64,000 nucleotides of DNA. It comes from Pararhodobacter sp. (GTDB lineage: Bacteria; Pseudomonadota; Alphaproteobacteria; Rhodobacterales; Rhodobacteraceae). The stretch lies in NCBI GenBank assembly GCA_020832545.1, contig JAFIEK010000002.1, forward strand, positions 62,001-126,000, read 5' to 3'. Below, piece by piece: positions 1 to 64,000 of the stretch. Within the stretch, counting starts at the first letter, position 1, and each line of letters begins with the position of its first letter. The position numbers and the translations under genes were made by a program. Below the pieces are notes generated by a model. That model had not been told where the DNA came from. It saw nothing but the letters and a program-made list of their open reading frames with translations, and did not search any database.

Positions 1-310
1 TCTTGCGCCCGTCCGGCGTGTTGACGCGACGCAGAATCAATTCGTCCTCGGCGCTGATCCCGGCTTCGGACATGACGGCATGCGCCGGATGGCCTGCGGG
101 CAGGTCAAACACGGCCTCCACCTCGCCCTGCGCGGCGCCGGCGCGCACCAGTTCGGCCCGCCCGCGCCAGCCCAGCACAAAGCCCAGCGAATCCAGCAAG
201 ATAGACTTGCCCGCCCCGGTTTCACCCGTGAGCACGTTCAGGCCCGGCTGAAAGGCAAGCTCCAGCCTGTCGATCAAAAGCATGTCGCGGATCGATAGGT
301 TGCGCAGCAT
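1..310 (-). CDS. recN: DNA repair protein RecN, N-terminal part (3' end outside window)
   Basis: RecN is an SMC-like ATPase acting in double-strand break repair. I translated the minus strand by hand because the ORF track lacks this incomplete frame. It begins MLRNLSIRDMLLIDRLEL and carries the Walker A motif GETGAGKS at about residues 31-38, followed by LLDSLGFVLGWRGRAELV, which is typical of RecN. The ATG is at 310-308. The gene runs off the window start, so only about 103 codons are visible. It lies 40 bp downstream of bamD on the same strand, the usual alphaproteobacterial arrangement. Confidence 0.93.
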   Translation of the reverse strand, partial: MLRNLSIRDMLLIDRLELAFQPGLNVLTGETGAGKSILLDSLGFVLGWRGRAELVRAGAAQGEVEAVFDLPAGHPAHAVMSEAGISAEDELILRRVNTPDGRK

Positions 311-350
311 TACGGCGCTCCTGCCCCGGCTCTGGCGGCGCGGCGCCCGC

Positions 351-1214
351 TTACAGCCACTCGCCCCGCACGGTCCGGCGATAGATCTGACGGATCCAGC
401 TTTCGCCACTCGCATCAGGTGAGAGGCCTTGACCGGTCAGCAAGCGATAGCTGTCATCATAAAATGGGTTCGAGCGGAAGTTGTGGCCGAGAATGGCCCC
501 GGCAGTCTGCGCCTCGTTGCGCAGGCCAAGTGCCAGATAGGCCTCGACCAGCCGGTGAAGGGCCTCGGGCGTGTGGGTTGTGGTCTGGAAGTCCTCGACC
601 ACCACGCGGAAGCGGTTAACCGCCGCAGACTGAAGCCCCCTGCGCAGGTAGTAGCGCCCGATTTCCATTTCCTTGGCGGCCAGATGGTCAAAGGCCAGAT
701 CAAACTTCAACACGGCAGAGCGCGCATATTCGGTGTTGGGATACTGCTCGATCACGCGGCGCAGATGCTGCAATGCCTGGAATGTCAGACCCTGATCGCG
801 GCCCACATCCTCGATCTGGTCATAATACGTCAGCGCCAGAATATAGGCAGCCCAGGCGGCGTCCTCGTCACCCGGATACTGATCAAGGAAGCGCTGCGCG
901 GTAGCACGAGCGTCGTCATAATCGCCTTCGCGATGCTGGGCATAGGCCTGCATCACGATCGCCCGGCGCGCCCAGCTGGTAAAGGGATAGATGCGCTCCA
1001 CCTCGCGGAAGTAGCGCAGCGAATTCTCCGCCCGGCGGCTGGTCTCCAGAACAAATTCGCCCCGGCGATAGATTTCCTCGGCGCTGAATCCGTCCAGCGG
1101 CTCGTCAGTCCGGGTGCCGCCGCAAGCTGCCAGTGCAAGACAAAGCCCGACTGCCAAAACGACTGAACCGGATTTTCTGATTGAAACACCGCCTGCTTGC
1201 CCGGTCACCATCAT
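351..1214 (-). CDS. bamD: Outer membrane assembly lipoprotein BamD
   Basis: BamD is the TPR lipoprotein of the BAM complex that inserts beta-barrel proteins into the outer membrane. The protein has a lipoprotein signal with lipobox LALAAC and then repeated tetratricopeptide-like helices (for example YFREVERIYPFTSWARRA and LRRVIEQYPNTEYARSA). The ORF track starts at 1223, but an AAAAGG box directly abuts that ATG. It is about 9 nt from the ATG at 1214, which I prefer; this gives 287 aa. It lies downstream of lpxC and upstream of recN. Confidence 0.93.
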   Translation of the reverse strand: MMVTGQAGGVSIRKSGSVVLAVGLCLALAACGGTRTDEPLDGFSAEEIYRRGEFVLETSRRAENSLRYFREVERIYPFTSWARRAIVMQAYAQHREGDYDDARATAQRFLDQYPGDEDAAWAAYILALTYYDQIEDVGRDQGLTFQALQHLRRVIEQYPNTEYARSAVLKFDLAFDHLAAKEMEIGRYYLRRGLQSAAVNRFRVVVEDFQTTTHTPEALHRLVEAYLALGLRNEAQTAGAILGHNFRSNPFYDDSYRLLTGQGLSPDASGESWIRQIYRRTVRGEWL

Positions 1215-1365
1215 GTCCCGCATCCTTTTGAGCGCTGTCCGAAACGGTCCGCGCCTGCTGAATCCTTACGCCCCTTCGGGGGCTTATGGCTGGTCCTAGC
1301 ACATTAGAAACCGACACGCAAAACGCCTTTGCGCCTGTATCTGATGGAATTGGCAAAGCGTTGCC

Positions 1366-2292
1366 TCAGGCGATCAATGCCAGATCCGCGGAACCCACAC
1401 CCGCACCGGGAAGTGCGTGGGCATCTGCGCCTGAAACCGTGATCCGCTCATACGCGCTGCGGTCGGCCAGCAGGGCGCGCACCAGCCGCCCGGTCAGCGT
1501 ATGACCTGCGCGATAACCCACATAACGCCCGAGGATCGGTGCACCAGCCACCGCCAGATCGCCCATCGCATCCAGCATCTTGTGGCGCACAGGCTCGTCG
1601 GCATGACGCAGGCCGCCCGGCGTGAGGATGCTGGCACCGTCAAACACCACTGCGTTCTCCATTGTGCCACCCAGGGCCAGCCCGTTGGCGCGCATCAGCG
1701 TGACATCGGCCATACGGCAGAAAGTGCGGCTGTCGGCCAGTTCACGCACGAAAGCGCCGTTGCACAGGGTCAGATCCTTGGTCTGGCGACCGATTGCAGG
1801 ATCGGGGAAATCGATCTCGAATGCGATGGACAGATGTGTTGCGGGTTCTATCCGGGCAAACGCCTGCCCCTCACGCACCTCAACCGGGCGCAAAACCCGG
1901 ATGGCACGCAGAGGTGCGCGCAAACCCGCGACTCCGGCCGCGAGGAACGATGCCACAAAAGGCCGGGCCGAGCCGTCAAGGATGGGAACCTCATCGCCGT
2001 CAAGCGTAACATGGGCATTGTGAATGCCGCACCCCGCAAAAGCGGCCATCAGATGTTCGATTGTCGAGACCGTGACACCATAGGCATTTCCGACCCGGGT
2101 GCAGAGATTGGCTTCGATCAGCGCCTCGGGCGACACCTTTATACGGCGGCGCGACAGGCTCAGAGGCAGGTCCGTGCGCTCAAACACAATGCCAGACCCG
2201 GCAGGCGCAGGATGAACACGCAGTTCAATCTGCCTGCCGGAGTGCAAGGCAGCACCCTGGAACCGGACCGTTGTATGAAGCGTTGTCTGCAC
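1366..2292 (-). CDS. lpxC: UDP-3-O-acyl-N-acetylglucosamine deacetylase LpxC
   Basis: LpxC is the zinc deacetylase that commits UDP-GlcNAc derivatives to lipid A synthesis. Visible motifs are EHLMAAFAG (zinc histidine), DGSARPF and HKMLDAMGDL (the other zinc ligands, His and Asp). Length is 308 aa, normal for the family. The start is a GTG at 2292 with an upstream AGAGGG box. It follows ftsZ after about 230 bp that contain the ftsZ terminator, so it probably has its own promoter. Confidence 0.96.
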   Translation of the reverse strand: MQTTLHTTVRFQGAALHSGRQIELRVHPAPAGSGIVFERTDLPLSLSRRRIKVSPEALIEANLCTRVGNAYGVTVSTIEHLMAAFAGCGIHNAHVTLDGDEVPILDGSARPFVASFLAAGVAGLRAPLRAIRVLRPVEVREGQAFARIEPATHLSIAFEIDFPDPAIGRQTKDLTLCNGAFVRELADSRTFCRMADVTLMRANGLALGGTMENAVVFDGASILTPGGLRHADEPVRHKMLDAMGDLAVAGAPILGRYVGYRAGHTLTGRLVRALLADRSAYERITVSGADAHALPGAGVGSADLALIA

Positions 2293-2453
2293 GAAGCGCC
2301 CTCTGTCGCGGCTTTCCCGCTGTTCTTGGGGTATTTAGGCATGTCGGGGGCGCGGCTCAACTCACAGTTTGCGACAAGTCTGTAACAGTCGCCCCCAACA
2401 TCGGCGATTTATTGCCGAAACCTTATGCGCTCACCCAGATTATTGAAAACATT

Positions 2454-2481
2454 AAAAAAGAAACCGGCCTAAGCCGGTTTC
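2454..2481 (-). terminator. Rho-independent terminator after ftsZ
   Basis: On the minus strand a perfect 9-bp stem GAAACCGGC / GCCGGTTTC with a 4-nt loop is followed directly by six T residues. It lies about 40 bp past the ftsZ stop codon, so ftsZ and lpxC transcription should be largely separated here. Confidence 0.88.
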
Positions 2482-2521
2482 TCTCACTGGTAGTCCTGCT
2501 CGATGTGATCTGCCGTCACCT

Positions 2522-4183
2522 TTAATTTGCCTGGCGGCGCAGGAAAGCCGGAATTTCAATCCGGTCTTCCGGCGCGCGCTGCGGCGGCTCGTCGTCATAG
2601 GAATGGATCGGCGGCTGCACGCGCGCGGCCTGCGCACCGCCTTCCCCGCCCGCGCCAGCCATACGGCTGATCAACGAACCAATCCCGAACCGTGCGCGCG
2701 GCTCTGGTTGCGGCGCTGGCTCCGGGGCGTGGTAATCGGCGGCAGCGGGGCGCTGGTGTGCATCGGGCTGCTTGGCCACTGCCGCCCGCAACCGCGCGAG
2801 CGTCTCTGGCGACGGGCCACCTGCCGAACGTGGGCGCGGGGCAACATAGCCACCGGCCTCGTCATGCCATTCCTGCGGTTGATGCTGCTGGGGGTGCGGG
2901 TGATGCGACTGTTCGTGCAAAACGGCATCAAGGTCGAACTCGTTCTGCGTCGGATGCTCATGACTGCGCGGCGCGTATTCCTGCTGCGGCTCCATCCGGG
3001 CGGCCGGGCGCTGGAACTCGGCTTGCCGCGACGGCTCGGGCTGGTGGTAAGCCGGTTGCTCGACATAGTCCTGGCGCGGCTCGAACACCGGTTCCTGCCA
3101 GGCTTCGCGCGCGGCGGCGGGCTGCTGCGGCTCGGGCTCGGCGGCGGTTTCGGGGGCGGGAGGGGCCAGCGGCTCGGCCATACGGCGGCGCGGCACCTCC
3201 ATCGAGGCAGCCCCGGCCTGCGCTTCGATCCCTGTGGCCACAACGGACACGCGGATCGCGCCCTCCATCTCCGGGTCCAGTGTTGAGCCGACAATGATAT
3301 TGGCCTCGGGGTCAACCTTCTCGCGGATCAGGTTGGCAGCCTCATCCAGCTCGAACAGCGTCAGATCGTGCCCGCCGGTGATGTTGATCAGCACGCCACG
3401 CGCGCCGTTGAGGCTGATCTCGTCCAGGAGCGGGTTGGCGATCGCCTTCTCGGCGGCCTGGCGGGCGCGATCCTCGCCCTGGGCCTCGCCGGTGCCCATC
3501 ATGGCCTTGCCCATTTCGTCCATCACGGCACGGACATCGGCGAAATCAAGGTTGATCATGCCGGGCCGTACCATCAGATCGGTCACACCCTTGACGCCCT
3601 GATAGAGCACGTCATCGGCCATGGCGAAGGCCTCGGTAAAGGTGGTCTTTTCGTTGGCAAGGCGGAACAGGTTCTGGTTGGGAATAATGATCAGCGTATC
3701 GACCACCTTTTGCAGCGCCTCGACCCCCTCTTCGGCCTGACGCATGCGCTTGGCACCCTCGAAGGCGAAAGGCTTGGTCACGACACCGACGGTCAGCACA
3801 CCCAGTTCGCGCGCGGCTTGCGCGATGATCGGGGCCGCGCCGGTGCCGGTTCCACCACCCATCCCCGCCGTGATAAAGCACATATGCGCCCCGGCCAGAT
3901 GGTCGATGATTTCCTCAAGCGTCTCTTCAGCCGCTGAGGCGCCGACCGAGGGCCGCGCGCCTGCGCCCAACCCTTCGGTGACCTTCACCCCCAACTGAAT
4001 GCGCGCCCGCGCCTTGGATTGCTGAAGGGCCTGCGCATCTGTGTTGGCAACGACGAACTCAACGCCTTCCAGCGCCTGTTCGATCATGTTGTTGACCGCG
4101 TTGCCACCTGCGCCGCCGACCCCGAAAACGGTGATCCGTGGCGTCAATTCCTTCGATTCCGTCGCGATGAAGTTCAATGCCAT
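2522..4183 (-). CDS. ftsZ: Cell division protein FtsZ
   Basis: FtsZ is the tubulin-like GTPase that forms the division ring. The N-terminal domain has [14 protein letters not shown] and the tubulin signature [10 protein letters not shown]. The C-terminal conserved peptide ends in [11 protein letters not shown]. At 553 aa it is long because a roughly 200-residue disordered linker rich in Gln, His, Pro and Ala (with segments such as [15 protein letters not shown]) separates the GTPase core from the C-terminal peptide. Long linkers are common in alphaproteobacteria. It follows ftsA after about 200 bp. Confidence 0.98.
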
Positions 4184-4305
4184 TGCCTAGTCCGCCTGTC
4201 TTGTTCCGGTTTGCCCTTGCCGATCGCCAGTCGGTTGGTCGCCCGGTTCTTGATGATTTGCCAGATTTTCCCACAACTGTAGCGTTCTGGCGCGGGAACG
4301 TCATT

Positions 4306-4370
4306 AAAAAAAACCGAATCTCCACCAAATCTGGAGGAAATTCGCCGAAAATCCGCGCATTTCGGCGAAT
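4306..4370 (-). terminator. Hairpins plus T-tract between ftsA and ftsZ
   Basis: A perfect 11-bp inverted repeat, ATTCGCCGAAA (4340-4350) with TTTCGGCGAAT (4360-4370), lies just past ftsA. On the minus strand it is followed by a weaker CTCCA/TGGAG hairpin and then eight T residues (A-run 4306-4313 on plus). This could act as a terminator or attenuator between ftsA and ftsZ. The second stem is weak and is separated from the T-run by six bases, so confidence is moderate. Confidence 0.45.
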
Positions 4371-4386
4371 CACCCGGATCTGGTGG

Positions 4387-5718
4387 TTACCAGTTGTCCT
4401 TGAACCATTTCATCGCGCGCTTGAGCGGTCGCGCCGCGAAGCGGTCGGCGGGAATTTCGAAGTCCCACCATTCGTCTTGTGGTTGGGCTGCGAACAGGCA
4501 CAGGCCCACGATTCCTGCAAACGCCGGGCCGGTGGCCGCCTGCGGCAAGCCCTGCACACGCATCGGGCGGCCCAGCCGCACCTGCTGGCCGAGGATACGC
4601 GCGGCCAGCCCGTCCAGCCCCGGGATCTGGCTGCCGCCACCGGTCAGCACAATCTGTTGGCTGGGCAGATGGTCAAACCCCGCCGCATCCAGCCGGGCGC
4701 GCACCTCTTCCAGAATTTCCTCGACCCGCGGGCGCATGATGCCGATCAGCTCTGATCGGGTGATCGTGCGGCGGTCCTTGTCCCAGTCGCCGCTGTCGCT
4801 GCCGATCTCGATAACCTCGCGGTCATCCTTGCCGGTGGCCTGCACACCGCCATAGAAAGTCTTGATGCGTTCGGCGGCGCTGTAGGGAATTTGCAGCCCC
4901 TTGGCGATGTCACCGGTGATGTGGTCGCCGCCCAGCCGCACAGTGTCGGAATAGATCATGTGTTTCTTGATGAAGATCGAGATGCCGGTGGCGCCGCCGC
5001 CCATGTCGATTGCCGCAGCGCCCAGTTCCTGCTCATCCTCAACCAGCGATGACAGCGCCGAGACATAGCTGCCAGCCGCCAGCCCCGCCACCTCGACATC
5101 GCAGCGTTTCAGACAGTGCACCAGATTTTGCACCATGTCGGCCTCGATCGACAGAAGGTGCATATCGCAGCCCAGCTTGCGCCCTGTCTGACCGCGCGGA
5201 TCCGACAGGCCTGAACGGTGATCAAGCATGAAGTTCACCGGCTGGGCGTGCAGCACTTCGCGGGTTGCGCCCAGATCGGGCACATCGCAGGCTGACAGAA
5301 CGCGGGCGATATCGTTTTCGGTGACATGCGCGCCTTCCAGCTCTACCGAGCCCTCCAGCCCGTACGAGCGCGCCTCACCGCCCGAGAAGCAGACAATGGC
5401 GTGATCGACCCGCACCTGCGCCATCTTCTGCGCCGTCTGCAGGGCGGTGCGCACCGCGCGCTCGGTTTCGACCATGGCGGCAATCTCGCCAAAGCGCACT
5501 CCACGTGAGCGCGTGGTGCCCGCACCGATCACCCGGAACGTGGCCTGCCCGGCCATGTTGCCCACACCTGACCCTTCCGCCGCCCCTTGCGAGCCGAATT
5601 TCAGGATGAGACAGGCAACCTTGAAGGTGCCGATATCAAGAACGGCAATTACGCCGCGTTGCATGGCCTGCTGGCGCATGTTTCGCATGGCGCGCTGAGA
5701 CTGGTAGAGATCGGTCAT
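4387..5718 (-). CDS. ftsA: Cell division protein FtsA
   Basis: FtsA is the actin-like ATPase that tethers FtsZ filaments to the membrane. It has the phosphate-1 motif VIAVLDIGTFKVA, the phosphate-2 motif AIDMGGGATGISIF, and a C-terminal amphipathic helix LKRAMKWFKDNW suited to membrane targeting. Length is 443 aa. The ATG at 5718 overlaps the ftsQ stop by 4 nt (ATGA), so the two are probably translationally coupled. Confidence 0.97.
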   Translation of the reverse strand: MTDLYQSQRAMRNMRQQAMQRGVIAVLDIGTFKVACLILKFGSQGAAEGSGVGNMAGQATFRVIGAGTTRSRGVRFGEIAAMVETERAVRTALQTAQKMAQVRVDHAIVCFSGGEARSYGLEGSVELEGAHVTENDIARVLSACDVPDLGATREVLHAQPVNFMLDHRSGLSDPRGQTGRKLGCDMHLLSIEADMVQNLVHCLKRCDVEVAGLAAGSYVSALSSLVEDEQELGAAAIDMGGGATGISIFIKKHMIYSDTVRLGGDHITGDIAKGLQIPYSAAERIKTFYGGVQATGKDDREVIEIGSDSGDWDKDRRTITRSELIGIMRPRVEEILEEVRARLDAAGFDHLPSQQIVLTGGGSQIPGLDGLAARILGQQVRLGRPMRVQGLPQAATGPAFAGIVGLCLFAAQPQDEWWDFEIPADRFAARPLKRAMKWFKDNW

Positions 5719-7016
5719 CGGTTGGGAACTCCACTTGCCTGATTTCTGATACGGTGCAACTCGGTCATGGCCGGTTGCGACAGCCGGATGGTGGGGCGCG
5801 CGGCATCGCGCAGATCGACGACACGCACATCGCGCGCCAGCAGGTCCTGCGCAGCGTCCAGCGCCAGAACCCGCTCCAGCGCAACCACAGCGTTCTGCGC
5901 GGGCAGAAGGATGCGCTGATCCTGATCCAGCACGACATCCCAGCGCCGGTCGCTGACACGTACCAGCCCGCGCAACCGCTCGCGCAGGGGGCTGGCAGCG
6001 GCCAGAATCTGCTGCGCCTCGGCAATAGCCGCCGGCGCGCCCTCGCCTGCAATCAGCGGCAGATCGGCGCGTGCCTCGCGCGCGGCCAGCCGGGCGATGC
6101 GACGGCCTTCGGCATCCACCAGTTCCAACCCGCTGTGATGACGCCAGACCATCACCGGCTCGCGCTCGGCCACCGCAATTTCCAGCACCCCGCCCGAACG
6201 GATACGCAACGCCGCAGTTTCCACGGCATCCAGCGCCTCGGTCGCGCGGCGCAGCTCTTCAAGGTCCAGCCGGAAGGAGGACACCGGAAACTCCAGCGCC
6301 AGCCGCGCCGAGATCGCCTGCGACACTTCGGGCGTCTCGGCGTGCACCGACAGCGTGGTGACCTGAAATTCAGGGCGGTTTTCAAAGGCAGTGCGCAGAT
6401 CGCTGAAGAAGCCGACGGCTTGGTCGCGCCGGGCGTCATCGCCCAGCCAGAGGCCGAGCGTGAGCGTGATCAGAAAAACCGGCAGACCAAGGGTGATGCC
6501 CTGGCGGATGAACGGGGTCAGCCACATCCGGTGCAGCCGGTAGGCCGTGCGGCTGGGCGACGGATCGCGGCGGAAACGACGCGCGGGCTCAGCCGTGCGG
6601 GGCCCTTCTGACGGAGCTGCGGCTTGTGGGGCGGTCTGGGCTGGCGACCGGGGCGCGGGTTCATCGGGCCATGAATAAAGCGCCGAGGGAATCGCAGGCA
6701 TCGAGTCAAGAAGCGGTTCCGGCGCAACGGCATCAGGGGCCGCAGGAGGCACAAAAGCATGCGCGCGCGGGCGGGTGGCCTGCCGGGCCGACTGATCGGA
6801 GGTGGCCGCGACACCTGGTGCGTCCCCGCGGGAACGCGCTGCGCTAGCCGGATCGGCGGGCCAATGCTCTCGCGCGGCGGCAGGCGGGCTGACATGCTGG
6901 CCACTGGGCCATGGTGCCGAAGACTGCGCCATGGCGCGGCGCAGCGGGGGCTCGCCCGTGCGTGTGGCCGGGCCAGAGCGAGGGCTTTGAGAGGATACGC
7001 CGGTCAACGCTGGCAT
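5715..7016 (-). CDS. ftsQ: Cell division protein FtsQ with long N-terminal extension
   Basis: FtsQ is a bitopic divisome protein with a periplasmic POTRA/beta domain. A single transmembrane segment lies at about residues 172-190 ([18 protein letters not shown]), followed by a POTRA-like region. I chose the ATG at 7016, which has GGAGG 7 nt upstream, rather than the longer track ORF. This gives 433 aa, with about 150 residues of Pro/Ala-rich cytoplasmic sequence before the family-like [19 protein letters not shown]. It overlaps the ddl 3' end by 13 nt. Confidence 0.88.
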
Positions 7017-7918
7017 GAGGCATCCTCCACCAGCCAGCCGCACAGTTCGGGGAAGGATATCCCGCAATGCGCCGCCTGTTCAGGGCTGAGCGAGGTGGGC
7101 GTCATCCCCGGCTGGGTGTTGGTCTCCAGCAAGATCAGCCCGTCCAGCCCGCGCGCCTCGTCCAAGCGGAAATCAGTACGGCTCAGGCCCCGGCAGCCCA
7201 GCACCCTGTGCGCCCTGAGCGCGTAATCCATGCAGGCGTCGAACACATCGGCGGGCACCTCGGCGGGCAGCACATGATACGAGCCGCCGGGTTTGTATTT
7301 TGCGTCATAGTCATACCAGCCGGTGGTCACGATATCGGTCACCGTCAGCGCCCGGTCGCCCAGCACACTCACCGTCAGTTCGCGCCCCGGCACATAGGCC
7401 TCGACCATCAGTTGCTCAGGCATATCAGGTGACAGGCGCGGTGGGCGGTTCGCACCCTCCATCACCAGGTAAACGCCCACGGATGAGCCCTCGTTGCAGG
7501 GCTTCACCACATAGGGCGGTGCCATCACATGTGCCGCTTCAATCGCGGCGCGGCTGGCCAGCAGGCTGTCCACCACCGGCAGACCCGCCGCGCGGTAAAT
7601 TTCCTTGGTGCGGATCTTGTCCATCGCCAGCGCCGAGGCCAGCACGCCGGAATGAGTGTAGGGGATACCCAGCCATTCCAGCAGGCCCTGCACACAACCA
7701 TCCTCGCCCCAACGGCCATGCAAGGCGTTGAACGCGACATCGGGGCGGAGTTCAGCCAGACGCGCAGGCAGATCCCGGTCGGCATCGACCTCGATCACCT
7801 GATATCCTGCCTCCCGCAGCGCGGTCGCGCATTCACGCCCTGTGGACAAGGACACCTCGCGCTCGACCGAGATGCCGCCCAACAGTACCGCCACCTTGGG
7901 GGCTGTCCTGCTCGACAT
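7004..7918 (-). CDS. ddl: D-alanine--D-alanine ligase
   Basis: Ddl is the ATP-grasp ligase making D-Ala-D-Ala for peptidoglycan. It has the N-terminal [16 protein letters not shown], the ATP-grasp segment [11 protein letters not shown] and the metal-binding [11 protein letters not shown]. The family normally begins just before KVAVLLGG, so I start at the ATG at 7918 (MSSRTAPKV), preceded by GGTGG. In-frame ATGs at 7957 and 7930 remain possible. It is 304 aa and lies between murB and ftsQ in the dcw order. Confidence 0.95.
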
Positions 7919-8011
7919 GCCCGCCACCATTGCCTCAATCAGCCCTTTGCGGGCCATCGCCGGGGCTTGTCACCCCGTATTCTTCTTGTTGCTGCCGGGC
8001 TTGATGCCCGG

Positions 8012-8947
8012 TCAACCTTGCTGCAAGGGGTCACCCACCCGCATGACTTCCCATTCTAGCGAAATTCCACTGTTTTCCAACACCCTTTTTCGCACCTCTT
8101 CACCAAGCCCCTCAAGATCGGCGGCAGTGGCGGTTCCGGTGTTGATCAGAAAGTTGGAATGCATCTGCGACATCTGCGCCCCGCCCCGCGTGGCGCCCCG
8201 CATTCCGGCCTCATCAATCACCTTCCAGGCCTTCAGGCTGTGCTCATCATCGGCCTGCCCGGTAGAGCTGTATCCAGCGGGGTTGCGAAACGTCGAACCG
8301 GCGGTCCGCTCGCGCGTGGGCTGGGTGGCGTCACGCCGGGCCAGTTGGTCCTGCATTTGCGTGGCCAGTTCTGCCGGATCGCCCGAAGGGGCGGCAAAAG
8401 TCGCTTCAATGATCACCCATCCATCCGGCAGGGTGGACTGGCGGTAAGCGAGCTTCAGCGCGCTGGCCTCCAGCATCTTTATCTGCCCGTCACGCGTCAC
8501 CACCCTGACCGATTCCAGCCGATCGGCGACATAGGTGCCATAACAGCCTGCATTCATCCGCACGGCACCGCCAATCGCACCGGGGATGGTACGCAGAAAG
8601 GTCAGATCCAGCCCGGCCTCGGCAGCCTTGCGCGCGACATGGGCATCCAGCGCGGCGGCCCCGGCAGTCACCCGCCTGTCTGTGCAACTAATCGCGTTGA
8701 ACCCCCGCCCCAGCCGGATCACCACGCCGCGAATGCCGCCATCGCGTACGATCAGGTTTGACCCCACGCCCATAGGAAACACTGGCACCGCAGGATCAAG
8801 GGCGGCCAGAAAAGCGGCCAGATCCTCGGCATCGGCGGGCTGAAACAGCCAGTCAGCCGGGCCGCCGACACGCAGCCATGTCAGCCCGTCAAGCGGGCGG
8901 TCGGGGGTGAGGGTGCCGCGCACGGCGATATCTGTCGGATGGGTCAT
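8012..8947 (-). CDS. murB: UDP-N-acetylmuramate dehydrogenase MurB
   Basis: MurB is the FAD enzyme reducing UDP-GlcNAc-enolpyruvate to UDP-MurNAc. It has the FAD-binding region [23 protein letters not shown], and the GSTFRNP segment with the proton-donating Ser. The track ORF extends to 9160, but the MurB homology starts at the ATG at 8947 (MTHPTDIAV); the upstream extension is Trp/Arg/Cys-rich and not family-like. It is 311 aa. Confidence 0.95.
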
Positions 8948-9040
8948 ACCGCCGAGATATCCCTCAGCCTGCAACCTGTCCAGCCGGGGGAGGCGGGGCG
9001 CGCAGACGCCACAGGCAGAAAATTGCCACGAAGGGCGCAT

Positions 9041-9062
9041 GCAACGCGATCGCTCAATCGCG
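9041..9062. repeat. 22-bp hairpin repeat, copy 1
   Basis: GCAACGCGATCGCTCAATCGCG shares 20 of 22 bases with a segment at 32692-32713. Both contain a 6-bp stem CGCGAT/ATCGCG. The stop codon of the 98-aa gene (9054-9056) lies inside this copy. Confidence 0.6.
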
Positions 9063-9350
9063 CGCGCCCAGCCCCTGCCCGGCGCGCATCCGCATCCAGC
9101 CGCCCAGCGCCGTGCCCAGTGCCGCCCCCAGCACGGCAGGCGCGGTGAAAACCAGCGCAAGTATCACATAGACCAACCCGTCCAAGCCCTGCACTGCCTG
9201 ACCGGCCAGAAGAAAGCCTGCCGCAACCAAGGCCAGCACCCCCGTCAGCACCCAGCCCAGCAAGACCCGAACGAAGCGCGCCAGAAGCCATGCAGCCACC
9301 AGCCCCGTCGCCGCCGAAACCAGGACAATGCCCAGAACGGCAGGCTCCAC
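9054..9350 (-). CDS. Small membrane protein between murC and murB
   Basis: I do not recognise a named family. The minus-strand frame starts at a GTG at 9350, placed 5 nt after the murC stop. The GGAGGG at the end of murC serves as ribosome-binding site at about 8 nt. The 98-aa product has three or so hydrophobic segments (for example [20 protein letters not shown] and [20 protein letters not shown]) and a basic C-terminus. Its position inside the peptidoglycan operon and tight coupling to murC suggest a wall- or division-related membrane role, which is inference only. The longer track ORF (9545) overlaps murC and is not supported. Confidence 0.72.
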
Positions 9351-9354
9351 GGCG

Positions 9355-10758
9355 TCAGCCCTCCAGCCGCGCGGGCAGGCCGTGTGCCCAGCCAGAAATC
9401 GTACCCGCCCCCAGACAGACCACCATGTCGCCGGGCCGGGCATGGCGACGCACCAGCGCCTCCAGATCATCCTCGCTGTCAACACCATGGGCCGAGGGAT
9501 GGCCATGATCGCGGATACCCGCCACCAGATCGTCGCGGCTGGCACCCGCTATCGGGGCTTCGCCCGCTGCATAGACCTCGGCGATGCCCACCACATCCGC
9601 CTGATCGAAGCAGGCGCAGAAATCGGCGAACAGCGCGCTCAGCCGGGTATAGCGGTGCGGCTGATGCACGGCGATCACCCGCCCCTTGCCGTCCAGCGCC
9701 TGCCGTGCAGCCTTGAGCACGGCGGCAATTTCCACCGGGTGGTGGCCGTAATCATCAATCACGCTCACGCCGCCGCCCTCACCCACACGGGTGAACCGCC
9801 GGCTGACGCCAGAGAACCCGGCCAGCCCGGCGCGAATGGCCTCAGGCGAAAGGCCCAGGTGCCGCGCCACCGCCACAGCTGCCACCGCGTTGGACACATT
9901 ATGATCACCCGGCATCGGCAGGGTGCAACCACGGATCGCCACCCCCCCCTTCACCTCGATATCAAAGCGCGCCTGCCCGTCTGCATAGTGCAGACCGACC
10001 GCGCGCAGATCAGCCTCCGGGGAAAAACCATAGGTCACGACGGGGCGGTCGCGCATCCGCCCGACCAGCGCACGGACCTCGGCATGATCAATGCAGCAGA
10101 CCGCCAGCCCGTAAAACGGGATACGGCCCACAAACGCATCGAACCCCGCGCGCAGGGCCTCGATCGTGTGCCAGTGCTCCATGTGTTCGGGGTCGATATT
10201 GGTGACAATCCCGACGGTTGTTGGCAGCAGATTGAACGATCCGTCGCTCTCATCGGCCTCCACCACCATCCAATCACCCGCGCCGGGCCGGGCGTTCGAT
10301 CCATAGGCATGGATCACGCCACCATTGATCACCGCCGGGTCCACCCCGCCCGCATCCAGCAGCGCGGCGACCATGGTGGTTGTGGTGGTCTTGCCATGCG
10401 TCCCCGCCACTGACACGGTCGAGCGCAGGCGCATCAGTTCGGCCAGCATCTCGGCGCGGCGCACGACGGGCAGACCGGCGGCGCGGGCCGCAACAAGCTC
10501 AGCATTGTCGGGTTTGATCGCGGTTGAGGTCACCAGCACCGCCGCGCCCACGATGTTCTCAGCCCGCTGGCCGATGAATACGCGCGCGCCCAAACCCTCC
10601 AGCCGATCCGTGATCGGGCTGGCCTTGAGGTCCGAGCCCTGCACGGCGAAGCCCTCATGCAAAAGCATCTCGGCAATACCGGACATGCCGATCCCGCCGA
10701 TCCCGGCAAAATGGATGGGGCCAAGGCTGGCCGGTAACTTGGTGCGGGCGGTGGTCAT
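9355..10758 (-). CDS. murC: UDP-N-acetylmuramate--L-alanine ligase MurC
   Basis: MurC adds L-Ala to UDP-MurNAc. Motifs are [16 protein letters not shown] near the N-terminus and the ATP-binding GTHGKTTTT. The homology begins at the ATG at 10758 (MTTARTKLP), 75 nt inside the track ORF; this gives 467 aa, the family norm. It lies 13 bp after murG. Confidence 0.97.
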
Positions 10759-10771
10759 GGGGCCTACGATG

Positions 10772-11890
10772 TCAGTTTGAAGTTGGGGAAGCTGACAGTT
10801 TCTCTGCCAGATCGGCCAGACGCTCGGCAGCATCAGGGATTCCCGCGCCCAGCGCGGCCTGTGCCATGCGGGTCGCGGCCTCAGACCGGGTCAGGATGGC
10901 GACTACCTGTTCGCACAGCGCATCTGGGGTGAATTTGCTTTCAGGGATCAACACCGCCGCTTGCGCATCTACAAGGCCGCGTGCGTTGGCGTTTTGATGG
11001 TCGCGCGCTGCATTCGCCAAAGGCACCAGCACCGAAGGACGGCCAATCACTGTCAGATCGGCGATGGTGGAGGCACCTGACCGGGCGATCACAAGTTGTG
11101 CCTCTGACAAGCGGCGGGGGATGTCATCGAAGAACGGCGCAACCTCGGCCGGAATGCCTGCCGCGTCATAGGCAGCAATCACGCGCTCCAGATCCTCTGG
11201 TCGCGCCTGATGGGCCACGCGCAGGTGCTGTCGCAGAGTGTCGGGCATGGCAGCCAATGCGGCAGGCACGACATCCGACAGAATGCGCGCGCCCTGACTG
11301 CCGCCAATGACCACCAGACTCATCGGGTAATCACCGGGCGGGATATAGGGGGCACCGGCCTTTTCGCGCACGCTTGTGCGCACCGGGTTGCCGGTATGAA
11401 CACCCTCAACTTTTGAGGGAAGCACGGTGGGCCAAAGGCCGCAGGCCACGGCGCTGACGCGGCGCGCAAAGACCTCGTTCACCTTGCCCGGCACGGCGTT
11501 TTGCTCATGTATCAGGCGCGGCACCCGCAGTATCCAGGCCGCTGCAAGGGCCGGGATGGACGGATAGCCACCAAAACCCGCCACCAGTGCCGGGCGTTCC
11601 AGCGCCATGCCAAAGGCCGCGCTCAGAACCCCGCCAATGATGCGAAACGGCACCAGCAGCCTCGCCCCCGCGCCGCCACGCGCGAAGGTGGCCGAGGCCA
11701 CAACCCGGCGCTCCACCGCAGGGGGGAAGCCGCCCGCATACTGCGCGCCACGCGCATCGGTGGACAAAGTCACCCGCCAGCCGCGCGCCAGCAATTCCTC
11801 GGCCAGCGCCTGCGCCGGGAACATATGCCCGCCGGTGCCACCCGCCGCGATTACGGCCAGGGGTGGTTTCTTCGCCCGCATCGTGCCCAT
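10772..11890 (-). CDS. murG: UDP-GlcNAc:undecaprenyl-PP-MurNAc-pentapeptide GlcNAc transferase MurG
   Basis: MurG converts lipid I to lipid II at the inner membrane face. It has the N-terminal [17 protein letters not shown] and the UDP-GlcNAc-binding region around [13 protein letters not shown]. It is 372 aa. The ATG directly follows the ftsW stop (TGAATG), with GAGGG 7 nt upstream, so it is coupled to ftsW. Confidence 0.97.
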
Positions 11891-13057
11891 TCAGCGCCCT
11901 CGCGTCAGAAGAATATCGCCAATTTCACCCTGTGGACGGCTGCGCGTCAAGGCCAGCAACATGCCGACCATCAGCCCCATCGCCACCAGCGATGACCCGC
12001 CATAGCTGACAAAGGGCAGCGTCATGCCCTTGGCAGGCAGCAGGCGCACGGCCACGCCCATGTTGATCATCGCCTGCACCGAAAACAACGCCACCAACCC
12101 GGTGCCCGCCAGCCGGATGAACGGATCGCGTTCACGCGTCAGGCGGCTGAGGGCGCGCAGACAGATGGTAGCGTAAAGCGTGATGACAAAAGCCACCAGC
12201 ACAAAGCCGTATTCCTCGGCAGCGACGGCAATGATGAAATCGGTATGCGCATCGGGCAGTTGCCATTTCACCTGCCCCTCGCCGACGCCCATGCCGAAAA
12301 GCCCGCCCTCCTGTATAGCCGAGGTGGCGTAACCCAGCTGCGAGCGGGCATCGATCTCGGCGCTCAGAAAGCCATCGATGCGCCGCGCGAAATGCTCCGA
12401 TCCGTTGTAGGCCACAAAGGCCCCCAGCACGACCGTGCCCGCCAGCCCAAGGATGATCACCATCGACGCGCCCGAGACGAAATACATCACCCCCCAGCCG
12501 AACAGTACCAGCGCAGCCTGTCCGAAATCAGGCTGCAAGACCAGCAGAAACACCACCGCCAGCGTGACCGAAAAGGACAGAAATTTGCCCGGCGGGCCGT
12601 TCACCTCTTGACCGGCGGCCAGCATCCAGGCTGCGAAGACGGCAAGGCAGGGCTTCATGAATTCGGACGGCTGGACGCTGGCAAAGCCCAGACTGATCCA
12701 GCGCACCGCGCCCTTGCCAAAATCCGTACCGATGAAGGGCAGCAGTAACAAGGCCGCAAAACTGGCTACGAAACCCAGCACCGCCCAGCGCCGGATCGTC
12801 GCCGGTGACATCATCGACACCAGAAACATCGCCGCGATGGCGACTGCACCGAAAAACGCCTGACGCTCGAAGTAATAGAACGGCGGCAAGTTGTTGCGCG
12901 TGGCAAGCGGCGGCGAGGACGCCAGCGCCAGCAACAGTCCGGCCCCGAAGAGCAGGAGAACACAGGAGATTGTCCAACGGTCCACCGTGCGCCACCAGCG
13001 CGAAAGCACCGGCTCGCCCATATGGGCGGGCATGGTTCCATGCACCATTTCTGTCAT
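11891..13057 (-). CDS. ftsW: SEDS peptidoglycan polymerase FtsW
   Basis: FtsW is the multispanning SEDS glycosyltransferase of the divisome. The sequence has about ten hydrophobic segments and the signature LPFVSYGGSSLVAMG near the C-terminus. The track ORF extends to 13474, but its first 139 residues are Pro/Arg/His-rich and lack homology. I start at the ATG at 13057 (MTEMVHGTMP), which gives 388 aa, the usual size. Confidence 0.94.
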   Translation of the reverse strand: MTEMVHGTMPAHMGEPVLSRWWRTVDRWTISCVLLLFGAGLLLALASSPPLATRNNLPPFYYFERQAFFGAVAIAAMFLVSMMSPATIRRWAVLGFVASFAALLLLPFIGTDFGKGAVRWISLGFASVQPSEFMKPCLAVFAAWMLAAGQEVNGPPGKFLSFSVTLAVVFLLVLQPDFGQAALVLFGWGVMYFVSGASMVIILGLAGTVVLGAFVAYNGSEHFARRIDGFLSAEIDARSQLGYATSAIQEGGLFGMGVGEGQVKWQLPDAHTDFIIAVAAEEYGFVLVAFVITLYATICLRALSRLTRERDPFIRLAGTGLVALFSVQAMINMGVAVRLLPAKGMTLPFVSYGGSSLVAMGLMVGMLLALTRSRPQGEIGDILLTRGR

Positions 13058-13165
13058 GGCTGAGCTGCCTCTTCTGCCTCGTCGTCGCCCGTTTGCCGGG
13101 TCTGAAGAACACGATAGCGACAAAGGCGGCGCATGGCCAGTGGTTTGCGCAGGCTTGCATGCTGC

Positions 13166-13194
13166 GCCCGGAGGGTGCGTTGCCCCCTCCGGGC
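13166..13194. terminator. GC-rich hairpin between rarD-like gene and ftsW
   Basis: A perfect 10-bp inverted repeat GCCCGGAGGG/CCCTCCGGGC with a 9-nt loop lies in the 191-bp gap past the EamA gene. No T-run follows on either strand, so it is a stable hairpin rather than a clear intrinsic terminator. Confidence 0.4.
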
Positions 13195-13248
13195 CTCTCG
13201 GCCCATTCCCCGGCCTCGCCACGGGCTCGGCGTTCGCGGCTGGCGCCT

Positions 13249-14148
13249 TCAGCGGCGGCGGCGCAGGATTTCCGATGAATAGAGGATCAGCGCCAGCCAG
13301 ATCAGCGGAAAGGCGATAGCCCGGGCATGGCCGAAGGGTTCGTTGAACACAAAGACCGCGATCATGAAGATCATGGTCGGGGTCAGATACTGCATGATGG
13401 CGATGGTCGACAGCCGCAACAGTTTGGCCCCGTTCGCGTAGATCATCAGCGGCACCGCCGTGATCACCCCGCACCCCAGCAAAAGCGCCACATCCACCGC
13501 CCCCGCCTGCGCGATGAACAGATCACCCCGCCCATAGAGCCACGCCAGATAGACCAGCGCGATTGGGGTCAGCAAGACCACTTCCAGCGTGAACCCCTGA
13601 TTGGGGCCGATGGGCAGGGCACGTTTGAAGAAGGCATAGAACCCCCAACTCAGTGTCAGGGTCAGTGCAACAACCGGCAGGCGCCCGGTTTCCCAGCTCA
13701 GAATGCACACCGCCACCGCCGCCAGCGCAACCGCGCCCCATTGCCGCGGGCTCAGACGTTCCCCCAGCAGGACCGCGCCCAGAAAGATGCTGAACAGTGG
13801 GTTGATATAGTAGCCCAGCGCCGCCTCAAGCGCCTGCCCGTTCTGAACCGCCCAGACATAGACCCCCCAGTTCACCGAAACCAATGCCGCCGTGACCCCG
13901 GCCATGACCAGCATGCGCGGCGTCATGAAGGCGGTGCGCAGATCGCGTGTGCGCCCCAGCACCAGAAGCACCCCAAGCGCAATGGGGACCGACCAGACAA
14001 CCCGGTGCGCCAGCACTTCGATCGTGGGCACATGCTCCAGCGCCTTGAGATACAGCGGCAACCCACCCCAGAGCAGATAGGCGGTCAGCGCAAAGGCGAA
14101 GCCGCGCGGCGTGTCGCCCGCGCTGACCGCCGAACCGCTACCGCTCAT
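13249..14148 (-). CDS. rarD: RarD-type EamA transporter
   Basis: This is a ten-TM drug/metabolite-superfamily permease of the RarD branch; its substrate is unknown. Typical RarD segments are [42 protein letters not shown] and LQYLTPT-like [12 protein letters not shown]. Length is 299 aa. Its ATG overlaps the murD stop by 4 nt (ATGA), so it is embedded in the dcw operon between murD and ftsW. That suggests co-expression with wall synthesis, but no wall function is shown. Confidence 0.85.
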
Positions 14149-15548
14149 CCCGTCTCAAGCGCCTTCACCGCCGTCATGAAATCTGTGCCACGCTGTTCGA
14201 AATCGGGGTATTGGTCGAAGCTGGCAGCGGCCGGGGCCAGCAGCACCACCTCGCCGGGCTGGGCCTCGGCGTGGGCGCGGGCAACCGCACGCGGCATGGT
14301 TTCGCACAGCTCATGCGGGACGGCCCCCAGTTGCAGCGCAAAGTCACGCGCCGAATGACCGATCAGATAGGCTTTGACCACCGAGCCCAGATGCGGGGCC
14401 AACGCGCCGATCCCGCCCTCCTTACCAAGGCCCCCGGCGATCCAGCGGATACGGTCAAAGGCTTGCAGCGCCCGGGCCGCGCTATCGACATTCGTGGCTT
14501 TGGAATCATTGACATACTTCACGCCAGCGATCTCGGCCACCAACTGGCTGCGGTGCGGCAGGCCCGTAAACGTACTGAGCGCATCTTCGATCAGACGCGG
14601 GGCCAGACCAAGGCAACGGCAGGCAGCATAGGCGGCGCAAGCGTTCTGGTGGTTATGCGCACCCGGCAGGCCCGGCATTGCGCGCAGGTCGATCGAGGCC
14701 ACCTGCCGCCCGCCGCGCCATTCGGCGAGAAACCCCTTGCGGGCAAATACCGACCAGCCCATACCGCCCAGCTTTTGCCCCGAGGACACGCGGATCACCC
14801 GGTAATCTGCTGGCCCCTCGCCCATCTGCATGGCCAGAAAACGCCCCTCGGCCTCATCGACACCGATCACCGCGCGGTCGGGGCCGCCCTCGGCAAAGAG
14901 CCGCCGTTTGGCCGCGAAGTATCCGCCCAGTCCTGCGTGACGGTCCAGGTGATCCGGGGTCAGGTTGGTGAAGACGGCGATGTCAGGGGTCAGGGCGCGC
15001 GCCAGTTCGGTCTGATAGCTGGAAAGCTCCAGCACCACCACCGCCCCCTCGCCCGGCGGATCAATCGACAAGACACCGGTGCCGATATTGCCCGCCATCT
15101 GCACCGGCCTGCCCGCCGCGTCGAGGATATGCGCGATCAGCGCCGTGGTGGTGGATTTCCCGTTCGAGCCGGTCACGGCGATCACCCGAGGAGGGCTGTC
15201 AAACAGATCAAACCCCGCGCGCGCGAAGGAGCGAAAGAACAGGCCAATATCATTGTCGACAGGGATGCCCAGCGCAGTGGCGGCGGCAATGACCGGGTGC
15301 ACCGAAGGATAGAGATGCGCGATTCCCGGTGACACAATCAACGCGGCCAGCCCCTCCAGCGCCTGCGCGCGTGTCAGGTCAACCGGGGTGATCCCGGCAT
15401 CAGTCGCCTTCTCGCGCACCTCCTGGCTGTCGTCCCAGGCACAGACCTCGGCCCCGCCTGCCGCCAGTGCAGCGCAGGTGGCCAACCCTGAACGGCCCAA
15501 CCCCAGCACACCCACGCGCGCGCTTTCAAAACCCTGAACGGCAATCAT
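14145..15548 (-). CDS. murD: UDP-N-acetylmuramoylalanine--D-glutamate ligase MurD
   Basis: MurD adds D-Glu to UDP-MurNAc-L-Ala. Motifs are the N-terminal [20 protein letters not shown]-binding [14 protein letters not shown], and [17 protein letters not shown] in the C-terminal domain. It is 467 aa. It is the first visible gene of this dcw segment: mraY, murE and murF are not upstream, where tRNA-Asp and pssA lie instead. Confidence 0.97.
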
Positions 15549-15683
15549 GGCAACCTCCTGCGACTCACGCGCGCGGCGACGGTATCCGAGCGCCGGGGCA
15601 AGCGAAAGGGCGCGCGTCCCCGCGACTGGCAGAGCCGCAATCCGCTGAGAGAGGCTGCCTCAGTACTTCACAAGGGAGGGAAA

Positions 15684-15760
15684 TGGCGCGGTTGACGGGG
15701 CTCGAACCCGCGACCCCCGGCGTGACAGGCCGGTACTCTAACCAACTGAGCTACAACCGC
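15684..15760 (-). tRNA. tRNA-Asp (GTC), copy 1
   Basis: Minus-strand cloverleaf of 77 nt. Acceptor stem is GCGGTTG/CAACCGC, discriminator G, with CCA encoded. The anticodon loop CTGTCAC gives anticodon GTC and the T arm contains GGTTCGAGCC. Its sequence is identical to the second copy 237 bp away. Confidence 0.96.
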
Positions 15761-15920
15761 GCGTGGAGGGCGGGATAGGCCATGCGGTCTGGCCCGTCAA
15801 TCCCGAATCGTCTGGCGTGCGGCGCTGATTGTGGCTTTCGGCGGATCGCACAACAACATGCGCCAAACCGGCCACCCAAACGCAAAAGCCCCCCGAAACG
15901 GAGGGCCTTGCAAGAAAGAA

Positions 15921-15997
15921 TGGCGCGGTTGACGGGGCTCGAACCCGCGACCCCCGGCGTGACAGGCCGGTACTCTAACCAACTGAGCTACAACCGC
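15921..15997 (-). tRNA. tRNA-Asp (GTC), copy 2
   Basis: Identical 77-nt tRNA on the minus strand with anticodon GTC and encoded CCA. The spacer between the copies (about 160 bp) is not similar to the flanks, so only the tRNA itself is duplicated. Confidence 0.96.
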
Positions 15998-16057
15998 GCG
16001 ATGCGGGTGAGATAGCCAGCGAAGCAGGGCACGTCAAGCGCAAACCAGTACGCGATG

Positions 16058-16828
16058 TCAGGTCAAGCGCCGCCGATGTACCCATGCACCCTGCCCCAGC
16101 AACACCAGATAGGCCAGGTCAGCCAGCACCAGAAGCGTCCATGGCCGCGTCACGGCCAGACCGGCAAATACGGCCACCCCTAATAGCACCCAGACCGCCC
16201 GGTTGCGCGGTACCCGCAAACCCTTGGGCGAGATCGTTGGCAGCCGCGAGATCATCATCAGCCCTACGAACGCCAGATACAACGCCACCGCCAAGGGCAG
16301 CGCGCGCAGGTCCCAAACCCCCGCGAGGGTCATGAAAACCGGCAGCAGGGCCAGCATCGCCCCGGCAGGCGCCGGAACCCCGACAAAATGCGCCCGCCCC
16401 GGTGGCGGCGGGGCGTTGCGGTTCACGTTGAACCGGGCCAGCCGCAGACAGGCGCAGAGCACATAGACCAGCACCAGCAACCAGCCGGCACCCGCGACAT
16501 TCTGGAGGGCAAAATGGTAAAGCAAAATGCCCGGCGCGACCCCGAAGCAGACAAAGTCCGACAGCGAATCAAGTTCCGCCCCGAAATGGCTGGCGGCATT
16601 GAGCTTGCGCGCGAGAAGCCCGTCCATTCCGTCCAGCACTGCCGCCAGAATGATCAGCGCCGCCGCAATCTCATAACGGGCATCCAGGGCATAGCGGATC
16701 GAGGTCAGCCCGGCGCACAGCCCCAGCAGTGTTACCAGATTGGGTATGAGATGCAGCAGCGGCAGCGACCGGCTGTCAAGCGAGTCATCTGGTGCGGTCG
16801 CGTCATCAGGGGCCTCAGGGTGGTCCAT
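16058..16828 (-). CDS. pssA: CDP-diacylglycerol--serine O-phosphatidyltransferase PssA
   Basis: PssA is a membrane CDP-alcohol phosphotransferase making phosphatidylserine. The family motif DG-x2-AR-x8-G-x3-D-x3-D is visible as DGMDGLLARKLNAASHFGAE followed by LDSLSD. Several hydrophobic helices follow; length is 256 aa. The ATG directly follows the psd stop, with GAGGTG 6 nt upstream, so psd and pssA form one operon. Confidence 0.95.
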   Translation of the reverse strand: MDHPEAPDDATAPDDSLDSRSLPLLHLIPNLVTLLGLCAGLTSIRYALDARYEIAAALIILAAVLDGMDGLLARKLNAASHFGAELDSLSDFVCFGVAPGILLYHFALQNVAGAGWLLVLVYVLCACLRLARFNVNRNAPPPPGRAHFVGVPAPAGAMLALLPVFMTLAGVWDLRALPLAVALYLAFVGLMMISRLPTISPKGLRVPRNRAVWVLLGVAVFAGLAVTRPWTLLVLADLAYLVLLGQGAWVHRRRLT

Positions 16829-17527
16829 TCATCGCACCTCGCCCAGACGCGGCCCCTCGTCCGAGCGCAGATCGGCGATCACCGTCTCGCCCGAGGTCAT
16901 GGTCTGGCCCAGCGCCACTTTGGGGTGCACACCATCGGGCAGATAGACATCAACGCGCGAGCCAAACCGGATCATCCCGAACCGCTCGCCGGTTTCCAGC
17001 ACGGTGCCGGGTTTGACGTCACAGACAATTCGCCGCGCGACCAGCCCGGCGATCTGCACCACCGCTATCTTGCGCCCATCGACCAGTTCCAGCGCGACCG
17101 AGTTGCGCTCATTGTCCTCGCTGGCCTTGTCGAGCGCCGCATTGAAGAACTTGCCCGGCCGATACGACACGGCTGAGACCGTCCCGGCGACGGGGGTGCG
17201 GTTCACGTGACAGTCAAAGACATTCATGAAGACGGACACCCGCATCAGCGGCTCCGGTCCCATGCCCAGCTCTGCCGGGGGAACTGCAGGTTCGATCAGC
17301 GAAATCACACCGTCGGCGGGGCTTACCAGAAGCCCCTCGCGCTGGGGTGTCACGCGGGCGGGGTCACGGAAGAAATAGTAGCACCAGACCGTCAGCCCCA
17401 CACCGATCCAGCCCAGCGGCTGCCAGATCAGAAACAGAACCAGCGTCACTGCTGCAAATATGCCAATGAACGGATATCCCTCGCGATGGACGGGCTTGAT
17501 TACGGTGGACAGCATATCGGCAGACAT
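16829..17527 (-). CDS. psd: Phosphatidylserine decarboxylase (short, archaeal-type)
   Basis: Psd is a pyruvoyl enzyme converting phosphatidylserine to phosphatidylethanolamine. The segment [15 protein letters not shown] contains the Gly-Ser pair expected for self-cleavage and pyruvoyl formation. Two hydrophobic N-terminal helices anchor it. Length is 232 aa, matching the short form. The start at 17527 has AGGGAA 6 nt upstream. Confidence 0.94.
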
Positions 17528-17651
17528 CGACTTTTCCCTGAATTGCGGCGCGCCCGGCCCATACAGAGCGTGGCACGCGGTTTGTCGCGGTATAGAACAG
17601 ATTGGCCGCTACGCAAAGCCGCACCCGGAAAATCACACACCAGGTCTACGC

Positions 17652-20600
17652 TTAGTAATCACGCTCGAAAAAGACGCCGACACCGGTGCGCCCTTCGGTA
17701 TCGGTGCGCCCGCGCAGGGTGACTGACGGTGTCAGATCAAGGTTGATCGACACTTCGCCCCGCCCGGCACTGTCGACACTGAGATCGGTGTAGACATTCT
17801 CTGTCAGATAGCGCCCGGCCCGCACAGCGGTGCTGCCATCGGCCTCAGTTGTGATGTCCAGATCGTCCAGCCCCAGCGCCTCACGGGTACGGGTCATGAA
17901 CGAGCCCTCGGCATGGCCGGTCAGCGTGGCGACCGACATGGCCAGTTGCGCGGCCTGAAACGGCGAAAGCGAGGCCAGCGAGCGCCGGAAGATCAGCCGC
18001 GCCAGAACCTCATCCTGCGGCAGTTCCGGCACCGAGGTGAAACGGATTTCGGGTTCAAGCGCCTCACCTTCCAGAATGATGTTGGTCACCACGCCATCGC
18101 TGTCGGTCGAGGCCACCAGCCGGACATAGGGCATAAATGACCCGGTCATGCTGGCCGAACCCTCGGTCAGATTGAAGCGATTGCCCAAAAGGTCCAGGCG
18201 ACCGCGGATCAGGCTGAAACTGCCTGACGGGATGATATCGCGGGTCGACCCGCCCAGCCGCAGCGCGCCTCCCATTTCGGCATCAAGCCCCCGACCCCGC
18301 ACGAACACCCGCCCCGGAGCCTGAAGTTCGAGGTCCAGAAAGACCGGAACCCGATCCCGGCCATTGCCGTTGCCGGTGAGAATCCCGGCATGTTCGCGCG
18401 TGCGGCGAATGGCGGCGCTTTCGCCGACATGGCGCAGCCCGTCAGGCACAAAACCGGTGCGGCCCAACGGTGAATTGGGGATGCGGATCTCGGCCTCGCT
18501 GACTTGCACCGTCCCCGACACCCGAGGCCCGGTGGCCAGCGCGCCCGACAGCCGGACATCGCCCGAAACCACGGCTTCAAAGAGCCTTGGGCGGACAATG
18601 CGCAACTGATCAGCGCGCACACTCAGATCCAGATCGCGACGCCCGTCCAGCCCCAGCCCGCCCGTGACGGACACGCGACCCCCGGTCTGGGCCTCGCCGG
18701 ACACATCTATCTGCGCCCACTGGCCCATCAGTTCGGCCCGCGCCTCGACATTCTGAACGGCGATGTTCTGGGTGGGCGCGACGAAGCGCCCGTTCGACAT
18801 TACGGCCTGGCCACGCACCGAACTGATGGCCGGCGGGCCGTCGATGCGGGCATTGATACGCAGCGGCCCCTGCACCGTGAAAGGCTGAATGATCGGATTG
18901 GCGATGGCGGCATTCACCTGTCCATCCACCCGGATCGCCACATTCGAGAAATCTTCGCGGATGCTTCCGCCGCCGCTCAACGACAGGTCCGAGGGGCCGG
19001 ACAGGCTGAAGCTGGTGTCATAGTTGTCAGCCCCGGCGGCGCGCGACAGGCTGGCCTCCACCCGCGCCGCGCCATCGATCCCGGGAACGGCACGCGCCAG
19101 CGTGTCAACGCCACCTGTCAGGGCGAATTCGGCGGCGCCGTTGGCATCCTGCTGGCCTTCGGCGGTGACGGTCAGCGCCTGAGTTGTCAGCCGGGCGGTT
19201 TCAACCTCGACAGAGTCGTCAGCGCCAAGGATCACCGCAAGACCAAGTTCAAGGCGTTGGCCGATCAGCGCATCAACCTCGGCCATCCCGGTGCGCAGCG
19301 GCCCGTCGCTGGCCAGATCGAGCGCCAGCCGCCGTGCCTGCGCATCGCCCGTCACGCGCGCCTGCCCCGCCAGCCGCCCCGAGGCCCCCGCCAGCACCTC
19401 GCTGATATCAAGCCGCGACAGCGTCACCTGCATATCGGTTTGCGCATCTGACCACAGCCCATCGGCCAAAAGACCTATCTGCGGTCCATCGACCGAGGCT
19501 TCGCGCAAGGTGATCCGGTCATCCTCGATCATCGCCTCGGCACTGATCTCGGTCTGGCCACGCAGAAGTGCCCGCACCACCTGCGCGCCCGGCAGGTCGC
19601 CCAGCGCCAGATCGCGTGCAGTGGCATCCAGCCGCACCATCTGGCGCTCGCCATCGCTTTGCAGACGTGCATCCAGACTCATCGCCCCGCCATAGCCCGG
19701 CCCCAGCCCGGCCAGACTGGAGATATCGACACTGGTATAGACATGGATATCTTCCGGCAGGTGCTGACCCGCAGCACGTAGTTCCAGCACCCCGGCGTTG
19801 AGCCCAAAATCACGCAGGATGCTGCCCTGCTGATCGCGCACGACATTCGCGCGGATCGTGGCTTCCCCCGCCAACAGGTTATCGAACTCTCGCTGATCGA
19901 CGGTCAGATCGGTGGTGATCAATCCCAGTTCAAGTGCCAGCGCACCGGTCAACAGGTTGGCCTGCCCGGTCGAGGTGAACAGCGCATGCCCCCCAAGCGA
20001 CCGCCCGGCCAATGCCGAAAAGGCCGAGAGGTCGGGTGCTTCGGCCTCGATGAAACCGTCGAAGGTGGTGCCTTCCAGTATACCCTGCGCACTGAGTGAC
20101 ACGGTGTCACCCTGCACAGCCAGCCCGGCTATCTCGGCCGGGCTGTCGAAACCGGGCCAGACCACGCTCATGAAACCCGTCACCGAATCGCCAATGGCCT
20201 GCTGCAGCGCGGGATCGGCTGCGTCGATGCCCAGGGCGGAGAAATCAAATACGCCGTCGAACATCGGCCCCTGTTCGCCATTCGCATTGTTGGGTGGCGC
20301 CAAGCGGCCCCGCGCCTCCAGATCGAGACGAGACACCGACATTTCCGGCGTGTTCAGGCGGTCGATCCCGGCAAGCACCAGCCAGTCGCGCGACACTGAG
20401 GCGTCATATTCGATATTGAGCGCAGCCTCGTGCAAGGTGACGTCGCCGCTGCCCGGCAGCACCACCGGCGCGCCGTCCTCGCGCGCCACATCGGCAATCA
20501 GATCGACCAGGTGCGGCAGGCCGTCCGCCCCGAAATCGGCGCGCCCCACCAACCGCATGGTGCGGGTGTTGAAGGTCAGCTCATAAAGGCTGATTGCCCC

Positions 20601-21554
20601 GTCCTCGGTGCGTGCACCCTGTGCCCGCAACCGGCTTTCAGAACCAAAGAACGGGTGCATCTCGGTCGACATCAGGGGCCGCAGATCGCCGGCGATATCG
20701 GCGATGAAATGCAACCCGTCGGGCAGATCGTCCTGTGGCGAGGCCCCGGTCAGGCGGACAGTCCCCGCAACGCGCTCTTCACCGTCGGTGTCCAGCCCGA
20801 TATCTGCCTCAAAATCGCTGATCGGCCCGGCCCCTGACACGGCAAGCGACAGCGCCGGGCGGTCAGGGATATTGAGAAGTGAGGCGGCGATGCCTTCGCG
20901 CCCCTCGGACAAAAGCAGGTCGAGCGACATCAATTCGGTTTCATTGTCGAACGCGCCCGAGAAGCGGAACTGCCCCTCCTGACCATCGGTGCGGCGCGCT
21001 TCAAACCGGGCCGTCCCTTCGCCGCCGGCAAGCTGCATAGAGCCTTCCAGCGTGAGCACCGCACGCTGACCCGTTACCGCTGGCTCGATCACCACAGCGT
21101 CAGCGCGCAGTTCACCAATATTCACAGATACCGGCAGCTCAGGCAGACGGAAATCGGCACGGGCGGTGGGGCTGGGCAGCGCACTGTCATCCTCGCTTCC
21201 GGGCAGGCGGATCAGATGGATTTCGCCCGCGCTCAATTCATTAATCTCCAACCTGCGGTTAAAGAGTGCAGCGCGGCTCCAGTCCAGTACGACATCGCGC
21301 AGGATCAGCCAGACCCCGGTGTCATCGGCAATCGACAGCGACTGAATGGTCGCACGCGAGGACAATGCCCCCTGAAACCCCCGGATAGTGACCTCGCGAC
21401 CGGCATCGGAGAGATAGGATTGCAAAAGCCCTGCCAGAATGCCGACGTCGTCTTCATTGTTGGTCTGCGCTGAGGCGGGCGGTGCGGCCAGTGTCAGAAG
21501 CAGGGCCAAGAGTGCCATGAGTGGCAGAACCGGCGCGGTCATTCGCCGGAGCAT
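17652..21554 (-). CDS. tamB: Translocation and assembly module inner-membrane protein TamB
   Basis: TamB is a very long, beta-rich AsmA-like protein spanning the periplasm. It works with TamA in outer-membrane protein insertion and probably in lipid traffic. An N-terminal hydrophobic signal (LPLMALLALLLTLAAPPASA) is followed by about 1200 residues of repetitive beta-strand sequence and the C-terminal TamB domain, ending VGVFFERDY. I chose the ATG at 21554. The track ORF begins at a TTG (21596) overlapping the tamA stop, which is also possible. Length is 1300 aa, usual for the family. Confidence 0.93.
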   Translation of the reverse strand: MLRRMTAPVLPLMALLALLLTLAAPPASAQTNNEDDVGILAGLLQSYLSDAGREVTIRGFQGALSSRATIQSLSIADDTGVWLILRDVVLDWSRAALFNRRLEINELSAGEIHLIRLPGSEDDSALPSPTARADFRLPELPVSVNIGELRADAVVIEPAVTGQRAVLTLEGSMQLAGGEGTARFEARRTDGQEGQFRFSGAFDNETELMSLDLLLSEGREGIAASLLNIPDRPALSLAVSGAGPISDFEADIGLDTDGEERVAGTVRLTGASPQDDLPDGLHFIADIAGDLRPLMSTEMHPFFGSESRLRAQGARTEDGAISLYELTFNTRTMRLVGRADFGADGLPHLVDLIADVAREDGAPVVLPGSGDVTLHEAALNIEYDASVSRDWLVLAGIDRLNTPEMSVSRLDLEARGRLAPPNNANGEQGPMFDGVFDFSALGIDAADPALQQAIGDSVTGFMSVVWPGFDSPAEIAGLAVQGDTVSLSAQGILEGTTFDGFIEAEAPDLSAFSALAGRSLGGHALFTSTGQANLLTGALALELGLITTDLTVDQREFDNLLAGEATIRANVVRDQQGSILRDFGLNAGVLELRAAGQHLPEDIHVYTSVDISSLAGLGPGYGGAMSLDARLQSDGERQMVRLDATARDLALGDLPGAQVVRALLRGQTEISAEAMIEDDRITLREASVDGPQIGLLADGLWSDAQTDMQVTLSRLDISEVLAGASGRLAGQARVTGDAQARRLALDLASDGPLRTGMAEVDALIGQRLELGLAVILGADDSVEVETARLTTQALTVTAEGQQDANGAAEFALTGGVDTLARAVPGIDGAARVEASLSRAAGADNYDTSFSLSGPSDLSLSGGGSIREDFSNVAIRVDGQVNAAIANPIIQPFTVQGPLRINARIDGPPAISSVRGQAVMSNGRFVAPTQNIAVQNVEARAELMGQWAQIDVSGEAQTGGRVSVTGGLGLDGRRDLDLSVRADQLRIVRPRLFEAVVSGDVRLSGALATGPRVSGTVQVSEAEIRIPNSPLGRTGFVPDGLRHVGESAAIRRTREHAGILTGNGNGRDRVPVFLDLELQAPGRVFVRGRGLDAEMGGALRLGGSTRDIIPSGSFSLIRGRLDLLGNRFNLTEGSASMTGSFMPYVRLVASTDSDGVVTNIILEGEALEPEIRFTSVPELPQDEVLARLIFRRSLASLSPFQAAQLAMSVATLTGHAEGSFMTRTREALGLDDLDITTEADGSTAVRAGRYLTENVYTDLSVDSAGRGEVSINLDLTPSVTLRGRTDTEGRTGVGVFFERDY

Positions 21555-21592
21555 AGCCTTGCCAAAGCCGTATCTCTGTCTTGCTCGCTGTC

Positions 21593-23464
21593 TCAAAATG
21601 CCTGACCGATCCCCACATAGACCTGAAACCGTCCGCCCGTTGCCGTGGCGTTACGGCGCACAGGTGTGGCAACGTCCACCCGTATCGGCCCCACCGGGGT
21701 CTGATACCTCAGGCCGACCCCGGCGCCTGCCTGCCAGTCGGATGCACCGTTGAACGGCCCGGCGGATACATAGCCCGCATCGACGAACGCCGCGAGGCCG
21801 ATCCGGTCGGTTACGCGAGCGCGCACCTCGCCCGAGACCGCCGCAAACCCCTGACCGCCCGAGGACACGCCCCCCTGCGTCACCCCCAGCGACTGGAAGG
21901 GCAGACCGCGCACAGTTCCGCCGCCGCCCGAATAGAACAGGTAGTTGCGTGGCGTGGCCGACAGCGCGCTGCCCCAGATTGCCCCGGCCTGCACCCGCCC
22001 CGCCAGAACGAAGCGCCCGTCGCTGCCCATATCGGTATAGGCGCGCCCGTCCAGCCGCATCCGCACGCCATGTTCAGCCTCGCTGAACCCGGCGTAGGGT
22101 TTGATTTCGCCCATCAGATAAAACCCGCGTGCTGCATCCAGCGGCCGGTCGCGGCTGTCCCAGGTCAGGCCCACCGGCACACCGAGGGTGCCGAAATTGC
22201 CGCGCAAATCACGATCTTCGCCGAAGCGGGCACGCTCAAAACGCAGCACAACCCCCGTATGGCCAGTTAGCCGGTCCGAATAGCGGCGCAGAAAGCGGAT
22301 ATCGGCCTCGGCAGCATCGGCCCCGTAGTCACGCTCTTCAACCCGCTGGGCGCGCGCACCCAGCTCAAGGTCGGTATCACTGTTCAACGTGGCCGGGCGT
22401 GTGTATCGGGCATCAACGGTAAAACCCAACCCGCCCACGCGCGCCGCTATCCCCTCGATCGCGGCCTCAAGCCGCAGCCGCTCGGCCCCGCCCAGCAGGT
22501 TGCGGTGCAGCCAGAACCCCGACACGCGCACCCCGGCGTTGCTGTCCACCTCAACCCCTGCGCCCAGTCGGCGCGGCGGTGCCTCCTGGATGTTGACATC
22601 CATATCGATGGTGCCATCGGGGTTCGCCGTTTCAGCCGGCCGGATCGCGGCCGATGCAAAGGTGCCGGTGCGCCGTAGCCGGGTTTCGGCCAGCGCGACG
22701 GCTTCGGGGTCAAAAATCTCGCCTGAATTCACACCCGCGATCTGCACGATGCGCGCGCTGCGCGTGCGCTCATTGCCGCTTGGACGAACTTGGCCAAAGC
22801 GCAGTTGCTGCCCCGGTGCTATACGCACGTTCACATCCAGCACCTGAGTGCGATGATCGGCCGTCACTTCCTGCCCGGAGGTTTCGGCCAGCGCATGTCC
22901 CTGCGCGCGCCAGCCATCGACCGCAACCACCGTCGCATCGCGCACCAGCGTGCTGCGGGCGACCGCGCCGGGGGCAAACCCCTCGGGCAGCTCGGTGCCG
23001 GGCGCAAGCGGCGCAACTTCAGCTCGGCGAAAAACGAACTGCGGGCCAAGCGCGATCGACACTTCGACCGTGCCGATTCTGCCAGGCGGGTTCAGGGTGG
23101 AAATATCCGCTGCCTCACGCCCGTCGATCCGGATGCTGATCTGCGGGGCGTAGTAGCCTTGCTCATACAAAAGCCCAATCAGGCGCCCGTAATCTGCCCG
23201 CGCTGCCGAGGTCACATCCAGCGGGTCAAGCTGCCCTTCGCGCAAAGTCGTCGCCAGAAGCGAGCTGGCCTCGATATCCGCGCGCAGCCCGTTCTCGGCC
23301 CCCGGCACAGAAAACCGCAGATCGTCCATCGCCACAGCGGGGCCGGATGCTGGTGCAAAACCCAAGGCCGCGGCCAGCATGCAAGCCAAAAGTGGGCGCC
23401 GGACACCCTGGCGCCCCACCCCTTGTTGTGCGTTGCGCTCTACTGGCCTGCCGCAGTACTGCAC
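21593..23464 (-). CDS. tamA: Outer-membrane assembly protein TamA (Omp85 family)
   Basis: TamA is an Omp85 barrel with N-terminal POTRA domains, the partner of TamB. A signal-like segment (LLACMLAAALGFAPASGPAVA) is followed by POTRA-like sequence to about residue 270. A 16-strand barrel with GGGGTVRGLPFQSLG and a C-terminal VYVGIGQAF (terminal Phe, the usual beta-signal) follows. The start is uncertain: the track uses a GTG at 23464 behind GGGG, and a later GTG is possible. It is 623 aa from this start. Confidence 0.92.
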   Translation of the reverse strand: MQYCGRPVERNAQQGVGRQGVRRPLLACMLAAALGFAPASGPAVAMDDLRFSVPGAENGLRADIEASSLLATTLREGQLDPLDVTSAARADYGRLIGLLYEQGYYAPQISIRIDGREAADISTLNPPGRIGTVEVSIALGPQFVFRRAEVAPLAPGTELPEGFAPGAVARSTLVRDATVVAVDGWRAQGHALAETSGQEVTADHRTQVLDVNVRIAPGQQLRFGQVRPSGNERTRSARIVQIAGVNSGEIFDPEAVALAETRLRRTGTFASAAIRPAETANPDGTIDMDVNIQEAPPRRLGAGVEVDSNAGVRVSGFWLHRNLLGGAERLRLEAAIEGIAARVGGLGFTVDARYTRPATLNSDTDLELGARAQRVEERDYGADAAEADIRFLRRYSDRLTGHTGVVLRFERARFGEDRDLRGNFGTLGVPVGLTWDSRDRPLDAARGFYLMGEIKPYAGFSEAEHGVRMRLDGRAYTDMGSDGRFVLAGRVQAGAIWGSALSATPRNYLFYSGGGGTVRGLPFQSLGVTQGGVSSGGQGFAAVSGEVRARVTDRIGLAAFVDAGYVSAGPFNGASDWQAGAGVGLRYQTPVGPIRVDVATPVRRNATATGGRFQVYVGIGQAF

Positions 23465-23662
23465 AAAACCCCGATCGCTGGTTGTCTGGTCGTTTCTTCA
23501 TTGTTTTTCGCATGAAGTCTGCGCGCCGACAACAGGCAAGCCTATCGCAAACAGGAAATACCGCGTGATGTTGCCGAAAACCGCCCGTCAGCGGCCCTCG
23601 GCTTGACATTCGCCAAGGGCGCGCGTCTTTTCGGCCGGCCCGCACCACTGACCGGACCTGCC

Positions 23663-24883
23663 ATGACCAGCCCCACACCGCCACTTCCCGCCGCTCCCGG
23701 CCAACCCGGCGCTGTCATCCGGACACAGTATATGGTGCTTGTCGCCGTCAGCCTTTGCCACATGATCAATGATGTCATGCAATCGCTTCTGGCGGCAATC
23801 TATCCACTGTTGCAGGCCGAATTCGCGCTCAGCTTCACACAGATCGGTTTGATGACGCTGGCGTTCATGGGCACGGCCTCGGTTCTGCAACCCTTGATCG
23901 GCCAGTTCATCGACCGCCGCCCGATGCCGCATTCGCTGGCGGCGGGAATGGGGGCCACATTGCTCGGGCTGATCTTCCTGGCGATGGGGCCGTCCTACGG
24001 CTGGCTTTTGGCCGGGGCGACGCTGATCGGCATCGGCTCGGCGGTGTTCCACCCCGAGGCAAGCCGCGTGGCTCGTGCTGCGGCGGGCGGCAAGTACGGC
24101 ACCGCGCAATCGCTGTTTCAGGTCGGGGGGAATACCGGGCATGCACTGGGGCCACTGCTGGCGGCATTCATCGTGGTACCTTTGGGCCGGGCAGCGGTGG
24201 GTGCCTTTGCGGCCCTTGCGCTGGTAGGCATGGCGATCCTTGCCGCCGTTGGCCGCTGGCACGAAGGCCAGCGCCGCGCCGCCGCCACACGCCCTGCCCC
24301 CGCTGTCGCCACCGCCCTGCCCCGCCGCAAGGTTGTTCTTGCTATTTCGATCCTGGCCTTTCTGGTCTTCTCCAAGAACATCTACACAGTCAGTATTTCC
24401 AGCTACTACATCTTCTTTCTGATCGAGCGCTTCGACCTTTCCACCCAAGCGGCGCAGGTGATGCTGTTCGTGTTTCTGGGTGCGGCGGCGCTGGGGGTGA
24501 TGCTGGGTGGCGTGATCGGCGACCGGTTCGGTGCGCGCTGGGTGATCTGGTTCTCGATTCTGGGCACATTGCCCTTCTCGCTTCTGCTGCCTCATGCCAG
24601 CCTGTTCTGGACCGGCGTTCTGACAATTGCGGTGGGTTTCATATTTGCTTCAGCATTTCCCGCCATCCTTGTCTTCGCGCAAGAGCTGGTGCCCGGGCGC
24701 GTGGGTCTGATTGCGGGTTTGTTCTTTGGGTTTGCCTTTGGCATCGGCGGCATCGCTGCGGCAGCGCTGGGGGTTCTGGCGGACGCGCGGGGGATCGAGT
24801 TTGTCTTTTGGGTCTGCTCATTCCTGCCCGCGCTGGGGTTGCTGACAGTCTTTCTGCCGCGCCTCAATCAGGCTGAAGCCTGA
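23663..24883 (+). CDS. MFS exporter of the fosmidomycin-resistance (Fsr) type
   Basis: This is a 12-TM major facilitator protein. It resembles Fsr in LVAVSLCHMINDVMQSLLAA, the GSAVFHPEASRVARAA segment and FQVGGNTGHALGPLLAA. Fsr-type proteins export fosmidomycin and related small compounds; the natural substrate here is unknown. I start at the ATG at 23663 (MTSPTPPLP) rather than the TTG at 23603; this gives 406 aa. It is divergent from tamA. Confidence 0.88.
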   Translation: MTSPTPPLPAAPGQPGAVIRTQYMVLVAVSLCHMINDVMQSLLAAIYPLLQAEFALSFTQIGLMTLAFMGTASVLQPLIGQFIDRRPMPHSLAAGMGATLLGLIFLAMGPSYGWLLAGATLIGIGSAVFHPEASRVARAAAGGKYGTAQSLFQVGGNTGHALGPLLAAFIVVPLGRAAVGAFAALALVGMAILAAVGRWHEGQRRAAATRPAPAVATALPRRKVVLAISILAFLVFSKNIYTVSISSYYIFFLIERFDLSTQAAQVMLFVFLGAAALGVMLGGVIGDRFGARWVIWFSILGTLPFSLLLPHASLFWTGVLTIAVGFIFASAFPAILVFAQELVPGRVGLIAGLFFGFAFGIGGIAAAALGVLADARGIEFVFWVCSFLPALGLLTVFLPRLNQAEA

Positions 24884-24961
24884 GCCGTCATTGCCGAGAC
24901 CCGCCCCCGGTGCTATCTGGCCCGCATAATAATGCCTGTGTATCACAAGGAGCCCGCCCCG

Positions 24962-26362
24962 ATGGCGCAAGACTACATCATCAAGGATATTGCCCTGGCC
25001 GATTTTGGCCGCAAGGAAATCGCCATTGCGGAGACCGAGATGCCGGGGCTGATGGCCTGCCGCGATGAGTTCGGCACGGATAAGCCGCTCAAGGGCGCGC
25101 GCATCGCCGGCTCTTTGCACATGACCATTCAGACCGCCGTACTGATCGAAACGCTTGAGGCGTTGGGTGCAGATGTCCGCTGGGCATCATGCAACATTTT
25201 CTCCACCCAGGACCACGCCGCCGCTGCTATCGCGGCAGGCGGCACGCCGGTCTTCGCCGTCAAAGGCGAGACACTGGCCGAGTACTGGGAATACACCGAC
25301 AAAATTTTCCAGTTTGGTGGTGAAGGCGGCACAGCCAACATGATCCTGGATGACGGCGGCGATGCCACGCTCTACATCCTGATCGGCGCGCGGGTCGAGG
25401 CCGGTGAGACCGACCTGATCGCCACCCCCACCTCGGAGGAGGAGGAATTCCTCTTCGCCCAGATCCGCAAGCGGCTGGCGGCCAGCCCCGGCTGGTTTGC
25501 CAAACAGCGCGACGCCATCAAGGGCGTGAGCGAGGAAACCACCACGGGCGTGCATCGCCTCTATGATCTGCACAAGAAGGGCCTTCTGCCCTTCCCGGCC
25601 ATCAATGTGAATGACTCGGTCACCAAGTCGAAATTCGACAACAAATACGGCTGCAAGGAAAGCCTTGTTGATGGCATCCGCCGTGCGACCGATACGATGA
25701 TGGCGGGCAAGGTGGCTGTGGTCTGCGGCTATGGCGATGTGGGCAAGGGTTCGGCCGCCAGCCTCAGCGGAGCAGGTGCCCGGGTGAAAGTGACCGAGAT
25801 CGATCCGATCTGCGCTTTGCAGGCCGCAATGGACGGATACGAGGTCACCACGCTGGAAGATGTGGTCGAAACGGCCGATATCTTCATCACCACCACTGGC
25901 AACAAGGATGTCATCCGCATCGAGCATATGCGCGCGATGAAGGACATGGCCATCGTCGGCAACATCGGTCATTTCGACAACGAGATTCAGGTCGCGGCGC
26001 TGAAAAACCACAAATGGACCAATATCAAGGACCAGGTGGACATGATCGAACTGCCCTCGGGCAACAGGATGATCCTGCTCAGTGAAGGGCGGCTCTTGAA
26101 CCTCGGCAATGCCACCGGGCACCCCAGTTTCGTGATGTCGGCCAGCTTCACCAACCAGGTGCTGGCGCAGATCGAGCTGTGGACAAAGGGCAAGGACTAC
26201 GCGCCCGGCGTGTATATCCTGCCCAAGGCGCTGGACGAAAAAGTCGCCCGGCTGCATCTGGCCAGGATCGGCGTTAAACTGACCGAGCTGCGCGCCGATC
26301 AGGCAGACTACATCGGCGTTGCGGTGGACGGGCCCTTCAAGTCGGACCATTACCGCTACTGA
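24962..26362 (+). CDS. ahcY: Adenosylhomocysteinase
   Basis: AhcY hydrolyses S-adenosylhomocysteine to adenosine and homocysteine in the methyl cycle. The NAD-binding motif [15 protein letters not shown] and the C-terminal PFKSDHYRY are diagnostic. The ATG at 24962 has AAGGAG 8 nt upstream; length is 466 aa. The 78-bp leader shows no structure I can call a riboswitch. It follows the MFS gene closely on the same strand. Confidence 0.98.
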
Positions 26363-26826
26363 GCCGCCAAGCGTCTGAAATGCATCCGGGGGCCGAAAAA
26401 ACCCCGTTCTGCATCCATAAGACCAGCACGCGCCGGGCTGGGATAAGAAACGGGGGCTCTGCCCCCGCCGCCCTACGGGCGCCTCTCCCCGGGATATTTT
26501 TGAGTAGATGAAGCAGGGGCGCTCCTCCCCGTTTCATCTTGCCACAAATACGCGGAGGTGAGCGGCGCCCGGGGGCCTTCCGCCGGGATAGGTTCCGGCG
26601 CCGAACACCGTCCCCCTGGCGCGAACAGTGAACCGGCCGCTGGCCCAAAGGGGGCGAAGCCCCCTGCGCCGGGATGCACGCGGGGAGGGTGGGCGGGAGC
26701 GGGCATCCCGGCGCGGGCCCCCCGGGGGGGGGGGGGGGGGGGGGGGGGGCGCCCCCGGCCCCCCCCCCCCCCCCCCCGCGCCCGTCAGGGCGCATGAGTC
26801 AGCACGCCAGAACCGGAGCGCTTCAG
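26363..26826. repeat. Gene-free repeat-rich gap between ahcY and the EVE gene
   Basis: No credible gene is seen in these 464 bp. The gap holds two perfect 7-bp hairpins with 3-nt loops: CGGGGGC-TCT-GCCCCCG (26451-26467) and AGGGGGC-GAA-GCCCCCT (26649-26665). It also holds a motif GGGATATTTTTGAGTAGATG at 26491-26510, of a kind I associate with Rhodobacteraceae intergenic repeats, and a degenerate inverted copy of it near 26540. The hairpins may end convergent transcription of ahcY and the EVE gene. Confidence 0.6.
26724..26777. repeat. G26 run followed by C19 run
   Basis: A run of 26 G (26724-26749) is followed after nine mixed G/C bases by a run of 19 C (26759-26777), forming a near-continuous G/C inverted repeat. 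It could be a genuine extreme hairpin or G-quadruplex-forming tract, or a sequencing/assembly artefact. Confidence 0.85.
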
Positions 26827-27252
26827 TCAGTCCGCTTCAGCCAGTCCACCCATCCTGCACACCAGCGCCCATTGCGCATCCGTCACCGGCTGCACCGACA
26901 GTCGCATTGAGGTCACGAGCGACATTTCCGCCAGCTCCGGTGTAGCCTTGACCTCTTTGAGCGTCACCGGTCGCGGCAGGGGTTTCACCGCGCGGATATC
27001 CACACATTCCCAGCGCGGGTCCTCGGTGGTGCTGTCTGGATGGGCCAGCGCGCAAACCTCGGCGATGCCGACGATCTCCAGCCCGATGTTCGAATGGTAA
27101 AAGAACACCCGGTCGCCCAACTGCATCACCCGCATGTTGTTGCGCGCCTGATAGTTGCGCACCCCGTCCCATTCCTCGCCTTTCTCACCCTTCGCAACCA
27201 GATCGTCCCAGCCAAAGACATCAGGTTCGGACTTCATCAGCCAATATGCCAT
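26827..27252 (-). CDS. EVE domain protein
   Basis: The 141-aa product is a full EVE-domain protein, starting MAYWLMKSEPDVFGWDDL and containing GVRNYQARNNMR and FYHSNIGLEIVGIAEV. EVE domains belong to the PUA-like fold and are thought to bind modified bases; the function here is unknown. The ATG at 27252 overlaps the stop of the YciI gene (TGATG), so the pair is coupled. The 7-codon track extension is not needed. Confidence 0.9.
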   Translation of the reverse strand: MAYWLMKSEPDVFGWDDLVAKGEKGEEWDGVRNYQARNNMRVMQLGDRVFFYHSNIGLEIVGIAEVCALAHPDSTTEDPRWECVDIRAVKPLPRPVTLKEVKATPELAEMSLVTSMRLSVQPVTDAQWALVCRMGGLAEAD

Positions 27253-27527
27253 CAGCCGAGCACCTTCTTCCATTCCTCGATGCGCACATCGCCAAAAAGC
27301 CCGGCCTTGGCATAGGGGTCGTTGGCAGCCCAGCTTTCGGCCATTGCCCGGTTGGGCACATCGACGATCACCAGCGAGCCGATCATGCCGCCCTGAGGGT
27401 TCAGGAACGGCCCGCCATGCACCACAGCGCCCGTGTCGTCTATGTAGGCCAGATGGGCCGCGCGTGTTGCCGCGCGCAGGTCAGCATGGTCAGGCTTGTC
27501 GGTGCAGATGAGGGCAAAAAGGGGCAT
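27252..27527 (-). CDS. YciI-like protein
   Basis: A 91-aa ferredoxin-like-fold YciI family protein. It has the typical pattern LICTDKPDHADLRAATRAAHLAYI followed by GGMIGSLVIVDVPNRAMAESWAANDPY. The family's role is poorly known. It sits between tsaD and the EVE gene, on the same strand and coupled to the latter. Confidence 0.88.
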   Translation of the reverse strand: MPLFALICTDKPDHADLRAATRAAHLAYIDDTGAVVHGGPFLNPQGGMIGSLVIVDVPNRAMAESWAANDPYAKAGLFGDVRIEEWKKVLG

Positions 27528-27546
27528 GTCGTTTCTCTCCGGGTTG

Positions 27547-28632
27547 TCAGGCCTTGGCGCCGCGCTTTCCTGATCCGATCAGCGCCGGGGCCTTGGTGTC
27601 AAGGGGCCAGCGCGGGCGCGCGGACAGCGTAAGGTCATCGCGCGCGCCCGTTCGGAACCGTTCGATCCCGGCATAGGCGATCATCGCGGCGTTGTCGGTG
27701 CAAAGCGCAAGCGGTGGCGCAAGGAAGCTTGTACCCGCCTGCGCGGCGGTGTTTTCCAGCGCCGCGCGCAGGGTCTGGTTGGCCGCCACCCCGCCTGCCA
27801 CGGCAAACCCGGTGATCCCCTGGCTGGCCGCCAGCGCGCGGCGCGCTTTCTCGGCCAGGACATCGCGCACTGCCGCCTGAAAGCCTGCACACAGATCAGC
27901 GCGATCCGTGCGCGACAGACCGCCTTTTTTGGCCACCACTGCATCGCGGGCGCGCAGCAGGGCGGTTTTCAGCCCGGAGAACGACAGATCGCACCCGGCC
28001 CGGTCCAGAAGCGGGCGCGGAAAGGCAAAACGTGCCGGATCGCCCTTTCGCGCCTCAGCCTCGACCGAGGGGCCGCCGGGCTGAGGCAGACCCAGCAGCT
28101 TGGCAGTCTTGTCAAAGGCCTCGCCGGGCGCATCGTCGATGGTTCCGCCCAGTCGGGTAAAGCTGTCAGCGCCATCCACCCGCAGAAACTGGCAATGCCC
28201 GCCCGAGACCAGCAACATAAGGTAGGGAAAGGGCAGATCATCTGTCAGACGCGGGGTCAGGGCGTGGCCCGCCAGATGATTGACGCCCACCAGCGGCAGC
28301 CCGGTGGCCGCCGCCAGCCCCTTGGCCGCCATGACCCCCGCCAGAACACCACCGATCAGCCCCGGCCCAGCGGTGACGGCGATCGCGTCCAGATCGCGCA
28401 GCCCCAGTCCGGCCTGCGCCAGCGCCGCCTCGATCGTCAGATCCAGTTTTTCGACATGAGCGCGGGCCGCGATCTCGGGCACCACGCCACCGAACGCCGC
28501 ATGCAGCTCAGTCTGGCTGGCCACGACATTGGCCATGATCATCACAGGCTGACCGGGGCTATGGCGCACGACCGCAGCGGCGGTGTCGTCGCAGCTGGAT
28601 TCGATACCCAGAAATGTCAGCTGCCCGCTCAT
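27547..28632 (-). CDS. tsaD: tRNA N6-adenosine threonylcarbamoyltransferase TsaD
   Basis: TsaD transfers the threonylcarbamoyl group to A37 of ANN-decoding tRNAs. It has the N-terminal [15 protein letters not shown], the metal-binding pair in [10 protein letters not shown] and [10 protein letters not shown]. The track ORF is longer; I use the ATG at 28632 ([13 protein letters not shown]), where homology begins; this gives 361 aa. It is divergent from hemD. Confidence 0.96.
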
Positions 28633-28738
28633 GCCCGCCCGCTGTTGCACCTGCGCCCGCGCCGGAGGTATCATCCGGGCGCGCCGCAGACAATGGGCGT
28701 GCATTCAGTGGGCACCCTGCCCTGTCCAAAGGCCCGCC

Positions 28739-29455
28739 GTGACGCTCCCCCTGCTTTTGCTCACCCGCCCACGCGCCCAGTCCGAGCGTTTCGTCATCCT
28801 GTGTCGGCCGGAATGCCCGCCGCATCGGGTGCTGATTGCGCCTTTGTCTGAGATTGTGCCGGTAACACATGAACCAAACGCCCTGTTGCGCGCCGAGGCG
28901 CTGATCTTCACCTCACCCAATGCCGTAGCGGCAGTTCGGGCGACTGTCACCGGACTGCCCGCCTGGTGCGTCGGTCCCGGCACGGCGGCAGCAGCACGCG
29001 AGGCCGGGTTCAGGGTGCGCGAATCGGGCGGCGATGCCGGGCATCTTCTGACTGACCTTCGCCGCGCGGGGCCGGGCGAGCGGCTGGTGCATGCCCATGG
29101 CCGCCATCTGGCGCGCGATCTGGTGTCAGCCCTAGCGCCCGAGGGTTTTGATATCACGGGTGTCATGGTCTATGAGGCGCAACCGGTGCCTTGGGCTGGC
29201 GAGGTGCTGCCCGCGCTCAAAAGCGCAGATCGTGCCGTGGTGCCTCTGTTCTCGCCACGCGCAGCAGATGCCTTTGCGGCAAGGATGGGCGGGAATGTGA
29301 CCAGCGGACTGCGGATTGTCGCGATCAGCGCAAACTGCGCGGCACGCCTTCCACCTGACCTTCGCGCCCGCTGCATGATTGCTCAAACGCCCGATGCGGC
29401 GGCAATGTGCCGGGCCGTAGCGGAAGGATTGTCGCACAATGACCCCGAGCCTTGA
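28739..29455 (+). CDS. hemD: Uroporphyrinogen-III synthase
   Basis: HemD cyclises hydroxymethylbilane to uroporphyrinogen III. The sequence shows the loosely conserved two-domain pattern: LLTRPRAQSERF, LIFTSPNAVAAVRA, GDAGHLLTDLR, VMVYEAQPVP and PLFSPRAADAFAARM. The start is a GTG at 28739 with AAAGG upstream, since the ORF extension before it is antisense to tsaD. It is 238 aa. HemC is not adjacent in the window. Confidence 0.88.
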   Translation: MTLPLLLLTRPRAQSERFVILCRPECPPHRVLIAPLSEIVPVTHEPNALLRAEALIFTSPNAVAAVRATVTGLPAWCVGPGTAAAAREAGFRVRESGGDAGHLLTDLRRAGPGERLVHAHGRHLARDLVSALAPEGFDITGVMVYEAQPVPWAGEVLPALKSADRAVVPLFSPRAADAFAARMGGNVTSGLRIVAISANCAARLPPDLRARCMIAQTPDAAAMCRAVAEGLSHNDPEP

Positions 29456-29519
29456 GGCCGGGCGCAGCAGCGACTAAGTTGTGTCTATTGGACCGCTCGT
29501 ATTCGCATCGGAGAACTAC

Positions 29520-30842
29520 ATGGCCAGACCCGGATCAGGAACCAGGCGCCCGCGCGCCAAGACCACCGGATCAGGCAAGACGCCCGCCGCCGAAGAGGCC
29601 ACAGTTGCGGGGACCGACCCGTCCACTTCGGATACCGGCCAGCCCACGGACGCTCCGACACGCAAACCGACCCGCAAAACCGAAACGCAGAAGTCAGTGA
29701 CCCCGGTTCAGCCTGAGCAGGACACCGGAGCCGCTGCGCCTGAAGCACCCCCTGAGACTGCCGCGCCTGAAGCGTCTGATCCGGCCACAACACCGCCAGA
29801 GGCCGCACAAGCGGCGCATGCCCCGGAGGCGTCTACCGCTTCCACGGACACCCCCCCGGACCAAAGCGCCGCTCCCGAGCCAGACGAGCCTGCGAAACCG
29901 GCCAGCGACCCCCCGTCGCCCACCCCTGAGCGGCGCGGCGGGCTGGTGCCGCTGGTGCTGGGCGGCGTGATTGCCGCTGCGATCGGGGCCGGTGCCGCGC
30001 TCTACCTCTTCCCGCAAGGCTGGCAGCCCACCGATACATCGGCACTGCAAACTCGACTGTCCGCACTGGAGTCGCGCGACAGCGGGGCCGATCTTGCACC
30101 GCTTGCCGACCGGCTGGACGCGCTGGAGGCAGCCATGCCGGACCTGCAACCCATCGAAAACCGGCTGGATGCGCTGGAAGCCCGCGAGCCGGGCACGGAC
30201 GCTGCCGCGCTGGAAGAACGGATCCGCGAGTTGGAAGGCACGCTTGCCCAGCGGATCGAGGCTGAGATCGCGGGCGCGCTGGAAGCTGCACGCGACGGAC
30301 AGACCGAGCAGGCACTGGCCATTGCAACCGCGCAGCAGGACCTGGAAAGAACCCAGGTCCGTATGGAGGCGCGCGCCGCACTTACGCAACTCGCCGCCGC
30401 CGCCGAAAGCGGCCAGCCCGCGCCTGATGCCCTGCCACCGCTCGCCGCTGTTACCGACCTGCCCCCCGCACTGGAAAATTTTCGCACCGGGTTGCCGGAG
30501 TTGCGGGCCCTGCAATCCAGCTTCACCTTCGCTGCACGCGACGCCCTTGCCGCCGCGCCAGTAGACGATGAAATCTCGGCCACCGAGCGGGTGATGCGCT
30601 TCCTGCGCACCCAGACCGGCGCACGCTCGCTGGTGCCGCGCGAAGGCGATGACACCGATGCCATTCTGTCGCGCGCCGAAGCACATCTGCGCGCCGCCGA
30701 CCTGTCTGCCACGCTGGCCGAGCTGAACGCCCTGCCCGACGCCCCCGCCGCCGCAATGGCCGACTGGCGCCAGCAGGCCGAGGCCCGCCAGGCCGCCCTG
30801 TCCGCGCTTGCCGAAGTGCAGGCGCGGATCGATTCACAGTAA
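29520..30842 (+). CDS. Mitofilin-like (COG4223) membrane protein
   Basis: The 440-aa protein has a Pro/Ala/Thr-rich cytoplasmic N-terminus (about 140 residues), one transmembrane helix (about 142-163, LVPLVLGGVIAAAIGAGAALYL) and a coiled coil with repeated LDALEA heptads. A C-terminal helical domain follows. This is the architecture of alphaproteobacterial mitofilin homologues found between hemD and hemY, which are linked to intracytoplasmic membrane shape. The ATG at 29520 has GGAG 6 nt upstream. Confidence 0.86.
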   Translation: MARPGSGTRRPRAKTTGSGKTPAAEEATVAGTDPSTSDTGQPTDAPTRKPTRKTETQKSVTPVQPEQDTGAAAPEAPPETAAPEASDPATTPPEAAQAAHAPEASTASTDTPPDQSAAPEPDEPAKPASDPPSPTPERRGGLVPLVLGGVIAAAIGAGAALYLFPQGWQPTDTSALQTRLSALESRDSGADLAPLADRLDALEAAMPDLQPIENRLDALEAREPGTDAAALEERIRELEGTLAQRIEAEIAGALEAARDGQTEQALAIATAQQDLERTQVRMEARAALTQLAAAAESGQPAPDALPPLAAVTDLPPALENFRTGLPELRALQSSFTFAARDALAAAPVDDEISATERVMRFLRTQTGARSLVPREGDDTDAILSRAEAHLRAADLSATLAELNALPDAPAAAMADWRQQAEARQAALSALAEVQARIDSQ

Positions 30843-30852
30843 GGGAAACACC

Positions 30853-32424
30853 ATGTTCTGGATCATACTCAAGATCGCGGTGTTCCTGCTGGCTGTCGCT
30901 GGCCTGACGCTGGGGGCCGATGCGCTGCTGGACAGCGAGGCCGGGATCCGCATCTCTGTCGCCAATACCGAATTCACGCTCGGCCCCGTGCAGGCCGCAT
31001 TGGCGGCGCTGGTCATTCTGGCAGCGCTCTGGCTGCTGATGAAGCTGACAGGGCTGTTCGTGGCCACGCTGCGCTTTATCAATGGCGATGAAACCGCAAT
31101 CAGCCGGTATTTCGAAGCCTCGCGCAAGCGGCGCGGGCTGGAAGCGCTGACCGAGGGGTTTCTGGCCCTGGCCTCTGATGAGGGCGACAAGGCGGTGACC
31201 AAGGCCCGCAAAGCCGAAAAGCTTTTGGAAAACAAGACCCTGACCAACCTTCTGATGGCTCAGGCCGCGCGCAAGAAAGGCAACAATGCGCTGGCCGAGG
31301 ACTACTACAAACGCCTGCTGGAAGACGATCGCGCGCGATTTGTCGGCGTGCAGGGGCTGATGCGCCAGAAGCTCGAATCTGGCGATACTGACAAGGCGCG
31401 CAAGCTGGCCGAGAAAGCGCTGGCGCTGCAACCCGCACACGGCCCAACACAGGACATGCTGCTGCAAATGCAAAACAAGGCGGGTGACTGGCCGGGGGCC
31501 CGGCGCACGCTGAACGAAGCCAAGCGCACCGGGCGTTTGCCCAAGGATGTTTACAACCGCCGCGATGCCGTTCTGGCGCTGCAAGAGGCCGAGGCGCTGG
31601 CCGCAGAGGGCAATCTGACCATCGGCCAGGATCTGGCCATCGAGGCGAGTTCAGTTGCTCCCGGGCTGATCCCGGCGGCTGTAATGGCGGCACGTGCCCA
31701 TATTGCGCGCGGCAAGGGCAATACGGCCGCGAAAGTGCTGAAAAAGGCATGGCGGCTTCAGCCGCACCCCGAACTGGCGCAAGCCTTCGCCGAGATCGAA
31801 CCGGCAGAGCCTCCCGCTGGGCGTGTAAAGCGCATGGAAAAGCTGCTCAGCCTCAATGACGGCGATGAGGCACGCATGATTCGCGCCGAATTGCTGATCG
31901 CAGCCGAGGATTTTCCGGGTGCACGCCGTGTCATCGGTGATCTGCATGAAACCTCGCCAACCCAGCGCGTCATGACCATCATGGCAGCGATCGAGCGCGG
32001 TGAGGGATCGGAAGATGCAGTGGTGCGCGGCTGGCTGGCGCGCGCACTGATCGCGCCGCGCGGGCCGCAATGGGTCTGCGAAAATTGCCACCAGCTTCAT
32101 TCGCGCTGGCAGGCGGTTTGCGACAATTGCGAAAGTTTCGATACGCTGAGCTGGCGCAGTCCGCCAGACAGCTCCGGGCCCAGCGCTACCGGCACCGAGA
32201 TGCTGCCACTGATCGTCGGCGCGCTGTCCGCCCCCCCGGCGGATCGCCAGCCGGACCCTCAACCGGAACCTGAGCCAGCGCCGGAGCCCACCCCTGTGGA
32301 AGAGCCGGAACCTGCCTCGGCGACGGCGTCGGAACCGCCTGAAGAACCTGCAAAGCCCGTTGATACCGCCGCCCCCGAGGCCGGTGTGATCGACCTTGAC
32401 GAGACCCGCCGCCGCGGCATGTAA
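30853..32424 (+). CDS. hemY: HemY-like TPR membrane protein
   Basis: Two N-terminal transmembrane segments (IILKIAVFLLAVAGLTLGA and VQAALAALVILAALWLLM) precede TPR-like helices. After about residue 400 there is a small zinc-ribbon-like motif CENCHQLHSRWQAVCDNC, then an acidic/Pro-rich tail. This is the alphaproteobacterial HemY (not the protoporphyrinogen oxidase of the same name); its biochemical role is unsettled. The ATG at 30853 has AAGGGA upstream. It forms an operon with the two genes before it. Confidence 0.9.
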   Translation: MFWIILKIAVFLLAVAGLTLGADALLDSEAGIRISVANTEFTLGPVQAALAALVILAALWLLMKLTGLFVATLRFINGDETAISRYFEASRKRRGLEALTEGFLALASDEGDKAVTKARKAEKLLENKTLTNLLMAQAARKKGNNALAEDYYKRLLEDDRARFVGVQGLMRQKLESGDTDKARKLAEKALALQPAHGPTQDMLLQMQNKAGDWPGARRTLNEAKRTGRLPKDVYNRRDAVLALQEAEALAAEGNLTIGQDLAIEASSVAPGLIPAAVMAARAHIARGKGNTAAKVLKKAWRLQPHPELAQAFAEIEPAEPPAGRVKRMEKLLSLNDGDEARMIRAELLIAAEDFPGARRVIGDLHETSPTQRVMTIMAAIERGEGSEDAVVRGWLARALIAPRGPQWVCENCHQLHSRWQAVCDNCESFDTLSWRSPPDSSGPSATGTEMLPLIVGALSAPPADRQPDPQPEPEPAPEPTPVEEPEPASATASEPPEEPAKPVDTAAPEAGVIDLDETRRRGM

Positions 32425-32551
32425 CCCCGGCACTTTCAGCGCCGGAAAAATGAAATTGGGTCTGGATGCCCCCCTGCGGTGGTGCTAAACACCGCGCCAC
32501 ATCGTTGCCGCAAGCGGCGATGGGGCTAACTTTGCCCGCACCGAGAGAAGT

Positions 32552-32627
32552 GCCGCTGTAGCTCAGCTGGTAGAGCACGTCATTCGTAATGATGGGGTCG
32601 GGGGTTCGAGTCCCTTCAGCGGCACCA
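32552..32627 (+). tRNA. tRNA-Thr (CGT)
   Basis: 76-nt cloverleaf. Acceptor stem is GCCGCTG/CAGCGGC, discriminator A, with CCA encoded. The anticodon loop TTCGTAA gives CGT, reading ACG (Thr). The T arm GGTTCGAGTCC is regular. Confidence 0.96.
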
Positions 32628-32928
32628 CTTCACTCAACCACTGATCGCGCAGCGGCGGGCAAGGGCAGAGGAAGCGCCTTGACAGGCGCTTGCAACGCGA
32701 TTGCTCTATCGCGTTTCGTGGCCCTGGAAAAAGCCGACGGTCAGGCGCTGACGGACTGCGTTTCAGCCCGCTGGTCAAGAATAAGGACGTCCGTCCTAGA
32801 AGCGGAATGTCCAAGGCGGTTTCGTTCCATGTCAACATTGCGCAGGGCGACATCATCGCCACCACCTCCCCCCCACTGATACGTCCGTACGCGCGCGCGC
32901 CGCCCCGGCGATGATGCGACCGTTGTGC
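32628..32928. other. Gene-free leader region before metY, with hairpin repeat
   Basis: No convincing gene is seen. The region holds a 7-bp hairpin AAGCGCC-TTGACA-GGCGCTT (32672-32691). Directly after it comes copy 2 of the 22-bp element GCAACGCGATTGCTCTATCGCG (32692-32713). The ORFs listed across it are short and have no recognisable features. Confidence 0.5.
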
Positions 32929-32979
32929 GGCGCGAGCCTTTGCCGTAGCTTCGCGCCAAATGGAAAAGGGAGAGGTTTC
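32929..32979 (+). promoter_or_regulatory. Possible SAM-II-like pseudoknot overlapping the metY ribosome-binding site
   Basis: A perfect 7-bp stem GGCGCGA/TCGCGCC encloses GCCTTTGCCGTAGCT and is followed by AAATGGAAAAGGGAGAGG and the start codon. The loop CCTTT could pair with AAAGG downstream to form a pseudoknot that masks the ribosome-binding site. The loop (TTTG-CCGTA) and 3' strand (AAATG...AAAAGGG) resemble the SAM-II (metA) aptamer known from alphaproteobacterial methionine genes. The match is by eye and partial. Confidence 0.4.
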
Positions 32980-34266
32980 ATGACCCGCAGCTATGGCTTT
33001 GACACGTTGCAAGTTCACGCTGGCGCCCGGCCCGACCCGGCGACCGGGGCGCGGCAGGTGCCGATTTATCAGACCACTGCCTATGTGTTCCGCGATGCCG
33101 ACCACGCGGCCGCGCTCTTCAATCTTCAGGAGGTGGGATATATCTATTCGCGCCTCACCAATCCCACCGTCGCCGCATTGCAGGAACGCGTGGCGACGCT
33201 GGAGGGCGGCGTGGGCGCGGTGTGCTGTTCCTCGGGCCATGGCGCGCAGATCATGGCGCTGTTTCCGCTGATGGAGCCGGGGCGCAATGTCGTGGCCTCG
33301 ACCCGGCTTTACGGTGGCACGGTCACGCAGTTCAGCCAGACGATCCGGCGTTTCGGCTGGTCTGCGAAATTCGCCGACACTGATGATCTGGCCGCCGTCG
33401 AGGCCGCGATTGACGCCGACACCCGGGCCATTTTCTGCGAATCTATCGCCAACCCCGGCGGCTATGTCACCGATATTCCGGCGCTGGCGAAGATCGCCGA
33501 CAAGCACGGCATTCCGCTGATCGTCGACAACACCTCGGCCACGCCGTATCTGTGCCGCCCCATTGAGCAGGGTGCCACGCTTGTGGTGCATTCGATGACA
33601 AAGTATCTGACCGGAAATGGCACCGTCACCGGCGGTGTGGTGGTCGATTCGGGTAATTTCGACTGGTCGGCCAGTGAAAAATTTCCCTCACTCTCTGCAC
33701 CTGAGCCCGCATATCACGGCCTGAAGTTCCATGAGACCTTCGGCGCACTGGCCTTCACCTTTCACGGCATCGCCATCGGTTTGCGCGATCTGGGCATGAC
33801 CTTGAACCCGCAAGCCGCGCATTACACGCTGATGGGGATTGAGACCCTTAGCCTGCGGATGCAACGCCATGTCGAGAACGCAGAGAAAATCGCCGCCTGG
33901 CTGGAGGCTGACCCGCGCATCGAGGCTGTGACCTATGCCGGCCTGCCATCCTCGCCCTGGCATGGGCGCGCGAAAACGCTCTACCCCAAGGGCGCGGGTG
34001 CGTTGTTCACCGTGGCGCTGAAAGGCGGGTATGAGGCCTGTATCAAACTGGTCGATTCGCTGGAGCTGTTCAGCCATGTCGCCAATCTGGGCGATACCCG
34101 CTCGCTGATCATCCATTCCGCCAGCACCACCCATCGCCAGCTTTCCGCCGAGCAGCAGAAAGCCGCCGGGGCTGCACCAAATGTGGTGCGGCTGTCGATT
34201 GGCATTGAGGATGCGGAGGACTTGATTGCCGATCTTGATCAGGCATTGAGCAAGGCAGGCACCTGA
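32980..34266 (+). CDS. metY: O-acetylhomoserine aminocarboxypropyltransferase (sulfhydrylase)
   Basis: This is a Cys/Met metabolism PLP enzyme making homocysteine from O-acetylhomoserine and sulfide. Features are TLQVHAGARPDPATGARQVP at the N-terminus, CSSGHGAQIMALFPLMEPG, and the PLP lysine in VVHSMTKYLTGNGT. The ATG at 32980 has GGGAGAGG closely upstream; length is 428 aa, typical of the longer MetY type. It is followed by a strong terminator. Confidence 0.95.
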   Translation: MTRSYGFDTLQVHAGARPDPATGARQVPIYQTTAYVFRDADHAAALFNLQEVGYIYSRLTNPTVAALQERVATLEGGVGAVCCSSGHGAQIMALFPLMEPGRNVVASTRLYGGTVTQFSQTIRRFGWSAKFADTDDLAAVEAAIDADTRAIFCESIANPGGYVTDIPALAKIADKHGIPLIVDNTSATPYLCRPIEQGATLVVHSMTKYLTGNGTVTGGVVVDSGNFDWSASEKFPSLSAPEPAYHGLKFHETFGALAFTFHGIAIGLRDLGMTLNPQAAHYTLMGIETLSLRMQRHVENAEKIAAWLEADPRIEAVTYAGLPSSPWHGRAKTLYPKGAGALFTVALKGGYEACIKLVDSLELFSHVANLGDTRSLIIHSASTTHRQLSAEQQKAAGAAPNVVRLSIGIEDAEDLIADLDQALSKAGT

Positions 34267-34290
34267 ACACGCACTGATCAACAAACCGTG

Positions 34291-34322
34291 GCCCGGCAGC
34301 ATCACTGCCGGGCTTTTTCTTT
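34291..34322 (+). terminator. Rho-independent terminator after metY
   Basis: A perfect 9-bp stem GCCCGGCAG/CTGCCGGGC with loop CATCA is followed by TTTTTCTTT. It lies 24 bp after the metY stop codon. Confidence 0.92.
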
Positions 34323-34406
34323 GCTTCGGCGGATTCCTGCTATAGGGATGGACCGACCTGAGTCTCGGACTCGTTGTTGATCAGTGGCTTGTGGTAAACG
34401 CGCCGT

Positions 34407-37400
34407 ATGAAACCGAATTATGCCCTTAAGCTGTCGCATGACGGCGTCGAGATCCTGCAGCGCGGCGCGTCAAGCTGGGAGCTGACAGGTTCAACCCGTT
34501 TCGATGTCCCCGATCTGGACGGCACGATGAAGCGGCTGCGCGATGCGGCTGAGAAGCGGGCGCCAGAAGGGCTTCGCTCAAAGCTGATCATGCCCGACAG
34601 CGAAGTCCGCTTTGCCACAGTTCTGGCCCCCGGCCCCACTGATGAGGCGCGTCGCCTGCAGATCGAGGCCGAGATCGAGGGGCTGACCCCCTATGCGCTG
34701 CCTGATCTGGCCTATGATTTCGTGATCGAGGGCGATTACGCGCTGGTTGCCCTTTGCGCGCGCGAGATTTTGGGTGAGGCCGAACAGTTTGCGCAGATGC
34801 ACGGGTTCAACCCGGTGTCCTTCGCCGCGATTGCGCCAGCCGGGGCCTTTATCGGTGAGCCGTTTTTTGGCGAAACATCTTGTGCACGCGCGTTTCTGCC
34901 GGCCGGAACCCGGGTGGAGCGTGAATCGCGCGCCACCCGCGCCGCTGCGCCGCCGAAGCCCGATGCCTCGTCGCGTCCTGCCAGCCCCGTTTCTGTGCCT
35001 TCGGCTACGCCCGCCATACCCGGCGCGCGCGCAGCAGCCTCAGTTGCCGCCGCCGCGCCCGAGGCCTTCTCGCGTGTCGGGAATCTGGTGCGCCGGATGG
35101 GCACCCGGGTGCGCCGCGAGCAGATCGAGGCTGAAACCCCGCGCGACAAGACCCCGCAGCCCGTAGCCTCAGCGAGATCAACCGAAGCACCTGCGCCAAC
35201 CAGCGGGCGTGCGCCCGTTCCACAGCAGACCGAGAAGCAAACGCCCAAACCGGCCCAGGCCGATGCTGGAAAGCCGGATACTGGAAAGCCAGAAACCGGG
35301 AAGCCGGAAACCGGGGCTGGCAAGGCCACGACGGTCACAGCGGCGTCATCCGCGCCACCGGAGGTGCAGAAACCACCGGAGTCGCAGAAACCGGAGCCGT
35401 CCGCCACGCCAGCTGGTTCAGAGGCCGGTGCCAAACAGGGCGCGGCCGAGAGCGGCCCGAAACCTGCTTCAGGCTCTTTTGCCTCACGCCGCAGCGCCAC
35501 CGCAGCTGCAACACCCGGCAAAAGCCCCACTCTGGTCGCCGATGGGCCGGGCGCACGGGTTGGCACGGCCAATCCCGGTGGCCGGATCGCGGTTTTACCC
35601 GCCGCGTCAGGTAAAACCGCGCCCAGCCGGGCCACACGCCTTTACCGCCGCAGCCGTCGCGCAGCCAAGGGTGTTCTGGCAAGTGTTGGTCTGTTTAGGC
35701 CCGGCGTGAAGAAGGCCGACAAGCAGCGTCCTGTCCAGCCCCCTGTGCGGCAAAAGACAGAGCCGGAGACCGGGCTAAAGCCCGTCGTCGCCGGGTCGCG
35801 CCCACCCACGGACGAGCGTGCCAAAGCCACCGAGGCGCAGGCACTGACCATATTCGGCGCGCGCAACATGCAAAGTGCCGAGACAGGCTTTGCCCGCCGG
35901 GGCCTGATGCTGACTGGCGGATTGATAATCTTGCTGGTGGCGGTGGCGATCTGGGCCATCTATTTCACTACGACTCCCGGGCGCGACGCCGAGGTGGCGA
36001 CCTTGCCACAGCAAGAGGTGACGCCGCTGCCGCAGATCGAACCGCCTGCGCGTCTGGCCGCACCAGCGACCGAGAGCGAAGACACTACACCCGAACCCGC
36101 ACCCGAGAGCGCCACCGCTCCGGCTGAGGAGGCAGTTGAGTCCGATGTGGCCGCTGCCGCGCCCAGCACAGACCCTGAAGCGTTGCTGGAAGCGCTGGTG
36201 CAGGAAGCCCTGACCGAGGCCATGCCGACCGATCGTCTGGGACAGGCAGAGCAAAGTGTGATCGAGCCCGGAGCCACTGAAGATGGCCCAGCCGAAAGCC
36301 CCACTGATCCCGCCCCCACGCTTGCCCAACCCGATGCCGAAGCCCCCACTGATCCTGGCTCGGAAACCGTGTTCGACAGCGCCGAGAGCCCGCAGATCAT
36401 ACAGGAAGCCGACAGCGAACCGGCCCAGCGGCTGGCCTTGCCGCCGATGCTGGAGCGCCCGGAACTGGCCGAGGTCGCCCCCGTGGCTCCCTCGCCACCG
36501 CCCCCGTTTGGTGTCGAGTTCGCGCTTGGCGCCGATGGTCTGGTTGAGGCCACGCCAGAGGGGGCGCTGACCCCTGCGGGCGTCACGGTCTTTGCCGGCC
36601 CGCCATCGGAAGTACCGCCCGCGCGCCCGGCGGGGCTTGCACCAGAGCCGCCCGCGCCTGTCGCGCCAGAGCCTGAACCTGAGGCCGCGCTGCCCGAACA
36701 GACCGAAGTCGCGGCGCCAGAAGAGGTTGTGCCAGAAGAGGTTGCGAGCGAGCAGGAAGCGGTGATCGCGGATGATACTCCGCGCGCAGACCCGGCGCTG
36801 GCGGGCTTTCGCCCCCAGCCGCGCAGCCCCCGCGTAGCCGAGTTGGCCGATCAGTTGGGAGAGACCGAGACCGAACCCGCCGCTGATCCTGCCGCCGAAC
36901 CCGCTTCCGAGGTGACGGAAACCGATGACGACAACGCCGCACTAGCCCCTCCGCCCGGAGGGGTTTTGCTTGACGGACTGCGCCCGCAGCGCCGCCCCAC
37001 CGATCTGGTACCCCCTGCCGAGACCGCAACGGCAGAAGCCGCCGACGACGATCTGGTGATCGACGAGGACACCGCACCAGAAGCGGTGGCAGTCTCGCTG
37101 CGCCCCTCGGTCCGGCCCGATGACATGAGCGCGCGCGCGCAAGCGGCACTCGCCGCCGCCGCCGCTCGGACCCAACAGGCTGCCGCACCACAACCCGCCG
37201 CCCAGCAACCTGCAGCGCAAGCCCCGGCCGCGACCGCGACGGCGGCGCCAAACATCCCAACTTCGGCCTCGGTGGCCGAGCAAGCCACGCAAGCCCGTGC
37301 GATCAACCTGCGCCGCGTCAACCTGATCGGTGTCTTCGGCACTCCGAACGACCGCCGGGCACTGGTGCGGCTGTCCAATGGCCAGGTCGTGCGGGTTCAG

Positions 37401-37508
37401 GTGGGCGACAATCTTGATGGTGGCCGGGTGTCCGCCATCGGCGATGATGAATTGCGCTACGTCAAGAACGGCCGCAATGAGATTTTGCGCATCGGCACGA
37501 GCGGCTGA
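34407..37508 (+). CDS. 1033-aa GspL/PilM-like - TM - PilP/GspC-like fusion protein
   Basis: I know no name for this gene. Residues 1-155 look like the cytoplasmic actin-like fold of GspL/PilM (ALKLSHDGVEIL, EAEIEGLTPYALPDLAYDF). Residues 160-490 are low-complexity Pro/Ala/Lys/Thr. A single transmembrane helix lies near 497-518 (RGLMLTGGLIILLVAVAIWAIY). Residues 520-955 are acidic and Pro/Ala/Glu-rich with short RP-x-x-RP motifs. The last 75 residues (RRVNLIGVFGTPNDRRALVR ... RVQVGDNLDGGRVSAIGDD) resemble the periplasmic PilP/GspC beta domain. No pilus or type II secretion genes are nearby. It stands alone after the metY terminator. Confidence 0.75.
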   Translation: MKPNYALKLSHDGVEILQRGASSWELTGSTRFDVPDLDGTMKRLRDAAEKRAPEGLRSKLIMPDSEVRFATVLAPGPTDEARRLQIEAEIEGLTPYALPDLAYDFVIEGDYALVALCAREILGEAEQFAQMHGFNPVSFAAIAPAGAFIGEPFFGETSCARAFLPAGTRVERESRATRAAAPPKPDASSRPASPVSVPSATPAIPGARAAASVAAAAPEAFSRVGNLVRRMGTRVRREQIEAETPRDKTPQPVASARSTEAPAPTSGRAPVPQQTEKQTPKPAQADAGKPDTGKPETGKPETGAGKATTVTAASSAPPEVQKPPESQKPEPSATPAGSEAGAKQGAAESGPKPASGSFASRRSATAAATPGKSPTLVADGPGARVGTANPGGRIAVLPAASGKTAPSRATRLYRRSRRAAKGVLASVGLFRPGVKKADKQRPVQPPVRQKTEPETGLKPVVAGSRPPTDERAKATEAQALTIFGARNMQSAETGFARRGLMLTGGLIILLVAVAIWAIYFTTTPGRDAEVATLPQQEVTPLPQIEPPARLAAPATESEDTTPEPAPESATAPAEEAVESDVAAAAPSTDPEALLEALVQEALTEAMPTDRLGQAEQSVIEPGATEDGPAESPTDPAPTLAQPDAEAPTDPGSETVFDSAESPQIIQEADSEPAQRLALPPMLERPELAEVAPVAPSPPPPFGVEFALGADGLVEATPEGALTPAGVTVFAGPPSEVPPARPAGLAPEPPAPVAPEPEPEAALPEQTEVAAPEEVVPEEVASEQEAVIADDTPRADPALAGFRPQPRSPRVAELADQLGETETEPAADPAAEPASEVTETDDDNAALAPPPGGVLLDGLRPQRRPTDLVPPAETATAEAADDDLVIDEDTAPEAVAVSLRPSVRPDDMSARAQAALAAAAARTQQAAAPQPAAQQPAAQAPAATATAAPNIPTSASVAEQATQARAINLRRVNLIGVFGTPNDRRALVRLSNGQVVRVQVGDNLDGGRVSAIGDDELRYVKNGRNEILRIGTSG

Positions 37509-37578
37509 ACCGGACGATTCCCTGCCTCTGAAATTTCCCGCTGACCGTGGCACGCAGTGATCTGTGCATGCCGCGCCA

Positions 37579-37611
37579 TTTGGCCAAACGCCGCAACGTC
37601 AATAACGTTGC
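37579..37611. promoter_or_regulatory. Two palindromes upstream of the SDR gene
   Basis: TTTGGCCAAA (37579-37588) is a perfect 10-bp palindrome. GCAACGT-CAATA-ACGTTGC (37593-37611) is a 7-bp inverted repeat. Both lie 70-100 bp before the SDR start and may be operators; no regulator gene is adjacent. Confidence 0.4.
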
Positions 37612-37680
37612 AAGCGCGGATGACTAGGCAAGGGCCATCGCGCGCCGTAGTCTCGGCGCAAACAAGCGGGAGGAGACAGT

Positions 37681-38448
37681 ATGACGGAACAGGCACTTGC
37701 CGGACGGCACGCAATGGTCACGGGCGGCGGAACCGGTATCGGGCTGGCAATCGCACAGGCTCTGGCAGCCGCCGGGGCCCAGGTCAGCATCACCGGGCGT
37801 CGCGGCGACATTCTGGCGGAAGCCGCCGCCGCCAATCCTGGCCTGCACGCGCTGCAAATGGATGTGGCGGACGAGCACAGCGTCGTCACTGGCTGCGCTG
37901 CGGCCATCAAAGCGCGCGGGCCCGTCACCATCTGCGTGCCCAATGCGGGCATCGCCGAGGGCCGCGCTATACACAAGATGGATATGGCCTTCTGGCGGCA
38001 GATGATGGCGATCAATCTGGATGGTGCCTATGTCACCATACGTGAATGCCTGGCCGGCATGCATGCTGAGGGTTGGGGCCGGGTGCTGTTCATCTCGTCC
38101 ATCGCCGGGCTGAAAGGTTTGAAGGGCGCACCGGCTTACACGGCATCAAAACACGGCATGATCGGGCTGATGCGCGGCCTGTCAGAAGATTTTCTGGGCT
38201 CTGGCCTGACCTTCAACGCACTTTGCCCCGGCTATGTGGATACCGACATCGTCGCCCGCAACACCGACAGCATCTCACAACGCGCCGGGATCAGCGCTGA
38301 AGATGCACGCAACATGATGGTCAAGACCAACCGCCACAAGCGCCTGATCCGCCCGGAAGAGGTTGCCGCAGCTGCGATGTGGCTGTGCCTTCCGGGATCA
38401 GAAAGCATCAATGGTCAATGCATCGAGATCGCTGGCGGGCAGATGTAA
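37681..38448 (+). CDS. Short-chain dehydrogenase/reductase
   Basis: A 255-aa classical SDR. It has the cofactor motif VTGGGTGIGLAIAQAL, NAGIAEG, the catalytic YTASKHG (Tyr-x3-Lys) and the C-terminal SINGQCIEIAGGQM. The substrate is unknown; the overall pattern resembles 3-hydroxybutyrate dehydrogenase-like SDRs. The ATG at 37681 has GGGAGGAGA upstream. It is followed 88 bp later by the AbrB-type gene on the same strand. Confidence 0.88.
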   Translation: MTEQALAGRHAMVTGGGTGIGLAIAQALAAAGAQVSITGRRGDILAEAAAANPGLHALQMDVADEHSVVTGCAAAIKARGPVTICVPNAGIAEGRAIHKMDMAFWRQMMAINLDGAYVTIRECLAGMHAEGWGRVLFISSIAGLKGLKGAPAYTASKHGMIGLMRGLSEDFLGSGLTFNALCPGYVDTDIVARNTDSISQRAGISAEDARNMMVKTNRHKRLIRPEEVAAAAMWLCLPGSESINGQCIEIAGGQM

Positions 38449-38535
38449 TCCGCCCAGCCCCTTGAGCCTGCGCGCCGGGCGTGCTTTGAACCGAGGGAGC
38501 CGCGATTTCGGCGGCTCGCTGGCGACGAGGGCCAT

Positions 38536-39625
38536 GTGATCAACCGAACGCGGCTGACCGGCGGGATTGCGCCCTCGGTGATCCTTGCCACCTATGCGCT
38601 GGGTGCGGCGGGTGGTGTGGTCTTCACGCTTCTGGGGATACCTCTGGGCATGCTGCTGGGCTCACTCTTCGCCGTGGCAGTGGCCGCTGCGGGGGGGCTG
38701 CGGCTCTTTGGTGCCGCGCCCGCCGTGCCGCAGCAATGGCGCTACGTGTTGATGCCGGTAATCGGCGTGGCCATCGGCGCAGGCTTTCCTGCCGATTTCA
38801 TCGAACAAGCCGGGCGCTGGTGGTACACGCTGGCTGCACTAGTGATCTTTGTCCCCGTGGCCCATGCAATGGCCTACTGGATCTATCATCGCCTCGGCCG
38901 CGTGGATGCGCGAACGTCCTATTTTTCAGCTATGCCCGGCGGTTTTCTGGAAGCGCTGGAAATGGGGGAGAAGGCGGGGTCGGATGTGCAGATGCTGCTG
39001 ATGCTGCAGTTTTTGCGGCTGATCCTGTGCATTGTCTTCGTGCCCATCGCCTTTGCCCTTGTGTCTGGCCAGATCGTCGGCAGCGGCGCAAGCATGGACT
39101 GGCCAGGAGCCGAGGTGCCGCTGCTGCCTTGGGATATCACCGTTCTGGTCGGAGCCGCAGTTCTGGGTTGGTGGGGGGGCGCATCATCTGCGGTTTCCGG
39201 CGGCGGTGCTGTCAGGGCCGCTTTTGCTAAGCGCCCTGGCCCATGTCACCGGCTTGACCGCCGCGACGCCGCCCGGCTGGCTGATTCTGGTCACGCAATG
39301 GGTTGTCGGTACCGCGCTGGGAAGCCGCTTTGCCGGGTTTCAGCACAGCCGGTTGTGGCTGGCGCTCTGGCTGGCCGCGCTCAATGTGACGTTGGCGTTG
39401 CTCCTTGCCGGGCTGATCGCGCTGGCGCTGGCTGCTCCGGTGGGTGAACCGGTCCCGGCGGTGATTCTGGCCTTCGCCCCCGGCGGCATTACTGAGATGT
39501 CGCTGGTGGCGCTGTCGCTTCAGCTGAGCGCGGTTTATGTGACCATGCACCACTTGCTGCGGATCGTGCTGGCGGTGATCGTGGCGCGTCTGGGGCTCGC
39601 TCTGTTGCCGCGCGAAGACCCTTGA
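38536..39625 (+). pseudogene. AbrB-family membrane protein, frameshifted at a G7 run
   Basis: This is a full-length AbrB-type membrane protein (unrelated to the Bacillus DNA-binding AbrB) split over two frames. Frame 1, from a GTG at 38536, reads hydrophobic helices up to VLVGAAVLGWWGG. The protein then resumes one frame over as LRFPAAVLSGPLLLSALAHV and continues to 39625, ending LALLPREDP. The switch falls in a run of seven G (39173-39179); with six G the frame is continuous. This is either a recent mutation or a base-count error. Confidence 0.85.
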
Positions 39626-39645
39626 GCGCAGGGTGCCGCCCGCCC

Positions 39646-40563
39646 TCAGCCCTGCGGTGTCATCGCCTTGCGTTGGCGTGCGCGCTTTAGCCCCAACTGC
39701 CGTTCGCGCCAGATGATCATGATCCCCGCCGCCACAACCAGCGCCGCACCGCCCAGCATGGTCAGCGACGGCACTTCGCTGAACACCCAGTAGCCGATCG
39801 CCAGTGCGAACAAGATCGATACATATTCGAACGGAGCAATGACCGAGGCATCGGCATGACGATAGCTTGACGTCAGCAGCACCTGCCCCACCCCGCCCAG
39901 CAGCCCCGCCAGCACCAGCAGAGCAGCCTGCCCCGGCGTTGGCATGACCCAGCCGAACGGCAGCGTGATGAGTGACAGAACCGTCGCCGTAAGCGAGAAA
40001 TAGAAAACAATCGCCGAGGTGGATTCGGTTGCGACCAGCTTGCGCACGAATATCTGTGCCAGCGCTGCGAATACTGCGCCCCCTAGCACCAGAACCGCGC
40101 CCAGCGCCTCGGCATGACTGAGGTCAGCCCCTATTGAAAGCCGCGGCGACAGCACGATCAAGACACCAACCAGACCCACCGCTACCGCCGAGATGCGAAA
40201 CAGCCGCACATGCTCACCCAGAAACATCGCCGCGAAGATCACCACCAGAATAGGCGCGGCATAGCCGATCGCTGTCACCTCAGGCAGCGGCAGAAAGGCC
40301 AACCCGGCAAAACCCAGCCCCATTGCCATGGTCCCCACCAGACCGCGCCAGACATGCCCCATCGGCTGTGCGGTCCGCAACCCGGTGCCCAGTTCATGCC
40401 GCCACGACAACCAGGCCAGAATCACCGGCATCGCAAAAAGAGAACGAAAAAACACCGCCTCGCCGGGTGGGACGGTGTCGGCGGTGTACTTGATCAGGCT
40501 GGCCATGACGATGAAGACCAGAACCGAAGCAATCTTGAGCAGGATACCGCGCACCGGCTGCAT
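39646..40563 (-). CDS. EamA/DMT-family transporter
   Basis: A 305-aa protein with ten hydrophobic segments in two EamA repeats, for example VFIVMASLIKYTADTVPPGEAVFFR and ALAQIFVRKLVATESTSAIVFYFSL. The substrate is unknown. The ATG at 40563 has GGAGAG upstream. It is convergent with the AbrB-type gene and lies just before tRNA-Phe. Confidence 0.88.
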   Translation of the reverse strand: MQPVRGILLKIASVLVFIVMASLIKYTADTVPPGEAVFFRSLFAMPVILAWLSWRHELGTGLRTAQPMGHVWRGLVGTMAMGLGFAGLAFLPLPEVTAIGYAAPILVVIFAAMFLGEHVRLFRISAVAVGLVGVLIVLSPRLSIGADLSHAEALGAVLVLGGAVFAALAQIFVRKLVATESTSAIVFYFSLTATVLSLITLPFGWVMPTPGQAALLVLAGLLGGVGQVLLTSSYRHADASVIAPFEYVSILFALAIGYWVFSEVPSLTMLGGAALVVAAGIMIIWRERQLGLKRARQRKAMTPQG

Positions 40564-40736
40564 GGCGCTCTCCGTTGTTACACAAATTCACTAACCAATC
40601 GCGACCCGGCTGGCAACTGCCTGAGCTACCCGACCCGTTGCACGCAATCGTTGTTTTTCTGGCAAAATCCCTCTGGACACTCCGCCCGGCCTCACCTAAG
40701 AAATCGACACCCGAAAGCCAAAGTGCTTTCTCCCAT

Positions 40737-40811
40737 GCCCGGGTAGCTCAGGGGTAGAGCAGTGGATTGAAAATCCTCGTGTCGGTGGTTCGATTCCGCC
40801 CCCGGGCACCA
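40737..40811 (+). tRNA. tRNA-Phe (GAA)
   Basis: 75-nt cloverleaf. Acceptor stem is GCCCGGG/CCCGGGC, discriminator A, with CCA encoded. The anticodon loop TTGAAAA gives GAA. The anticodon stem GTGGA/TCCTC has one T-T mismatch at the second pair. It marks the left edge of the accessory region. Confidence 0.94.
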
Positions 40812-41094
40812 TTTAAATCACTGATAAAAATTAGTTTTCCCTTTATGCAAGGGGTTACTTTCTGCTCGGTTCGACGCTTTCTTTCGAAAGGTCTGACAAG
40901 TTGGGCGTCGCGTAGTTTGTCGCGCTCAATCGCCTTTGAGAACGGGTGCGTGAAAATTTTCCTTGGTAACGGCGGGACGGGCCTGCTGCGGGTGGCGTGT
41001 AAGTCGTCCACCTTTGCCCTTTCTGGCGACAGGGAGGGCGGGAGGATTTTCCCGTGGATTTCTAACGGAAGGTACGGCTGGCCTGTGCTGAAGA

Positions 41095-41340
41095 AATGTC
41101 CAGATTCTGCGCCTTTTAGAAACCTTCCAAATCGACGATCTCCATGCGGCGGTAAACTAGGCACTGCAACTGGGCGAGATCGGCTGCGATGCCGTCAAGC
41201 ACCTCGTCCTTTGCCGCGTAGAGAAGCGGCTGCCGAAGCTGGACCTCTATATCTACCCCTACCTGCCGCGCGGCGATGTCCCGACCACGTCAGCGGCCAA
41301 CTACATATCCCCGCTGTCGGTCACCCCAGCAAGCAAGCAT
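41095..41340 (+). pseudogene. IS21-family IstA transposase, C-terminal remnant
   Basis: Frame 1 reads VQILRLLETFQIDDLHAAVN, a stop (TAG at 41158-41160), then ALQLGEIGCDAVKHLVLCRV and KLDLYIYPYLPRGDVPTTSA. This is the C-terminal end of IS21-type IstA (usual form ...GYDAVKHLVLCRVE...YPYLPRA.V.TT). Only about 75 codons remain with one in-frame stop, and no istB follows. The 280 bp between tRNA-Phe and this remnant show no gene. Its right end runs into the 3' end of the isomerase-like gene. Confidence 0.85.
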
Positions 41341-41894
41341 GAGGGTACGTCCCGCCGCGAAGCGCCGTTGCCGAGAGCCAAGACATGGCGCCAAAGCATC
41401 AAGGCCCGAAGTCTGGGCAGATCGCGAACCGGTATTTCATTTCCCTGCCGGTCAACAACCCTCTCCGACCATCCTTTCCCCGGCAAATCGCGCCAGCAGA
41501 CATCAAGGTGGATGGCCGCATGCGCGAAGAGATGCCGCAGCGCCCGCGCCGGCAGTGTCGCCGCCAGATCGAGGGGCGGCAGGGCGTCTGCATGGGTTTC
41601 GGGTGGGAGACCACTGGCCGCAACACAAAGAGGCTCCAGTGCCAATGCCAGATGTCGCGCATCATAGCCGACCGCAGCAACCACATGCGCCCGTGTCCAG
41701 CCGTTGGGTCCGATTGCAGGCAGAGCAAGCCCGGCATCATCGATTTCGTTGAGCTTTCGTGCAAAAAATGCCGTTGCACGCCGCGCAAGCAATAGGTCTT
41801 CCGCGGGAGCATCGGCAGCGTCATAGCGCGCGCCCCTGCCCTGCCGCGCGCGAAGGGCCTCGCGCGCGGCGTTATCCGCAGGCGTCAAACTCAT
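41301..41894 (-). CDS. Mycothiol-type (DinB-like) maleylpyruvate isomerase homologue, 3' end altered by IS21 remnant
   Basis: The 197-aa product resembles the MDMPI N-terminal/DinB-like fold: LARRATAFFARKLNEIDDAG, PNGWTRAHVVAAVGYDARH and LPRLRALMLWRHVLALGNGAS. The last ten or so residues (LAGVTDSGDM) are encoded by IS21 remnant DNA, so the original C-terminus has been lost. Its ATG overlaps the stop of the gentisate dioxygenase gene by 4 nt. A role in maleylpyruvate isomerisation follows from family and operon. Mycothiol is not expected in Proteobacteria, so the thiol cofactor, if any, is unclear, and activity after truncation is doubtful. Confidence 0.72.
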   Translation of the reverse strand: MSLTPADNAAREALRARQGRGARYDAADAPAEDLLLARRATAFFARKLNEIDDAGLALPAIGPNGWTRAHVVAAVGYDARHLALALEPLCVAASGLPPETHADALPPLDLAATLPARALRHLFAHAAIHLDVCWRDLPGKGWSERVVDRQGNEIPVRDLPRLRALMLWRHVLALGNGASRRDVPSCLLAGVTDSGDM

Positions 41895-42988
41895 TGCCCA
41901 TCAACCTTGGTGCGCATGAAATTCAGACGCTCCATGATCGGCGCATCCGAGAAGCGAAAGAGATCAAACTGCGTTTCGGCCTGAAGGGACCACGGGATCC
42001 AAGAGGGAATGACAAAAAGGTCTCCCTTTTCAAGGCGTAACGTTTCACCGTTCAGCACCACGCTGCCTTCTCCTTCAAACACCTGAAACACGCTTGATCC
42101 AACTTCGCGCCGCATGGGCGTTTCGGTGCCCGCACGCAGACGGTGAAACTCGCAGCGGATGGTTGACATCACGTCGCCGCCGGTGGTCGGATTGACGTAG
42201 CGTACCGCGGCATGACCTTGGCCAACTGTTGCAGGCTGGCCCTCGTCTTCCAGCAAAAGCTGCTCGGTCAGGGCCCGGTCAGTGAATTCCCACCTGTAAG
42301 CCCCGATCGGCGATGCGATGGTGTCTTGCAACTGCGAGAGCGGTCGCAGGCCCGGATGACACCATAGACGCTCACCGCGTGAGAAATTCGGCGTGGCATA
42401 GTCCGTCACCCGGTCCGAGCCAAACTCGAAAAAGCCCACGTCCATCTGCTGGCTGAACGGAATGTCCAGGCCATCGAGCCAGGCCATGGGTTGGTCTGTG
42501 TCATTGTGGTGCCCGTGAAAGCACCAGCCGGGCGTCAGAAGAAGGTCGCCGCGTGACATACGCACCGGATCGCCGTTGACGACAGTCCAGACCCCCTCGC
42601 CCTCGACCACGAAACGAAAGGCGTTCTGCGAATGTCGGTGTTCAGGCGCTGTCTCGCGCGGACCGAGATACTGGATCGCGGCCCAGAGGGTCGGGCATAT
42701 ATAGGTGTTCCCGCCAAGGCCCGGATTGGCCAGTCCGATGGCCCGCCGCTCACCGCCCCGGCCGACCGGCACCAGCCTGCCCGACTCCTGTGCCAACGGC
42801 AGCAGCGTCGACCACTTCCAGCGGTGCGGCACGGCCTTGCTCTTGGGGTGCATGGGCATAAGATCACCCGTCTGAGTCCAAAGCGGGTTGAGATGATTGT
42901 CCTTGAAGCCTTGATACAGTGCGCGAAGATCAGCACTGTCCTCAGGCTGCATGGCATGAACGACGGTCTCGTGATCGGTTGCGGTCAT
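41891..42988 (-). CDS. Gentisate 1,2-dioxygenase
   Basis: This ring-cleavage enzyme converts gentisate to maleylpyruvate using Fe(II) and O2. It is a two-cupin protein. The N-terminal cupin is visible as EHRHSQNAFRFVVEGEGVWT and GWCFHGHHNDTDQP, and a second cupin lies near the C-terminus (SSVFQVFEGEGSVVLNGETL). I use the ATG at 42988 (MTATDHETVV) with GGAGAGAAG upstream, giving 365 aa. It sits between the GST-type isomerase and the DinB-like gene in one minus-strand operon. Confidence 0.93.
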   Translation of the reverse strand: MTATDHETVVHAMQPEDSADLRALYQGFKDNHLNPLWTQTGDLMPMHPKSKAVPHRWKWSTLLPLAQESGRLVPVGRGGERRAIGLANPGLGGNTYICPTLWAAIQYLGPRETAPEHRHSQNAFRFVVEGEGVWTVVNGDPVRMSRGDLLLTPGWCFHGHHNDTDQPMAWLDGLDIPFSQQMDVGFFEFGSDRVTDYATPNFSRGERLWCHPGLRPLSQLQDTIASPIGAYRWEFTDRALTEQLLLEDEGQPATVGQGHAAVRYVNPTTGGDVMSTIRCEFHRLRAGTETPMRREVGSSVFQVFEGEGSVVLNGETLRLEKGDLFVIPSWIPWSLQAETQFDLFRFSDAPIMERLNFMRTKVDGQ

Positions 42989-43020
42989 AATCTTCTCTCC
43001 TTGGATCGGTGTGCCAGCAG

Positions 43021-43668
43021 TCATGCAGCGTCGGGCTGGTTGGGCGGTGCGGCATCGTGGAAGGCAGGCAGTTCATCCAGTGCGGCGAAAACCCGTTTGA
43101 TATTGGGCCAGGGCTCTAGTGGAATGTCAAAGCGGCGGTTGTTCCAGACCTGCGCGTACAGACAGATATCCGCCAGAGTTGGCACCTCACCGTGGCAAAA
43201 GCGACCAGTCGGTGCGTTGTCGGCCAATTCAACTTCGAGCGCGTCGAAGGTCAGGTTCACCCAGTGGGTGAACCATTCTTTCTGGGCGGCCTCATCCGCG
43301 CCGAACTGATCACGGAGCCGGAACAATACGCGCAGGTTGTTGAGCGGGTGAATCTCGCAGGCAATCATGAAGCTGAGCGCCCGCACCCGGGCCCGGCCCA
43401 GACTGTCAGCGGGCAATAATGGTGGTGCTGGGTGAGTTTCATCAAGCCATTCGATGATTGCCAGAGATTGGGTCAGCGATGTGCCGTCTTCAAGCTCAAG
43501 CGTGGGAACCAGTCCCTGCGGATTGCGCGCCAAGTATTCCGGCGTCCGCGTTTCGCCCTTGCGAAGAAGGTATGGGACATAGCCGTAGCTGAGCCCCTTC
43601 AGGTTCAGCGCGATTCTTACCCTCGTGGATGTCGACGACCGGAAGAAGTTATGCAGTCGGAATGTCAT
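43021..43668 (-). CDS. Maleylpyruvate/maleylacetoacetate isomerase (zeta-class GST type)
   Basis: This is a glutathione-dependent cis-trans isomerase expected to turn maleylpyruvate into fumarylpyruvate. The N-terminal thioredoxin-like GST domain has the zeta-class motif FFRSSTSTRVRIALNLKGL (SS-x-x-S/C-type), with PQGLVPTLELEDGTSLTQSL for glutathione binding. A helical C-terminal domain follows; length is 215 aa. The ATG at 43668 has GGAGACG upstream. It lies between the hydrolase and dioxygenase genes. Confidence 0.93.
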   Translation of the reverse strand: MTFRLHNFFRSSTSTRVRIALNLKGLSYGYVPYLLRKGETRTPEYLARNPQGLVPTLELEDGTSLTQSLAIIEWLDETHPAPPLLPADSLGRARVRALSFMIACEIHPLNNLRVLFRLRDQFGADEAAQKEWFTHWVNLTFDALEVELADNAPTGRFCHGEVPTLADICLYAQVWNNRRFDIPLEPWPNIKRVFAALDELPAFHDAAPPNQPDAA

Positions 43669-43719
43669 TGGCGTCTCCTCGGGGCCGCCCGTCTGCGGCG
43701 CTGAAATCCGGCTTTGCGC

Positions 43720-44418
43720 TCAGGCCCGTGGACCGATGGGTGTCTCGATCGTACCGAGACCCGCAATCTCGATACGGCAGATATCACCTTCGGCCAACGC
43801 ACCAACGCCAGCCGGCGTGCCCGTCATGATCAGATCGCCCGGCTGAATCTGCATCGATTGTGACAAGATCGAGATGATCTCGGGCACTGACCAGATAAGC
43901 TCTGCAAGATCAGCATCCTGCTTCACCTGCCCGTTCACCTCAAGGCGAATAGACCCTGTTTTTGGGTGTCCGACCTTGGAAACGGGGTGAACCGGTCCGA
44001 TCACGGCCGATCGGTCAAAAGCCTTGCCACAGTCCCATGGCCGCCCTTGCTCGCGCGCCTTGAGTTGCAGATCACGGCGCGTCAGATCATTGCCCACCGC
44101 ATAGCCCCAGACATGCGACAGCGCGTCAGATTCGGGAATATCGCGTCCCGGAAGTCCGATCACCACAACAAGCTCTGCCTCGAAGTGGAAGTTCCCGGTA
44201 TCGGGCGGATAGGCCACGGTTTCGCCACTGTCGACCACCGCATCGGCGGGTTTAGTGAAGAAGAAGGGTGGATCCCGGTCAGGATCCTTGCCCATCTCGC
44301 GGGCATGAGCGGCGTAGTTGCGCCCGACGCAAAAGATCCGCCGGACCGGTAGCCGCTTGTCGCTCTGCGCAACTGCAATGCTGGGTTGTGGCTGAGGGTC
44401 AAAGACAAAAGACATCAT
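43720..44418 (-). CDS. Fumarylpyruvate hydrolase (FAH family)
   Basis: The final step of the gentisate route, giving fumarate and pyruvate. FAH-fold motifs are IFCVGRNYAAHAREMG, the metal ligands in FHFEAELVVVIG, VGNDLTRRDLQ and DLIMTGTPAGVGAL. The track ORF starts at 44493; I use the ATG at 44418, just after AAAAGGAATA, giving 232 aa. It is on the same strand and closely spaced with the genes around it. Confidence 0.92.
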   Translation of the reverse strand: MMSFVFDPQPQPSIAVAQSDKRLPVRRIFCVGRNYAAHAREMGKDPDRDPPFFFTKPADAVVDSGETVAYPPDTGNFHFEAELVVVIGLPGRDIPESDALSHVWGYAVGNDLTRRDLQLKAREQGRPWDCGKAFDRSAVIGPVHPVSKVGHPKTGSIRLEVNGQVKQDADLAELIWSVPEIISILSQSMQIQPGDLIMTGTPAGVGALAEGDICRIEIAGLGTIETPIGPRA

Positions 44419-44513
44419 TATTCCTTTTCTTGGTTCGTCCGGGCCTGCAAAGCAGGCTTGTGCCGGTACTCCAGCGTCAAATGCGCCAATCAAACCCGTT
44501 TATCGGTGCAAGA

Positions 44514-46133
44514 TCACATGACACTGTCGACGTCTTGGCGCAGCGCCTGACGGTCGATCTTGCCGGTGCCAGTCTTGGGCAGTGCGGTAACGTAATTGAA
44601 CAAACGGGGCGCCTTATAGGGGGCGAGATGCGCCTTGACGTGATCTCGTAGCCGCGTGGTCTGCGTGTCATCCCCGACTAGGCCTTGGTTCAGACTTACC
44701 ACCGCGCGCAGAACGGTGCGTTTGTCGGGCAGCTGTTCGGCAAGGACGGAGCATTCGTAAACGTCGGGGTGTTCGTTCAGGCAACGCTCGACTTCGAGCG
44801 GCCAAACCCATTGGCCCGAAACCTTGACCAGATCATCGGCACGGCCCTGGAAATAATAGAATCCGTCACGCTCGATGAAACGGTCGCCAGTATAGATCCA
44901 GTCACCGCGCATCGTTTCGAGTGTCTTGTCCGGGCGGTTCCAATAGCACGGCGCCGACGAATGGCCCCGCACCAACATCACGCCTTCCTCACCCGCGGCT
45001 GCGGCAGCCCCTTCTGGCGTAACAAGCCTGATTTCATAACCCGGCACACGCGCGCCCGCAGCGCCGATGCGATGCTCATCAAGCCTGTTGCTGAGATAGA
45101 TATGCAGCATTTCTGTCGAGCCTAACCCCTCGGTCGGGCCGTGGCCGACCCTACGCTTCCAGGCAGTGTATACGTCTTCAGAAAGGATTTCGGCCGCTGA
45201 CATAGACTGACGAAGCGACGTAAGATCGCGTTGGTCGATGGTCTTGTCCTTTGCCAGTGCGGTGTAGAGCGTCGGCAGCCCGAACAGCACGCTCGGGCGA
45301 AAGTCCTCGATTGCATCCAGCACAGCATCCGGACGTGGCTGACCGGGCACCAGTAGCGTCGTCGCTCCGCAAGCGAAGGGGAAAACCAGCGAATTGCCGA
45401 ACCCATAGGCGAAATAGACCTTTGGAACCGAATAGCAGACATCGTCCTGTCGCAGCTTCAACACATGGGTGCCAAAGGCTGCCTGAATGTACGCCATGTC
45501 GTGGTGCAGGTGGACGATGCCCTTGGGCTTGCCCGTCGAGCCTGAAGAATACATCCAGAAGGCCATATCGTCAGGACCAGTAGCGGCCGCGTCCAGAACA
45601 TCGCCGACGCCAGCCAGAAAGGTTTCGACAGTGACAGTCTCGGTCGCATCAGCATCGCCACAGGCCACGATCACAGTTTCAATCTGTGTTCCTGAAAGGG
45701 TTTCCTGGTTCAGAATTCCTGCCAGTTCCGCATCGACGATGGCGACACGCGCGCGCGTGTCCTGAAGGAAATAGGTCAGGACATTCTGCTTGGTCTGGGT
45801 GTTCAGAAGCACCGGAACAAAGCCTGCCCTCACCGCCCCATAAAAGGCAGCAGGATATACGGGGCTGTCATCCAGAAAGAAGGCAATCCGTTCGCCACGC
45901 GCAAGGCCTGCACGGATAAAGGCATTGCCCCACCGCGAAGCCTCGGCAATCAAGTCACGATAACTCAGGCTTCCCATCGGGCCGATTACGGCGGTTTTCT
46001 CAGGGTTGCGGCGAAGGTTCTGCCACAAAATGTCTGAGCAATTTCGGTAGGCAGCCTTGTCAAAGCCGATCTCCCGCGCTCCCGCCACGTCCTGCGGAAC
46101 CGGATCGGTTATGTCGGGTGACAAATCGGACAT
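44514..46133 (-). CDS. Aryl-CoA ligase, probably salicylate-CoA ligase
   Basis: A 539-aa ANL-superfamily adenylate-forming ligase of the benzoate-CoA ligase type. It has the P-loop FWMYSSGSTGKPKGIVHLHH, GLGSTEMLHIY, the YTGDRF hinge region and the C-terminal lysine in LPKTGTGKIDRQALR. Its operon (CoA-ester hydroxylase upstream, gentisate pathway downstream) points to salicylate as substrate, giving salicylyl-CoA. The substrate is inferred from context; benzoate or anthranilate are alternatives. It starts 93 bp after the hydroxylase gene. Confidence 0.85.
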   Translation of the reverse strand: MSDLSPDITDPVPQDVAGAREIGFDKAAYRNCSDILWQNLRRNPEKTAVIGPMGSLSYRDLIAEASRWGNAFIRAGLARGERIAFFLDDSPVYPAAFYGAVRAGFVPVLLNTQTKQNVLTYFLQDTRARVAIVDAELAGILNQETLSGTQIETVIVACGDADATETVTVETFLAGVGDVLDAAATGPDDMAFWMYSSGSTGKPKGIVHLHHDMAYIQAAFGTHVLKLRQDDVCYSVPKVYFAYGFGNSLVFPFACGATTLLVPGQPRPDAVLDAIEDFRPSVLFGLPTLYTALAKDKTIDQRDLTSLRQSMSAAEILSEDVYTAWKRRVGHGPTEGLGSTEMLHIYLSNRLDEHRIGAAGARVPGYEIRLVTPEGAAAAAGEEGVMLVRGHSSAPCYWNRPDKTLETMRGDWIYTGDRFIERDGFYYFQGRADDLVKVSGQWVWPLEVERCLNEHPDVYECSVLAEQLPDKRTVLRAVVSLNQGLVGDDTQTTRLRDHVKAHLAPYKAPRLFNYVTALPKTGTGKIDRQALRQDVDSVM

Positions 46134-46226
46134 TGTGTTGTTTTCCTTTTACCTCGGCAGACCGGTGTCGAGTGGAGTACTGTCTGTCAAACTGGCCCGG
46201 AGGTTGCGCCAGTGACGGGCCGCACG

Positions 46227-47375
46227 CTATTGGCGGTTAGCCAAGGCCCTGTGCGCAGCGAAATCCGCTGCGAATTTAGGTGCAATCTGGCGGAGTCGTT
46301 CTTCGGTCATCCTGCCCGAGCGCATCAGATAGTCATGGGCGAAATCCATCGGCGCCATTCCCATCTTTTCGCCAAAACTCTCATACCAGTTCGCCGATGT
46401 GTTGGCCGCGTCGACGATCTTGCGAGCGATGGGCGGGCGCTTTTCCTGATACGCAGTCAGCGCCTCGGTCAGATCGTCATGTTCGTTGAGGGCCTGAGCG
46501 AGCGCAATCGCGTCTTCAAGCGCCAGACGCGTTCCAGAACCTATCGAGAAATGCGCCGTATGTACGGCGTCGCCCAGCAGGGCGAAGCGTCCAGTGACCC
46601 AGTTCTCACACCACAGCCGCGGAAACTGCCGCCACATAGATTTGTTCGTGACAAGTGACGTTCCCGCCAGCACGTCTGCAAACAAGGCGCTGCAACGCTT
46701 GGCGCTCTCGGTTTCATCCAGGCCGTCGAAGCCACCTTTGTGAAAAGTCTCATCGTCGCACTCGACGATGAAGGTGCTCCGATCCGGCGCAAATCGATAA
46801 TGGTGTGCATTCATCGGGCCAAAGGGCGTTGCGATGAATGTCTGTGTGAGCGTGTCAAAGGGAACCGTCGCGCCGAACCAGGCAAAGTGATTGCCAAACG
46901 ATTCTACCTGCGGCTTGAAATCTGCCTCAAATGTGCGCCTCACCAGCGAATTGAGCCCGTCCGCGCCGATAACCAGATCGGCTGTGAGGTCGTTCACATC
47001 AGAGATCTGAGTGTTGAAATGGACCGGAATATCAAGCTCCCGTGCCCGTTCGGTCAATATCTTAATAAGTTGCAGCCGCCCGATTGCGGTAAAGCCAACC
47101 CCGTCAAGCGTGACGCTGCCGCCCGGCAGGTTGAGCGTCATATTTCGCCAGCGCTCCATTTGCGAGGTAATCAGATCATGGGTTTCAGGATCGTCAGCCT
47201 TTAGAAACTCCAGCGCCCGGTCCGAGAACACCACACCAAAGCCGAAGGTCGCGCCTTCGGGATTCTGCTCCATCACATCGATTTTGACATGCGGCATGAG
47301 CCGCCGGATCAGAATTGCCGCATAGAGACCGGCAGGCCCCGCACCTATAATGGCGACGCTGGACAGCTTTGTCAT
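46227..47375 (-). CDS. FAD monooxygenase, probably salicylyl-CoA 5-hydroxylase (SdgC-like)
   Basis: A 382-aa group A flavin hydroxylase: GxGxxG in IGAGPAGLYAAILI, the DG motif VIGADGLNSLVRR and the GD motif FALLGDAVHTAHFSIGSGTR. The segment FGFGVVFSDRALEFLKADDP is characteristic of hydroxylases acting on aryl-CoA esters (salicylyl-CoA 5-hydroxylase and the N-terminal half of 2-aminobenzoyl-CoA monooxygenase/reductase). The reductase half of the latter is absent. The ATG at 47375 follows GGGAGG. It should make gentisyl-CoA, and is the first gene of the minus-strand operon. Confidence 0.85.
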   Translation of the reverse strand: MTKLSSVAIIGAGPAGLYAAILIRRLMPHVKIDVMEQNPEGATFGFGVVFSDRALEFLKADDPETHDLITSQMERWRNMTLNLPGGSVTLDGVGFTAIGRLQLIKILTERARELDIPVHFNTQISDVNDLTADLVIGADGLNSLVRRTFEADFKPQVESFGNHFAWFGATVPFDTLTQTFIATPFGPMNAHHYRFAPDRSTFIVECDDETFHKGGFDGLDETESAKRCSALFADVLAGTSLVTNKSMWRQFPRLWCENWVTGRFALLGDAVHTAHFSIGSGTRLALEDAIALAQALNEHDDLTEALTAYQEKRPPIARKIVDAANTSANWYESFGEKMGMAPMDFAHDYLMRSGRMTEERLRQIAPKFAADFAAHRALANRQ

Positions 47376-47420
47376 GGATCCTCCCAAGACCTGTAGACTT
47401 GATCACGGGATAGTCTAAAA

Positions 47421-47454
47421 TTTCATATTACGCAATTGATTCTTCTATATGGAA
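47421..47454. promoter_or_regulatory. Candidate IclR operator in the divergent promoter region
   Basis: The AT-rich 184-bp gap between the hydroxylase and IclR genes contains the near-palindrome TTCTATATGGAA (47443-47454, 10 of 12 symmetric). A related half-site TTTCATAT lies at 47421-47428. Position between divergent genes suggests the IclR protein binds here; this is inference. Confidence 0.45.
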
Positions 47455-47559
47455 TAAAGACGCCGGTTTGCAGATGCGCTAAGGTGCCAGTTCAGGCATA
47501 TCTGAAACAGTGTGGTCCGGCTGACCTTCCTACTTGGTATACAGTGATGGAATCTGAAA

Positions 47560-48348
47560 TTGACCAATGAAAACAACCACGGACAAGGGCTGAAATCGCT
47601 CGACACAGCGCTGGGAGTACTGGCCATCATGGCAGCCCAGAAGGGGCCGCTGTCGCTCTCCGAAATCGGGCGCGCATGCAGTATGCCACCCAGCAAGGTC
47701 CACCGTTATCTTGCGTCGTTTGTGGGGGCCGGACTGGTCAAGCAGCAAGGGCGTTCCGGCCGATATGATCTTGGCCCCGCCGCCTTGCAGCTTGGACTTG
47801 CCGCACTTGCCAGGCACAGCTTCGTCAATGCAGCCGCAGACGGTTTGTCAGACTTGTCAGGCGAGACAGGAATGACGGCGCTCTTGTCGGTATGGGCGAA
47901 CCAGGGCGCGACAGTTGTCAGATGGGAACGCGGGATTACACCGACCGATATGTCTATGGGTCTGGGCACAACTCTGCCACTTCTGAACTCAGCCACCGGG
48001 CGAGTTTTTCTTGCCTGGGGCGCACCCCGTGCGGTTGCGCCGGTCCGCGACGCCCAATTCGAACAGTTCGCGCGGCGCTCCGGTCAGTCGGTGGATCCCG
48101 ATCACACTTCAACGAGTATTGCGGCGATTGTCGAGAGTATTCGCGCAGACGGCTACGCTTCGGTCGTGGGAAGATACATCCCCGGATTGGTGGCCATAGC
48201 TGCACCTGTCCTTGATTGGCAAGGCGAGGCACAGGCTGCCATTACACTGGTTGGCATTGACCCACCCGTGATTGCTCCGGACTCACCCCAAGTCCAATGT
48301 CTGTTGGCGTACTGCGCGGAGAAATCGGTAGTGCGGGCTTCGGACTGA
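47560..48348 (+). CDS. IclR-family transcriptional regulator
   Basis: A 262-aa regulator with an N-terminal winged helix (LSLSEIGRACSMPPSKVHRYLASFVGAGLVKQ) and the C-terminal IclR effector domain (ATGRVFLAWGAP, AIAAPVLDWQGEAQAAITLVG). The start is a TTG at 47560, since an in-frame stop lies 13 codons or fewer upstream. It is divergent from the salicylate/gentisate operon and probably controls it in response to an aromatic acid. Confidence 0.9.
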   Translation: MTNENNHGQGLKSLDTALGVLAIMAAQKGPLSLSEIGRACSMPPSKVHRYLASFVGAGLVKQQGRSGRYDLGPAALQLGLAALARHSFVNAAADGLSDLSGETGMTALLSVWANQGATVVRWERGITPTDMSMGLGTTLPLLNSATGRVFLAWGAPRAVAPVRDAQFEQFARRSGQSVDPDHTSTSIAAIVESIRADGYASVVGRYIPGLVAIAAPVLDWQGEAQAAITLVGIDPPVIAPDSPQVQCLLAYCAEKSVVRASD

Positions 48349-48436
48349 ACACCGGCAGGTTGCCACTGAAAGAGGCGATGGCTGAACATCACCCTCATCC
48401 CCATCCCCACAAGACACAGCGGAAGGAACTGACGGA

Positions 48437-48634
48437 ATGATTGACAAGGTCATCGTTACCATCGCGACAACATCAAACTGTCATGGCAAGGGTTCAACCC
48501 CTGTCCTGCCCGAACAACCTGGGAACGTCGACCAGTTTGCCCCAGAAGCCTTCACAGGCATGTTCCCTGCCCATCTGCACGCTCGCGATCTGAATAGGAT
48601 GCAGCCCAGAGACCCGCAGGTAGTTCGCAAATGA
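48437..48634 (+). pseudogene. Remnant of a BKACE (DUF849) enzyme N-terminus
   Basis: A 65-codon ORF whose ends match the N-terminus of beta-keto acid cleavage enzymes: MIDKVIVTIATTSNCHGKGS, VLPEQP and AHLHARDLNRMQPRDPQ. The alpha-helical stretch between is degraded, and everything after about residue 65 is missing. It has a good ribosome-binding site (GGAAGGA), and its TGA overlaps the thioesterase ATG, so its translation may still couple to the next gene. Confidence 0.6.
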
Positions 48635-49044
48635 ATGTCCCCTTGTCGCTCTGCGAAACCGCAATCGATGTAAGCTTCGGTGACTGTGATCCTGCGGGTA
48701 TCACCTTTTACCCCAATTTCTTTCGCTGGACGGACGGGCTGTTTCACAGCTTCCTTCGGGAACGCGCTCACGGCCACAATGCGATTTGCGCCCAACTCGG
48801 CGCGAAAGGTCTGGGTGTGATTGCCACCGAAATGCGGTTTCGGTCGCCGGCGCTTGACGGCGACACGCTTCAAATTGTCCTGAACGGCATCGAGTGGTCG
48901 GAACGGTCCTTCACACTCGCGTACTCCGGGCAGATCGAAGACCGAGTTGTTTTTGAAGCAATCGAGAAGCGGGGGGTGTTTGTCCAGGACGGGGAACGCA
49001 TGTCTCTCGCCGGAACAAATGAATTGCAACATCTGCTGGGCTGA
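48631..49044 (+). CDS. 4-hydroxybenzoyl-CoA thioesterase family, probable gentisyl-CoA thioesterase
   Basis: A 137-aa hot-dog thioesterase of the Pseudomonas 4-hydroxybenzoyl-CoA type. The catalytic Asp lies in DVSFGDCDPAGITFYPNFF (Asp20, equivalent to Asp17 of the Pseudomonas CBS3 enzyme). Beside a salicylate-CoA ligase and aryl-CoA hydroxylase, the likely substrate is gentisyl-CoA, releasing gentisate for the dioxygenase. It is downstream of the IclR gene and the BKACE remnant, overlapping the latter by 4 nt. Confidence 0.86.
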   Translation: MNVPLSLCETAIDVSFGDCDPAGITFYPNFFRWTDGLFHSFLRERAHGHNAICAQLGAKGLGVIATEMRFRSPALDGDTLQIVLNGIEWSERSFTLAYSGQIEDRVVFEAIEKRGVFVQDGERMSLAGTNELQHLLG

Positions 49045-49075
49045 TCCATGCAACCGGCTGCATGGATAGGAAGGT

Positions 49076-49301
49076 TCAACCCGCCAGCTGAAGCATGATC
49101 GATACAGCGACGGGAACCGCAATCAACAGGGTGACGACCGGCACATCGGCAAGCGGATAGGGTCGGACACCTTTGAATGTTGCGCTGAGTGAAGCGAACA
49201 TCGCCCGTTTCGCTGCGGATAACGAAAGCATGCATGCCGACAGGCGGCGTGATCATACCGACCTCAAACATCTTCGCTACCAGCATCCCAACCAGATTTT
49301 C
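49076..49301 (-). pseudogene. Remnant of a TRAP transporter large permease (DctM) C-terminus
   Basis: On the minus strand ENLVGMLVAKMFEVGMITPP and VGMHAFVIRSETGDVRFTQ match the conserved end of DctM (compare IIVKYVEIGLITPPVGLNVF in the intact copy at 57179). The frame then shifts by one and continues FKGVRPYPLADVPVVTLLIA to a stop at 49076. Only about 75 codons remain. The 170 bp beyond it toward 49470 show no gene. Confidence 0.8.
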
Positions 49302-49472
49302 TTCCGCAACCCTGCCTCAACTTCACCCAGGATACCGGTATGCCGGTCCACCCTTTGACTGCCGTTCGTTTAGGTCAGCGCGGGACCCTGCCGGGAACAT
49401 CGCCCGGACGATACGCGCTGGTTGAAGCAGGGCGATGGGGTTGACAGAGGGAAACCGATGAGATCATTAAGA

Positions 49473-49489
49473 TGTCAACTATATAGACA
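49473..49489. promoter_or_regulatory. 17-bp palindrome, candidate MarR operator 1
   Basis: TGTCAACTATATAGACA lies 26 bp before the M20 gene. It has the same length and the same first half (ATGTCAA, counting the preceding A) as the element at 51210, so both may bind the MarR protein encoded between them. Confidence 0.6.
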
Positions 49490-49515
49490 AACTATCCAAT
49501 TGCCTAGGAACTCAG

Positions 49516-50649
49516 ATGAATACTACCGCATGGGCTTCTTTCCGCCGCGATCTCCACCAGAATCCCGAACTGGGTTTTAAAGAGCACCGGACTGCCGCGA
49601 AAATCGCCGCCTCGCTGCGGCGGATCGGATGCAGCGTCGAAGAAGGGATCGCCCAGACCGGTGTAGTCGGAACACTCGTGAATGGCCCTGGGCCGATGAT
49701 CGGGCTGCGCGCCGACATGGACGCGCTACCAATGACCGAAGCGACCGGCAAACCCTGGACTTCACAGATTGACGGCGTCTTTCATGGCTGCGGGCATGAC
49801 GGACACGTGACCTGTCTGCTGGCAACTGCCGAGCATCTCGCCAAGACGCGTGCATTCTGTGGAACGGTCGTTTTCATCTTTCAGCCTGCGGAGGAGGGAC
49901 ACGGCGGTGGGCGCGTGATGGTGGAAGAGGGACTCTTTGACCGGCACCCCTGCGATAGAATCTATGGCTTTCACAACATGCCCTTGCTGCCACTAGGCAC
50001 CGCCGCCGTGAAATCCGGGCCGATGATGGCCTCTTTCGACGAGTTGCGGGTAACCTTTCATGGGGAGGCGGGCCATGCGGCCGCCCCGCATCTGGCGCGT
50101 GACCCGGTACTCGCCGCCGCAGACTGCGCGGTCGCGCTGTCACGCAGCCCAGCACGCCGGGTTGATCCGCATGCCCCATCGGTGCTGAGCGTCACGCAGA
50201 TCCATGGCGGCACAACCCACAACGTGATCCCCGCCGAGGCGTGGCTTGGCGGCACCGTTCGTGCCCTTTCTGCCGAGGCGCGGCAGATCCTGGAAGAAGA
50301 GGTCACACGCATTTCCCAAGCCATCGCGGCGCAGCATGGGGTTGAGTGCTCGGTCGTTTACGACCGGCGTTTTCCCGTGCTTGTGAACGAGCCCGAGGCC
50401 ACAGCGGCCCTGCGGGCAGCGGCGGGCCAGGCGCTGGGGCCCAATGCGTTGATGGATGATTTTCGGCCGCTGCTCGCCGCCGAGGATTTCGCCTTCATGC
50501 TCGCCGCTTGTCCCGGCGCTTATATTTTGCTCGGTCAAGGGGATGACACCCACCATGCGATGGTGCACAACCCGGGATACGATTTCAACGACCAGCTCAT
50601 TCCGCTGGCCGTGAACGTCCTTTCGGCGGCCGTCTCGCAGGGATTATGA
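49516..50649 (+). CDS. M20D-family amidohydrolase
   Basis: A 377-aa metal-dependent amidase of the hippurate/N-acyl-amino-acid hydrolase type. Motifs are GLRADMDALPMTE, FHGCGHDGHVTCLL (metal Cys/His), QPAEEGHGGGRVMVEEG (catalytic Glu pair) and DFRPLLAAEDFAFM. Such enzymes split acyl conjugates of amino acids. Beside a salicylate pathway, a salicyloyl-amino-acid conjugate is one possible substrate, but this is speculation. It is 25 bp upstream of the marR gene. Confidence 0.9.
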   Translation: MNTTAWASFRRDLHQNPELGFKEHRTAAKIAASLRRIGCSVEEGIAQTGVVGTLVNGPGPMIGLRADMDALPMTEATGKPWTSQIDGVFHGCGHDGHVTCLLATAEHLAKTRAFCGTVVFIFQPAEEGHGGGRVMVEEGLFDRHPCDRIYGFHNMPLLPLGTAAVKSGPMMASFDELRVTFHGEAGHAAAPHLARDPVLAAADCAVALSRSPARRVDPHAPSVLSVTQIHGGTTHNVIPAEAWLGGTVRALSAEARQILEEEVTRISQAIAAQHGVECSVVYDRRFPVLVNEPEATAALRAAAGQALGPNALMDDFRPLLAAEDFAFMLAACPGAYILLGQGDDTHHAMVHNPGYDFNDQLIPLAVNVLSAAVSQGL

Positions 50650-50674
50650 GGGCTGACCGGGCGCTGGAGCAACC

Positions 50675-51181
50675 ATGCAGAACGTGAATGACAAACGCAC
50701 CGACTTGTTGCCGACCGACGAGGAATTGTCGCGGCTCCGGCACGAAAACCTCGGACGCCTGCTCGACTTCGTGCATGTTGCATTTGACCGGCTCGCACTC
50801 GAATACCTCCACCGTGCCGGCTATCCCTATATCCGCGCCGCGCATACGCATATGTTGCGCACCATGCGAGCCAGTGGCGCAAGCCTTACCGACATGGCCG
50901 AGGAGGCGGGCATTTCCAAACAGGCGATGAGCAAGCTTGCTGCCGAGTTCGAGCGCATGGGATTCATCGAGTGGCGCGATGGGCCTCCGCGGACCATTCA
51001 CACCACCGCAGCCGGTCAAACACTGCTCAAGTATGGTGTGCTGGCCCTGCGTGAGGCGGAAGATCACTATTTCAGTGAGATCTCGGGCGAGGAGCGCGAA
51101 ATCCTCCGAAAACTGCTGCTGCGCGTGTCCGAGGCCGACAGCAACGGTCGTAGCCCGACGTGGCGGCGCCGGCGTGCATGA
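50675..51181 (+). CDS. MarR-family transcriptional regulator
   Basis: A 168-aa regulator with a winged helix: HTHMLRTMRASGASLTDMAE, EAGISKQAMSKLAAEFERMG and WRDGPPRTIHTTAAGQTLL. It sits between the M20 gene and the TRAP operon. Similar 17-bp palindromes precede both, so it probably represses both units until an effector, perhaps an aromatic acid or its CoA ester, is bound. Confidence 0.9.
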   Translation: MQNVNDKRTDLLPTDEELSRLRHENLGRLLDFVHVAFDRLALEYLHRAGYPYIRAAHTHMLRTMRASGASLTDMAEEAGISKQAMSKLAAEFERMGFIEWRDGPPRTIHTTAAGQTLLKYGVLALREAEDHYFSEISGEEREILRKLLLRVSEADSNGRSPTWRRRRA

Positions 51182-51209
51182 ATTGATTTACTCTCGTTTG
51201 CAGATCAGA

Positions 51210-51249
51210 TGTCAATAAAGTTGACATAAAGTCGCGAATCAGTGTTTAC
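51210..51249 (+). promoter_or_regulatory. MarR operator 2 overlapping the TRAP operon promoter
   Basis: The palindrome TGTCAA-TAAAG-TTGACA (51210-51226) has a perfect 6-bp arm. Its right arm TTGACA (51221-51226) is a consensus -35 box, with a possible -10 GTTTAC (51244-51249) 17 bp away. Binding here would block the polymerase. dctP starts 54 bp further on. Confidence 0.6.
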
Positions 51250-51302
51250 TTGATCGCACAGAGCGGGGTCGACCCGCCGCATCAACCGATAGGGACCCCC
51301 AG

Positions 51303-52406
51303 ATGAGACAAGCAATCACCGTTGCTATCCTTGCTCTTGCCTCCGGTACGAGCCTGGCCAGCGCCCAGACCCTGACCTATGGCTCCGGCGTTCCGGAGCG
51401 CTCTGGCGCTAATCGCTTCGGCGTTCTGCCGATGATGGAGCGCATTACCGATGCAACAGAGGGCCGCGTGACCTTCACGCCGATCCTGGGGGGACAACTC
51501 GTCTCGATTCCAGGGGCATTGCGCGGTATCGCCGACGGTGTCGTCGACAGCGGCTTCTTCCTGACGCAATTCCATCCCGCCGAACTTCCCGCTGCATCCC
51601 TGATGTCCGAGGTGACTGGGCTGGGCACCGATCCCTTCGCGACCATCGGCGCGCTGAACGAAGCGTTCTTCGTCACGTGCGACGCTTGCCGGTCTGATCT
51701 GCGCGCGACCGGCCTCGTGCCGCTGCTGCTGCAATCGGCAACCCCGCTGACCATGCAGTGTACCCGCCCTGTCGCGACATTAACTGACCTTCAGGGCTTG
51801 CGCGTCTCGACCATCGGCCAGCCTGAAGCGAGGTGGGGCGCCAGCCTGGGCATGGTGCCTGTGAACACGTCAATTGCCGATATCCTGACCGGCCTGCAGC
51901 TCGGCCAGACTGATTGCACGCTGGTCGGCACCTCGTGGATCAGAAGCTATGGCCTCGAAGACACGGTGAAGAGCGTCATCGAGATGCCGCAGGGCATCAT
52001 TGCCGGTGCGGTCCCCTTGGCCTTCAATGCCGGTGCCTGGGACAGGATCGATGCCGCCGACCGCGCAGCGATGGTCGACCTGATGCCACGCATGCTGTGG
52101 GATTATGTGGCCGATGCCTATGTTGAACCAGACGAGGCGGTACGCGCCGAACTTTCCGACGCCATCGCCTTTGTACCCGGTGACGAGGCGCTCGCGTCAG
52201 CCTGGCAGACGTTCCAGGCGGACGAACAGGCAGCGCTGGTGACGCTTGCGCAGCAACGCGGGGTCGAGAACCCCGAGGAACTGGTGGCCGCTATTGTCGA
52301 GGTTTTCCGCGTCTGGCACGAAGACCTGCTGCCGGAGTTCGACGGTGACCCCGAGGCTTTCGAGCGGATTGCGCGCGAACGCATCTTCTCGCTCTACGAC
52401 TTCTAA
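51303..52406 (+). CDS. TRAP transporter substrate-binding protein (DctP family)
   Basis: A 367-aa periplasmic solute receptor with a signal peptide (AITVAILALASGTSLASA) and DctP-type features: LPMMERITDATEGRVTFTPI, the TDLQGLRVSTIGQPEARWGA segment (usual ligand-binding Arg region) and ADILTGLQLGQTDCTLVG. Two Cys pairs (CDACRSD) are unusual. The ligand is unknown, but most TRAP receptors bind organic acids. It is the first gene of the eight-gene operon; its partners DctQ and DctM come after five other genes. Confidence 0.88.
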   Translation: MRQAITVAILALASGTSLASAQTLTYGSGVPERSGANRFGVLPMMERITDATEGRVTFTPILGGQLVSIPGALRGIADGVVDSGFFLTQFHPAELPAASLMSEVTGLGTDPFATIGALNEAFFVTCDACRSDLRATGLVPLLLQSATPLTMQCTRPVATLTDLQGLRVSTIGQPEARWGASLGMVPVNTSIADILTGLQLGQTDCTLVGTSWIRSYGLEDTVKSVIEMPQGIIAGAVPLAFNAGAWDRIDAADRAAMVDLMPRMLWDYVADAYVEPDEAVRAELSDAIAFVPGDEALASAWQTFQADEQAALVTLAQQRGVENPEELVAAIVEVFRVWHEDLLPEFDGDPEAFERIARERIFSLYDF

Positions 52407-53086
52407 TGCACACCATCGGCCTCGTCGGCGGCATGAGTTGGCATTCCAGCGCGCTCTATTATCGTCGGCTGAACGCTCTCGCTGAACGGCGCTGGGGCCC
52501 CGGGGTGACGCCACGCAGCGTTCTCGTCACCCTACCTTTCGCCGATCTGCAGGAAGCGGGAGGTCGCGGGAACTGGGACTTGGTCACAGACCAGATCGTC
52601 AGCGCCGCGCGTGACTGTGTTGCAAGTGGCGCCGACCTGATCTTGCTGACCGCTTTCACTGCCCATGTCGCGGCTCCGGCGGTGGCTGCGGCGATCAGTG
52701 TACCGCTGTTGCACGCGGGTGATGCACTGGCCGCAGCCGTGCCGCATGGGCCGGTCGGTCTGCTGGGCACTGCCGCCACACTGGAGGCGGATCATGTACG
52801 AGAGCGGCTGCTTGCCCGGGGGCACGTGGTTCTTACACCCGGTGCCGTTTTCCGCACGGCGCTTGATCAGGCAATCCAGCGCGACCTTGCGCAAGGCCGG
52901 ATCACGCCGGGCGCGCAAGCCGCCCTTGCCGCCGCCGCCGCTGATCTGGTGTCGCAGGGTGCGGCCAGTCTGGCGCTGGCGTGTACCGAACTGCCGCTGC
53001 TGGCGCTGGACCAGCTTCCCCTTCCGGCAATTGACGGGGTTGAGGCCCATGTCGCTGCCGCGCTCAACGCTTTGGAGACCGCATGA
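52406..53086 (+). CDS. Aspartate/glutamate racemase superfamily protein lacking the first catalytic residue
   Basis: A 226-aa protein with the family N-terminus TIGLVGGMSWHSSALYYRRLN. The second catalytic Cys is present in LALACTELPLLAL. The first catalytic site, normally C-N-T-x-H (Thr in place of Cys in E. coli YgeA), reads AFTAH, so Ala replaces it. Two-base racemisation is therefore unlikely. One-Cys relatives such as arylmalonate decarboxylase suggest another reaction. Its ATG overlaps the dctP stop (TAATG). Confidence 0.85.
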   Translation: MHTIGLVGGMSWHSSALYYRRLNALAERRWGPGVTPRSVLVTLPFADLQEAGGRGNWDLVTDQIVSAARDCVASGADLILLTAFTAHVAAPAVAAAISVPLLHAGDALAAAVPHGPVGLLGTAATLEADHVRERLLARGHVVLTPGAVFRTALDQAIQRDLAQGRITPGAQAALAAAAADLVSQGAASLALACTELPLLALDQLPLPAIDGVEAHVAAALNALETA

Positions 53087-54099
53087 AAGCCCTTTACTTC
53101 GACCGTCACGGTGGCCCTGAAGTGCTTACCTGGGGCGATCTGCCCGATCCTGATCGCCCGCAAGGATGGGTCAAGCTGCGGATGCGCGCTGCATCGCTCA
53201 ACTACCTCGACATCTTTACCCGGCGCGGCATGCTCGGTATCCGCGTGCCTTTCCCGATGGTAACAGGCGGCGATTGCGTCGGCGAGATCGTCGAAGCGGA
53301 TGGCCCCATCGGCGGCTTGGGCATCGGTGACCGTGCGCTGATCAATCCTGCGCATATCGACGATCGCAGCGGCCATTTCGAGATGATGGGCGAAACCCGG
53401 CCCGGTGCCCTGGCGCAGTATGTGGTCGCACGCCCCGAGCAACTGATACCGATCCCGGACACGGTTTCTGATGCGCAGGCGGCGGCGCTGCCCGTTGCCT
53501 ATGCGACGGCCTGGCGGATGCTGCATACCCGCGGAAACCTGAGCGCTGATGACAGGGTTCTGATCCTCGGTGCCTCGGGCGGGGTTGGCACGGCGGCCCT
53601 GCTCATCGCGAAAGCCTGCGGCGCGCATGTCACCGCCGCCGCCGGTGGCCCCGAGAAATGCGCGCGACTGACCAAGCTGGGTGCTGATGCAACGCTCGAC
53701 TACGCCGCCGAGCCGATCGACGCCTACACAAAGCGTGTGTCAGGATCGCTGTTTCGGGGTGGCGGGTTCGATGTGGTGGTGAACTTTACCGGGGGCGACA
53801 CCTGGGTTCCGTCGCTGAAGTCGGTGAAGCGCGGCGGTCGGCTGCTTACCTGTGGCGCGACTGCCGGTTTCGACCCCAAGACCGACATACGGTACATCTT
53901 CATGGCCGAAATGGATATTCGCGGCTCCACCGGCTTTTCCCGCGCCGATATCGAAGCCTGCCTCGCCGCCGTCGCTGCGGGTAGCTGGGCGCCAGCCATT
54001 GATGCAGTCCTGCCGCTTGAGCGCGCGGCGGAAGGGATCGCGCTGCTTGAAGAGCGCCGGGTCTTTGGCAAGGTCGTGATCGAAGGCCTGCCAGCATGA
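53083..54099 (+). CDS. MDR-superfamily oxidoreductase (quinone-oxidoreductase-like)
   Basis: A 338-aa medium-chain reductase. It starts MKALYFDRHGGPEVLTWGDL and has YLDIFTRRGMLGIRVPFPMV and the cofactor motif LILGASGGVGTAALLIAKAC with LGADATLDY. No structural-zinc Cys cluster is visible, so it belongs to the zinc-independent quinone reductase/enoyl reductase side. The substrate is unknown, perhaps an enoyl or quinone intermediate. It overlaps the racemase-like gene by 4 nt. Confidence 0.88.
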   Translation: MKALYFDRHGGPEVLTWGDLPDPDRPQGWVKLRMRAASLNYLDIFTRRGMLGIRVPFPMVTGGDCVGEIVEADGPIGGLGIGDRALINPAHIDDRSGHFEMMGETRPGALAQYVVARPEQLIPIPDTVSDAQAAALPVAYATAWRMLHTRGNLSADDRVLILGASGGVGTAALLIAKACGAHVTAAAGGPEKCARLTKLGADATLDYAAEPIDAYTKRVSGSLFRGGGFDVVVNFTGGDTWVPSLKSVKRGGRLLTCGATAGFDPKTDIRYIFMAEMDIRGSTGFSRADIEACLAAVAAGSWAPAIDAVLPLERAAEGIALLEERRVFGKVVIEGLPA

Positions 54100-55871
54100 G
54101 TGACCTGCCCGCCGACACCGGCGCAACGTCGCGGGCCGCAGTTGAGGCGCGGCCGCTTGACGACTGGCTTCTGGCGCCGACCTGGTCAGGCTGCCTCGCC
54201 GCTGCGGCGGCCTTGCGCCCTGAAGCCTGCGCCTACCGCTGGCTCGCCTCGCCGCAGGCCGCACCGGTGGACCTCAGCTACGGCGAGATTGCGGCGGGGG
54301 CAGACATGGCCGCGCGTGCCTTCAGCACTCTGGGCGAGCGACCGGTTGTTGCCTCGCTTCTGCCAGCGTTACCGGCAACCTTGCCGCTTGCTTTCGGCGC
54401 GATGGCGGCGGGGGTCTACATGCCGGTCAACCCGATGCTAAACAGCGAGGCGATTGTGGGTATGTTGGTCAGCGCGCGGGCGTCAGCCCTGCTGCTGCCC
54501 GTGGGTCAGCCCGAACCGGAAGGAGTATTGACCGCCCTTCCCGATCTTGTGATCTTGCGCATCGACGAAAGCGCGCTCGCGACGCGCCACCTGTCGCCGC
54601 TCTCAGGCCTCCCAACAACGCTGCGCCGCACGCCCGAGGCTGAGGATATTTGCGCCTATTTCCACACCGGCGGCACCACCGGCGCGCCTAAGATTGCCCG
54701 GCTGCGCCAGCGCAACCTTGCCTATATGGCTTGGCTGGCGGGCTTTGGTGGGGGGATGCGGCGCAGTGATGTCGTGCCCTGTGGGATGCCGTTGTTCCAT
54801 GTGGGCGGGCTGGTCTTCGGCGGGTTGGCGCCCCTCGCGGCGGGGGCGATCATCGTGCAGCTCGGGACCGGCGGGTACCGCGACCCTGACATGCGCGCCG
54901 CCTTCGCCGAGATCGCTAACCGCGAGGGAGCGACCATCCTTTTCGCGCCACCCACCATCGCCGTGGATGTAATGGCATCCACACCTCGCAATGCGTTCAG
55001 GACGGCACGACACTGGGTGTCATCGGCGGCGCCGCTGCCGGTGGCCACACACAAAGCCTTCACCGCCCATACCGGCCTGCCGGTCAAGGAAGCCTGGGGC
55101 CTGACCGAGGCAACGCTGGTGGTGACTTTCGCGCCCTCGGGCGCCGAAAGCCGCCCCGGATCTGTTGGTCCCGCCTTGCCTTATTGCCGTGTCGCCGTCG
55201 TTGATCCGCACAGCCATGCTCCGCTCCCTGCGGGCGAGACCGGGCTGATCCTTGTGCGTTCGCCGGGGCTTTTTGCTGGCTATCTCGGCAATGAGGCGTC
55301 CGGGCTGAAAACCGGACCCGATGGCGAGATCTGGCTGGATACCGGCGACATGGGGCGGCTGGACGATAACGGCTGGCTGTCCGTCACCGGCCGCGCCAAA
55401 GACATGATCCTGCGCGGCGGGCACAATATCGACCCCGCCGACATAGAGGCCGCCTATCTGGCACAGCCGGGCGTGACGGCGGCCATCGCGGTGGGTCGGC
55501 CCGATGCACGGGTGGGCGAGCAGCCGATGGTGTTTCTGACCCGGCGCGCCGATGACCCCGCCGACCGGCTCTTGCGCGATACCGCGAACGCTCTGATCGC
55601 CGATCCGGTGGCACGGCCGAAAAATCTGCACGTCTTGGCCGAAATGCCGCTAACGGTCGTTGGCAAACCGGACCGCCCGGCGCTGCGCCGGATGGCAGCG
55701 GAACTGGCCGTGCGCGAAGCGGTCCAAGATGCAACCGCAGTCACCGCATGCCCCGGACCCGGCGGCAGCATCGCGATCAACCTCAAACCGATGACAGAAC
55801 GGGACAGCGCTGTCGTTCAACACCTCGGGCTGACGCTTGCGCAGTCGACCGCCTGCACGGAGACACCATGA
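54096..55871 (+). CDS. Acyl-CoA synthetase (AMP-binding)
   Basis: A 591-aa ANL ligase. It has the P-loop YFHTGGTTGAPKIARLRQRN, KEAWGLTEATLVVTF, WLDTGDMGRLDDNGWLSVTG, KDMILRGGHNIDPADIE and the C-terminal KPDRPALRRM near the catalytic Lys. The P-loop has the less common IAR in place of the usual KG. The substrate is unknown; the context suggests the TRAP-imported acid or a product of it. It overlaps its neighbours by 4 nt on each side. Confidence 0.88.
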   Translation: MSDLPADTGATSRAAVEARPLDDWLLAPTWSGCLAAAAALRPEACAYRWLASPQAAPVDLSYGEIAAGADMAARAFSTLGERPVVASLLPALPATLPLAFGAMAAGVYMPVNPMLNSEAIVGMLVSARASALLLPVGQPEPEGVLTALPDLVILRIDESALATRHLSPLSGLPTTLRRTPEAEDICAYFHTGGTTGAPKIARLRQRNLAYMAWLAGFGGGMRRSDVVPCGMPLFHVGGLVFGGLAPLAAGAIIVQLGTGGYRDPDMRAAFAEIANREGATILFAPPTIAVDVMASTPRNAFRTARHWVSSAAPLPVATHKAFTAHTGLPVKEAWGLTEATLVVTFAPSGAESRPGSVGPALPYCRVAVVDPHSHAPLPAGETGLILVRSPGLFAGYLGNEASGLKTGPDGEIWLDTGDMGRLDDNGWLSVTGRAKDMILRGGHNIDPADIEAAYLAQPGVTAAIAVGRPDARVGEQPMVFLTRRADDPADRLLRDTANALIADPVARPKNLHVLAEMPLTVVGKPDRPALRRMAAELAVREAVQDATAVTACPGPGGSIAINLKPMTERDSAVVQHLGLTLAQSTACTETP

Positions 55872-56713
55872 CTGACCGTATTCTGGATATCGACCACTTG
55901 ATGATCAACACGCCCGATGCCGGTGCCACAGGTGATGCCTTCGAGCACCTCGGGTTTATCGTCACCCCTGAAAGTCTTCTGCCCGGGCTGGTCAACCGGC
56001 TGATCTGCTTTGGCGACACCGATGCCACAGGTGGGATCTGCAACTACGTTGAACTGATGTGCCTGTCGGATCCTGCGCTGGCACCCGCACCGATGCCCAC
56101 GCTTCTGGCCGGCCCCTTTGGCCCAGTCTCCACCGTGATGGCTGTCGATGATGCTGAAGCTGCCACGCAGCGCCTCAAGGGCCTCGGCTTGCAGATCGGG
56201 CCGGTCCTGCATCTGGACAGGGCCTGGCAATTGCCCGATGGTGACGTCATCCGACCCGCCTTCGCGGTCGCCATTCCTGAACCCGGTCAGGCGCCCTTCT
56301 ACTGGAATTACTGTCAGCACAAGACACCACAGCACTACGTCCGTGCGGAATTCACTGCCCATCCGAACGGCGTCACGCGGATGCTGGCGGTTCTGGCGGT
56401 ACATCCTGACCCGCTGACTGTCGCCTCAGCCTATCAGGCGCAATGGGGTGGACGTGTCGAGGGTGAGAACCCTGCGCGGATCACGGCGGGTAAAGTGGCG
56501 CTTGAAGTCTTCACGCCGGAGGCCTTTGCCGCACGATATGGCGGGCCACCCCCGGCACCCGGGCTGCGGGGCATGTGCCTCCGCAGCCGCGATCTGGCCA
56601 CCACCCTGAAGGCGATGCCCAGCGCCACGCGACGCAGCGGCGCTCTCATCGCAAGTGTAGGGCCGGCTGGCGAAACCATCCTTGAGATCGTAGGCTCCGA
56701 TGCGGATCGTTGA
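55868..56713 (+). CDS. Glyoxalase_3-type VOC protein
   Basis: The 281-aa product has the paired beta-alpha-beta fold of the glyoxalase-like domain 3: ILDIDHLMINTPDAGATGDA, FEHLGFIVTPESLLPG and NYVELMCLSD. A weaker second half follows. These proteins are metal-dependent in many cases but mostly uncharacterised. It could be an isomerase or lyase of the pathway. The ATG overlaps the ligase stop by 4 nt. Confidence 0.82.
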   Translation: MTDRILDIDHLMINTPDAGATGDAFEHLGFIVTPESLLPGLVNRLICFGDTDATGGICNYVELMCLSDPALAPAPMPTLLAGPFGPVSTVMAVDDAEAATQRLKGLGLQIGPVLHLDRAWQLPDGDVIRPAFAVAIPEPGQAPFYWNYCQHKTPQHYVRAEFTAHPNGVTRMLAVLAVHPDPLTVASAYQAQWGGRVEGENPARITAGKVALEVFTPEAFAARYGGPPPAPGLRGMCLRSRDLATTLKAMPSATRRSGALIASVGPAGETILEIVGSDADR

Positions 56714-57182
56714 CGGCATCGCGCGGATCGCCGAAGCGCTGGCCGGCGTCGCGCTTGTCTTGCTGATGGTGCATGTGACGGTCGATGTTGTCAGCACCGC
56801 AGTCGGTCGTCCGTTGCGCGGCACAACCGAAGTGGCAGCCGAACTCTATATGCCTGCCATCGTCTTCGGCGCGCTGGCAATGGTGCAGCGCCGGGGCGAG
56901 GAAATCCGCGTCGACATCCTCGCTATCCTCCTGCACGACCGGATAGCATCACTCTTGGACCGGGCCGCGCAGCTTGTGGTGATGGGATCAGCACTCTGGC
57001 TGGCCTGGCACACCGGGTTGCATGCACATCGGGCTTGGCGCATTGGCGAGTTCATCGACCTGGGAGTGCTGCGCGTGCCGGCTTGGCCGGGCAAGGCAAT
57101 GCTTCCGCTTGGCCTCGGCGCTCTTGCTCTGGCTGCGTTTACCCGGGCCCTGCGTCCGTCACACGAGGATGACGCGCGATGA
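56700..57182 (+). CDS. TRAP transporter small permease (DctQ)
   Basis: A 160-aa protein with four hydrophobic segments, including ALAGVALVLLMVHVTVDVVS and LPLGLGALALAAFTRAL, and the DctQ-typical GTTEVAAELYMPAIVFGALA. It pairs with DctM in the inner membrane. It overlaps the VOC gene by 14 nt and dctM by 4 nt. Confidence 0.9.
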   Translation: MRIVDGIARIAEALAGVALVLLMVHVTVDVVSTAVGRPLRGTTEVAAELYMPAIVFGALAMVQRRGEEIRVDILAILLHDRIASLLDRAAQLVVMGSALWLAWHTGLHAHRAWRIGEFIDLGVLRVPAWPGKAMLPLGLGALALAAFTRALRPSHEDDAR

Positions 57183-58489
57183 CCGGTCTCGAAGTCGGCG
57201 CCTTCGTGGTAGTGGGCGCGTTGGGGTTGATCCTGCTGCGGGTGCCGGTCGGGGTGGCGTTGGGTCTGTCGGCCTTTGCCGGTGCGGCGACGCTGCTGCC
57301 CATGCCCGCTGCAATCAGCCTGATGTCCCGCGTGCCCTATGAGTTCGCGGCGAGTTGGGAATATGCTGCTGTCCCGCTGTTCTTGTTGATGGGTGCGATC
57401 GTTGTCCGCGCCAACATGGCCGAAGGCATCTTCGCATTTCTTGGCCGGGCGCTGCGCGGTGTTCCGGGCGGTCTGGCGATCGCCACCAACTTCGCCGGTG
57501 CTGGCTTTGGTGCCGCCACCGGATCAAGCCTCGCCACAACCGTGGCCATCGGGCGGCTGGCGACACCGCAGATGCTGCGCGCGCGTTACGATCCCGGGCT
57601 GGCCACTGCCGTGACGGCCTGTGCTGGCACCCTTGCGGCACTGATCCCGCCTTCCATACCCTTGATCGTCTACGGCATTTTGGCTGAGCAGTCGGTTGCG
57701 CGGCTGTTTTTTGCCGGGTTGGTACCGGGGCTGCTCACGGCCTTTGTTTATGCCGCCATGATTTCCGTCCGCTGCTGGCTCAATCCGACGCTGGCGCCAC
57801 CGCTACCGCACGACGAGACACCATTGCCGCGTGACCCGGGGCTGTTCGCGCTACCTCTGCTCGCCATCATCATCCTTGGCGGAATCTATTTCGGCTGGTT
57901 CTCACCCAGCCAGGCGGGTGCGGTCGGCGCCGTGGCTGCACTGGTGCTGGCACTGTTACGCGGCAACTTTGGTTGGGCAGAGTTGCGCGCCGCAGTGGGC
58001 GATGCGGCACGCCAGTCAAGCGCGATCCTGTTTGTGGCAATCGGTGCCTTCATGCTGACACGGACCATGGCACTGACCGGCCTTCCCGGTGCGCTTGCCG
58101 ATCTGGTTGAATTCTGGTCGATATCGCCGTTGGTTCTTATCCTTGCCGCGTCGCTGATCTTTGTGCTTCTGGGCATGATTCTTGACCCGTTGGGCGTGAT
58201 GCTGCTCTCGGTTGCCGTGCTTTTGCCCGTGTTCGAACGTCAGGGGTTTGATCTGATCTGGCTGGGCATCATCATCGTGAAATACGTCGAGATCGGGTTG
58301 ATTACTCCGCCCGTCGGTCTCAATGTTTTCGCTGCCAAATCTGTCGCTCCGAAAGGGATCGCGTTGACGACGATCTTCCGGGGTGTGCTGTGGTTTCTTC
58401 TTGCGGAGGTTGTCGTGATGACTTTGCTGCTGAGCATGCCGAGCCTGACCCTGTGGTTACCTGATCTCGTATTTGGGGTACGCCGATGA
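57179..58489 (+). CDS. TRAP transporter large permease (DctM)
   Basis: A 436-aa, about 12-TM sodium-coupled permease. Typical DctM segments are VPLFLLMGAIVVRANMAEGI, TGSSLATTVAIGRLATPQM, CAGTLAALIPPSIPLIVYGI and KYVEIGLITPPVGLNVFAAK. It completes the TRAP system with the receptor at 51303 and DctQ. The conserved end resembles the decayed fragment at 49076. Confidence 0.94.
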   Translation: MTGLEVGAFVVVGALGLILLRVPVGVALGLSAFAGAATLLPMPAAISLMSRVPYEFAASWEYAAVPLFLLMGAIVVRANMAEGIFAFLGRALRGVPGGLAIATNFAGAGFGAATGSSLATTVAIGRLATPQMLRARYDPGLATAVTACAGTLAALIPPSIPLIVYGILAEQSVARLFFAGLVPGLLTAFVYAAMISVRCWLNPTLAPPLPHDETPLPRDPGLFALPLLAIIILGGIYFGWFSPSQAGAVGAVAALVLALLRGNFGWAELRAAVGDAARQSSAILFVAIGAFMLTRTMALTGLPGALADLVEFWSISPLVLILAASLIFVLLGMILDPLGVMLLSVAVLLPVFERQGFDLIWLGIIIVKYVEIGLITPPVGLNVFAAKSVAPKGIALTTIFRGVLWFLLAEVVVMTLLLSMPSLTLWLPDLVFGVRR

Positions 58490-58911
58490 CACTTGACCAG
58501 CTTCAGAAGCTGCTCAGCATGGCCGAGTTTCACAAGATCGTGCAGGTCCGCGCGCTGGCGGTGACACCGGACGGCAGTCTTACACTGATGCTGCCGTTCG
58601 ATCCGGCCTACACGCTCGTCCGCGCCAGTGGCGCCTACCACGGCGGGGTGATTGCCACGCTGATCGACGTCGCCGGCACCATGTCCTGTTCGGTTGTACA
58701 GGGTAGACCGACGCCGACCGCCAATCTGCGCGTGGACTACCTCAAGAGCCCGGCATCCTGTGACCTCTATGCAGATTCCATCGTCCGGCGCGTGGGACGG
58801 TTGCTGGGAACAGCCGACGTGACAATCCGCGATCATGGCGGCCAGGTCTATGCCATTGGGCGCGGTACATTCGTCATGGCAGCACCCGAAACATCCCCCC
58901 GAGCGGGCTAG
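58486..58911 (+). CDS. PaaI-type hot-dog thioesterase
   Basis: A 141-aa hot-dog fold protein. It has the core ASGAYHGGVIATLIDVAGTM and PTPTANLRVDYLKSPAS, typical of PaaI-like acyl/aryl-CoA thioesterases. Last gene of the TRAP operon, overlapping dctM by 4 nt. It may release a free acid from a CoA ester or rescue CoA. Confidence 0.88.
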   Translation: MTLDQLQKLLSMAEFHKIVQVRALAVTPDGSLTLMLPFDPAYTLVRASGAYHGGVIATLIDVAGTMSCSVVQGRPTPTANLRVDYLKSPASCDLYADSIVRRVGRLLGTADVTIRDHGGQVYAIGRGTFVMAAPETSPRAG

Positions 58912-58913
58912 CC

Positions 58914-59320
58914 ATGTTCGTGGTGACCAAGGGGGGATGCGCCGCCGCCCATATCCAGCACATGCGAGACAGGCCACTCATGAAAATGAACCTGCAGCTA
59001 CATCTTGTCGAGTCCGATATCACCGGCGCAACGGGCATGCGGAACTTCCACACTATTGCCGCTGGCGAGTGCGATCCTGAGGTTCTCGCCACGTTCCGGG
59101 ATTTCCGCTGGACCTTTGCAATTTCTACATAGCGCAGATCGGTGCAGGCGACCACAGGCTGGAAGCTGCGGTGGGGGCGCTGACGGTTCGGGCTGACGAT
59201 GATCTGACCCCGCTGCCCAAGGCACGGATCAAGGGCAAGCAGAACAGTGCCCTGTCCTTCGACATGCGCGCTGCGCTTCACGGGGTGTTACATGTCCACA
59301 TCCAACGCTTCGGCGTTAGT
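58914..59320 (+). pseudogene. IS110-family transposase remnant
   Basis: Two frames match IS110-type transposases. The first reads IQHMRDRPLMKMNLQLHLVE, SDITGATGMRNFHTIAAGEC and DPEVLATFRDFRW. After a deletion and frameshift the second reads FYIAQIGAGDHRLEAAVGAL and TPLPKARIKGKQNSALSFDM. Only the middle of the protein remains. The rest of the gap to the ArsR gene (59321-59493) shows no gene. Confidence 0.8.
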
Positions 59321-59493
59321 TTATGTGTCCGGTGGGGCGATTCTGGCGATTCCGATTTGTGTGGCTCTGGTCAATCGGTACGCTGCGCGCGTTCTCAGGC
59401 GTGAAATCGACAATCTAGGCAGTTCAAAGTCTTTGCCACAACCGAACGTAGCGCATCGAGGAGAGGCTGGGGAAAGTTGTTGGCATCGGTTGT

Positions 59494-59545
59494 TTGACAT
59501 CGCATAACCCACAAGCTATGCATTATTCATAACTGTGGAGTTATG
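59494..59545 (+). promoter_or_regulatory. Promoter and operator of the ArsR operon
   Basis: TTGACA (59494-59499) and TATGCA (59517-59522) are spaced 17 bp, a good sigma70-type promoter. The inverted repeat CATAAC-TGTGGA-GTTATG (59528-59545), with a further CATAAC at 59503, overlaps and follows it. This is a probable self-regulating ArsR site. Confidence 0.6.
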
Positions 59546-59549
59546 GGTG

Positions 59550-59873
59550 ATGGTCCAATTGCACGATGATGTCTTCAGGTCGCTTGGCGACCCCACACGA
59601 AGGGGTCTTTTCGAATTTCTTTGTCTTGATGGCGAGCAGACGGTCACCGCGCTGACCGAACGGATCGGCATCTCACAACCGGCTGTTTCAAAGCACCTCG
59701 GTGTCCTCAAGCAAGCCGGCCTCGTGACCGGACGCCAGGAAGGGCGCCACACGCATTACACCGCGCGCAAAGAGGCCCTGGCGCCGCTCATCGACTGGAC
59801 ACAGCGCATGGGCGGGTTCTGGGACAGCAAGCTGGACGATCTCGAAAATCTGCTGGGAAGGATGGATCAATGA
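59550..59873 (+). CDS. ArsR-family transcriptional regulator
   Basis: A 107-aa winged-helix repressor: DVFRSLGDPTRRGLFEFLCL, ERIGISQPAVSKHLGVLKQA and GRQEGRHTHYTAR. It has no metal-binding Cys motif, like the ArsR proteins paired with SRPBCC genes. I use the ATG at 59550 instead of the GTG at 59535, which lies inside the palindrome. It overlaps the next gene by 4 nt. Confidence 0.92.
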   Translation: MVQLHDDVFRSLGDPTRRGLFEFLCLDGEQTVTALTERIGISQPAVSKHLGVLKQAGLVTGRQEGRHTHYTARKEALAPLIDWTQRMGGFWDSKLDDLENLLGRMDQ

Positions 59874-60280
59874 CGGAAGTTGGCATGCAGCTGCGTAGCG
59901 TGGTGAAGGAACGCCGGTTCGCACAGTCCCCGGAGAAGGTCTGGCGCGCGTTGACGCAAAAATACCTCATCGCGGATTGGCTGATGGCGAACGATTTCAA
60001 ACCAGAGGTCGGACATCGTTTTGTGCTGGACGCCGAGTGGGGGCAGATCACCTGTGATGTTCTCGCCGTAGAGCCGCAAAAATTCCTGTCCTATTCTTGG
60101 CAAAGCCAGGGGCTGGACAGCGTTGTGACCTGGACGCTGACCTCGACTGCGGATGGCACGCATCTGAAGATGGTGCAAACTGGCTTTGGCGCAGATCAGG
60201 AGCTTGCCTACCGCGGCGCAACCACGGGCTGGACGCGGTTTCTCGACCGGCTTGAAGTGGTGGTCTGCGACCACGATTAA
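59870..60280 (+). CDS. SRPBCC (AHSA1-type) domain protein
   Basis: A 136-aa hydrophobic-cavity protein: VKERRFAQSPEKVWRALTQK, FVLDAEWGQITCDVLAVEPQ, YSWQ and LTSTADGTHLKMVQTGF. ArsR/SRPBCC pairs are common. The ligand is unknown. It overlaps the ArsR gene and is followed 21 bp later by the DoxX-like gene. Confidence 0.9.
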   Translation: MTEVGMQLRSVVKERRFAQSPEKVWRALTQKYLIADWLMANDFKPEVGHRFVLDAEWGQITCDVLAVEPQKFLSYSWQSQGLDSVVTWTLTSTADGTHLKMVQTGFGADQELAYRGATTGWTRFLDRLEVVVCDHD

Positions 60281-60301
60281 AAATCCTCGCGGAGTCGCCA
60301 C

Positions 60302-60673
60302 ATGAGCATTGTTCTCTGGACACTTCAGGCGTTGCTGGCGCTGCATACTGCAATCGGTGCGGGCTGGAAGCTGTTTAACCCTGCGCAATCCATCGCAACT
60401 CTGTCCGCAGTACCTTCCGGCCTGTGGCTAGTCCTGATTCCACTTGAGCTTGCATGTGCGGTAGCGCTGCTTGCCCCTGCCATCGCCCCTTCGCTCGCCT
60501 ATATTGTTCCGCTCGCAGCCTTTGCAATTGCCGTCGAGATGCTGGCCTTCTGCGCAATCCATTTGCGCTCAGGCGCGGCTGAGCCTGGCCCTGTATACTA
60601 CTGGCTGGGTGTCGCTGCGATCTGCGCGGTGATTGCGGCAGGGCGATTGTTTGTTGCGCCGCTGCAAAGCTGA
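60302..60673 (+). CDS. DoxX-like membrane protein
   Basis: A 123-aa four-TM protein: WTLQALLALHTAIGAGWKLF, VLIPLELACAVALLAPAIAP, AAFAIAVEMLAFCAIHL and a last helix YWLGVAAICAVIAAGRLFVA. It resembles DoxX-like proteins; function unknown. Part of the ArsR operon. Confidence 0.8.
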   Translation: MSIVLWTLQALLALHTAIGAGWKLFNPAQSIATLSAVPSGLWLVLIPLELACAVALLAPAIAPSLAYIVPLAAFAIAVEMLAFCAIHLRSGAAEPGPVYYWLGVAAICAVIAAGRLFVAPLQS

Positions 60674-60690
60674 CAAATACGGAGAGGATT

Positions 60691-61272
60691 GTGCGAAATT
60701 CTGACGTCGAAATGCTGCTCGCCAAAGAAGATTGGCAGTTGGAGCGCCGAAAGCTGCGCTCCATGATCCTCGCTACGGGGCTCAGTGAGGCCGTAAAATG
60801 GGGCAAGCTCTGCTATGGTTTTGAGGGCAGCAATGTCGCCATCATCTATGGGATGAAGGCCTACTGCGCGGTTGGCTTTTTCAAGGGATCGCTCCTGAAG
60901 GACGAAGCAGGTCTTCTGGTGTCGCCCGGCAAACACTCGCAGGCAATGCGGCAACTTCGGTTCAGAAACCTTGATGGGATCAACGATAATGCCGAGCGCA
61001 TTTCAGCGTTGATCGAACAGGCGATCCAGGTCGAAAAGGACGGGTTGAAGGTTGCTTTTGATGAGAAGGACAATCTTGACTTCCCTGATGAACTCCGCGA
61101 CGCGCTGGAAGGAGATCCTGAACTGTCGGAAGCATTTCAGAAGCTGACACTCGGCCGACAGCGCGGGTATGTGCTACATGTTTCACAAGCCCGTCAGCCT
61201 GACACCCGCACCCGCCGAATCGCCAAGTTTCGGTCAAAGGTCATTGAAGGCAAAGGGTTGAACAATCGTTGA
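60691..61272 (+). CDS. YdeI/OmpD-associated family protein
   Basis: A 193-aa protein with an N-terminal DUF1801-like domain (GLSEAVKWGKLCYGFEGSNV, SLLKDEAGLLVSPGKHSQAM). The C-terminal YdeI motif is FQKLTLGRQRGYVLHVSQAR followed by RIAKFRSKVIEGKG. The start is a GTG at 60691 after GGAGAGG. Last gene of the ArsR operon; function unknown. Confidence 0.9.
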   Translation: MRNSDVEMLLAKEDWQLERRKLRSMILATGLSEAVKWGKLCYGFEGSNVAIIYGMKAYCAVGFFKGSLLKDEAGLLVSPGKHSQAMRQLRFRNLDGINDNAERISALIEQAIQVEKDGLKVAFDEKDNLDFPDELRDALEGDPELSEAFQKLTLGRQRGYVLHVSQARQPDTRTRRIAKFRSKVIEGKGLNNR

Positions 61273-61335
61273 GGGGGGCACGAACCTCAAACGCAAACCG
61301 ATGCTCGCTCCATTAAGCGCTGCATACGACGGTTG

Positions 61336-61722
61336 TCATTCGTTACCGGCGACGGTCGGTTCGTCTGGCGTGGTGTTGTCATCACCGCGCTGCGTGCTCA
61401 GCCACGTTGCCCAGTGTTTCGACGCAACCGAGAGCGGAATCAGGGCTTCATATACCGCCCGGCCTAGCTCTGTGACTTGATACCCTTCCGCTTGTCGCGA
61501 GACAAAACCAGCCGCTTGCAGCTCCTTCAGGCGCGCGCTCAGCACGCCGGGAGAGATCGATTCGCATGCAGATTGCAGAGCCCGGAATGTGCAGGGCCCC
61601 TGCCTGCTCAGCGTCCAAAGCACGCCCATCGCCCATCGACGTCCCAAAAGGTCGAACATGGCCATGATCGGGCTGCCAGATTTCGACCCGCGAACGGCTT
61701 GCCCCGGCAATGGGATCGTCAT
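61336..61722 (-). CDS. HxlR-family transcriptional regulator
   Basis: A 128-aa winged-helix protein: FDLLGRRWAMGVLWTLSRQG, FRALQSACESISPGVLSARL and VSRQAEGYQVTELGRAVYEA. The usual N-terminal effector Cys is not seen. It is divergent from an EamA gene, with a palindrome between them. Confidence 0.92.
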   Translation of the reverse strand: MTIPLPGQAVRGSKSGSPIMAMFDLLGRRWAMGVLWTLSRQGPCTFRALQSACESISPGVLSARLKELQAAGFVSRQAEGYQVTELGRAVYEALIPLSVASKHWATWLSTQRGDDNTTPDEPTVAGNE

Positions 61723-61742
61723 GCGTCATTCTCCTTGCTATT

Positions 61743-61767
61743 GAAATCGTAGCACGCTACGGATTTC
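61743..61767. promoter_or_regulatory. Candidate HxlR operator
   Basis: GAAATCGTAGC and GCTACGGATTTC form an imperfect inverted repeat around a perfect CGTAGC-AC-GCTACG core. It lies in the 71-bp gap between the divergent hxlR-type and EamA genes. Confidence 0.6.
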
Positions 61768-61793
61768 ATAGCAATCTTAAGAGGAGCAAGCAC

Positions 61794-62699
61794 GTGAAGG
61801 CAAAGGATCTCGTGCTGTGGAGTCTTCTTGCCTGGTTGTGGGGCAGTTCATTCCTGGCAATTGCCATCGGCGTGGAATCGGTTGAGCCCTTCCCGCTGGT
61901 TGCAGGGCGAATGTTGATCGGCGCATTCCTCCTGCTCGCGGTTCTCTATGCGCGTGGCGGCACCCTTCGGCTTGGGGCAAGGGGATGGAGCGTCGCTGTT
62001 GTCGTTGGCACCACAGGCAATGTCGTCCCCTTTCTGCTCATCAGTTTTGCTGGCCAAAGTGTCGATAGCGGGTTGGCTGCGCTGATCATGGGTATCGCGC
62101 CTGTCGTTACCCTGACATTGGCACCGCTCGTTCACGCGGGCGAAACCCTGAGCAGGTTGACGATCCTTGGCGCTGCGATCGGATTTTGCGGGATCAGTGT
62201 TCTGGTCGGCCCCGAGGCGTTTTACGGGCTTGGGGGCGATCTTGTCCCGCAACTTCTCCTGGTGGGCGCGGCTCTGTGCTATGCGTTCACGGCCCTTTTT
62301 TCACGCCGGTTTCCCTTTGCCAACGCCCTTCAGATGGCCGCAGCATCAGTTCTTGTCGGCGCTTTGGCGACCAGTGTGATCGCTGTGCTGCAAATGGGCG
62401 GCAGCCCGGTCCCGGCCCCATCAACGCGCTCCCTGATCGCACTGGTCTATCTTGGCATCGGCCCTACTGCGCTGGCCGCATTGATCTATTTCCAACTTAT
62501 TCCGCGAATAGGCGCAGGGCGTGTGCAACAGGTCAACTATATCGTGCCGGTTCTGGGTATCTTGCTTGGGGCGCTGGTACTGAACGAACAGCCGGAGTGG
62601 AATGCTCTTGTGGCGATCCCGATGATTGTGCTGGCCGTCTATCTGGTGACACGGCGTTCAGGCGAAGCGCCGAAACCGTGCGTCATTGGCACCAGATAG
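61794..62699 (+). CDS. EamA/DMT-family transporter
   Basis: A 301-aa protein with ten hydrophobic segments: LVLWSLLAWLWGSSFLAIAI, FLLISFAGQSVDSGLAALIM and YIVPVLGILLGALVLNEQPE. The start is a GTG at 61794 with GAGGAG 8 nt upstream; the longer track ORF would overlap hxlR-type coding. The substrate is unknown; probably controlled by the divergent HxlR protein. Confidence 0.88.
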   Translation: MKAKDLVLWSLLAWLWGSSFLAIAIGVESVEPFPLVAGRMLIGAFLLLAVLYARGGTLRLGARGWSVAVVVGTTGNVVPFLLISFAGQSVDSGLAALIMGIAPVVTLTLAPLVHAGETLSRLTILGAAIGFCGISVLVGPEAFYGLGGDLVPQLLLVGAALCYAFTALFSRRFPFANALQMAAASVLVGALATSVIAVLQMGGSPVPAPSTRSLIALVYLGIGPTALAALIYFQLIPRIGAGRVQQVNYIVPVLGILLGALVLNEQPEWNALVAIPMIVLAVYLVTRRSGEAPKPCVIGTR

Positions 62700-62871
62700 T
62701 GCGGGCGAAGAGTTCAAGAGATCGCCTCTTCGTTCCCTTGCACATGTCGCACCGCCTGTCTGACTTTGGCTGCTGTTCATCGTCAGCCGCAAGATAGATT
62801 GGATGACGCGGCCACCTTCCATGCATACCTTCTGGTGCCCCGATATTTTCAATCGCCTCCGCGACCGGCAT

Positions 62872-63639
62872 TCAGGTATGGCATTCCCTTCCGGACTGGA
62901 ACCGCAAAGGGGAGCACCCTATAAGCGTGCGAAAAGCATGAGTGAAGGCACTCGGGGTTTCATATCCCACGTCGAATGCAGTTTTCGTCACAGACTGTCC
63001 GGCGGAAAGCTTTTCAATGGCGATCATGATCCGCGTAAGGCGCCTGAGTTCGCGAAAAGTCATTCCGGTCTCTGCTCGAATTGTACGTATCAGATTGCGC
63101 TCTGAGAACCCCATGCGCTTTGCCCATGTCCTGAGGGTGCTCTGATCTGCCGGTTCATTCTGCAAATGCTGAGCCAATTCTGCAATATGCGGGTTGCTGG
63201 GAATTGGAAGGTGCAATGGCTCCGACAGTCCCTGCCTGATCTCATGGACCAGCACATCGGCCAACATCAGGCTTAAGTCACTATCATCCCCGCCTGCCAG
63301 GCGAACAAGAACCTCCCGCATAAGCGGCGAAACGGAAATCACCGCTGCATCAGCATACACCGGCGGATAAGCCTCGCTGAGATATGCTGTGCGCATCTCG
63401 ACGGGGCCCACGCACTGGATGGCGTGCGGCGTTTGTGCGGTAATCCACAATGCGCGCCCTGGAGGGATGAACCACATCTTGTTGTGAACCGATACGCGCA
63501 TCGTTCCAGAAATGGCATGTGCAATTTGGTGCGCAGAGTGCGAATGGGATGGGATAAGTGTCCCAGCGTCGAAGGCTGACGCGAAGCCAGTGACCTTGAG
63601 CTTCATGTCGTTTGGCATTTTGGGCGTAATAAAATTCAT
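62872..63639 (-). CDS. AraC-family regulator with cupin sensor
   Basis: The protein has an N-terminal cupin (LIPSHSHSAHQIAHAISGTM, VHNKMWFIPPGRALWI) and a C-terminal double helix-turn-helix (LRTWAKRMGFSERNLIRTIR, VTKTAFDVGYETPSAFTHAF). I start at the ATG at 63639 (255 aa), because the track start at 63717 would overlap the divergent MFS start. It probably controls that MFS gene. The 172 bp between it and the EamA gene hold only a weak hairpin. Confidence 0.86.
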   Translation of the reverse strand: MNFITPKMPNDMKLKVTGFASAFDAGTLIPSHSHSAHQIAHAISGTMRVSVHNKMWFIPPGRALWITAQTPHAIQCVGPVEMRTAYLSEAYPPVYADAAVISVSPLMREVLVRLAGGDDSDLSLMLADVLVHEIRQGLSEPLHLPIPSNPHIAELAQHLQNEPADQSTLRTWAKRMGFSERNLIRTIRAETGMTFRELRRLTRIMIAIEKLSAGQSVTKTAFDVGYETPSAFTHAFRTLIGCSPLRFQSGRECHT

Positions 63640-63706
63640 TCTGGCGACAGACAGTACGGCACCTGTGTGGAATATCAAGGTCAGTCTACATCCCGGAGAT
63701 ATGCAG

Positions 63707-64000
63707 ATGTCACGCAACGAAGCCCTTCAATTCATCAATGTGGCGCATTTCTTTGACCACTTCTTTCTGCTGATTTTTCCGACAGCAGCGCTTGCGATAG
63801 CGCCTGCATGGGGCATGAGCTTTGCCGATGTGCTTTTGCTCGGAACAGCGCTTTACGCAATGTTTGCTCTTGGCACCTTGCCCGCTGGCTGGCTTGGCGA
63901 CCGCGTTGACAGGATGACGCTGATAGCAGTGTTCTACATCGGTTGTGGAGTTTCCAGCATTCTTGTTTCTTTGGCCACTGGGCCAACTACTATGATGATC
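63707..64000 (+). CDS. MFS transporter, N-terminal part (3' end outside window)
   Basis: Translated by hand because the ORF is cut by the window end. It reads MSRNEALQFINVAHFFDHFF, then LLIFPTAALAIAPAWGMSFA and the MFS loop motif PAGWLGDRVDRMTL. The ATG at 63707 has CGGAGAT about 8 nt upstream. About 98 codons are visible. It is divergent from the AraC gene; substrate unknown. Confidence 0.85.
   Translation, partial: MSRNEALQFINVAHFFDHFFLLIFPTAALAIAPAWGMSFADVLLLGTALYAMFALGTLPAGWLGDRVDRMTLIAVFYIGCGVSSILVSLATGPTTMMI

Follow-up and report, generated by a model that had tools for sequence, protein, structure and literature searches.

The window analysed here, a 64,000-nucleotide stretch of contig JAFIEK010000002.1 (positions 62,001 to 126,000 of the forward strand) from the Pararhodobacter sp. 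assembly GCA_020832545.1, carries on its forward strand, at 34407-37508, an open reading frame that starts with ATG and has a product of 1033 aa, a long protein of the inner membrane that resembles, at either end, a part of a protein-secretion machine. The same conserved MKPxFALxLS opens the window protein and its orthologues, which argues that the ATG start is right, and among 98 full-length orthologues the chain measures between 463 and 1209 aa. Single-sequence Pfam and NCBIfam scans of the window protein gave sub-threshold PilP/GspC matches at the C-terminus only. The open reading frame and both terminal domains are confirmed as real, and we found no description of this fusion in the literature on PilP, GspC and GspL in Rhodobacter, Rhodobacteraceae or Alphaproteobacteria. 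The features of the locus are the following:

32911..34266, + strand: metY-like O-acetylhomoserine aminocarboxypropyltransferase, the conserved upstream neighbour
34290..34314, + strand: terminator-like hairpin (10-pair stem and T tract) in the gap that separates metY from the fusion gene
34407..37508, + strand: complete gene for the 1033-aa GspL-like/GspC-HR-like fusion, an open reading frame with orthologues across the family
34407..34877, + strand: half actin-like (GspL/PilM-type) cytoplasmic domain, residues 1-157
34878..35903, + strand: cytoplasmic disordered linker rich in Ala, Pro, Lys and Arg, residues 158-499
35472..35492, + strand: F-x-S-R-R motif GSFASRR in the cytoplasmic linker, residues 356-362
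35844..35864, + strand: juxtamembrane motif LTIFGAR, residues 480-486 (family form [MLI]T[VIM]FG[AM]R)
35904..35960, + strand: single transmembrane (TM) helix, residues 500-518 (hydropathy maximum, mean KD 2.65)
35961..37298, + strand: acidic, Pro-rich periplasmic linker, residues 519-964
36978..37007, + strand: RPxxRP motif LRPQRRPTDL, residues 858-867
37098..37127, + strand: RPxxRP motif LRPSVRPDDM, residues 898-907
37299..37505, + strand: homology region (HR) domain of GspC/PilP type, residues 965-1033

The fusion gene sits in a housekeeping neighbourhood. In most orthologous loci metY lies directly upstream; the hairpin found between the two genes in the window is weak on its own, as the scanned region contains three terminator-like sites against 3.1 expected. 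Downstream, relatives carry genes which, named by sequence reading, are hydroxyphenylpyruvate dioxygenase-like, AsnC, KefB-like, CobT, CobS, CarD, ferredoxin and helicase genes, and in the window the next genes encode a short-chain dehydrogenase and an AbrB-type membrane protein. No secretion genes were found near the fusion gene in the loci read, where it never stood beside tad or gsp genes. A box like TCGGCrrA..CCTGCTrTA, which may be the gene's own promoter, lies within 34330-34406 of the window and, in many orthologues, some 50-70 nt ahead of the start codon. A cell-cycle promoter was also considered and rejected, GANTC and CtrA sites upstream of the gene being at background. Elsewhere in the window (2522-4183) an FtsZ of 553 aa is encoded, clearly above the usual length through its C-terminal region.

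The AF2 model of residues 1-157, built from a 44-member alignment, has a mean pLDDT of 95.9. Its top Foldseek matches in the PDB are PulL (5tkw, 6e-8) and EpsL (1yf5, 9e-8), followed by V. vulnificus GspL (2.5e-7), PilM (1e-6) and FtsA (9e-5). This structure comparison was needed because a direct PDB profile search with the N-domain gave chance matches only; the window sequence alone has no Pfam match in this part, and members of the N-domain family match PilM_2 (best E 2.4e-4) and T2SSL in Pfam. By hhalign, residues 3-145 align with five alphaproteobacterial GspL proteins (97.9%, E 4e-13). The domain ends at about residue 157 and its TM-scores, normalised to the length of PilM, are just 0.27-0.33, so it corresponds to half of the actin-like fold. 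As the alphaproteobacterial GspL proteins have a similarly short cytoplasmic domain, with the TM helix directly after it, the half fold is inherited and not newly truncated. The domain is of the alphaproteobacterial GspL type, in which nothing points to an ATPase, and as half a fold it probably has no ATPase activity. The initial annotation had proposed a GspL/PilM-like N-terminal end, which the Foldseek matches to PulL, EpsL and PilM and the hhalign match to GspL bear out; the actin-like domain that it described is present, but as half of the fold and of the alphaproteobacterial GspL type.

The C-terminal domain was modelled by AF2 as a six-strand sandwich with a confident core and a poor preceding segment, and a conserved short helix, SASVAEQAT (953-961), lies ahead of it. 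In Foldseek, P. aeruginosa PilP ranks first (9e-4), ahead of the PilP chain in 3jc8, a model of the type IVa pilus machine (1.9e-3), and of the GspC-HR of ETEC bound to GspD (3.7e-3); hhalign aligns the domain to alphaproteobacterial GspC (98.8%, E 5e-17). NCBIfam pilP_fam matches at 6.6e-7, and profile matches in the PDB are LspC (0.005) and PilP (0.01); the Pfam PilP match (E 3e-4), seen in 42 of 43 family members, is below the cut-off, the domain alone scoring 21.1 bits and the whole protein 15.9 against a gathering score of 25.6. The PilP/GspC-like C-terminal end was therefore correctly recognised in the initial annotation, as was the fusion of both ends in one 1033-aa chain containing a TM helix. 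In the ETEC complex, GspC-HR binds GspD chiefly through its first three strands (PMC3169554). In the fusion family, strands b1 (NLIGVYG) and b2 (RRALVR) are the best conserved, with mean consensus frequencies of 0.88 and 0.87, the third strand reaching 0.63. Since b1-b2 are part of the GspD-docking face in the T2SS, this pattern suggests that a protein-docking edge of the HR domain has been kept. Free-standing HR-domain proteins (88-115 aa) were also observed in some relatives, at L076:9843-10100, L077:9721-9984, L078:9881-10216 and L079:9803-10066, where purF lies on one side and a gene for a short-chain dehydrogenase on the other; they have no evident signal peptide or TM helix; they look like a soluble paralogue of the C-terminal domain of the fusion. 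Furthermore, alphaproteobacterial genomes of 0.9 Mb (L102, L113) encode a secreted-looking coiled-coil protein with an HR-like domain at its end.

The two domains are connected through the only hydrophobic segment of the chain (500-518), for which the positive-inside rule predicts an N-in/C-out topology with the basic flank cytoplasmic. In the 98 full-length orthologues the cytoplasmic linker varies between 0 and 595 aa (median 252) and is followed by one hydrophobic helix; in the divergent orthologues of L053, L054 and L055 it is almost absent, which recalls the GspL layout. The periplasmic linker has a median of 339 aa and is net negative in 97% of the same orthologues, and in the window protein the net charge of this linker is -65, in agreement with the single TM helix and long acidic linker first described. 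To judge from their motifs, these linkers are not featureless. On the cytoplasmic side, an F.S.R pattern occurs in the linkers of 79/98 orthologues (1.3 in shuffles) and FG.R in 76/98 (1.0 in shuffles), the fuller [MLI]T[VIM]FG[AM]R form ('MTVFGAR'-type) preceding the TM helix in 67/98. The periplasmic linkers of 94/98 orthologues contain 215 copies of RPxxRP, compared with 2.4 in shuffles, and a YAxTGIW motif was found in 54/98 orthologues.

The fusion is a near-universal single-copy core gene of Rhodobacteraceae. Searches started from the window sequence detected the N-domain in 135 and the C-domain in 146 of 150 genera of the family, and the C-domain in 132 of its 133 high-quality genomes. 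Profiles recover N-domains missed by the single query in G001, G095 and G102, and the survey across Rhodobacterales that the initial annotation had suggested found the N-domain by profile in 121 of 121 high-quality genomes from the order sample, which span 58 genera of a single family. In a class sample of 337 genomes, strong N-domain matches occur in this family only; the weaker ones, among those read, are GspL-type proteins. Beyond the family the C-domain matches GspC for the most part, along with some other proteins that bear an HR domain. The fusion has exceptions, since G059 has the two domains in separate neighbouring open reading frames (L060:9614-10887) and G049 (L066) a chain divided into two of 536 and 448 aa, which may reflect either a real split or a frameshift. 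Plasmid records gave one unannotated match, in a 1.6-Mb record of Pseudorhodobacter turbinis.

The closest relatives of both ends are the GspL and GspC of alphaproteobacterial T2SS, in whose clusters gspL-gspM-gspC(-gspD) lie on one strand (L211, L216) or gspL lies near gspC-gspD (L214). Because gspL, gspM and gspC stand in a row on one strand in these systems, we infer that the gene likely originated from a gspL/gspC fusion, the simplest route being the loss of the end of gspL, of gspM and of the start of gspC. The HR domain is too short, and its tree too poorly resolved, to place the fusion relative to T2SS GspC or to determine the timing or the source cluster.

The comparison with known systems shows both likenesses and differences. 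As in GspL/EpsL/PulL of the alphaproteobacterial type, an actin-like cytoplasmic domain of similar extent is followed by one TM helix; however, most orthologues have a long linker ahead of the TM helix, housekeeping genes replace the gspM and gspE cluster, GspE is not needed, and the acidic linker takes the place of the ferredoxin-like/PilN-like periplasmic domain, for which no Pfam or NCBIfam match was obtained in the 1033 aa at E<=1. With the GspC of T2SS the protein shares an anchor in the inner membrane, a linker through the periplasm and the HR domain, although here these are fused to a GspL-type domain and a secretin partner is undetectable in several carrier genomes. With respect to the PilM-PilN-PilP proteins of the type IVa pilus, the PilM-like and PilP-like folds are common to both, and the conserved peptide just ahead of the TM helix recalls the N-terminal motif of PilN. 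In contrast to them, the fusion is one chain with half the PilM fold and no adjoining pilus genes, lacks the complete actin-like fold with its ATP site, and has no lipoprotein signal as PilP does, its chain opening with the cytoplasmic domain. By prediction, the N-in TM helix, long Pro-rich/flexible periplasmic linker and small C-terminal domain also resemble those of the TonB, TolA and FtsN tethers, but the terminal folds are different (no TonB_C, TolA_C or SPOR domain was matched in Pfam, and the HR fold occupies that end) and the fusion possesses a folded cytoplasmic domain.

This FtsN-like topology, the presence of FtsA among the Foldseek matches and the status of core gene would suit a divisome or polarity protein working like FtsN, in which a cytoplasmic actin-like contact would be joined through a TM helix and a periplasmic linker to an end that binds the envelope. 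We regard this as unlikely, given that the FtsA matches are weaker than those to GspL, that the SPOR domain is absent, that no link to the dcw cluster is conserved in the loci read and that GANTC and CtrA sites are not enriched upstream. Nor could the fusion be identified with RSP_1183, an uncharacterised protein that was co-precipitated with DalA, a lipoprotein of the divisome (PMC10470522); this identity found no support, as SecA (RSP_1169) is far from the gene wherever both share a contig in the tested genomes.

The initial annotation also described the protein as occurring without a secretion system, which holds for the locus; the genome, however, has a T2SS elsewhere (GspC-D-E-F at L082, with its own GspC) together with a second secretin and secretion ATPase on contig C86. 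That GspC (L082:7555-8262) continues beyond its HR domain into a repetitive tail that is very acidic and contains Trp (EEDGWEEEEGWGDDDGWGGDDGW...), and just upstream of the T2SS genes a tandem of three genes (L082:4963-6574) was recognised by eye as peptide-deformylase-like. The stronger, secretion-free version of the claim holds for several relatives that keep the protein although neither a secretin nor a secretion ATPase nor an N0 domain is detectable in them. A secretin is present in 134 of 150 family genomes, mostly as ~480-aa forms that are taken to be of Tad type, and many genomes of the family have no detectable T2SS-type secretin. In seven high-quality genomes that retain the fusion gene (G045, G056, G091, G095, G118, G126 and G149), neither a secretin, nor a T2SSE/TadA-type ATPase, nor a GspD-N0 domain was detected, absence meaning that the assemblies gave no match at E <= 0.001. 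The C-domain was seen in all seven and both domains in six of them, G091 showing the C-domain only. STN domains, searched for as alternative partners, were found in none of ten genomes. The fusion protein is thereby shown to be independent of detectable secretion parts, and these seven genomes are the main evidence that it has left a secretion role. An alignment protein of a Tad pilus or T2SS, joining the inner membrane to the N0 domain of the CpaC or GspD secretin, would account for the derivation of both domains from secretion platforms and for the conservation of strands b1-b2, and secretin binding is possible in the 134 genomes mentioned. Such membership is nevertheless contradicted by the carriers with no detectable secretin, ATPase or GspD-N0, and considering also that the T2SS of the window genome has its own GspC and that the gene was never beside tad or gsp genes, we find it improbable.

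A transmembrane sensor, whose HR domain would read a periplasmic state and whose half-actin domain and cytoplasmic motifs would relay it to a soluble protein, is a poor candidate as well: the bitopic layout and the conserved motifs on either side of the membrane agree with it, but a recognisable output or ligand domain is absent, and mechanical signalling across the membrane is unlikely because the linkers are flexible, hundreds of residues long and highly variable in length. That the gene is a decaying T2SS relic with no present function, as the many genomes lacking a detectable T2SS-type secretin might suggest, is hardly credible, being already contradicted by conservation (domain in open frames in 121/121 genomes, C-terminal identity often 55-70% between genera, conserved motifs).

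We therefore favor, with a probability of roughly 0.55, the reuse of a T2SS inner-membrane-platform fusion as a bitopic envelope-spanning tether encoded by a stand-alone core gene of Rhodobacteraceae. Since several carriers have no detectable secretion machine, the secretion parts have probably been reused for another envelope job. The cytoplasmic and TM part of gspL would have joined the HR domain of the near-adjacent gspC, and the fusion would then have been fixed in the family as a stand-alone, single-copy core gene, its product being a bitopic inner-membrane tether. Regarding the partners and function that we infer for it, the half-actin domain might dock a cytoplasmic partner or peptide, or else the FGAR motif next to the membrane in the same chain, in the way of PilM with the PilN peptide; the flexible acidic linker would span the periplasm, with the RPxxRP motifs as putative docking sites; and the HR domain could use beta-strand addition to hold a partner in the periplasm or outer membrane, as GspC does with GspD. 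Its role would thus be envelope organisation rather than secretion. The original idea of a cytoplasmic state linked to the cell envelope is compatible with this anatomy. A more ambitious version of the tether, which we put forward tentatively and expect to be wrong sooner than right, is that the whole PilM-PilN-PilP-like relay is contained in one polypeptide, where the FGAR peptide would close the half-actin groove and the HR domain would hold a non-secretin outer-membrane or cell-wall partner.

The reuse of T2SS parts outside secretion would be unusual, and in this case it is apparently fixed family-wide in the form of a single-copy core gene. Relatives that lack a secretin constitute natural test organisms, as the function of the protein there cannot be classical secretion, and the two orphan domains, together with the linker motifs, offer direct baits for unknown envelope partners in those Rhodobacteraceae that are in wide laboratory use. 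If the relay were to exist as outlined, it would represent a trans-envelope coupling device, specific to Rhodobacteraceae and part of their core, built from a repurposed secretion machine.

Follow-up and report, generated by a model that had tools for sequence, protein, structure and literature searches.

The CouR regulon of R. palustris, which includes the TarPQM transporter, combines a TRAP transporter, a CoA ligase and a MarR-type regulator in one aromatic-acid regulon; CouR senses a CoA ester, and the system serves coumarate uptake and non-β-oxidation (PMC3610893). Arylmalonate decarboxylase (AMDase) clusters place an Asp/Glu racemase-family protein beside TRAP or TTT transporters (PMC4996985). 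In the TRAP receptors themselves, the arginine of a KxR motif (the SiaP Arg147 position) binds the ligand carboxylate; it is present in 96.8% of DctP proteins and is not strictly defining, and Tp0957 and Csal_0678 belong to the ~3% that lack it (PMC4646407).

The Pararhodobacter sp. locus described here lies within a window of 64,000 nucleotides (the whole stretch of DNA analyzed) and resembles the CouR regulon in its transporter, ligase and regulator. In the sections of PMC3610893 drawn on here, however, the CouR set comprises no M20 enzyme, racemase, Glyoxalase_3 protein, MDR reductase or thioesterase; TarP is a receptor related to but distinct from the DctP of this locus, and the operon contains no equivalent of the enoyl-CoA hydratase CouA. 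The account of the AMDase clusters mentions no CoA ligase or glyoxalase. A limited literature search identified no characterized operon with the same gene set, and the literature on this set, on Glyoxalase_3 and on N-acyl amino acid/TRAP pathways yielded no matching system; within that scope, the initial impression that no such pathway has been described stands.

Eight + strand ORFs run from dctP to a thioesterase gene between positions 51303 and 58911, contiguous and joined by overlaps, with coordinates identical to those in the first-pass annotation. The overlap is 1 nt at the dctP/racemase junction (TAATG), 4 nt at each of the racemase/MDR, MDR/ligase and ligase/VOC junctions, 14 nt at VOC/dctQ and 4 nt at both dctQ/dctM and dctM/thioesterase. 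Upstream on the same strand are genes for an M20 amidohydrolase and a MarR-type regulator, separated from each other by 25 nt and from dctP by 121 nt. A search for this gene order in other genomes, as had been proposed, recovered it together with the tight coupling in six further genomes (seven clusters in all) at protein identities of 35-71%, so the operon is not a chance arrangement. The order is kept in two congeneric genomes (Pararhodobacter aggregans is one), in one alphaproteobacterial MAG and in three Tistrella genomes that lack the racemase gene, with the T. mobilis copy residing on plasmid pTM1. The enzyme genes sit between those of receptor and permease in every copy, in agreement with the proposal that uptake and breakdown form one tightly coupled unit. 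The ten-gene set is real, rare and horizontally scattered in bacteria. Paralogous clusters combine the VOC protein and the same transporter with a peptidase M19 and a class-III aminotransferase (L048) or with an Asp/Glu racemase (L023, L049 and L050), and two paralogous clusters are devoid of M20, ligase, MDR and thioesterase.

DctP (51303..52406, PF03480), the small permease DctQ (56700..57182, PF04290) and the large permease DctM (57179..58489, PF06808, also above the TIGR00786 cut-off) all exceed the Pfam gathering cut-offs and are encoded in one operon. DctP lacks the carboxylate-binding arginine: residue 169 is Ser or Ala in 8/8 members of its clade and Arg in 16/16 outgroup DctP proteins. 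Ser169 aligns with the arginine of 4p56, and its equivalence to SiaP Arg147 is drawn through the KxR motif rather than from a direct alignment. The likeness to Tp0957 and Csal_0678 lies in the missing arginine, whereas the clade studied here has Ser/Ala at this position and a clade-specific PExRW motif nearby, the arginine of which could substitute for the missing one. Import of a plain acid, as envisaged in the first-pass annotation, is weakened because this DctP is without the residue that binds carboxylate in nearly all TRAP receptors (PMC4646407). The missing arginine is no proof of a non-carboxylate ligand, and N-acyl amino acids carry a carboxylate themselves. Among the structures closest to the DctP model are receptors for aromatic acids, coumarate, ferulate and cinnamate being some of these, and more distant DctP proteins sit among aromatic catabolic genes in three of the five cases inspected.

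The M20 protein (49516..50649) is an aminoacylase-type amidohydrolase of the M20D group, scoring 351 bits against a TIGR01891 cut-off of 154 and carrying the metal-ligand motifs CGHDGH, EEG and FHN. Its nearest solved relatives, the IAA-amino acid hydrolase ILL2, YxeP and acyl-glutamine aminoacylase, share family and motifs, whereas the enzyme described here is embedded in a TRAP/CoA regulon. A published bile-salt metallohydrolase was considered as a parallel and set aside, as it belongs to a different superfamily. M20 is conserved in six of the seven clusters; the stretch examined in L019 contains no M20D gene, and a different M20 dipeptidase lies upstream.

The adjacent MarR-type protein (50675..51181) scores just below the Pfam MarR cut-offs (MarR_2, 24.3 versus 27 bits), its Tistrella orthologue is annotated as MarR, and in two relatives its gene and M20 overlap by 4 nt. 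M20 and dctP each have a palindrome of the GTCAAYANA-TTGAC type ahead of them. Candidate operator site 1 (TGTCAACTATATAGACA, 49473..49489), 26 nt upstream of the M20 start codon, is a degenerate copy in the present strain; L015 and L016 have intact copies (GTCAATAAAGTTGAC) at the equivalent position. The right half of candidate site 2 (TGTCAATAAAGTTGACA, 51210..51226) reads as a −35 box (TTGACA, 51221-51226); this −35/−10 reading was made by eye, and a generic promoter scan did not pick up the putative elements near site 2. In the whole genomes of two relatives, the strict pattern occurs at only two sites per genome, those ahead of M20 and dctP, all inside the cluster, against ~0.1 expected per genome. 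M20 and MarR, previously noted as preceding the eight genes, are part of the unit, since they are tied to it by the common palindrome and by conserved linkage. We propose that the MarR-type protein is a repressor of both transcripts.

The family assignments made at first sight were upheld for M20, DctP, DctQ, DctM, the Asp/Glu racemase-family protein, the MDR reductase, the AMP-binding ligase and Glyoxalase_3, with the MarR score as given above. The thioesterase (58486..58911) is above the TIGR00369 cut-off and far below that of the PaaI equivalog TIGR02286 (28.3 versus 118.9 bits); we therefore rejected a PaaI hydroxyphenylacetyl-CoA thioesterase in favor of a generic PaaI-like hotdog enzyme. 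The acyl/aryl-CoA ligase (54096..55871, PF00501 and PF13193) has malonyl-CoA synthetase as its best solved match, but this match is generic and does not identify a malonyl-CoA ligase. The MDR-family protein (53083..54099), quinone oxidoreductase- or enoyl reductase-like, is 66-69% identical in all clusters and better conserved than the racemase. The substrates of the ligase and the MDR enzyme cannot be read from sequence.

The VOC protein (55868..56713) scores 62.4 bits with the Glyoxalase_3 profile PF13468, against a cut-off of 25.1, and its AF2 model has a pLDDT of 95. His10 and Glu62 are invariant and His165 is conserved; beyond residue 168 only Gly208 and Gly268 are invariant or near-invariant. 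The fold resembles HPPD, but the C-terminal His-His-Glu iron site is not conserved, and we dismissed an HPPD/extradiol-type dioxygenase. The VOC profile gave no real match in a sequence search of the PDB. Beyond the clade, homologues occur mostly in unrelated contexts, and the VOC protein alone is therefore no marker.

The racemase-family protein (52406..53086) has Ala at the first catalytic position in all three copies aligned and keeps the second, Cys193; the two-cysteine pair of Asp/Glu racemases is not found. Its closest solved relatives are EcL-DER-type racemases (~35% identity to EcL-DER). Within this family, RacX has Ala and EcL-DER has Thr in place of the first catalytic Cys, both keeping the second, and RacX with its Ala/Cys pair is an active broad amino acid racemase (PMC12838360), so the notion that Ala for Cys precludes racemase activity was dropped. 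Ala83, Thr85 and Cys193 follow the RacX pattern of an Ala/Cys pair with Asn-Thr after the Ala, but the Asn (RacX Asn80) is Phe84 here, and the protein lies in a catabolic context with a transporter, unlike RacX and EcL-DER. The AMDase motifs LMGTSLSF (G74-T75-S76) and SCGGL are absent, the protein reading LLTAFTAH and LACTELPL (compare Tables 4/5 of PMC4996985). The racemase step is not obligatory in the conserved pathway, because the three Tistrella operons do without the gene.

From operon structure, conservation, the common palindrome, the missing arginine and the gene families, we infer, tentatively and at somewhat less than even probability, a self-contained catabolic regulon for an amide-linked, probably aromatic compound. 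Its two transcripts, M20-marR and dctP-racemase-MDR-ligase-VOC-dctQ-dctM-thioesterase, would both be repressed by the MarR-type protein at the common palindrome, and a CoA ester may be the inducer, by analogy with CouR. DctPQM would take up a single compound, most probably an amide-masked aromatic or arylalkyl acid such as an N-acyl amino acid, an N-aroyl amino acid or a comparable conjugate, and M20 would hydrolyze the amide, presumably in the cytoplasm. The acid set free would be activated by the ligase to its CoA ester; the MDR enzyme would reduce this ester or a derived enoyl-CoA, and the thioesterase would release the product or unblock CoA. Both the VOC protein and, as an accessory, the racemase may act on the same compound or on its amino part.

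We favor amide-linked import over the simpler scheme proposed at first, in which a free carboxylic acid, aromatic or other, is imported, activated with CoA, reduced or isomerized and released, with M20 peripheral or feeding the route from extracellular conjugates. The ligase, MDR enzyme and thioesterase do fit acid-CoA chemistry, and the more distant DctP proteins and nearest structures point to aromatic acids; that scheme nevertheless appears rather unlikely given the clade-wide loss of the carboxylate-binding arginine and the presence of another amide hydrolase in a paralogous cluster. Nor is M20 peripheral, since it has the same palindrome and linkage. A pathway centered on a dipeptide or on a derivative of a D- or unusual amino acid, with racemase and M20 as its core and the CoA genes handling the carbon skeleton, would account for the RacX-like Ala/Cys pair, for the aminotransferase and M19 dipeptidase of a paralogous cluster and for the Rac-VOC pair that forms an isolated two-gene unit in L105. 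We regard it as improbable: the Tistrella copies dispense with the racemase, Asn80 of RacX is replaced by Phe, and the MDR gene is the better conserved.

Two further proposals are far less probable. The operon could extend the adjacent salicylyl-CoA/gentisate-type cluster (41301-49041) by supplying or processing its substrate, as both involve aromatic CoA chemistry and are neighbors in the present strain. This is very unlikely, as the operon has its own regulator and palindromes and its neighbors in L015, L016 and L022 differ from those here; the link is thus not conserved and the operon is independent of the gentisate cluster. An arylmalonate route, with an AMDase-like racemase-family protein and a malonyl-CoA synthetase-like ligase, is the least probable of all. 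Retention of one catalytic Cys with loss of the other, the known proximity of AMDase genes to TRAP transporters (PMC4996985) and the best solved ligase match speak for it, but LMGTSLSF and ILLSCGGL are missing at both catalytic positions, the closest solved relatives are racemases, the ligase match is generic and the racemase is dispensable. Arylmalonic acid chemistry, raised in the initial reading, is thus not supported.

Returning to the amide-linked reading, it is possible, if on balance doubtful, that this DctP clade gave up the near-universal carboxylate-binding arginine and now serves amide-linked or otherwise non-standard aromatics, each cluster seen coupling it to a Glyoxalase_3 protein of novel enzymatic function. 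TRAP transporters are held to be carboxylate carriers because of one arginine, and a well-defined clade without it makes this rule testable. Tied to its own enzymes and to a two-site regulon, the clade also opens a way into the function of the Glyoxalase_3 family and into a catabolic pathway.

The operon comprises ten genes, and the eight downstream ones (51303-58911), encoding DctP, a racemase-family protein, an MDR-family reductase, a ligase, a Glyoxalase_3 (VOC) protein, DctQ, DctM and a thioesterase, lie where the first-pass annotation placed them, preceded by an M20 aminoacylase-type amidohydrolase and a MarR-type regulator whose MarR domain scores slightly under its cut-offs. All seven junctions proved to overlap, as claimed (1, 4, 4, 4, 14, 4 and 4 nt). 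The core observation of a tightly joined operon holds and is firmer than first put. The family assignments hold too, except that the last gene encodes a generic hotdog-type thioesterase and not PaaI itself. The adjoining genes (41301-47387, minus strand; 47560-49041, plus strand) are no part of the operon and look like a full gentisate-type pathway that passes through a CoA ester, with a CoA ligase, FAD hydroxylase, cupin dioxygenase, fumarylpyruvate-type hydrolase, IclR regulator and 4HBT-like thioesterase. GST-type and mycothiol-type (MDMPI_N) maleylpyruvate isomerases, unusual side by side, both occur there, and a neighboring minus-strand ORF (48870-49286) with a DctM-like C-terminal stretch, AKMFEVGMITPPVGMHAF, looks by eye like what is left of a further TRAP large permease.

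The same gene order, which the annotation had proposed seeking elsewhere, recurs in full or in part in further genomes. The complete ten-gene order is found in two genomes of the same genus (stretches L015 and L016), MarR through thioesterase in an alphaproteobacterial MAG (L019), and a divergent M20 followed by MarR through thioesterase, with the racemase absent, in three Tistrella-type genomes, one copy (L022) being carried by pTM1, a plasmid of T. mobilis KA081020-065. The proteins share 35-71% identity and the tight overlaps are seen again. In L019, the stretch 5' of MarR (544-3904) contains an M20 dipeptidase in place of the M20 aminoacylase, together with genes that look by eye like those of a peptide-type ABC transporter. 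The operon is rare, occurring in 3/19 genomes of the genus, 1/397 sampled family genomes (VOC gene as probe) and 1/399 sampled phylum genomes (DctP as probe), and its scattered presence and differing neighbors suggest horizontal spread.

Among PDB structures, the DctP model (pLDDT 92) is closest to 4p56 and to receptors for aromatic acids such as coumarate, ferulate and cinnamate, the same group retrieved by sequence search. Three of five more distant plasmid-borne homologues lie among aromatic catabolic genes, including ring-hydroxylating dioxygenases, HpaR/HpaE and p-hydroxycinnamoyl-CoA hydratase/lyase. An arginine that selects for carboxylates and is present in 96.8% of the DctP family (PMC4646407) occupies its position in 16/16 outgroup DctPs, whereas all eight members of the clade compared, covering three cluster types, carry Ser or Ala (Ser169 in the window). 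This receptor anomaly, a direct sequence finding, weakens the earlier proposal that an acid is imported, and a clade-specific PExRW motif a few residues further on could offer an alternative arginine.

Tistrella has two further clusters in which a VOC relative accompanies a DctPQM of this clade. The pTM2-type cluster (L023 11499-16195; also L049 and L050) comprises DctPQM-IclR divergent from VOC and an Asp/Glu racemase, and the T. mobilis chromosomal cluster (L048 5674-12076) comprises LysR, a class-III aminotransferase, VOC, peptidase M19 and DctPQM. Since neither type has a directly adjoining ligase, MDR or thioesterase gene, transporter and VOC are the stable core, beside which amide hydrolases and amino-acid enzymes are seen as partners. 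Elsewhere, Asp/Glu racemase and VOC relatives form an overlapping two-gene unit without a transporter (L105 9019-10613), and a row made up of an AMP-binding ligase, a PaaI-like thioesterase and two VOC relatives in tandem (L109 249-4108) is possibly a distant cousin of part of the operon.

Among the enzymes, the racemase-family protein has Ala83 and Cys193 at the positions of the two Cys of classical racemases. We rejected its identification as an arylmalonate decarboxylase, and the earlier arylmalonic suggestion is weakened, as the motifs of that enzyme (PMC4996985) are absent. The Ala/Cys pair is shared by RacX (Ala79/Cys193), which is active as a racemase of broad specificity (PMC12838360), but RacX's Asn80 is Phe in the window protein. 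The VOC model (pLDDT 95) adopts an HPPD-like two-domain fold; unlike in HPPD, no conservation of the C-terminal iron site was seen in an alignment of VOC relatives, and the invariant His10 and Glu62 probably occupy the usual VOC metal positions. M20 is closest to aminoacylases, among them the IAA-amino acid hydrolase ILL2, and the ligase best matches, among solved structures, malonyl-CoA synthetase, without indicating specificity.

A 15-bp palindrome precedes both M20 (within 49473-49489, degenerate GTCAACTATATAGAC) and dctP (within 51210-51226, GTCAATAAAGTTGAC), and reads GTCAATAAAGTTGAC, GTCAATATAGTTGAC, GTCAACATAGTTGAC or GTCAATATTGTTGAC in L015, L016, L019, L022 and two further related stretches, L046 and L047. 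The strict pattern GTCAAYNWNRTTGAC, expected about 0.1 times per genome by a simple composition estimate, occurs exactly twice in each of two relatives' whole genomes (G009 and G017), with 4/4 sites within the cluster, once in the window genome, and once per Tistrella genome, plus one unrelated site in T. mobilis. At dctP promoters the right half reads by eye as a -35 hexamer followed by a 17-nt spacer and a weak -10, a reading not picked up by a generic promoter scan. This regulon anatomy is read directly from the DNA, and its simplest reading makes the MarR-type protein a putative local repressor of just the M20 and dctP transcripts. On this reading, M20 is a full member of the pathway.

We propose, with moderate confidence in the substrate class, that an amide-linked, probably aromatic compound would be imported, cleaved by M20, ligated to CoA, reduced by MDR and released from its thioester, the racemase being an optional aid. 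The logic has a precedent in R. palustris, where the MarR-type CouR senses p-coumaroyl-CoA and controls TarPQM and a CoA ligase (PMC3610893). The operon is best classed as a variant among TRAP-linked CoA catabolic regulons, a known type, and carries a receptor anomaly.
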